Shown here piece after piece: positions 1-22,362 of a stretch of 22,362 nucleotides of DNA. The position numbers and the translations under genes were made by a program. Under the pieces are notes generated by a model, which did not search any database, had not been told where the DNA came from, and saw only the letters and a program-made list of their open reading frames with translations. The stretch spans positions 1 through 22,362 of the forward strand of contig JAJDTQ010000177.1 in the NCBI GenBank assembly GCA_022827045.1. The letters run 5' to 3'. This stretch comes from Candidatus Binatia bacterium. GTDB taxonomy: Bacteria; Desulfobacterota_B; Binatia; UBA9968; JAJDTQ01. Numbering within the stretch: the stretch's first letter is position 1; each line of letters begins with the position of its first letter.

Positions 1-427
1 CCCCATCATGATCCGCCAGGGCGGCGGCGCCATCGTCAACATTTCGTCCATTGCCAGCATGCGCCACCTCAACGTGCCCACCGCCTCCTATTCCGCGGCC
101 AAGGGCGCCGTCAACCAGCTCACCCTGAACCTGGCGCTGCAATACGCCGACAAGCACATCCGCGCCAACTGCGTGCTGCCGGGCTACATCGACACGCCGT
201 TCACGCGCCGGCTGGTGGGAGGAAAGCCCAGCTACGAGTACAAGGGGTTCACGTCGGCGGACGAATACCGCAAGGCTCGTGACGGCATCGTCCCGCTGGG
301 CCGGGCCGGCAGCGCCTGGGACGTGGCGCAAGCCTCGCTCTTCCTGGCCTCGGACGACGCCGACTACATCACCGGCGTGATGCTGCCGGTGGACGGCGGC
401 GTCACTGCCACGTGCCCGGGGGTGTAG
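1..427 (+). CDS. Short-chain dehydrogenase/reductase (SDR), C-terminal part only
   Basis: The reading frame is open from the left edge of the window (codons run from base 2), so the N-terminal NAD(P)-binding half with the TGxxxGxG motif lies outside. The visible part has the classical SDR active site: the Asn-Ile-Ser-Ser strand (catalytic Ser), then SYSAAK, which carries the YxxxK Tyr and Lys. A PGYIDTPFT segment after the active site and a C-terminal ITGVMLPVDGG motif are typical of classical SDRs that oxidise or reduce alcohols and ketones with NAD(P)H. The ATG at base 8 is internal, not the true start. It converges on the luciferase-like gene. The substrate cannot be told. A LigD-like C-alpha dehydrogenase is only one possibility suggested by the aromatic-degradation context. 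Confidence 0.9.
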   Translation, partial: PIMIRQGGGAIVNISSIASMRHLNVPTASYSAAKGAVNQLTLNLALQYADKHIRANCVLPGYIDTPFTRRLVGGKPSYEYKGFTSADEYRKARDGIVPLGRAGSAWDVAQASLFLASDDADYITGVMLPVDGGVTATCPGV

Positions 428-445
428 CGCCCTGTCCGGTTGATT

Positions 446-484
446 CCGCGCGATAATCCGCCGGTCGCTTCGCGGGGCGCGCGG
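446..484. terminator. GC-rich inverted repeat between convergent genes
   Basis: CCGCGCG (446-452) and CGCGCGG (478-484) are perfect 7-bp arms around a 25-nt loop. They lie in the 98-bp gap between two convergent stop codons (427 and 526). The position suits a bidirectional transcription end. There is no T-run, so an intrinsic terminator is not certain. Confidence 0.35.
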
Positions 485-525
485 CAACGGGATGTGAAGG
501 TTCGTTGTGGGCGCGGCCCCGGGGC

Positions 526-1497
526 TTACAGGGTGCGCGCGAATTCGCCCAGGAATCGCAAGGTGCGTTCCCGGCAGGCGTCCGGATCGCTACCGGCCGG
601 CAGCACGCTGACCATGACCTCGCCGGCACCGAAGTCGAAAAGCTCCCGCAGCCGCCTTTCCGCTTCCGCTTCGTCGCCGGATACCACCAGCGACTCAAGC
701 ATCCGCCTGCTCCATGTTCTCTCCGCCGCTTCGGTAAAGCCGGCCATCCGGTACATTTCGACGTAGGGATCGCGGCGCATATACGAATCGAAACGCTGTC
801 TCGACACGGCTTCGACCTCGTCCCATTGATCGTGGATACTCACGGCCACGTGAGCGATGAGCGGCGGTGTCGGCTGCCCGGCTTTCTCCGCGCCCGCGGC
901 CATGGCCGGTACCGCGAAGTCCCGCAGATAGGCGCCGGGACACAGCCAGCTGATGGCGCCGTCGGTGCGGGCGCCGGCCAACTCAAAGGCCTTCGGTCGC
1001 ACGGCCGAAATCAGAACCGGCACGTCCACCGGATCGTTGTTCGCCGTCTGGGCTCGGTAATGCCGCCCCGTGAAATCCACAGCGCCTGCCTTCAGCACCG
1101 CCCTCACGATTTGCACGTATTCGGTTAGATGACCCAGCGGCCGCTCGAACGCGAACCCGTAGGTGCGTTCGATGGGAGCCTTGTTGCCCGGCCCCACGCC
1201 GAGCCTGAAACGGCCCGGCGCGAGTTGCGCCATGGCCTCGCAGTATTCCACGAAGGAAAGCGGATGGCGCGGCCACGTCAGGACGATGGCGGTGCCCAGT
1301 TGGATGGTTTGAGTACACATGGCCGCCGCCGCCAGGATGCTCGGCGTATCCCGGCGGATGTTGTTGTCCGCGGTCCTGGGACTGCCGGTGGTCAGCCAGA
1401 CGGCCTGGATGCCCAGATCTTCGGCTTCGCGGATATCGGTCAATATCCCGTGGACATCGGACCCAGGAATCTCGATACCGACTCTTCGTTCCGTCAT
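526..1497 (-). CDS. Luciferase-like monooxygenase (LLM) family flavin-dependent oxidoreductase
   Basis: A 323-residue protein of the bacterial luciferase-like TIM-barrel family, whose members use FMN or F420 to oxidise or reduce diverse substrates. Supporting features are the N-terminal strand followed by IREAEDLGIQAVWL, the TIQLGTAIVLTWPRHPLS segment, and FRLGVGPGNKAPIERTYG followed by a long helix, all in the usual family order. The length matches single-domain members. The open frame extends upstream to 1776, but the ATG at 1497 is preceded by GAGGTG at a good spacing and gives the conserved start MTERRVGIEIPG. It is divergent from the FrsA-like hydrolase, with a 151-bp shared upstream region that holds inverted repeats. 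F420 versus FMN use and the substrate cannot be decided from the sequence. Confidence 0.9.
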   Translation of the reverse strand: MTERRVGIEIPGSDVHGILTDIREAEDLGIQAVWLTTGSPRTADNNIRRDTPSILAAAAMCTQTIQLGTAIVLTWPRHPLSFVEYCEAMAQLAPGRFRLGVGPGNKAPIERTYGFAFERPLGHLTEYVQIVRAVLKAGAVDFTGRHYRAQTANNDPVDVPVLISAVRPKAFELAGARTDGAISWLCPGAYLRDFAVPAMAAGAEKAGQPTPPLIAHVAVSIHDQWDEVEAVSRQRFDSYMRRDPYVEMYRMAGFTEAAERTWSRRMLESLVVSGDEAEAERRLRELFDFGAGEVMVSVLPAGSDPDACRERTLRFLGEFARTL

Positions 1498-1563
1498 TGT
1501 GCACCTCGTGATTTTTGCGGCAGCACCAACATGTAGCACAGAGGGCCCTGGTTGCCACATGGA

Positions 1564-1592
1564 TTGACGCACGCGGACCTTTCCAATAGACG
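1564..1592 (+). promoter_or_regulatory. Possible sigma70-type promoter for the FrsA-like hydrolase
   Basis: TTGACG at 1564-1569 (5 of 6 to the -35 consensus), a 17-bp spacer, and TAGACG at 1587-1592 (3 of 6 to the -10). The -10 is weak. The location, 57 bp before the chosen start, is sensible. Confidence 0.3.
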
Positions 1593-1618
1593 TGAAACGC
1601 GGTCCGCCGCATTCACGT
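1590..1618. promoter_or_regulatory. Imperfect inverted repeat in divergent promoter region
   Basis: ACGTGAAACGCGG (1590-1602) is mirrored by CCGC-AT-TCACGT (1607-1618), with one base missing in the right arm. It lies just downstream of the candidate promoter and before the perfect palindrome at 1622-1637. It could be an operator half or a leader hairpin. Confidence 0.35.
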
Positions 1619-1621
1619 CGC

Positions 1622-1637
1622 TCGTGTCGCGACACGA
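1622..1637. promoter_or_regulatory. 16-bp perfect palindrome, candidate operator
   Basis: TCGTGTCGCGACACGA is a perfect 16-bp palindrome. It ends one base before the GGAGG ribosome-binding site (1639-1643) of the FrsA-like hydrolase and lies in the divergent region shared with the luciferase-like gene. This size and symmetry fit a dimeric repressor site (for example of the TetR or GntR type). No regulator gene is visible in the window. Confidence 0.45.
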
Positions 1638-1648
1638 TGGAGGTGATG

Positions 1649-2779
1649 ATGGAATCAAGAATGCGCCCTCTCGAAGAGTTGAAGCCGGAGATCCTGCGGC
1701 GAGCCGGCCGCGCCAACCCTTTCGAATGGGTCCGGCCCGAGGACGCCGAGGAAGTGGTTTCGTGGCTCGAGTCCACGGAGGACGACCACTGGGCGGAGGT
1801 GTGGAGCCGGATGGGGGAGCGGTACGAGGCGTTGGGCGAACAACAGGAGAAGAACGGCGAGCCGTGCGGCGAGTCCTTCTATCTCGCCTACGACTACTAT
1901 CGCATCGGCCGGTACCCGGTATCCTCGACGCCCGGGAAGAAAGCCTGCTACGAGGCTTCGCTACGCAATTTCCTGAAGGCAGCCCGGCACATGGACCCCC
2001 CGGTGGAACGGGTGGAGATTCCCTTCGAGGGGACGTCGATCATCTGCTATCTCCAGATTCCGCGCGACGCGGACTGTCCTCCGGTGGTGCTCCACTGGGG
2101 CGGGGTCGACGGCTGGAAGGAGGACCGGCGCAGGCCCAACGAAGCGTTCCACCAACTCGGCCTGGCGACCATGAACATCGACATGCCCGGAGTGGGCGAG
2201 AGCCCCGTTCTCGGCTCCGACCCCAAGGCGGAGCGGACCTTCTCCGCGGCCCTCGACTACCTGGAGACGCGCGCGGACGTGGACGGTTCCCGAACGGGCG
2301 TCATGGGCGGGAGCTTCGGCGGATACTGGGCGGCCAAGGTCGCCCACGTGGAAGCGAGGCGGCTCAAGGGCGCGGTGGACTGGGGCGGCGGCGTCCATCT
2401 GACCTTTCAGGAAGAGTGGCTGCGGCCGGCGTTGACGACCCGGGCGGAGCAGTATCTCCTGGGGCCGGCCAGCCTGATGGACGCGCGCGGCTATATCTTC
2501 CGCACCCGGGATCTCGAAGAGATCCTGAAGCTGGCGCCGCGGCTATCGCTGGTGACCCAGGGCCTCATCGATCAGCCGTGCGCCCCGTTGTTGCTGATCA
2601 ACGGCAAGCTCGACGACCAGCATCCCATCGACGACTTCTACCTGCTGCTGGAGCACGGCGACCCCAAGGACGTGTGCATCTTCCCCGACGGCGGGCACAT
2701 GGGCCGGGTGCCCGGCAAATCCAACGAGCCGGCGCTGAGCGTGCTGACGCAGTGGCTGCACCGGAAGCTTACGGCATGA
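1649..2779 (+). CDS. FrsA-like / 2,6-dihydroxypseudooxynicotine hydrolase-like alpha/beta hydrolase
   Basis: A 376-residue alpha/beta hydrolase. Residues 1-120 form a helical N-terminal region rich in Trp, Glu and Tyr (PFEW, YDYYRIGRYP), as in the FrsA/DHPON-hydrolase group, where it forms a lid over the active site. The catalytic domain follows: strand VVLHWGG (146-152), nucleophile elbow GGSFGGYW with Ser222, acid in INGKLDDQHP (Asp322 or Asp323), and His350 in DGGHMG. Family members cleave C-C or ester bonds, including side chains of aromatic or heteroaromatic ketones. The frame opens at 1592, but GGAGGTG at 1639-1645 best serves the ATG at 1649. ATGs at 1637 and 1646 are too close to, or upstream of, this site. 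It converges with a second hydrolase; the gap carries a palindromic repeat. Confidence 0.85.
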   Translation: MESRMRPLEELKPEILRRAGRANPFEWVRPEDAEEVVSWLESTEDDHWAEVWSRMGERYEALGEQQEKNGEPCGESFYLAYDYYRIGRYPVSSTPGKKACYEASLRNFLKAARHMDPPVERVEIPFEGTSIICYLQIPRDADCPPVVLHWGGVDGWKEDRRRPNEAFHQLGLATMNIDMPGVGESPVLGSDPKAERTFSAALDYLETRADVDGSRTGVMGGSFGGYWAAKVAHVEARRLKGAVDWGGGVHLTFQEEWLRPALTTRAEQYLLGPASLMDARGYIFRTRDLEEILKLAPRLSLVTQGLIDQPCAPLLLINGKLDDQHPIDDFYLLLEHGDPKDVCIFPDGGHMGRVPGKSNEPALSVLTQWLHRKLTA

Positions 2780-2789
2780 GGCAAAACGC

Positions 2790-2817
2790 GTAGGGGCTAC
2801 CGGCCGGCCGCCCCTAC
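2790..2817. repeat. 28-bp palindromic intergenic repeat, copy 1
   Basis: The stretch begins GTAGGGGC, has ACCGGCCGG at its centre and ends GCCCCTAC. It matches the copy at 14259-14286 in 26 of 28 positions. The two differences (T at position 9, C at position 19) break one mirrored base pair, so this copy is slightly imperfect. It sits 11 bp after the stop of the FrsA-like gene, in the gap between convergent genes, where it can also act as a transcription-terminating hairpin. It looks like a REP/MITE-type dispersed repeat. Confidence 0.7.
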
Positions 2818-2865
2818 CGGAGATTGCCCCGCGGGCACTGCCGCTGCACGGGCTCCCGGACTTCC

Positions 2866-4122
2866 CTACCCGGCGAAGAACCCCTCCCTCACCGCCCACA
2901 GCCACAGGTGGGCGATCTTCTCGTTGTGTAGCTCGGCGTAGCCCACGTGGCCGTAGCGGGGGATCAGCACCACGTGGCAACGGGCGTTCGCCGCGGCATA
3001 CTTCGCGGCCATGAACATCTCGCGCTTATCTTCCAGGCGCTCTCCCCGGATCCAGTGTCCCCTGTCGTTCTCGCCCACCACCAACAGCACGCCGATGTTC
3101 CCGAGCCACTCGGGGTCGGGGTCCCGGAGGTGATCGTAGTACTCGTCTCGCGGAAGGCCCGTAGCCTCCACGTAGCGGTCAAGGATCCCGACGGCGCCGT
3201 TGTGCTGGTTGTCGCACAGGCTGGTCTTCATCTGGGAACGCATCGGATTGGCCCATGCCATGTACTCCTCGGGGCCACCCCAGGGGGTCAGGTCCTCCGG
3301 GTCTTCGTACCGTGCGGCACGAAAGCTCTCGGGCGAACGCCGGGAGATCTGTTCCACCGGAATCTCCTGGTACTCCTCGGCCCCGGTGCACTCGCGCCAT
3401 TCCTTGCGCCAGCCGTCGGGGCCGCCGGAACCGAAGCCCAGGATGCCGGTGACACGGGCGCTTCGCACGAAACGGTGCAGGTGGGCCGCCATGGGTCCGC
3501 CGGTGGAATGGCCGAAAGCGAGCACATCCCGGTCCCGCAGGTACGTGTCGGCGAGAAGCCCGGCGCCCTGAAGGATGGTGTTGAACGTGCACTTGAGGTT
3601 GCGGTCCAGGATCTCCTTCAAGGGGAGCTCCCGGTCCAGGAGGTAGACCGGCATGCGATGGGGCACGGGCTCGGTCCAGACCCCGCCGGGCGGGTAATGG
3701 CCGGGATAGGTGACGGCCAGGGTCACGAAGCCCTGCAACGCCAGCACCCGCGCCAGCCCCGGACGGCCGTCCGGGGTCGTGTCCATGATGCGTTCACTGC
3801 CCGCGCCGCCGTGGAACACAACGATGGCTCGGCCGGGTACCGCCTCTCGCTCGGGCGTGTAGAGCGTGCCGTGGATGTCCCACTCGTAGCCGTTGCGCTC
3901 GTATCGCGCCGTCACTTCGCGACTGGTGAACCCGGTCTCGCCATATGGCGCCGGCATGGCCAGCCAGCCATCCCAGTCCATCTTCAGCAGAAGCTCGGTC
4001 GAGCCCAGCCCCGCCAATATCGTCTCAATGTCTCCGTCGCGCGTGCTCATGGGGTGCCGGGATACTACGGAAGTCGTCGCGCGGTCAACGGAGGCACGCA
4101 GTTCAACCGCCGGGTGTTTCAT
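2866..4122 (-). CDS. Alpha/beta hydrolase (serine esterase/dipeptidyl-peptidase-like fold)
   Basis: A 418-residue alpha/beta hydrolase. Visible elements are the oxyanion HGGAG (104-108), a Tyr-Pro-Gly-His-Tyr loop after the third strand, nucleophile elbow FGHSTGGP with Ser206, VVGENDRG with probable acid Asp353, and GHVGYAE with catalytic His392. A long insert (about 235-335) rich in Trp, Glu and Pro lies between nucleophile and acid and probably forms the substrate-binding cap. There is no signal peptide, so it is probably cytoplasmic. The start at 4122 is supported by GAGGAA seven bases upstream; the frame extends to 4227 without a better site. It is divergent from the oxidoreductase at 4239. 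It is not closely related to the FrsA-like neighbour (different N-terminus). Substrate unknown; an ester or lactone of an aromatic pathway would fit the context. Confidence 0.8.
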   Translation of the reverse strand: MKHPAVELRASVDRATTSVVSRHPMSTRDGDIETILAGLGSTELLLKMDWDGWLAMPAPYGETGFTSREVTARYERNGYEWDIHGTLYTPEREAVPGRAIVVFHGGAGSERIMDTTPDGRPGLARVLALQGFVTLAVTYPGHYPPGGVWTEPVPHRMPVYLLDRELPLKEILDRNLKCTFNTILQGAGLLADTYLRDRDVLAFGHSTGGPMAAHLHRFVRSARVTGILGFGSGGPDGWRKEWRECTGAEEYQEIPVEQISRRSPESFRAARYEDPEDLTPWGGPEEYMAWANPMRSQMKTSLCDNQHNGAVGILDRYVEATGLPRDEYYDHLRDPDPEWLGNIGVLLVVGENDRGHWIRGERLEDKREMFMAAKYAAANARCHVVLIPRYGHVGYAELHNEKIAHLWLWAVREGFFAG

Positions 4123-4238
4123 AGTAGATTCCTCGGCGGCGTCCTTGCCGGCGGCCGAATTCGTGCGCGGTTCCAGGACGAATCCACGAGGCAGGATGCC
4201 CGGGGAGGATGAGACATGCGGGAGCAAGGGGCACGCTG

Positions 4239-5294
4239 ATGCGGACTTCCATGAAGGCCGTCACCATGCGGGAGTTCGGCAACACGGAGGTGTTGCGGAT
4301 GGAGCAACTCCCCATCCCATCACCCGCGGTGGGCGAGGTGTTGATCGAGGTGCACTCCGTCTCGGTCAATCAGACGCTGGACGTCACGGTGCGACAGGGC
4401 GGCTACCGCACCGACCTGCGTTTCCCGGTGGTCCTCGGCACCGATCCCGCGGGCATCGTCGTGGCCGCCGGCGAGGGGGTGCCTCAGTCGCGGTGCGGCG
4501 AGCGCGTTTCGGTGGTGGCCTCCATCCGTTGCGGCGAGTGCCGCTTCTGCCGCACGGGCCGGGAGGACTCCTGCCAACGGAGCAGGCACCTGGGCCTCGA
4601 CCGCTGGGGCGGTTACGCGGAGTACGTGACCGTGCCGGTGGAGAACGTCTTCCCTATCCGGGACAACCTGTCCTTCGCCGAAGCCTCCGTCGTCACCCGC
4701 CACTTCCCCACGGCCATCAACCTGCTGCTCAACCACGCCAAACTCGAGAAGGACGAGTGGGTGTTGATCATGGGAGCGGCGGGCGCCCTTGGGAGTTGCG
4801 GCGTGCAGATCGCCCGGCACCAGGGCGCGCGGGTCATCGCCGCCGCCGGCGCCGACTCGCGGGTCGAGGCCGCTCGGGGCTACGGTGCCGAGTTCACGGT
4901 GAACTACCGGGAACAGGACCTGGAGCGGGAGGTGCTTCGCATCACGGACGGCCACGGCGTCGACGTCCTCTTCGAGAACATCGCCGACCCGACGCTGTGG
5001 CCTGGCGCCTTCAACAGCCTCGCCTTCGCGGGCCGCCTGGTGACCGCGGGCGCCCACGGCGGCGGCACCGTGCCGCTGGACGTAAAGCGTCTCTACCTCA
5101 AGCGCATCCGCATCATCGGGCAGCCCGGCGCGACCCGCAAGGACGTGGAGATGGCCCTGTCGCTGGCCGGCCAGGGGGCGGTCCGCGCCATCATCGACCG
5201 CACCATGCCCCTGGAGGACGTGAAGGAGGCGCACGAGCTGCTGGAACGGGGCGGCATCATCGGCAAGATCATCCTCGACCCCACTCTGGGCTGA
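4239..5294 (+). CDS. Zinc-family alcohol dehydrogenase/quinone oxidoreductase (MDR superfamily)
   Basis: A 351-residue medium-chain dehydrogenase/reductase. The GroES-like N-terminal domain carries the structural-zinc lobe CGECRFC...C (Cys98, 101, 104, 112). The Rossmann domain has GAAGALGSCG (179-188) for NAD(P)H binding, followed by AAAGADSR. The usual catalytic zinc ligands are absent: the Cys-His motif after the first strand is replaced by VSVNQTLDV, and the Gly-His-Glu motif by GTDPAG. This suggests quinone- or enone-reductase-like chemistry rather than zinc-dependent alcohol oxidation. AAGGGG lies seven bases before ATG 4239; ATG 4251 (MKAVTM, the commoner family start) is an alternative, and ATG 4209 has an ill-placed Shine-Dalgarno sequence. 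It heads the forward run of oxidoreductase, GST and dioxygenase genes. Confidence 0.85.
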   Translation: MRTSMKAVTMREFGNTEVLRMEQLPIPSPAVGEVLIEVHSVSVNQTLDVTVRQGGYRTDLRFPVVLGTDPAGIVVAAGEGVPQSRCGERVSVVASIRCGECRFCRTGREDSCQRSRHLGLDRWGGYAEYVTVPVENVFPIRDNLSFAEASVVTRHFPTAINLLLNHAKLEKDEWVLIMGAAGALGSCGVQIARHQGARVIAAAGADSRVEAARGYGAEFTVNYREQDLEREVLRITDGHGVDVLFENIADPTLWPGAFNSLAFAGRLVTAGAHGGGTVPLDVKRLYLKRIRIIGQPGATRKDVEMALSLAGQGAVRAIIDRTMPLEDVKEAHELLERGGIIGKIILDPTLG

Positions 5295-5411
5295 AACGGA
5301 GCATCTGCGCCCTACTCTCGCTTTCCGCCTTGCGCCCCTCCGGCAATTCCGCTAGTCGTCAGTTCCTGCCGGACGCAACACCGCCAAGGCGTCCATCCAC
5401 CCGAAACGGCC

Positions 5412-6047
5412 ATGCTTCGACTCTACGACAACCAGCTCTCCGGTAACGGCTACAAGCCGCGGTTGCTGCTCGCCCATCTGGGCCGGACTTACGAACGCGT
5501 CGAGGTGGATATCCTGATCGGCGAAACCCGCACGCCCGAGTTTCTTGCCATCAATCCCAACGGACGCATCCCGGTGCTGATCCTGGAGGACGGCACCTGC
5601 ATTGCCGAATCCAACGCCATCCTGTTCTTTTTGGCGGAGGGCTCGCGCTTCCTTCCCTCCAGCCGGCTGGCGCGAGCACTATGCCTGCAGTGGATGTTCT
5701 TCGAGCAATACAGTCACGAGCCCTGCATCGCGGTGGCGCGTCACTGGATTCAACACGTGGAGATGACCGAGGCGCAGCACGCCCAGCTTCCGGCCAAGCA
5801 GGAGGGCGGGCGGGCCGCGCTGGCCGTCATGGAACGGCACCTCGGCGCGGCGGACTGGTTCGGGGGCGACGGCATGAGCATCGCCGACATCGCCCTCTTC
5901 GCCTACACCCACGTGGCGGACGAAGGCGGATACGACCTGGCGGACTATCCGGCGGTCAACGCCTGGCTCGCCCGCGTCGCGGCGCAACCCGGCCACGTCC
6001 CGATGAATCCCGCGCCCACGGGCGTCGTGGAACCGGCCAACCCCTGA
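5412..6047 (+). CDS. Glutathione S-transferase family protein
   Basis: A 211-residue two-domain GST. The N-terminal thioredoxin-like domain (about 1-80) shows LYDNQLSGNGYKPRLLL with a Ser10/Asn12 region at the usual catalytic position, NPNGRIPVLIL with the cis-Pro (Pro54), and AESNAIL with the glutathione-binding Glu66-Ser67. The all-helical C-terminal domain includes GDGMSIADIALFAYTHVADEGG, the N-capping-box motif of GSTs. Bacterial GSTs in catabolic clusters can cleave ethers (LigE/LigF/LigG), isomerise ring-cleavage products, or detoxify electrophiles. Its position between a quinone-reductase-like gene and an extradiol dioxygenase suggests such a catabolic role, but its class cannot be assigned here. 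The ribosome-binding site is weak. The 117-bp upstream gap shows no clear element. The next gene starts 40 bp downstream. Confidence 0.88.
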   Translation: MLRLYDNQLSGNGYKPRLLLAHLGRTYERVEVDILIGETRTPEFLAINPNGRIPVLILEDGTCIAESNAILFFLAEGSRFLPSSRLARALCLQWMFFEQYSHEPCIAVARHWIQHVEMTEAQHAQLPAKQEGGRAALAVMERHLGAADWFGGDGMSIADIALFAYTHVADEGGYDLADYPAVNAWLARVAAQPGHVPMNPAPTGVVEPANP

Positions 6048-6087
6048 GCCGCTCCGGCTACACCAACAAGACCAAGGAGACGAATCG

Positions 6088-6948
6088 ATGGCGCAACTCG
6101 TCACCATGCTCGGCATCACCCACAACCCGTTCATGCCCAGGCTGTTCAAACAGGCACAGCAGCCGCCGGGGGCGGCCAAGGTCCAGGAACGGATCGCGAT
6201 GATGCGGGCCAAGCTGGCGCATCACAAGCCGGACGTGCTGATCACCATCGGCAACGACCACCTGCACCAGTTCTTCATGGACAACATGCCGGCCTTCATG
6301 ATCGGGAAGATGGACCGGTTCCACGGCACCTTCTACGACGAGGTGCGGGAGTTCGGCCTGCCGGAGTGCGATGTCCCGGGCGACCTGGAGATGTGCAACC
6401 GGCTCCTGGAGGGCGCTTACGAACGCGGCGTGGACTTCGCTTATTCCAGCGAACTCACCATCGATCACTCCATCGTGGTGCCCATGCTGTTCGTCAGGCC
6501 GGAGATGGACATCCCCATCGTCCCGATCCTGACCAACTGCATCGCGCCGCCGCTCCCCACCGCCCGGCGCTTCTACGAAGTGGGAGGGGCCATCCGTTCG
6601 GTCATCGACAGCCTGCCCGACGGGAAGCGCATCGGCGTCCTGGTGAGCGGCCACCTGTCGCTGGAGGTGGGCGGGCCGAAGCAGTTCGAGCGGCGCCTGA
6701 TGGACCCCGACTTCGACGCCCGCGCCGTGGGGTGGATCGCTACCGGCGACATCGACGCGGCCGCGCGCGACTGCAACCTGGAGCAGATGGTCCCCTCGGG
6801 CAACATGACCATGGGTTTCCTGAACTTCCTGATGGCCATGGGCGTGGCCAAGGGGGCGTCTCCCACCCACGCGGAGGGGCTCGACGCGGGGTTCCCGGCG
6901 GTTCCGTTCTTCGCCTGGGAGAGGGACCAGGAAGGAGCGGGACTGTGA
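6088..6948 (+). CDS. Class III extradiol ring-cleavage dioxygenase, LigB-like catalytic subunit
   Basis: A 286-residue protein of the LigB superfamily, which cleaves catecholic rings next to the hydroxyls with non-haem Fe(II). Candidate metal ligands and catalytic residues sit where the SYK-6 LigB structure places them: His12 in GITHNPF, His58 in GNDHLH, Glu232 in NLEQM as third ligand, His189 in SGHLSLEVGG as catalytic base, and His127 in DHSIVVP in the conserved strand. AAGGAGA precedes the ATG at good spacing. It overlaps the next gene by four bases. In protocatechuate 4,5-dioxygenase the LigB partner is a small LigA subunit, and here that partner follows, so a two-subunit enzyme is likely. 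Protocatechuate, gallate or another substituted catechol could be the substrate. Confidence 0.88.
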   Translation: MAQLVTMLGITHNPFMPRLFKQAQQPPGAAKVQERIAMMRAKLAHHKPDVLITIGNDHLHQFFMDNMPAFMIGKMDRFHGTFYDEVREFGLPECDVPGDLEMCNRLLEGAYERGVDFAYSSELTIDHSIVVPMLFVRPEMDIPIVPILTNCIAPPLPTARRFYEVGGAIRSVIDSLPDGKRIGVLVSGHLSLEVGGPKQFERRLMDPDFDARAVGWIATGDIDAAARDCNLEQMVPSGNMTMGFLNFLMAMGVAKGASPTHAEGLDAGFPAVPFFAWERDQEGAGL

Positions 6949-7256
6949 GCAAGTACCTGGTCAACAAGTTCATGCACGTGGTGAACATGAACGAGGAGGC
7001 GGAGGACGCCTACGTGGAGAACCCGCCCGGCTTCGTCGCCCGGTGGGAAAAGGGGGAACGCCTCAAGTTCACGCCGGAGGAGCGGCGCGCATTGGAGCGG
7101 CGCGACTACGGCAGCCTCTACGCCATGGGCGCGCACCCGTTCCTGCTGTGGAGCTTCACCGAGGCCATCTGGCGCAGGGAGATGGACCGGGAGGAGCTGG
7201 TGAAGGACTACAAGGCCAAGGCCGCCGAGGTGGGATACCCGGACTTCGAGAGCTGA
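6945..7256 (+). CDS. LigA-like small (alpha) subunit of extradiol dioxygenase
   Basis: A 103-residue, mostly helical protein (VNKFMHVVNMNEEAEDAYVENP, then FTPEERRALERRDYGSLYAMGAHPFLLW) resembling the LigA subunit that covers the active site of LigB-type dioxygenases. The start is a GTG at 6945 that overlaps the stop of the catalytic subunit (GTGA), with AGGAG eight bases upstream. No in-frame ATG starts earlier than the tenth codon. This overlap implies translational coupling and a fixed subunit ratio. The order, catalytic subunit first, is the reverse of the SYK-6 ligAB operon as I recall it. The last gene of the forward run; it converges with the ABC binding-protein gene. Confidence 0.8.
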   Translation: MSKYLVNKFMHVVNMNEEAEDAYVENPPGFVARWEKGERLKFTPEERRALERRDYGSLYAMGAHPFLLWSFTEAIWRREMDREELVKDYKAKAAEVGYPDFES

Positions 7257-7293
7257 ACACCCACCGGAGTCAGTATCCGGTCCTCGGGACCGC

Positions 7294-7343
7294 GCGAGGC
7301 GGGGACGGGGCCGCGCCCCGGCGGATCCCGTCCTCCGCCTCGC
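7294..7343. terminator. Large inverted repeat between convergent operons
   Basis: GCGAGGCGGGGACGGG (7294-7309) pairs with CCCGTCCTCCGCCTCGC (7327-7343), with a single bulged T, giving a 16-bp stem. The loop can form an alternative smaller GGGGC-CGC-GCCCC hairpin (7307-7319). It lies in the 99-bp gap between the dioxygenase small subunit and the oppositely oriented ABC operon, where a two-way terminator is expected. There is no strong T-run on either side. Confidence 0.6.
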
Positions 7344-7355
7344 TAACGTTCCCGC

Positions 7356-8618
7356 TTACTTCATCTTGAGCTTGGACCGCACCTCGGCGGCCAGCTTCTT
7401 GATCCTGGCCTCGGGATCGGCGCCTTCGATGACATCCACGAGCGCGGCCCCGATCAGGTCCGTGACCGCCACACCCTCTGCGCCGGGATACGCGTACCAG
7501 GGGCCCGAATAGGCCGCCACCTGGGCGTGGGCCCGCCGTGAGTTCTCGTTACGCGAGTAGAAGTCGCCGAGATAACTCTTGTCCTTGAGCACCAGTTCGT
7601 TGGTGGGCGCATACCCCGTGTTCTCCACCACGATCTTGGCGCCTTCCGGACCGGTGGCGAACTGGATGTATCTCCACGCCGCCGCCTGCTTCTTGGGATC
7701 CCGTGTCAGCATGACGATGGCCGAGCCGCCGGTGGGGAAATAGACGGTGGACTTGTCCTTCGCGGCCACGACGAGCGGCAGCAGCGTCACCTTGAAACGA
7801 TCGCCGGCCCCGGCGACGACCCGCGTCAGGTAGGAAGAGCTGTCGATGTAGATCCCCAGGGTGCCCGCGGCAAAAGCCTGGCGCGCGGCCTTGCCGCCGT
7901 AGGTCTTCATGCCCGCTTCCTTGCCGAGACGCGAGTAGAGCCTCGCGGCATTGATGCCGGCCTCGCTGTCGAAGGTAATGTTGGACTCGTCTTCGTTCAT
8001 GGGCCGGCCGCCGTAGGAGCCCAGCATGCTCTGGAAACGCCAGTCATGCGCCGACACCCACACACCGTCGATGTTCGGGCCGAGGGCGCTGATCTTGGTC
8101 GCCAACCGGATCAGGCCGTCGAAATCGGTCGGGAACTTGTCCACGGATCCGCCAGCCTTGGCCACCAGCTCCGGGTTGACGTAGATCACAAGTGTCGAGG
8201 CCGAAGCGGCGATGGCGTACTGTTTGCCCTGGTACTGGCCGAGCGAACGCAGAGCAGAGGTGTAGCCCTTGGCCTCGAACTTGGCGGCGTCGCCGACGAA
8301 GGGATCCAGTTCCACCGCCAGCCCGCGGGCCTGGAGGATCCGCCAGCGATTCAGACCGAGGAACGCCACGTCGGGCAGCTTCTTGGCCACGGCTTCCCGG
8401 AGCAGGCGCTGAACCCCCGCGGCGTAGTTCTCCGCGGGCGCCTGGATCTCGAGCTTGATGTCCGGGTTCTTTTTCATGAACGCATCGGCGACCAGTTCCT
8501 GGACCTTCGCCCAGAGGTTGGGGTGGGCGTAGTGCAGGGTCAGCGTTACGTCCGCCGCCTTGGCCGGACCCGCGGCCAGGAAGCTCGCCACCAACATCGC
8601 AAAGAGTATCCTTCTCAT
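7356..8618 (-). CDS. ABC transporter extracellular solute-binding protein (family 1, carbohydrate-type)
   Basis: A 420-residue periplasmic binding protein with an N-terminal signal peptide (MRRILFAMLVASFLAAGPAKA, cleavage near residue 21 after an Ala-x-Ala). It has features of the family 1 (maltose/glycerol-3-phosphate-type) receptors: an initial LTLHYAHPN strand, KLPDVAFLGLNRWRI, LVIYVNPELVAKAGG in the hinge region, and FPTGGSAIVMLTRDPKKQAAAWRYIQFATGPEG near the C-terminal lobe. The ATG at 8618 follows AAAGGAG. The open frame continues upstream into the permease gene, but that part is not protein-like. It is the last gene of the operon, 62 bp after the MalG-type permease. The cargo is unknown; a sugar, polyol or sugar-phosphate is usual for the family. 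Confidence 0.9.
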   Translation of the reverse strand: MRRILFAMLVASFLAAGPAKAADVTLTLHYAHPNLWAKVQELVADAFMKKNPDIKLEIQAPAENYAAGVQRLLREAVAKKLPDVAFLGLNRWRILQARGLAVELDPFVGDAAKFEAKGYTSALRSLGQYQGKQYAIAASASTLVIYVNPELVAKAGGSVDKFPTDFDGLIRLATKISALGPNIDGVWVSAHDWRFQSMLGSYGGRPMNEDESNITFDSEAGINAARLYSRLGKEAGMKTYGGKAARQAFAAGTLGIYIDSSSYLTRVVAGAGDRFKVTLLPLVVAAKDKSTVYFPTGGSAIVMLTRDPKKQAAAWRYIQFATGPEGAKIVVENTGYAPTNELVLKDKSYLGDFYSRNENSRRAHAQVAAYSGPWYAYPGAEGVAVTDLIGAALVDVIEGADPEARIKKLAAEVRSKLKMK

Positions 8619-8638
8619 CGCAAAACTCCTTTCTTTTC

Positions 8639-8652
8639 GCCCGTATCCGGGC
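8639..8652 (-). promoter_or_regulatory. Small hairpin in the leader of the binding-protein gene
   Basis: GCCCG (8639-8643) and CGGGC (8648-8652) enclose a 4-nt loop in the 62-bp gap between the permease stop and the binding-protein start, just upstream of the purine-rich ribosome-binding region. Such hairpins can stabilise the downstream or upstream mRNA segment. Function not shown. Confidence 0.3.
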
Positions 8653-8680
8653 CGTGCCTTCGTTGCTGCGGTTGCTGGTC

Positions 8681-9511
8681 TCATCCCTTGAGTCCACTCA
8701 TGGTGATACCCTGGACGAACTTGCGTTGCGCCGCCAGGAACGCGATCACCAATGGTGCTGTAACCACGGTTGCGGCCGCCATCAAGGGGCCAAAGTCGGA
8801 TCCCGCCTCCTCGTCGCGAAAAAAGAGTATGCCTCGGGGAGGTGTCGCGAGGTTCGGATCGCTGATGGCGATCAGCGGCCAGAACAGGTCGTTCCAATGG
8901 GCGACCACGGAGAAGATGGCGAAGGCGCTCACCGCGGGCCAGGCGTTGGGAAACGCGATGCGCCATACGATGGCCGTCTCGCTCAATCCGTCGATGCGCG
9001 CGGCATCGATGATCTCGGCGGGCACGGTGGCAAAGAACTGCCGGAACAGGAAGATGCCGAAGACCGAGGCGATGAACGGGACGATCAACGCCGGGTAGGT
9101 GTCCAGCAGGCCGATCTCCGCGAAGCCCAGGAATACCGGGATCGCGGTCACGTGGTAGGGTACCAACAGGCCGGCCAGCACCAGGCCGAAGATCAACCAG
9201 CGAAGCCCGAACTGCCGGTGAGCCAGGGCGTAGGAGCAGGGCACCGCAATGACGACCTGGAACACCAGGATGCCGGCGCAGACCACGACGCCGTTGAGCA
9301 GGAACCGGTGCAGCGGAACTTCCGCGAACGCCTTGGCGTAGTTGCGCCACTCGATGCGGCTGGGGAACAGATCGATCCCGGGAGCGAAAATCTCCGCGGC
9401 GGGCTTGACCGACAGGGAAAGCATCCAGAGAAAAGGCAGCAGCACGAGCGCCGCGCCCACCAGAAGGAGTGCAAGGATGACTGCCTTACCAACTGGGAAG
9501 CGGGAGTTCAT
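8681..9511 (-). CDS. ABC transporter permease, MalG/UgpE type
   Basis: A 276-residue inner-membrane permease with about six hydrophobic segments. The first is VILALLLVGAALVLLPFLWML. The cytoplasmic EAA loop, which contacts the ATPase, reads EIIDAARIDGLSETAIVWR and then IAFPNAWPAVSA. The C-terminal AAQRKFVQGITMSGLKG is typical of MalG-type subunits, where QGL/QGI..GA(L)KG ends the protein. Its ATG overlaps the stop of the other permease (ATGA at 9508-9511), indicating translational coupling. With the MalF-type partner it forms the channel of the importer. Confidence 0.92.
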   Translation of the reverse strand: MNSRFPVGKAVILALLLVGAALVLLPFLWMLSLSVKPAAEIFAPGIDLFPSRIEWRNYAKAFAEVPLHRFLLNGVVVCAGILVFQVVIAVPCSYALAHRQFGLRWLIFGLVLAGLLVPYHVTAIPVFLGFAEIGLLDTYPALIVPFIASVFGIFLFRQFFATVPAEIIDAARIDGLSETAIVWRIAFPNAWPAVSAFAIFSVVAHWNDLFWPLIAISDPNLATPPRGILFFRDEEAGSDFGPLMAAATVVTAPLVIAFLAAQRKFVQGITMSGLKG

Positions 9512-10413
9512 CGGTAGTGCACCCGCCGTTCGAGCACGCCGAACTGCACGAGCGTGAGCGTCAGGACGAAAGCGAAAAAGACCATCGTGACGGCGCTGGC
9601 GTATCCCGCCTTGAAGTAGACGAACCCCTCCCGGTACATGGCATAGACCAGCGTGTCGCTCGCGAACCCCGGACCGCCCTGCGTCAGCGTGGCCACGGTT
9701 TCAAAAACACGGAATGCGCGCGCCGCCGTGACCACGAGAACGAAGAGCGTCGTCGGTCCGAGCAGCGGCCAGGTAACGGTCCAGAACCGGTCCCAGCCCG
9801 GACGCACGCCGTCGATCTCGGCGGCGTCATAGAGGTGCTCCGGAATCGCGGTCAGACCGGCGAGGAAGAGAACCATGTTGTAGCCCACGGTCTCCCAGAT
9901 GCCGATCACCGCCAGCGAATAGAGAACGATCCCGCGGTCGGAAAGCCACTCCTGCCCCGGCAGTCCTACCAGTCCCAGAACCTGATTGAAGAGCCCGACG
10001 TTCGGATGCATGAGCATCTGCCAAACCGTCGCCATGGCCACCAGCGTCCCGGCCACCGGCATGAAGTAGGCGGTGCGGAGCACTCCCGCCAGCGTCGCGT
10101 TCCAGCTCGCGATCCGGTGAACGCCAAGGGCGACCAGCAAGGCCAGGATCATCGAGGCGGGCATGACGATGGCGACGTAGATCAGAGTGTTCACCACGGC
10201 CCGCCGACCGATGGGATCGGTGAACAGCACGGTGTAGTTCTCGAGCCCGATCCAGGCGAAGGCCGGTGCGCCAAGCTGGTAGTCGGTGAACGAGAGCACC
10301 GCGACGGCGAGCACCGGTCCGAAAATCAACACGAGCATGCCTACGGTGGCCGGACCCACCAACCACGCATCGGTCAGCGCTTCGCCCACTCGTGGCGGCA
10401 GCCGGAGCCTCAT
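9508..10413 (-). CDS. ABC transporter permease, MalF/UgpA type
   Basis: A 301-residue permease with six predicted membrane spans and the EAA motif EHLYDAAEIDGVRPGWDRFW followed by VTWPLLGP. The QGGPGFASDTLVYAMYREGF segment is diagnostic of UgpA/MalF-like subunits. The frame opens at 10464, but the ATG at 10413 overlaps the ATPase stop (ATGA, 10410-10413) and starts MRLRLPP just ahead of the first span, so it is preferred. Both overlaps in this operon show tight coupling of ATPase, MalF-type and MalG-type subunits. Confidence 0.9.
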   Translation of the reverse strand: MRLRLPPRVGEALTDAWLVGPATVGMLVLIFGPVLAVAVLSFTDYQLGAPAFAWIGLENYTVLFTDPIGRRAVVNTLIYVAIVMPASMILALLVALGVHRIASWNATLAGVLRTAYFMPVAGTLVAMATVWQMLMHPNVGLFNQVLGLVGLPGQEWLSDRGIVLYSLAVIGIWETVGYNMVLFLAGLTAIPEHLYDAAEIDGVRPGWDRFWTVTWPLLGPTTLFVLVVTAARAFRVFETVATLTQGGPGFASDTLVYAMYREGFVYFKAGYASAVTMVFFAFVLTLTLVQFGVLERRVHYR

Positions 10414-11576
10414 GAGGCCGGTCCCGTCGCCGTCGCAACCCGGGGGGACTTCGGCGCCAAGCACGCCTCCAACCGCGCTCCCGTGGACCCTTCAAAAACG
10501 TGCGCGTGGTCCGGGTTGAAGTTGAAACGGATCTCTTCACCGGGTTGGTGAAGCGCCGAATGGGTGGGGAGGATGGCGCGGATCGTCCGATCGCCGCGCA
10601 ACGCCACGGTTGCCACGGCCTCCGAACCGAGGTACTCGATCCGGACGACACGTCCGGCGAGCAGGCCGTCGCGGGCCGGGACCAGCGCCTCCGGCCGCAG
10701 CCCGATGACCACCGTGTCAAGGTCCGGACGTGTGTCGAAAGCGAACGAGGTGAACGGTTCCGGGAGTTCACCGGAACGGGCCGGGACCTCGACTAGGTTC
10801 AGGGGGTGATCGCCGACGAAGGCGGCGATCTCCCGGGTGGCGGGACGTTCGTATATCTCTCGCGGCGTGCCGGATTGAACGATGGTTCCGTCCATCATCA
10901 CAGCTATCTGGTCGGACATGCTCATGGCCTCGGCCTGGTCGTGGGTCACGTATACGAATGTGCGGCCGGTGCGTTTGTGCAGATCCACCAGCTCGCCCCG
11001 CATCTGGAGGCGCAACTTGACGTCCAGATTGGACAGCGGCTCGTCCAGCAGGAAGGCGACCGGATCGCGCACCAGCGCCCGGGCCACCGCGGCGCGCTGT
11101 TTCTGACCGCCGGAGAGCTGGCTGGGCTTGCGGTCGAGCAAGGTCTCTATGTCCAGAAGGGTCGCGACTTCGCGCACCTTGCGCTGGTGACCTGCCGAAA
11201 GGCGTCGGGCGGAGGTGAGCAGACGGTCCATCAAGGGCAGGCGTTGCCAGACGCTCATGTTCCGCATCGCCAAGGGAAGGTTGATATTCTGGCGAACGGT
11301 CATGTGGGGATAGAGCGCGTAGGACTGAAACACCATGGCAATGTTGCGTTCCGCGGCTCTCAAGCCGGCAACGTCGCGGCCGTCGATCAGCACGTGGCCC
11401 GAGGTCTGCGGCTCAAGCCCGGCGATGATCCGAAGGGTTGTGGACTTGCCGCAGCCGGATGGCCCAAGAAGTGTCGTGAAGGTGCCTTCGGCGATCGTAA
11501 GGGATACCCCGCCGAGTGCGGTGGTGGCGCCGTAACACCGGTAGACATCCTTGAGCTCGATCCTGCCTGACCCCAT
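10410..11576 (-). CDS. ABC transporter ATP-binding protein (UgpC/MalK type)
   Basis: A 388-residue ATPase that powers the importer. Walker A GPSGCGKST (38-46), Q-loop Gln84 in VFQSYALYPHMTV, signature LSGGQ (154-158), Walker B VAFLLDE (173-179) with the D-loop SNLD, and switch His212 in VTHDQAEAMS. The C-terminal part (about 245-388) is the TOBE/OB regulatory domain of the MalK family, with IGLRPEAL. The segment between the Q-loop and signature (WQRLPLMDRLLTSARRL) is somewhat longer than usual. The ATG has GGAG upstream. It is the first gene of the ABC operon; the binding protein is last, the reverse of the common order. Confidence 0.93.
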   Translation of the reverse strand: MGSGRIELKDVYRCYGATTALGGVSLTIAEGTFTTLLGPSGCGKSTTLRIIAGLEPQTSGHVLIDGRDVAGLRAAERNIAMVFQSYALYPHMTVRQNINLPLAMRNMSVWQRLPLMDRLLTSARRLSAGHQRKVREVATLLDIETLLDRKPSQLSGGQKQRAAVARALVRDPVAFLLDEPLSNLDVKLRLQMRGELVDLHKRTGRTFVYVTHDQAEAMSMSDQIAVMMDGTIVQSGTPREIYERPATREIAAFVGDHPLNLVEVPARSGELPEPFTSFAFDTRPDLDTVVIGLRPEALVPARDGLLAGRVVRIEYLGSEAVATVALRGDRTIRAILPTHSALHQPGEEIRFNFNPDHAHVFEGSTGARLEACLAPKSPRVATATGPAS

Positions 11577-11695
11577 GAACGATCTCCGGTATCTCGGTTA
11601 GTAGCCCCGGAAGATGACAATGCGTCGGCTGAAGCGGTTAAGGTTCGGTGACAACGTCCCACTCGACGGCGGACCGCGGCTGGTATCCGGGCGCA

Positions 11696-11724
11696 AGAAT
11701 AGGACACGCCGGATGCGGGTGCAA
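11696..11724 (-). promoter_or_regulatory. Possible promoter of the ABC operon
   Basis: On the minus strand, TTGCAC (11724-11719), a 17-bp spacer and TATTCT (11701-11696) stand about 120 bp before the ATPase start, in the 180-bp gap after the small membrane gene. The -10 matches 4 of 6 and the -35 only 3 of 6. Otherwise this gap shows nothing distinctive. Confidence 0.28.
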
Positions 11725-11756
11725 GGTGCCGCGACCCCCGCGAGGGAAACCAACCC

Positions 11757-12002
11757 TCAGCTCTTTTTCTTGAACTTGTTGGCCCACGACAGCCACGGGA
11801 AACGCTCCCGGTAGCGCCGTACCAACTCGTGGCCCCCGACGGCGCAGCCGGCCCAGAAGATCACCTGACTGACGAAGTAGACTCCGGCCGCCGCCACCAG
11901 CAGGTTGTGCTCCATGTCCAGGAAGGGCAGCAGGAGGATTCCCGCGGTCACCACCCAGGACCCTGCTATCAGCACCACGGCGATCTTCTCGAGAATGGTC
12001 AT
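11757..12002 (-). CDS. Small inner-membrane protein of unknown function
   Basis: An 81-residue protein with two hydrophobic segments: IAVVLIAGSWVVTAGILLLPF (about 7-27) and LLVAAAGVYFVSQVIFWAGCAVGG (about 34-57). A basic tail ends in KFKKKS, so both ends are probably cytoplasmic. It resembles the small proteins annotated with a 'transporter suffix' domain, but I cannot confirm that. There is no Shine-Dalgarno sequence before the ATG, which lowers confidence. The membrane-protein pattern and its position in a same-strand gene row argue that it is real. It follows a structured element (12049-12135) and the acyl-CoA ligase, and precedes the ABC operon by 180 bp. Confidence 0.6.
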   Translation of the reverse strand: MTILEKIAVVLIAGSWVVTAGILLLPFLDMEHNLLVAAAGVYFVSQVIFWAGCAVGGHELVRRYRERFPWLSWANKFKKKS

Positions 12003-12048
12003 GTCGTCGTGCGTCGATCCGGCGCATGGTCGCGGCTGGACGGGCAGC

Positions 12049-12135
12049 CCGGCGCCGGATTCGAATCCATCACTGCTTCAGGTTGAGAACCTGACCGATG
12101 GCCCGGAGAACCCGGTGATCGGGGTCCGGCGCCGG
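12049..12135 (+). ncRNA. Highly foldable 87-nt element, possible structured RNA or mobile repeat
   Basis: Nested pairing seen by eye. Outer 11-bp perfect arms: CCGGCGCCGGA (12049-12059) with TCCGGCGCCGG (12125-12135), extendable inward by U60-G124, U61-G123 and C62-G122. A middle 7-bp stem follows: ATCACTG (12069-12075) with CGGTGAT (12113-12119), including one U-G pair. The apical hairpin is TCAGGTT-GAG-AACCTGA (12078-12094, seven perfect pairs). All three wobble pairs work only in plus-strand RNA; on the minus strand they would be A-C mismatches. The element fills the gap between the ligase stop (12141) and the small membrane gene. It is not a tRNA (see the rejected items). It could be a terminator/attenuator, a folded RNA, or a small palindromic mobile repeat. 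Confidence 0.4.
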
Positions 12136-12140
12136 TAGTC

Positions 12141-14216
12141 CTACGGGTATCTGACGATCCTGACGTCCACCGCCGCCACGCCCGCGCCCGCCTCCTTGAC
12201 CATCAGCGGGTTGATCTCCAGGTCGCTCAGGTGGGTGCGATGCGCGGCGAAGAGTCCCGACAGGCCGGTGATCGCCCGCACCACCGCATCCACGTCCCGG
12301 GGCTTCTGTCCCCGGACTCCCTCGAGGATCCCGTAGCCCTTGAGCTCCCGAAGCATGGCCCGCGCGTCGTAGGCGGTGACCGGGACGAGACGCAACGCCA
12401 CGTCCTTGAGCACCTCCACGAAGATCCCGCCCAGGCCCACCATCACGAAGGGGCCGTACTGCGGATCGACCCGGGCGCCGAGGATGACCTCGGTGCCGCT
12501 GACCATTTCCTGCACCAGCAGCTTCGACCCCGCGGGTCCCTTGGCGAGCAACTCCGACCCTGCCTGTTCGACACCGGCGGCGGATTCCAGCCCCAACACC
12601 ACGCCGCCCACTTCGGTCTTGTGCACCACCTCCGGCGACTGGAGCTTCAACACCACGGGGTAACCCATCTCCCCTGCACTGGCGGCGGCGTCCCCGGGAG
12701 TACCGACCACGGCTTCCCTGGGCGGTGTGAGTCCGCAGGTGGCCAGCTTTTCCTGCCAGGCGGCGCCCTCCAGCTCTTCCGGCCGGCCGTCGGCCGCGGG
12801 CACTTCTGGAATCCCCACGCGCCGGCGATGACCGTAGCCGCCCAGGCCGTTGAGCGCCCGCAGCGTGGCCTTAATGCCCTGCAGGTGCGGAATCTCGGAA
12901 GCTTCCTGGAAGGCCCGGCTCTCGTCCTGGAGGCTGTAGGTGGAGCGCGCGTGGGCGACGATGGGCTTGTCGATGCTCCGGGAAATGTTCTTGAGCAGGT
13001 CCGGGTTGCGCTTCTCACCGAATCGCGGCAGCTCGCCGTGGATCGCCAGGAGGTCCACGCCGTCGTCCTCGGCATGGATGCGCACAATCTCGGCGAAGGT
13101 GTTTTCGTTGCCGAAGCCGGCGACGCCGCATTCCAGCGGGTTTTCCACCACCAGGTCGTCGGGGATGAGGGGGCGCAGCGCCTGGTTGGACGCATCGCTC
13201 AGGGCGGCCAGCTCGATGCCCACCTCCTCGATGTGGTCCAGCAGGATCCCTTTCATGCCGCCGGAGTTCACCACGATGGCCGCGCGCCCGCCCCGGGGAC
13301 GCCGGCCCGGCAGGAACGCCAGGGTCATCTCGGTCAGGTCCTCCAAGCTGTGGCAGCGCACCATGCCGTAGCGGTCGCAGGCGGCCGAGAAGACCTCGTC
13401 GTCGCCCGCCAGCGAGCCGGTGTGGGAGATGGCTTGGCGCTTACCCATCTCCGAGCGCCCGAGCTTCACCACGATAACCGGCTTGTCGGCTTCCAGCGCC
13501 CGGGCCGCCATCTCCAGGAACATCTTCGGGCGGCGGATGCCTTCCACCATGAGCAGGATGATCTTCGTGTCGGCATCGTCGATGAGAAAGGACATGTAGT
13601 CGACGACGTCCAGGCTCACCTCGTTGCCGCTGGAGATGGCGTAGCTGAAGCCGACGCCACGCTCGGCCGCGCCCTTCATCCAGTTGCCCAGGGAGCCGCC
13701 GCTCTGGAACACCGCGGCCACGGGACCGGGCCTGAGCAGTGGCTGGCGCTGCGCGTAGGTCATCATGCGCTGGTTCACCGACGCCGCGCCCATGCAGTTG
13801 GGGCCGCAGCAGACGATGCCGCTCTCCTCGCAGAACTCGGCCAGCTCGCGGCCACGCTCATGGCTCTTGGGATCGGTCCCCTCGCCGAAGCCGGCGCTGT
13901 AGATGGTGGCCGCCTTGACTCCCAGGGGCGCGGCCTGCTTCAGGGTTGGGACCACCGCCCGTGTGGGCACCAGCATCAACAGGTGCTCGGGGGTCTCCGG
14001 AAGCGCTTCCAGGCTCGGGTAGCAGGGCGCATCCCATAGTTCCTCATAGTTGGGATTGATCAGGAAGACGTTGCCGGGGAACTCGGCCGCCTTGAGGCTA
14101 TGGAAGAGCAGGTTGGGCCAGTTGCCCTTGGGCGAGGCGCCGACGATGGCTACGCTCTTCGCGTGCAGCAAGTTGGCCGCCGGGAGAATGGTGGTTCTTT
14201 CCGTCGCTTGGGTCAT
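12141..14216 (-). CDS. ADP-forming acyl-CoA ligase (acetate/feruloyl-CoA-ligase type), fused alpha-beta
   Basis: A 691-residue single-chain NDP-forming acyl-CoA ligase, which activates an acid with ATP and CoA to give acyl-CoA, ADP and phosphate. Domain order: CoA-binding Rossmann domain (about 15-145; SVAIVGAS, CGPNCMG at 137-143), two succinyl-CoA-ligase-like domains (about 160-450), then an ATP-grasp domain (about 485-690; VVLKLQSPEVVHKTEVGGV). His265 in SHTGSLAG and His532 in VHKTEVGG match the two histidines that relay phosphate in characterised members. Sphingobium SYK-6 FerA, a feruloyl-CoA synthetase, belongs to this superfamily as I recall. With HCHL-like genes upstream on the same strand, an aryl- or aryl-propenoate-CoA ligase role is plausible. 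Acetate, propionate or other acids are alternatives. Confidence 0.9.
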   Translation of the reverse strand: MTQATERTTILPAANLLHAKSVAIVGASPKGNWPNLLFHSLKAAEFPGNVFLINPNYEELWDAPCYPSLEALPETPEHLLMLVPTRAVVPTLKQAAPLGVKAATIYSAGFGEGTDPKSHERGRELAEFCEESGIVCCGPNCMGAASVNQRMMTYAQRQPLLRPGPVAAVFQSGGSLGNWMKGAAERGVGFSYAISSGNEVSLDVVDYMSFLIDDADTKIILLMVEGIRRPKMFLEMAARALEADKPVIVVKLGRSEMGKRQAISHTGSLAGDDEVFSAACDRYGMVRCHSLEDLTEMTLAFLPGRRPRGGRAAIVVNSGGMKGILLDHIEEVGIELAALSDASNQALRPLIPDDLVVENPLECGVAGFGNENTFAEIVRIHAEDDGVDLLAIHGELPRFGEKRNPDLLKNISRSIDKPIVAHARSTYSLQDESRAFQEASEIPHLQGIKATLRALNGLGGYGHRRRVGIPEVPAADGRPEELEGAAWQEKLATCGLTPPREAVVGTPGDAAASAGEMGYPVVLKLQSPEVVHKTEVGGVVLGLESAAGVEQAGSELLAKGPAGSKLLVQEMVSGTEVILGARVDPQYGPFVMVGLGGIFVEVLKDVALRLVPVTAYDARAMLRELKGYGILEGVRGQKPRDVDAVVRAITGLSGLFAAHRTHLSDLEINPLMVKEAGAGVAAVDVRIVRYP

Positions 14217-14258
14217 TTCTCTTCTTCTTTCCGGGAGCCTACGTTGAGGTGAATCCCC

Positions 14259-14286
14259 GTAGGGGCGACCGGCCGGTCGCCCCTAC
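14259..14286. repeat. 28-bp palindromic intergenic repeat, copy 2 (perfect)
   Basis: A perfect 28-bp palindrome: GTAGGGGCGACCGG followed by its reverse complement. It lies in the 93-bp gap between the tctB stop (14310) and the ligase start (14216), and shares 26 of 28 bases with the copy at 2790-2817. In RNA it would form a hairpin and could end or attenuate the tct transcript before the ligase. Confidence 0.8.
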
Positions 14287-14309
14287 CCGTAACGATTCGG
14301 GACAAGTTC

Positions 14310-14825
14310 CTAGAACAACTCGATACCGAGGAAGCGGAACAGCTCTCCCTCGTACCACGAAGCGTGGATGACCTGGTCGAACACCCCGTACAGAAAGGCG
14401 ATGGCGCACGCGGTCAGGAACAGCGAAAGGACCCATCCCTCATTCGACCCCACCTTCAGGTAGAGGAAGACGAACAGCGGCAAGGCGATGAGCTGTCCGA
14501 GAAGCCACGTGCCCACGAATATTCCGACGAGCCACGCACAGATAACGAAGGTCCGTTTCAGGGCTTCGCCACTGCGGAGGTTCACGTCGAGGTAAAGGTC
14601 CGCGGCTCCGCCCGGACCTTCGGGAGCCTTCGCCTCCCCTCCCTTTATCCCGGTCCACAGCGAAAGAATCACGGCGATGATACAGCCGGAAACCCCGATG
14701 AGCGTGGGGAACAGGGCGGATTTCGCGGGCCATTCCCTGGCCGTGACCACGCCGGCGGCGAACATGACCGCCATGGCAAGTATGAACAGGCTTTCAACGT
14801 AGTGCTCGCGGATCCGTGGTACCAT
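14310..14825 (-). CDS. Tripartite tricarboxylate transporter small membrane subunit, TctB family
   Basis: A 171-residue membrane protein with four hydrophobic segments: the first about residues 12-28 after a short cytoplasmic N-terminus (VESLFILAMAVMFAAGVV), the second PTLIGVSGCIIAVILSLW, then FVICAWLVGIFVGTWLLGQLIALPLFVFLYL and LSLFLTACAIAFLYGVF. This layout, and a soluble loop between spans 2 and 3 (about 62-88), match TctB. It begins 1 bp after the tctA stop, so the two are translationally linked. Order here is tctC-tctA-tctB rather than the familiar tctC-tctB-tctA. Confidence 0.85.
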   Translation of the reverse strand: MVPRIREHYVESLFILAMAVMFAAGVVTAREWPAKSALFPTLIGVSGCIIAVILSLWTGIKGGEAKAPEGPGGAADLYLDVNLRSGEALKRTFVICAWLVGIFVGTWLLGQLIALPLFVFLYLKVGSNEGWVLSLFLTACAIAFLYGVFDQVIHASWYEGELFRFLGIELF

Positions 14826-14826
14826 C

Positions 14827-16311
14827 TCAAACCTCGCCGGGTTGCTGCCGACGCATCTGCGCCCGCGTCGCGTAGTAAAGCGTCGCCAGGGTCATCAGGA
14901 TCAGGATGATGCAGATGGGTCGCTCCCACAACCACGCCCAGCCGTAACGGCTGACGCTGATGTCGAGGTAGCGCTCCATGATGGGACCCAGGACGATGCC
15001 CAGGGCGATGGGCGGCCTCGGCCAACCCCACCGCTTCATGAGGTAGCCCAGCACACCCAGGCCCATCAGCACGAGCCAGTCACCGAGCTCCTGCGTCGCC
15101 ATCCAGGATCCCATGAACACCAGCACCAGGATGATCGGGATCAAAATGCTGCCTCGTATGGTCGTGATCTTGGCCAGCTGGTTGGTGCAGCCCATCAGCA
15201 GGATCGCTGTCAGCACGTTGGCGATCACCAGCGCCCAGATCACCGAGAACGTAACGTCGAGGCGCGTGCTAAGGAGTTCGGGACCCGGGTAGATGCCGTG
15301 GATCAGGAAAGCGCCCAGCAGGATGGCCATGGTGGCGCTGCCGGGAATGCCGAAGGCGATGGTCGGGATCAGAGAACCGCCCTTCATGGCGTTGTTGGCG
15401 CTCTCCGGGGCGATGACGCCGCGTATCTCGCCCTTGCCGAACTCCGCCTCCGGGTCCTTGTTAGACTGGACCGCGTGGCCGTAGGCCACCCAGTCGACGA
15501 TGCTGGCGCCGAGACCGGGGATGAAGCCGATGTAGGCGCCGATGACCGAGCACCGGAGCGCCAGCCACCAGTTTCGAAAGGCGTCGCGCACCCCATCCCC
15601 GAGGCCTTTCCCCATCTCCGGCACCTCCGAGAGGGTGCCGCGTCGCACCGCGAGCTCCACCACCTCGGGAAGCGAGAACAGACCCAGCACGCAGGGGACG
15701 ATCGGAAACCCCTCCAGGAGATACGGCACGCCGAACCAGAAGCGCGGGATGCCGTCCTGCGGCGAATAGCCGATCATGGAGAACTGCAGGGCCAGCAGAC
15801 CCACCAGAATGCCCTTGGCCGGGGCGTTGCCGCTCAGGGCGCCCACCATGGCCATGCCCAGGACCCCCAGGAGGAAGAACTCCGGGGCGCCGAACGAAAG
15901 CACCAGGGGGCTCAGGATCGGGATCGAGCACACCAGCAGGATGGCGCCGACGACGCCGCCGAAACCCGACACCGTATAGGCGGCGCCGAACGCCCGGGCG
16001 GCCTCACCCTTCTTCGCCAAGGGGTAGCCGTCCATGATCGTGGCCTGGGAGCCGGCGGTACCCGGAACGCCCAGCAGAACCGACGATATGGTGTCCGAGG
16101 TGGAGGTGATGGCGTACATGCCCATGAGCAGGGCCATGGCCTCGTAGGCCTGGAGATCGAACGTGAAAGGCAACAGGATGGCCATCCCGGAGAGTCCGGA
16201 GAGGCCGGGGACCATGCCGAAGAAAACACCCAGACTGATACCCAGCAGCAGATAGCCGAAGGCCGGCCACGCGAGGATACCCTGAAGTCCCAGTTGGGCT
16301 GCTTCTAGCAT
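14827..16311 (-). CDS. Tripartite tricarboxylate transporter large permease, TctA family
   Basis: A 494-residue polytopic membrane protein (about 11-12 spans), the main translocation subunit of a TTT uptake system, usually driven by an ion gradient. It has the family's signature stretches: GVFFGMVPGLSGLSG in the first half, then LLGVPGTAGSQATIMDGYPL with KKGEAARAFGAA, and the mirrored IGFIPGLGASIVDW plus APESANNAMKGGSLIPTIAFGIPGSATMA. The second glycine-rich block mirrors the first, consistent with an inverted-repeat architecture. No Shine-Dalgarno sequence precedes the ATG; instead a small GGGGTC-A-GACCCC hairpin (16320-16332) and the larger hairpin at 16347-16388 lie upstream. Substrates in the family are citrate, other carboxylates and aromatic acids such as terephthalate. 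Confidence 0.93.
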   Translation of the reverse strand: MLEAAQLGLQGILAWPAFGYLLLGISLGVFFGMVPGLSGLSGMAILLPFTFDLQAYEAMALLMGMYAITSTSDTISSVLLGVPGTAGSQATIMDGYPLAKKGEAARAFGAAYTVSGFGGVVGAILLVCSIPILSPLVLSFGAPEFFLLGVLGMAMVGALSGNAPAKGILVGLLALQFSMIGYSPQDGIPRFWFGVPYLLEGFPIVPCVLGLFSLPEVVELAVRRGTLSEVPEMGKGLGDGVRDAFRNWWLALRCSVIGAYIGFIPGLGASIVDWVAYGHAVQSNKDPEAEFGKGEIRGVIAPESANNAMKGGSLIPTIAFGIPGSATMAILLGAFLIHGIYPGPELLSTRLDVTFSVIWALVIANVLTAILLMGCTNQLAKITTIRGSILIPIILVLVFMGSWMATQELGDWLVLMGLGVLGYLMKRWGWPRPPIALGIVLGPIMERYLDISVSRYGWAWLWERPICIILILMTLATLYYATRAQMRRQQPGEV

Positions 16312-16346
16312 TGTCGGGAGGGGTCAGACCCCTGACACTTGCGGAG

Positions 16347-16388
16347 GTCCCGTTGCCGGCCCTTGGGGCTCACGGCCGGCAACGGGAC
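16347..16388. promoter_or_regulatory. Strong hairpin between tctC and tctA
   Basis: GTCCCGTTGCCGGCC (16347-16361) and GGCCGGCAACGGGAC (16374-16388) form a perfect 15-bp stem with a 12-nt loop, in the 89-bp gap between the tctC stop and the tctA start. There is no T-run. Position and strength fit an mRNA-stabilising or attenuating element that lets the binding protein be made in excess over the permease. Confidence 0.65.
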
Positions 16389-16400
16389 ACGGTTGATGGC

Positions 16401-17492
16401 CTATCTCTTGGCCGCGAGCTTGCGCCCTTCTTCTATGTAGTGCGCGCGGAACTTTCTCAGCTCCTCGCCCGCCGTCTTCCACGGCACCATGGCATTCTGG
16501 ATGTCCTTGGCCCCGGTCAACATCCCCGGCTCGACGCCGACGCCCTTCTTGTACTCGGCCCGGAATTCGGGGTCCTTGTTCATGGAAGCGAACGCCGAGC
16601 GAATCGCGTCCACGGCGGCCTGGGGCACCCCCGGCGGCGCCAGAATCTGGCGGTAGCTGGAGTGGACCTGAAAGAGCTGCCACAGCGGCCCGGAAGGTTC
16701 CTTGCCTGAAAGAAGCTTGACGAATTCGCGTGCGGGCACGCCCGGCGCGATGGCGGGAATCTGCTTGTCACCGCCGTGCCAGAGGGGAACGGCCGTCCCC
16801 TTGTCTACCGCGATGGGCTTCACGCGGGGAATGTAGAACGGCGTGCTCCCGTCGATGTAGTCGAGTTCGCCGCGGAGGAACGCCGACAGAAGATCCGCCG
16901 ACCCCTGGTATCCGGTGACGTACTTGAAGTTCACGCCTGCCAACTCGAACAACGTGCGGAACTTGAGGTCCTTGGCGCTGTCGGCGCGGAATCCGCCCAC
17001 GTTGAAGCTCTTGACGTTCTTGAGGTCTGCCGGCTTCTTGAGCGGCGGATCGAGGTCCGTCCTCGCCACTCCGACGCTGTACACGGGCGTGAACATGACC
17101 GGAATGATCTCCTCCATGTTGGCCCGGAGACCTGCTTTCTTGGGGTCGCCCACGAACCATTCCGTGTAGCGGCCGCTGGCGGTCTGGCAACCCATTACGG
17201 TGCCGTTGCGCCGCGCCCGCTCATAGATCCAGTTCATGGCCAGGTTGCCGCCGCCGCCCGCTCGGTTCTGGATCACGATGGTGGGGTCGCCCGCAAGGTG
17301 CTTCTTCAGATGACGGGCATAGATCCTGCACTCGATGTCCGTGGGTCCGCCCGCCGAGTAGTCGACGATGAGCTTCAAGGTCTTGCCCTGGTAGAACGGC
17401 TTGTCGGCCGCAGACGCCTGCGCCCCGAGCAAGAGCCCGAACACGAGCACGGCACAAACCAAAAACACGGCTTTCTGTAGTGTGGACTTCAT
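16401..17492 (-). CDS. Tripartite tricarboxylate transporter substrate-binding protein, TctC/Bug family
   Basis: A 363-residue periplasmic receptor with a signal peptide (hydrophobic core FLVCAVLVFGLLLGA, cleavage after about residue 28, AQASA). The mature part starts FYQGKTLKLIVDYSAGGPTDI, the TctC/Bug pattern where the beta1-alpha1 glycine-rich loop binds a substrate carboxylate. IVIQNRAGGGGNLAMNWIY is the usual second block, and LAPPGVPQAAVDAIRSAFASM the late conserved motif. It is some 30-40 residues longer than typical Bug proteins. AAGGAGGA precedes the ATG. It leads the transporter genes, 112 bp after the upstream hydratase-like gene, with a strong hairpin in between. Confidence 0.93.
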   Translation of the reverse strand: MKSTLQKAVFLVCAVLVFGLLLGAQASAADKPFYQGKTLKLIVDYSAGGPTDIECRIYARHLKKHLAGDPTIVIQNRAGGGGNLAMNWIYERARRNGTVMGCQTASGRYTEWFVGDPKKAGLRANMEEIIPVMFTPVYSVGVARTDLDPPLKKPADLKNVKSFNVGGFRADSAKDLKFRTLFELAGVNFKYVTGYQGSADLLSAFLRGELDYIDGSTPFYIPRVKPIAVDKGTAVPLWHGGDKQIPAIAPGVPAREFVKLLSGKEPSGPLWQLFQVHSSYRQILAPPGVPQAAVDAIRSAFASMNKDPEFRAEYKKGVGVEPGMLTGAKDIQNAMVPWKTAGEELRKFRAHYIEEGRKLAAKR

Positions 17493-17535
17493 CGCTTGTC
17501 CTCCTTGGGTCAGTGATTGCCGTCGTCCGGCGTTT

Positions 17536-17572
17536 GGGGCGTCCGGTCCGGGATCATACGGACCGGCGCCCC
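17536..17572. terminator. Hairpin between the HCHL-like gene and tctC
   Basis: GGGGCGTCCGGTCCG (17536-17550) pairs with CGGACCGGCGCCCC (17559-17572), with a single bulged T, giving a 14-bp stem and an 8-nt loop. It starts 32 bp after the stop of the HCHL-like gene at 17605 and ends 43 bp before tctC. It has no U-tract on the minus strand. It may end or attenuate the hydratase-lyase transcript and separate it from the transporter. Confidence 0.55.
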
Positions 17573-17604
17573 GCCACGTGACACTCGTCGGTATTCCTCT
17601 CGAC

Positions 17605-18441
17605 CTAGGAAGCCTTGTTGACCCGGGCCATGGGGCCCAGACCCGGCTTGTAGGTCTTGTCGTCGATGAACTGCTTGATCCCTTCGTCGTAGCCGCGCTC
17701 CGCGTCCGCCTGCTTGATCCAGGCGCCCTTGGCGGCCAGGTAGTCCTCGGCCTGGGAGTAGTCCATGCCGCGCACCAGCTTGTACGCCTGCTTGGTGGCC
17801 CGCAGCGCCCAGGGGTTCTTCTCCATGAGTTTCTTCGCCAACTTCACGGTCTCGTCCCGGAGCTGGTCCGCCGGCACCGAATAGTTCACCAGCCTCATCT
17901 CCGCGGCCTTCTTGCCGTCGAACGGGTCGCCGGTCATGGCGTGATAGAGACCGTCGCGGAGCGACATCATGTCCGTGACCACCCGGCTCACGAGACCGCC
18001 GGGCAGGATCCCCCAGTTCACCTCGGACAGGCCGAAGAGCGCGTCGTCGGACGCGATGGCGAAGTCACAGGCCACCAAAGGCGTGAACGCGCCGCCGAAG
18101 CAGAAACCGTTCACCATGGCGATGGTGGGCTTGGGGAAGGTGAAGAGCTTGCGCCAGCGCCACTCCTGGCTGCACCAACTCGCCTGACGCCGCAACTGCG
18201 GGTTCTTGTCGCCCTCGCGGAAGTATTCCTTCAGGTCCTGGCCGGCGCACCAGCTATTGCCGGCGCCGGTGATGACCATCACCTGCGTTCCCGGGTCTCC
18301 CTCGGCTTCCGTTACCGCGTCGTACATGTCGAAGTGGAGCTGCGGACTCATGGCGTTCCGCTTCTCCGGACGGTTGAGGATCACCCAGGTGATGCCGTCC
18401 TCCTTCTCCACCAGGACCGTCTTGTATTCCTTCGTTGCCAT
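17605..18441 (-). CDS. Enoyl-CoA hydratase/isomerase superfamily, hydroxycinnamoyl-CoA hydratase-lyase-like (copy 1)
   Basis: A 278-residue crotonase-fold enzyme. It resembles Pseudomonas HCHL (Ech), which hydrates feruloyl- or p-coumaroyl-CoA and splits it to an aromatic aldehyde and acetyl-CoA: LNRPEKRNAM, CAGQDLKEYFRE, KPTIAMVNGFCFGGAF, FGLSEVNWGI and KQFIDDKTYKPGL are nearly shared. Glu140 matches HCHL catalytic Glu143 and Gly117 matches oxyanion Gly120. It differs from HCHL at Gln68 (Met70) and Thr120 (Ser123), keeps Tyr73 (Tyr75), and has Ala236 where HCHL has Tyr239. About 90% identical to the copy at 18541-19377. AAGGAGGT precedes ATG 18441; the frame opens at 18465. It may have its own promoter. 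The aryl substrate is inferred. Confidence 0.85.
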   Translation of the reverse strand: MATKEYKTVLVEKEDGITWVILNRPEKRNAMSPQLHFDMYDAVTEAEGDPGTQVMVITGAGNSWCAGQDLKEYFREGDKNPQLRRQASWCSQEWRWRKLFTFPKPTIAMVNGFCFGGAFTPLVACDFAIASDDALFGLSEVNWGILPGGLVSRVVTDMMSLRDGLYHAMTGDPFDGKKAAEMRLVNYSVPADQLRDETVKLAKKLMEKNPWALRATKQAYKLVRGMDYSQAEDYLAAKGAWIKQADAERGYDEGIKQFIDDKTYKPGLGPMARVNKAS

Positions 18442-18488
18442 TAAACGTATACCTCCTTGAAACATTCACATGATTGAGAGTCCTGCCA

Positions 18489-18517
18489 ACTCTATGCAGT
18501 CGGGTTGGCGGAGTCAA
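18489..18517 (-). promoter_or_regulatory. Candidate sigma70 promoter between the two hydratase-lyase copies
   Basis: On the minus strand, TTGACT (18517-18512; 5 of 6), a 17-bp spacer and TAGAGT (18494-18489; 4 of 6) lie about 48 bp before ATG 18441, in the 99-bp intergenic gap. This is the best promoter-like pair I found in the window, and it suggests copy 1 can be expressed apart from copy 2. Confidence 0.45.
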
Positions 18518-18540
18518 GGCACAAGTTCCGTCGAGCCGCG

Positions 18541-19377
18541 TCAGGAATCCTTGTTGACCCGGGCCATGGGACCCAGACCCGGCTTGTAGGTCTTGTCGTC
18601 GATGAACTGCTTGATGCCCTCGTCATAGCCGCTCTCCCGGTCCTGGATCTTGATCTGGGCGCCCTTGGCGGCCAGGTAGTCCTCGGCCTGGGAGTAGTCC
18701 ATGCCGCGCACCAGCTTGTAGGCCTGCTTGGTGGCCCGCAGCGCCCACGGGTTCTTCTCCATGAGCTTCTTCGCCAGCTTCACGGTCTCGTCCCGGAGCT
18801 GGTCCGCTGGCACCGCGTAGTTGACCAGCCTCATCTCCGCCGCCTTCCTGCCGTCGAACGGGTCGCCGGTCATGGCATGGTACAGGCCGTCGCGCAGGCT
18901 CAACACGTCGGTGACCACGCGGCTCACGAGACCGCCGGGGAGGATGCCCCAGTTGACCTCGGAGAGGCCGAAGAGCGCGTCCTCGGACGCGATGGCGAAA
19001 TCACAGGCGATCATGGGGCTGAAGGCGCCGCCGAAGCAGAAACCGTTTACCATGGCGATGGTGGGCTTGGGGAAGGTGAAGAGCTTGCGCCAGCGCCACT
19101 CCTGGCTGGCCCAGCCCACCTGCCGCTGAAACTCGGGGTTCTTGTCGCCCTCGCGGAAGAACTCCTTGAGGTCCATGCCGGCGCACCAGCTGTTGCCCGC
19201 GCCGGTGATGACCAGCACCTGGGTTTCCGGGTCGCCCTCGGCTTCGGTCACCACGTCGTACATGTCGAAGTGGAGCTGCGGGTTCATTGCGTTGCGCTTC
19301 TCCGGACGGTTGAGGATGGCCCAGGTGATGCCGTCTTCTTTCTCCACCAGCACCGTCTTGTATTCTTTCGTTGCCAT
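18541..19377 (-). CDS. Enoyl-CoA hydratase/isomerase superfamily, hydroxycinnamoyl-CoA hydratase-lyase-like (copy 2)
   Basis: A 278-residue crotonase-fold protein, same length as copy 1 with no indels and about 27 differences. Here the active-site pattern is complementary: Met68 and Ser120 as in Pseudomonas HCHL, but Phe73 where HCHL has Tyr75. Glu140 and Gly117 are conserved; Ala236 again replaces HCHL Tyr239. Substitutions cluster around residues 82-90 and 241-249. GAGGAGG lies seven bases before the ATG. It starts 28 bp after the dienelactone hydrolase stop, so those two are probably co-transcribed. Likely role: hydration and/or retro-aldol cleavage of an aryl-propenoyl-CoA; a plain hydratase is the alternative. 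Confidence 0.85.
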   Translation of the reverse strand: MATKEYKTVLVEKEDGITWAILNRPEKRNAMNPQLHFDMYDVVTEAEGDPETQVLVITGAGNSWCAGMDLKEFFREGDKNPEFQRQVGWASQEWRWRKLFTFPKPTIAMVNGFCFGGAFSPMIACDFAIASEDALFGLSEVNWGILPGGLVSRVVTDVLSLRDGLYHAMTGDPFDGRKAAEMRLVNYAVPADQLRDETVKLAKKLMEKNPWALRATKQAYKLVRGMDYSQAEDYLAAKGAQIKIQDRESGYDEGIKQFIDDKTYKPGLGPMARVNKDS

Positions 19378-19405
19378 TGACTTGCCTCCTCGAAAAGCTG
19401 GTTCC

Positions 19406-20146
19406 CTACGCCTTCAAGTGCCTGCCCAGGAAAGCCAGGCTCTTGGGCCAGATGTCCTTGGCCGAGGCCTCGTGGTAGCTCGGCCGGTCGTCGCTGAAGA
19501 ACGCGTGGCCCGCATCCTCGTAGAAGTGCCATTCGTAGTCCACGTTGTTCGCCTTGAGCGTCGCCTCGATGGTGTCGAGGGCTTCCTGCGGGATGCCCTG
19601 GTCCTGCCCGCCCCACACGCACTGCATCGGGATGTTGATGTTGTTCCCCTGGGTCACGGGCTCCACCGGGCTCTTCTCGCCGCGCTGGCCGCCGACGATC
19701 TGGCCGCCGTAGTACAGGCTGCTGGCCGCCAGGCCCGGGCAGTTGCACGCGGCCATCCACGACACCCTGCCGCCGAAGCAGTAGCCGATGATCCCCACCC
19801 GGTCCGGGTCCACGTCGTCGCGCCCCTTGGCGTAGGCGATGGCGCGGTTCAGGTCGTCGATGATCTTGGTGTCGTAGAGGGTGCCGCGGGCTGCGAAGGC
19901 GGCGTCGCGATCGGTGCTGGGAATGACCCGCTCGTCCAGCCTGTAGTAGAGGTCCGGTGACATGGCCACGTAGCCCTCGTTGGCGAACCGCTCGGTGACA
20001 TCCTTCATGTGGGCGTTCACGCCGAAGATCTCCATGATCACCAGCAGCGCCGGCTTCTTGCCGTCACCGTCGGGTGCGGCCACGTAAAGGTCCATGGACT
20101 TGCCGTCTTCGGCGGAGATACCCACCGTGGCGGTATTGATGCTCAT
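19406..20146 (-). CDS. Dienelactone hydrolase family protein
   Basis: A 246-residue alpha/beta hydrolase with the cysteine triad of dienelactone hydrolase: Cys123 in GYCFGG (as in Pseudomonas DLH), Asp182 in GGQDQGI, His214 in AGHAFF, and the Glu39 of MEIFG that in DLH contacts the nucleophile Cys. Length is close to the family norm. DLH opens 4-carboxymethylene-butenolide to maleylacetate in the (chloro)catechol branch; relatives hydrolyse other lactones or esters. AGGAGGAA precedes the ATG. It heads the long minus-strand gene row and is divergent from the ThrH-like gene. With an aromatic pathway nearby, hydrolysis of a ring-cleavage lactone is reasonable, but no ortho-cleavage gene is visible. 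Confidence 0.9.
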   Translation of the reverse strand: MSINTATVGISAEDGKSMDLYVAAPDGDGKKPALLVIMEIFGVNAHMKDVTERFANEGYVAMSPDLYYRLDERVIPSTDRDAAFAARGTLYDTKIIDDLNRAIAYAKGRDDVDPDRVGIIGYCFGGRVSWMAACNCPGLAASSLYYGGQIVGGQRGEKSPVEPVTQGNNINIPMQCVWGGQDQGIPQEALDTIEATLKANNVDYEWHFYEDAGHAFFSDDRPSYHEASAKDIWPKSLAFLGRHLKA

Positions 20147-20186
20147 CGTTTTTCCTCCTGTCGGATGTTTGATCAGTGAGTGTTCT

Positions 20187-20215
20187 CATTGACATGGGGC
20201 TCGCGAGGCTGTCAA
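20187..20215 (-). promoter_or_regulatory. Possible promoter/operator in the DLH-ThrH divergent region
   Basis: A perfect -35-like TTGACA on the minus strand (20215-20210), a 17-bp spacer and a weak -10 (TCAATG, 20192-20187) lie about 50 bp before the DLH start. The same TTGACA occurs on the plus strand at 20189-20194, so the two form an inverted repeat 15 bp apart, with a CTCGCGAG palindrome between. It could instead be a regulator site. The rest of the 162-bp gap shows nothing clear. Confidence 0.3.
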
Positions 20216-20308
20216 GGACGGCTGCGCCGCCTCAGGTTTTGCTCCCGTTCCGTCATGTGCTAGAAACGGCTTGGCCGACACCCACACCAACCCGAAACCA
20301 CGGAACCC

Positions 20309-20908
20309 ATGCGAATCTGTTGCCTAGACCTGGAGGGCGTCCTCCTGCCGGAAATCTGGATCGCGGTCGCCGAGCACTTCCACAACGACGACCTCCGTCT
20401 GACCACGCGGGATATCTCCGACTACGACCAGCTCATGCGGTACCGGTTGAAGATCCTCCGGAAGAACCGGATCCGGCTGGCCGACATCCAGGGCGTCATC
20501 GAGGGAATGAAGCCCTTGCCCGGCGCCAAGTCCTTCCTGGACGACCTCCGGCGGGACTTTCCGGTGGTGGTGCTGCTGTCGGACACATACTACGAGTTCG
20601 CCACGCCACTGATCCGCAAGCTGGGGGACCCGACGCTGCTGTGCAACTGGCTCACCGTGAGCCGGTCGGGTTACATCTCGGGCTACGTCTTGCGCCAGAA
20701 GGACGGCAAGCGCAAGGCTGTGAGGGCATTCAAGAGGATCGGTTTCGACGTAGTGGCGGCGGGAGATTCCTACAACGACCTGAGCATGCTGCGCACCGCA
20801 GACCGGGGCGTGCTCTTCAACCCACCGGACGCCATCGCCGAGCGCTACCCCGCCTTCCCGGTGGCGCGGGACTACCCGGCGTTGGCCCGGTTGCTGAAAC
20901 AACAATGA
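20309..20908 (+). CDS. thrH: ThrH-like phosphoserine phosphatase/homoserine phosphotransferase (HAD family)
   Basis: A 199-residue HAD phosphotransferase closely resembling Pseudomonas ThrH throughout, including CLDLEGVLLPEIWIA at the start, LTTRDISDYDQLM, LSDTYYEF and RQKDGKRKAVRAFKR. Catalytic residues: nucleophile Asp7 and general acid Asp9, Ser91 of motif II, Lys136 of motif III, and Asp153/Asp157 in AGDSYND binding Mg2+. ThrH dephosphorylates phosphoserine and can transfer the phosphate to homoserine, bypassing steps in serine and threonine metabolism. The ribosome-binding site is weak. It has no obvious link to the flanking aromatic genes. Confidence 0.9.
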   Translation: MRICCLDLEGVLLPEIWIAVAEHFHNDDLRLTTRDISDYDQLMRYRLKILRKNRIRLADIQGVIEGMKPLPGAKSFLDDLRRDFPVVVLLSDTYYEFATPLIRKLGDPTLLCNWLTVSRSGYISGYVLRQKDGKRKAVRAFKRIGFDVVAAGDSYNDLSMLRTADRGVLFNPPDAIAERYPAFPVARDYPALARLLKQQ

Positions 20909-20909
20909 C

Positions 20910-20941
20910 GCGGCTCGCGGGGGGTACGCCCCGCCCGCCGC
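20910..20941. terminator. GC-rich hairpin after thrH
   Basis: GCGGGG (20917-20922) pairs with CCCCGC (20929-20934) over a 6-nt loop, flanked by GCGG (20910-20913) and CCGC (20938-20941) that can extend it. It begins two bases after the thrH stop and ends about 30 bp before the amidohydrolase ribosome-binding site. There is no T-run, so it may attenuate rather than end transcription. Confidence 0.4.
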
Positions 20942-20983
20942 GTAGACGACTGTTTACCTACGAAACAACCAAGGAGAACTTCC

Positions 20984-22362
20984 ATGCTCGACGTGCTGAT
21001 TTCCAATGCCGAAATTATCCATGCCAAAGGCCGCTACAGCGGCTCGGTAGGCGTCAAGGACGGCCTCATCGCCGGAATCTACCAGCCCGGGGCCGAGCCC
21101 GAGGCGGGCGAGGTGGTGGACGCCTCCGGGCTGGCGCTGATTCCCGGCGCGGTGGACATGCATTCGCACCACCGCGAGGGCGGCGAACCCGGCGGCTACG
21201 CCTACAAGGAGAACATCCACACCGCCACCATGCAGTGCGCCGCCGGCGGCGTCACCACCTCGGTGGCCATGCCCAACGTGACGCCGCCGCCCAACACGGT
21301 GCCGCGTCTCGAAGAGTTGTTCTCGGTCTACGAGCGCGAGTCGATCATCGACTTCAACGTAAACCCGGCCGGCACCATCCCGGACGAGATCCCCAAGCTG
21401 GCCAAGATGGGCATCGGCGCATTCAAGGTGTTCATGGTGGTGGACACGGGACGCGACTACCCGCACATGCCAGGCATCGGCGTCCACGACCACGGCAAGA
21501 TCATGGAGATCATGGAGGCGTGCGCCGCGGCCAACGTGCCGATCATGTTCCATCCCCACGACCAGCCCCTGATGGACTACATCGAGAAAAAGTACTGGGA
21601 CCGGGGCGAGCGCGACTGTCTGGCGTACGCCAAGGCCTACGCCGCCTATGACGGGGTCATCTGGGAGACCGCCATCCAGTTCCTCATCCGCCTGCAGGCG
21701 GCCACCGGCGTGCACCTGCACATCCTGCACGTCCAGACCGCGGGCACCGTGGACATGATCCGGCGGGCAAAGGACGCCGGCCAGAGGGTGACCGCCGAGG
21801 TCAACCCCTGGGGGATCTTCCTGGGATCGGACTGGAGCGAGATCGAGCGCCTGGGCTCCTACGCCCTCTCCTACTGGGTGCCGGAGGAGAACGCCCCGGC
21901 CCTGTGGGACGGCCTGTGCGACGGCACCATCGACACCGTCGCCACCGACCACGCGCCGCACACGCGCGAGGAAAAGGAAATCGGCTGGGTGGACGGCTGG
22001 AAGGCCCACACCGGGACGCCGTCCGCGCAGTACTACATGAGCCTCCTGTTCGATGCCGCGTCCAAGGGCAAGATCTCCCAGGAACGGGTGGTGGAAGCCA
22101 CCTCCACCAGGCCCGCGGAGATCTTCGGGGTCCACAACAAGGGCCGCATCGAGGTGGGCTATGACGCCGACCTGGTGCTGGTGGACCTGAACGCCGAGAA
22201 GGAGATCCGCGACGAGGACGTGCTCAGCCTCGTCGGTTGGTCGCCCTACACCGGCCGCACGCTGAAGGGCTGGCCCGTGCGCACGTTCGTACGCGGGACC
22301 ACGGTGTACCGCGACGGCAAGGTGGTGGGAAAGAAAGGCCACGGCCGGCAGGCGAAGGCCAC
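20984..22362 (+). CDS. Cyclic amidohydrolase (dihydropyrimidinase/hydantoinase/dihydroorotase family), 3' end outside window
   Basis: An open frame of 459 codons running off the right edge, starting at the ATG six bases after AAGGAGA. It has the metal-dependent TIM-barrel amidohydrolase pattern: N-terminal DVLISNAEII sandwich strand, DMHSHHRE with His60 and His62, FKVFM with carboxylated Lys148, FHPHD with His190, LHILHVQ with His246 or His249, and TDHAPH with Asp322. Then come the TRPAEIFGV and KGRIEVGYDADLVLVD motifs that close the fold. Two metals bridged by the modified lysine hydrolyse a cyclic amide. The residues after AEV read NPWG, not the TPHH of dihydroorotases, which argues against a pyrimidine-biosynthetic enzyme. 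Hydantoinase, allantoinase-like or novel specificity fit. Only a few residues at the C-terminus seem missing. Confidence 0.9.
   Translation, partial: MLDVLISNAEIIHAKGRYSGSVGVKDGLIAGIYQPGAEPEAGEVVDASGLALIPGAVDMHSHHREGGEPGGYAYKENIHTATMQCAAGGVTTSVAMPNVTPPPNTVPRLEELFSVYERESIIDFNVNPAGTIPDEIPKLAKMGIGAFKVFMVVDTGRDYPHMPGIGVHDHGKIMEIMEACAAANVPIMFHPHDQPLMDYIEKKYWDRGERDCLAYAKAYAAYDGVIWETAIQFLIRLQAATGVHLHILHVQTAGTVDMIRRAKDAGQRVTAEVNPWGIFLGSDWSEIERLGSYALSYWVPEENAPALWDGLCDGTIDTVATDHAPHTREEKEIGWVDGWKAHTGTPSAQYYMSLLFDAASKGKISQERVVEATSTRPAEIFGVHNKGRIEVGYDADLVLVDLNAEKEIRDEDVLSLVGWSPYTGRTLKGWPVRTFVRGTTVYRDGKVVGKKGHGRQAKA

Follow-up and report, generated by a model that had tools for sequence, protein, structure and literature searches.

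Twin genes of the HCHL family

The window, by which we mean the whole 22,362-nucleotide stretch analysed here from a Candidatus Binatia bacterium (contig JAJDTQ010000177.1), carries on its reverse strand two adjacent genes of the p-hydroxycinnamoyl-CoA hydratase/lyase (HCHL) family. They belong to a same-strand run that reads, in order, dienelactone-hydrolase-like gene, copy 2, copy 1, TctC, TctA, TctB and NDP-forming CoA ligase (Table 1). Each copy encodes 278 residues; the two are offset by 936 bp, align with zero indels and differ at exactly 27 residues and 87 nucleotides (NG86 dN 0.060, dS 0.317), which bears out the geometry given in the initial annotation of this DNA, where about 27 differences had been counted. 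Copy 1 can also be read as a longer frame starting at 18465, and its start equivalent to that of copy 2 is preceded by an AAGGAGG site.

Table 1. Features of the pair locus in the window
Feature	Position	Strand	Remarks
Acyl-CoA ligase, NDP-forming acetate-CoA ligase family	12141..14216	-	PF13380, PF13607, PF13549
TctB-like transporter subunit	14310..14825	-	PF07331, 28.7 bits, just below cut-off 29.1
TctA-like transporter subunit	14827..16311	-	PF01970
TctC-like solute receptor	16401..17492	-	PF03401; downstream of copy 1 in 8/8 pair loci, cut by contig end in two
Copy 1	17605..18441	-	HCHL-family hydratase/lyase; Gln68-Tyr73 (ancestral) pocket type
Copy 1, codons 68-90 block	18172..18240	-	Q68 Y73 Q82 L83 R84 A87 S88 C90
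Copy 2	18541..19377	-	HCHL-family hydratase/lyase; Met68-Phe73 (derived) pocket type; upstream member of pair
Copy 2, codons 68-90 block	19108..19176	-	M68 F73 E82 F83 Q84 V87 G88 A90
Dienelactone-hydrolase-family gene	19406..20146	-	PF01738; upstream of copy 2; 8/8 pair loci

With scores of 392 bits (copy 1) and 397 bits (copy 2), both proteins pass the curated cut-off of 276 of NF006588 (p-hydroxycinnamoyl-CoA hydratase/lyase), a model that also accepts relatives just 51-53% identical to them. They are 55-56% identical to the solved HCHL of Pseudomonas fluorescens (PDB: 2j5i, 2vss, 2vsu), the value for copy 1 against 2j5i being 56%. The catalytic Glu143 aligns with Glu140 in both copies, in agreement with the initial annotation, and the equivalents of Glu143, Gly120 (oxyanion) and Trp146 are identical in all 18 proteins of the nine pairs described below. 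The alignment of Gln68/Met68, Tyr73/Phe73 and Thr120/Ser120 (copy 1/copy 2) with HCHL Met70, Tyr75 and Ser123 also proved right. The numbering of Ser123 is backed by the solved entries, 2vsu having Ala where 2j5i has Ser; we take 2vsu to be the S123A mutant of HCHL. A study of HCHL mutants by Bennett et al. in 2008 reportedly dealt with the roles of Tyr239, Tyr75, Glu143 and Ser123.

Distribution and age of the pair

A scan of genome contigs returned eight loci, six of which, in records titled Deltaproteobacteria or Candidatus Binatia, carry the pair. Within a single Candidatus Binatia family (that of genome G004) the pair is present in eight of the nine genomes, in every case adjacent and with copy 2 upstream (8/8); these eight together with the window make up the nine pairs. 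An order-level search gave matches at E<=1e-100 in 26 of 35 genomes, namely the eight pair genomes and 18 of the 26 others in the order. Each of these 18 has one close relative at 68-73% identity; a further match, at 57%, occurs in one of them, and in several there are HCHL-family genes of greater distance. When 148 genomes across the class were searched (E<=1e-115), the same 26 came out. Within the genomes searched, the duplication is old and family-specific. The initial annotation had spoken of a recent duplicate, a description that does not suit a pair common to eight of nine genomes of a family, the similarity of the copies stemming in part from gene conversion in some lineages (see below). 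Nor is the pair confined to this assembly, a case that had been named as refuting the reading: eight other genomes carry it, and the conserved orthologous pairs with the same residue split that had been proposed as a check do exist, with sites 68 and 73 split alike in all nine pairs, the window included.

The pair genomes with named records are metagenome-assembled, so that an artefact of assembly or strain mixture has to be considered as the source of the pair; its recurrence in eight genomes, two of which have it on chromosome-titled contigs of 4.21 and 4.09 Mb, and the conservation of its flanks make such an origin most improbable. The names of the isolates (RHO, APA) suggest that these relatives came from sponges.

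A block of fixed differences at residues 68-90

Our set of family proteins comprises 69 sequences (64 distinct), 51 from databases and 18 from the nine pairs. When typed by residues 68, 73, 84, 87 and 90, 35 are of the copy-1 type, 34 of the copy-2 type and none is mixed. Fixed differences, that is, columns with no residue common to both types, occur at eight of the 102 variable columns (68, 73, 82, 83, 84, 87, 88 and 90), five of which also define the types, and all eight lie within residues 68-90. The nine pairs taken alone have 11 such columns, the additional ones (122, 123 and 277) not being fixed in the 69 proteins. Eight of these 11 fall within one stretch of 23 residues, a clustering that none of 20000 draws from the 67 variable columns attained, and in none of the nine pairs do both copies have the same block type.

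The split at three sites put forward in the initial annotation therefore holds for the equivalents of Met70 (residue 68) and Tyr75 (residue 73), which are fixed, and fails for that of Ser123 (residue 120), where two of the nine copy-2 proteins have Thr. The wider comparison also speaks against Ser123 as part of the split, with Thr at this position in the solved 6p5u, an enoyl-CoA hydratase/aldolase from a lignin-degrading consortium, and Gly in FerB, the feruloyl-CoA hydratase/lyase of Sphingomonas paucimobilis SYK-6 (PDB: 7xwc); by our numbering offset, the vanillin-making Streptomyces Ech has Thr there as well (PMC10487757). Six fixed sites (82, 83, 84, 87, 88 and 90) come in addition to those named before.

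At 68 and 87 the ancestral state is that of copy 1, as it probably is at 73, because the 18 single-copy relatives share Gln68 (18/18), Ala87 (18/18) and mostly Tyr73 (15/18). At position 90 these relatives have Ala (18/18), which is the state of copy 2 and differs from the Cys of copy 1. One protein at 73% identity (P0056) has Met68, Phe73, Gln84, Val87 and Gly88, a set of residues that suggests convergence on the copy-2 state. Over a wider tree of 164 rows, neither 84 nor 87 changed in significant correlation with 68 (median p 0.25 each); counted over seven independent pairs, same versus opposite changes with site 68 came to 3.5/0.0 for 84, 3.4/0.2 for 87, 2.5/0.4 for 73 and 2.0/1.5 for 90, none of them significant.

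Placement of the block in the fold and comparison with characterized enzymes

A predicted model of copy 2 (pLDDT 93.6) has its best match in 2j5i, with an rmsd of 1.2 over 245 columns; an earlier model from a narrow alignment was dropped at a pLDDT of 52.3. In the retained model residue 68 stands just ahead of a helix at 70-75, which is followed by a helix at 81-100, and the block is predicted to take in the oxyanion residue, helix 2 and the beginning of helix 3. In the methylthioacryloyl-CoA hydratase DmdD (PDB: 4izc), which is 25% identical and acts on another substrate, the pocket is described (PMC3660561) as comprising the loop between beta5 and alpha2, the helices alpha2 and alpha3 and further elements, to which the neighbouring subunit adds its C-terminal part, and the residues lining it include Leu71 (oxyanion hole), Phe86, Cys90 and Trp93. 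An exact mapping of the DmdD pocket onto 83, 87 and 90 was dropped on account of an offset of 1-3, and the correspondence is claimed for the secondary-structure elements alone. For the Streptomyces Ech, a docked homology model places M78, G129, E152 and Y248' at the feruloyl moiety, whose binding site is said to include Y83 (PMC10487757); by a constant offset of 8-9 we match M78, Y83, G129, E152 and Y248' to 70, 75, 120, 143 and 239. By homology to these pocket elements of relatives, the block would lie at the acyl pocket. The earlier claim that the differing residues are near the catalytic centre is in keeping with this for 68 and 73, whose equivalent elements line the pocket in solved or modelled relatives; Ser123 falls outside the split.

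A second option raised in the initial annotation was that the copies divide the reaction on a single substrate, one mainly hydrating and the other cleaving the C-C bond. The fixed differences do include oxyanion residue 70, beside the reacting carbonyl; however, the equivalents of Glu143, Gly120 and Trp146 do not vary among the pair proteins, and the DmdD residue equivalent to 70 works through its main-chain amide, according to the DmdD report (PMC3660561), such that we regard a divided reaction as quite improbable.

Outside the block, both copies in the window have Ala at the position of Tyr239. In HCHL this tyrosine presumably binds the phenol hydroxyl of the substrate. It is present in all 120 Pseudomonas-type relatives, and in none of the 18 pair proteins, the 18 single-copy relatives, 67 database proteins at about 67-74% identity or 107 more distant ones. 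The use of its absence as proof against HCHL function was dropped once FerB (Ile) and 6p5u (Ala) had been aligned; the absence excludes nothing, because these solved enzymes lack the tyrosine too. Copy 2 of G006 (locus L006) has Met rather than Ala at residue 236, the Tyr239 position. With 52% identity, 6p5u shares its Ala239 and Thr123 with copy 1 but differs in having Met70 and Tyr75 together. This combination, which we treat as HCHL-defining by a criterion of our own, is likewise found in solved HCHL and in FerB (45-47% identity), and in neither copy, copy 1 being Gln70-Tyr75 and copy 2 Met70-Phe75. The copies further differ from HCHL in forming a tandem pair. The likeliest reading is that they are a pair of HCHL-family acyl-CoA hydratase/lyases whose acyl pockets differ, a function predicted from their sequences.

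Gene conversion outside the block

Mean differences between the paralogues are highest of all segments within the block (pS 0.377, pN 0.147), as against pS 0.208-0.338 and pN 0.031-0.057 in the other segments; within each type the non-synonymous difference in the block is 0.024-0.029. In G005, where the pair lies on the 4.09-Mb contig, pS amounts to 0.03-0.04 over residues 156-278 versus 0.41 in the block, and the two copies share a matching run of 67 of the 254 variable sites. Runs of this kind were reached in 0 of 5000 permutations for G005, 2 for G010 and 3 for G004, the sole ones of nine uncorrected tests to pass the Bonferroni bound. G006 (30), G002 (32), G001 (34) and G009 (41 of 5000) are significant only nominally, and the test is not significant in G003 (230/5000) or the window pair itself (640/5000). 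Homogenised paralogues outside a protected segment, our criterion for concerted evolution around a selected island of divergence, are found in G005, G010 and G004. Gene conversion is thus clear in some lineages, the window pair itself being without significant signal.

Trees of the separate segments show the same mosaic. The copy types separate in the tree of the block with support of 100/99 and are weakly apart in that of residues 96-155 (70/90); in the C-terminal tree they are intermixed, with both G005 copies joined at 100/100 and separate clades rejected (p-AU 0.029). Separate clades are not rejected for the N-terminal segment (p-AU 0.09). The proteins P0028 and P0046, whose contigs are listed at equal length, differ at 15 residues, ten of them in residues 66-91, five before and none after.

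Given that local divergence can hinder conversion, the block, with its highest synonymous difference, might be seen as a relic too diverged to be converted, both copies doing the same job and being retained for dosage. A neutral relic should drift, whereas here eight replacements are fixed in 69 proteins and the non-synonymous difference within types stays low; neither a pair with equal block types (0/9) nor a mixed protein (0/69) occurs. This makes the dosage explanation unlikely.

Gene neighbourhoods and probable substrates

The NDP-forming ligase is present in six of the eight pair loci, the contigs of the other two ending within TctC. Aldehyde dehydrogenase is the usual partner of HCHL, but none is found among the 18 window genes scanned, and the ligase and TctABC adjoin the copies. 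FerB works with an NDP-forming ligase, FerA. Of the 18 single-copy loci, 13 were examined. An acyl-CoA dehydrogenase gene lies next to the HCHL-family gene in 11 of them, and class III CoA-transferase genes come after it in six of the 13; these neighbours were identified by Pfam in one locus and by similarity elsewhere. Such a dehydrogenase lies near the pair in none of the eight pair loci, two of which are short, and relatives of it occur elsewhere in seven of the eight pair genomes at 68-73% identity. G008, the sole family genome without the pair, whether by loss or through incompleteness, has a 70% match to it, and five of 19 matches to this dehydrogenase (in G001, G003, G005, G008 and one of those in G027) contain at least one internal stop codon.

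Relatives on plasmids were sampled through six of 170 matching records, picked for named diversity. In three of them (Sphingobium, Rhodococcus and S. meliloti) the gene has an aldehyde dehydrogenase and a ligase as neighbours, the relative in Sphingobium being placed between an aldehyde dehydrogenase and the pauA ligase gene with no second copy adjacent. In Sagittula the neighbours are a gene of the acetate-CoA-ligase family and two acyl-CoA dehydrogenases, and in Variovorax an AMP-binding gene and the receptor of a tripartite transporter; the sixth record is without annotation. The gene contexts fit a route in which C6-C3 acids, the possible substrates, are activated and their side chain is shortened.

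The dehydrogenase and CoA-transferase neighbours at the single-copy loci, along with the lack of Tyr239, would also suit hydratases of the beta-oxidation type, acting after an acyl-CoA dehydrogenase on non-phenolic acyl-CoA, rather than hydroxycinnamoyl-CoA lyases. We find this possible but somewhat unlikely: the residues of FerB and 6p5u at 239 make the lack of Tyr239 compatible with phenolic substrates, the pair loci are without such a dehydrogenase nearby, and the Acinetobacter hca genes pair an enzyme of this kind with an acyl-CoA dehydrogenase for dihydro-hydroxycinnamates.

Evolutionary scenario and significance

Taken together, these observations make it fairly probable that the pair goes back to an old tandem duplication within the HCHL family, that both copies have been kept for their function, and that selection holds the pocket block apart, the copies serving different acyl groups. 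The ancestor would have been a single HCHL-family acyl-CoA hydratase/lyase of the crotonase fold that was duplicated in tandem. At the main positions of the pocket, copy 1 would retain the state of this ancestor, with Gln at residue 70 of the oxyanion hole and with Tyr75, whereas copy 2 may have gained Met70, Phe75 and other changes of helix 3 before the radiation of the family. Afterwards, in some lineages, conversion made the copies alike elsewhere, above all in their C-terminal half, while purifying selection probably kept the residue 68-90 block distinct. Both copies are probably part of one operon, in which uptake by TctABC would be followed by activation by the NDP-forming CoA ligase. 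A CoA ester of the arylpropenoyl type would then undergo hydration that depends on Glu143, and perhaps retro-aldol cleavage as well, each copy presumably handling acyl groups of a different size or substitution. It is also conceivable, if rather unlikely, that the paralogues form one mixed trimer or hexamer with two kinds of active site. Conversion would then keep the C-terminal interface half alike and the subunits interchangeable, selection would keep the pockets apart, and a single complex could handle two acyl groups.

The family is an ordinary one; less ordinary is its evolutionary state, with two pocket versions kept apart across a bacterial family. The pair amounts to a natural experiment, in which about eight positions on a near-constant HCHL-type scaffold hold two states across the family despite recombination in some lineages, and it yields a short list of residues that probably govern acyl specificity in a family of enzymes with industrial relevance (vanillin). 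It also carries a warning, namely that the automatic label 'p-hydroxycinnamoyl-CoA hydratase/lyase' spans lineages with pockets and neighbours unlike those of the characterized enzymes. The principle of divergence islands persisting despite conversion is already known: the account of Tigriopus GOT1p1/p2 describes a mosaic of homogenised and diverged regions, with the islands taken as pointing to selection for new functions (PMC3728101). That case concerns an animal transaminase, in contrast to the bacterial tandem genes with an island at the acyl pocket discussed here. As far as limited searches show, this case and the residue list are new; 'hydroxycinnamoyl-CoA hydratase' with Binatota or Binatia was absent among the matches listed in a literature search outside which most subscription papers fall, a weak basis for novelty, and the enzyme term was also absent among those listed in a second, broader search.

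Further genes at and beyond the pair loci

Four pair genomes have a third HCHL-family gene elsewhere (G001 C18:4144, G002 C53:6250, G004 C1:2237398 and G005 C1:1207899); all four are 52-53% identical, have Met at position 239 and pass the HCHL model. Another adjacent HCHL-family pair lies beside Tct genes in G032 (L067 8561-10218); identity to copy 1 is 49% for one member and 72% for the other.

In the window, LigA and the CoA ligase are separated by a set of ABC transporter genes (7356-11576) for a solute receptor, two permeases and an ATPase. In G002 (L057), too, the ligase is followed by the ATPase and permease genes of this set, but in G001, G004 and G006 LigA comes directly after the ligase; the set is a lineage-specific insertion or loss. 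Beyond it, positions 8-7253 hold a cluster of an SDR, a luciferase-like monooxygenase, two alpha/beta hydrolases, a zinc dehydrogenase, a GST, LigB and a LigA-like gene. This cluster, which suggests that aromatic ring cleavage is encoded nearby, is largely kept next to the operon in G001, G004 and G006; at this place in G005 its LigAB, GST and dehydrogenase part is missing.
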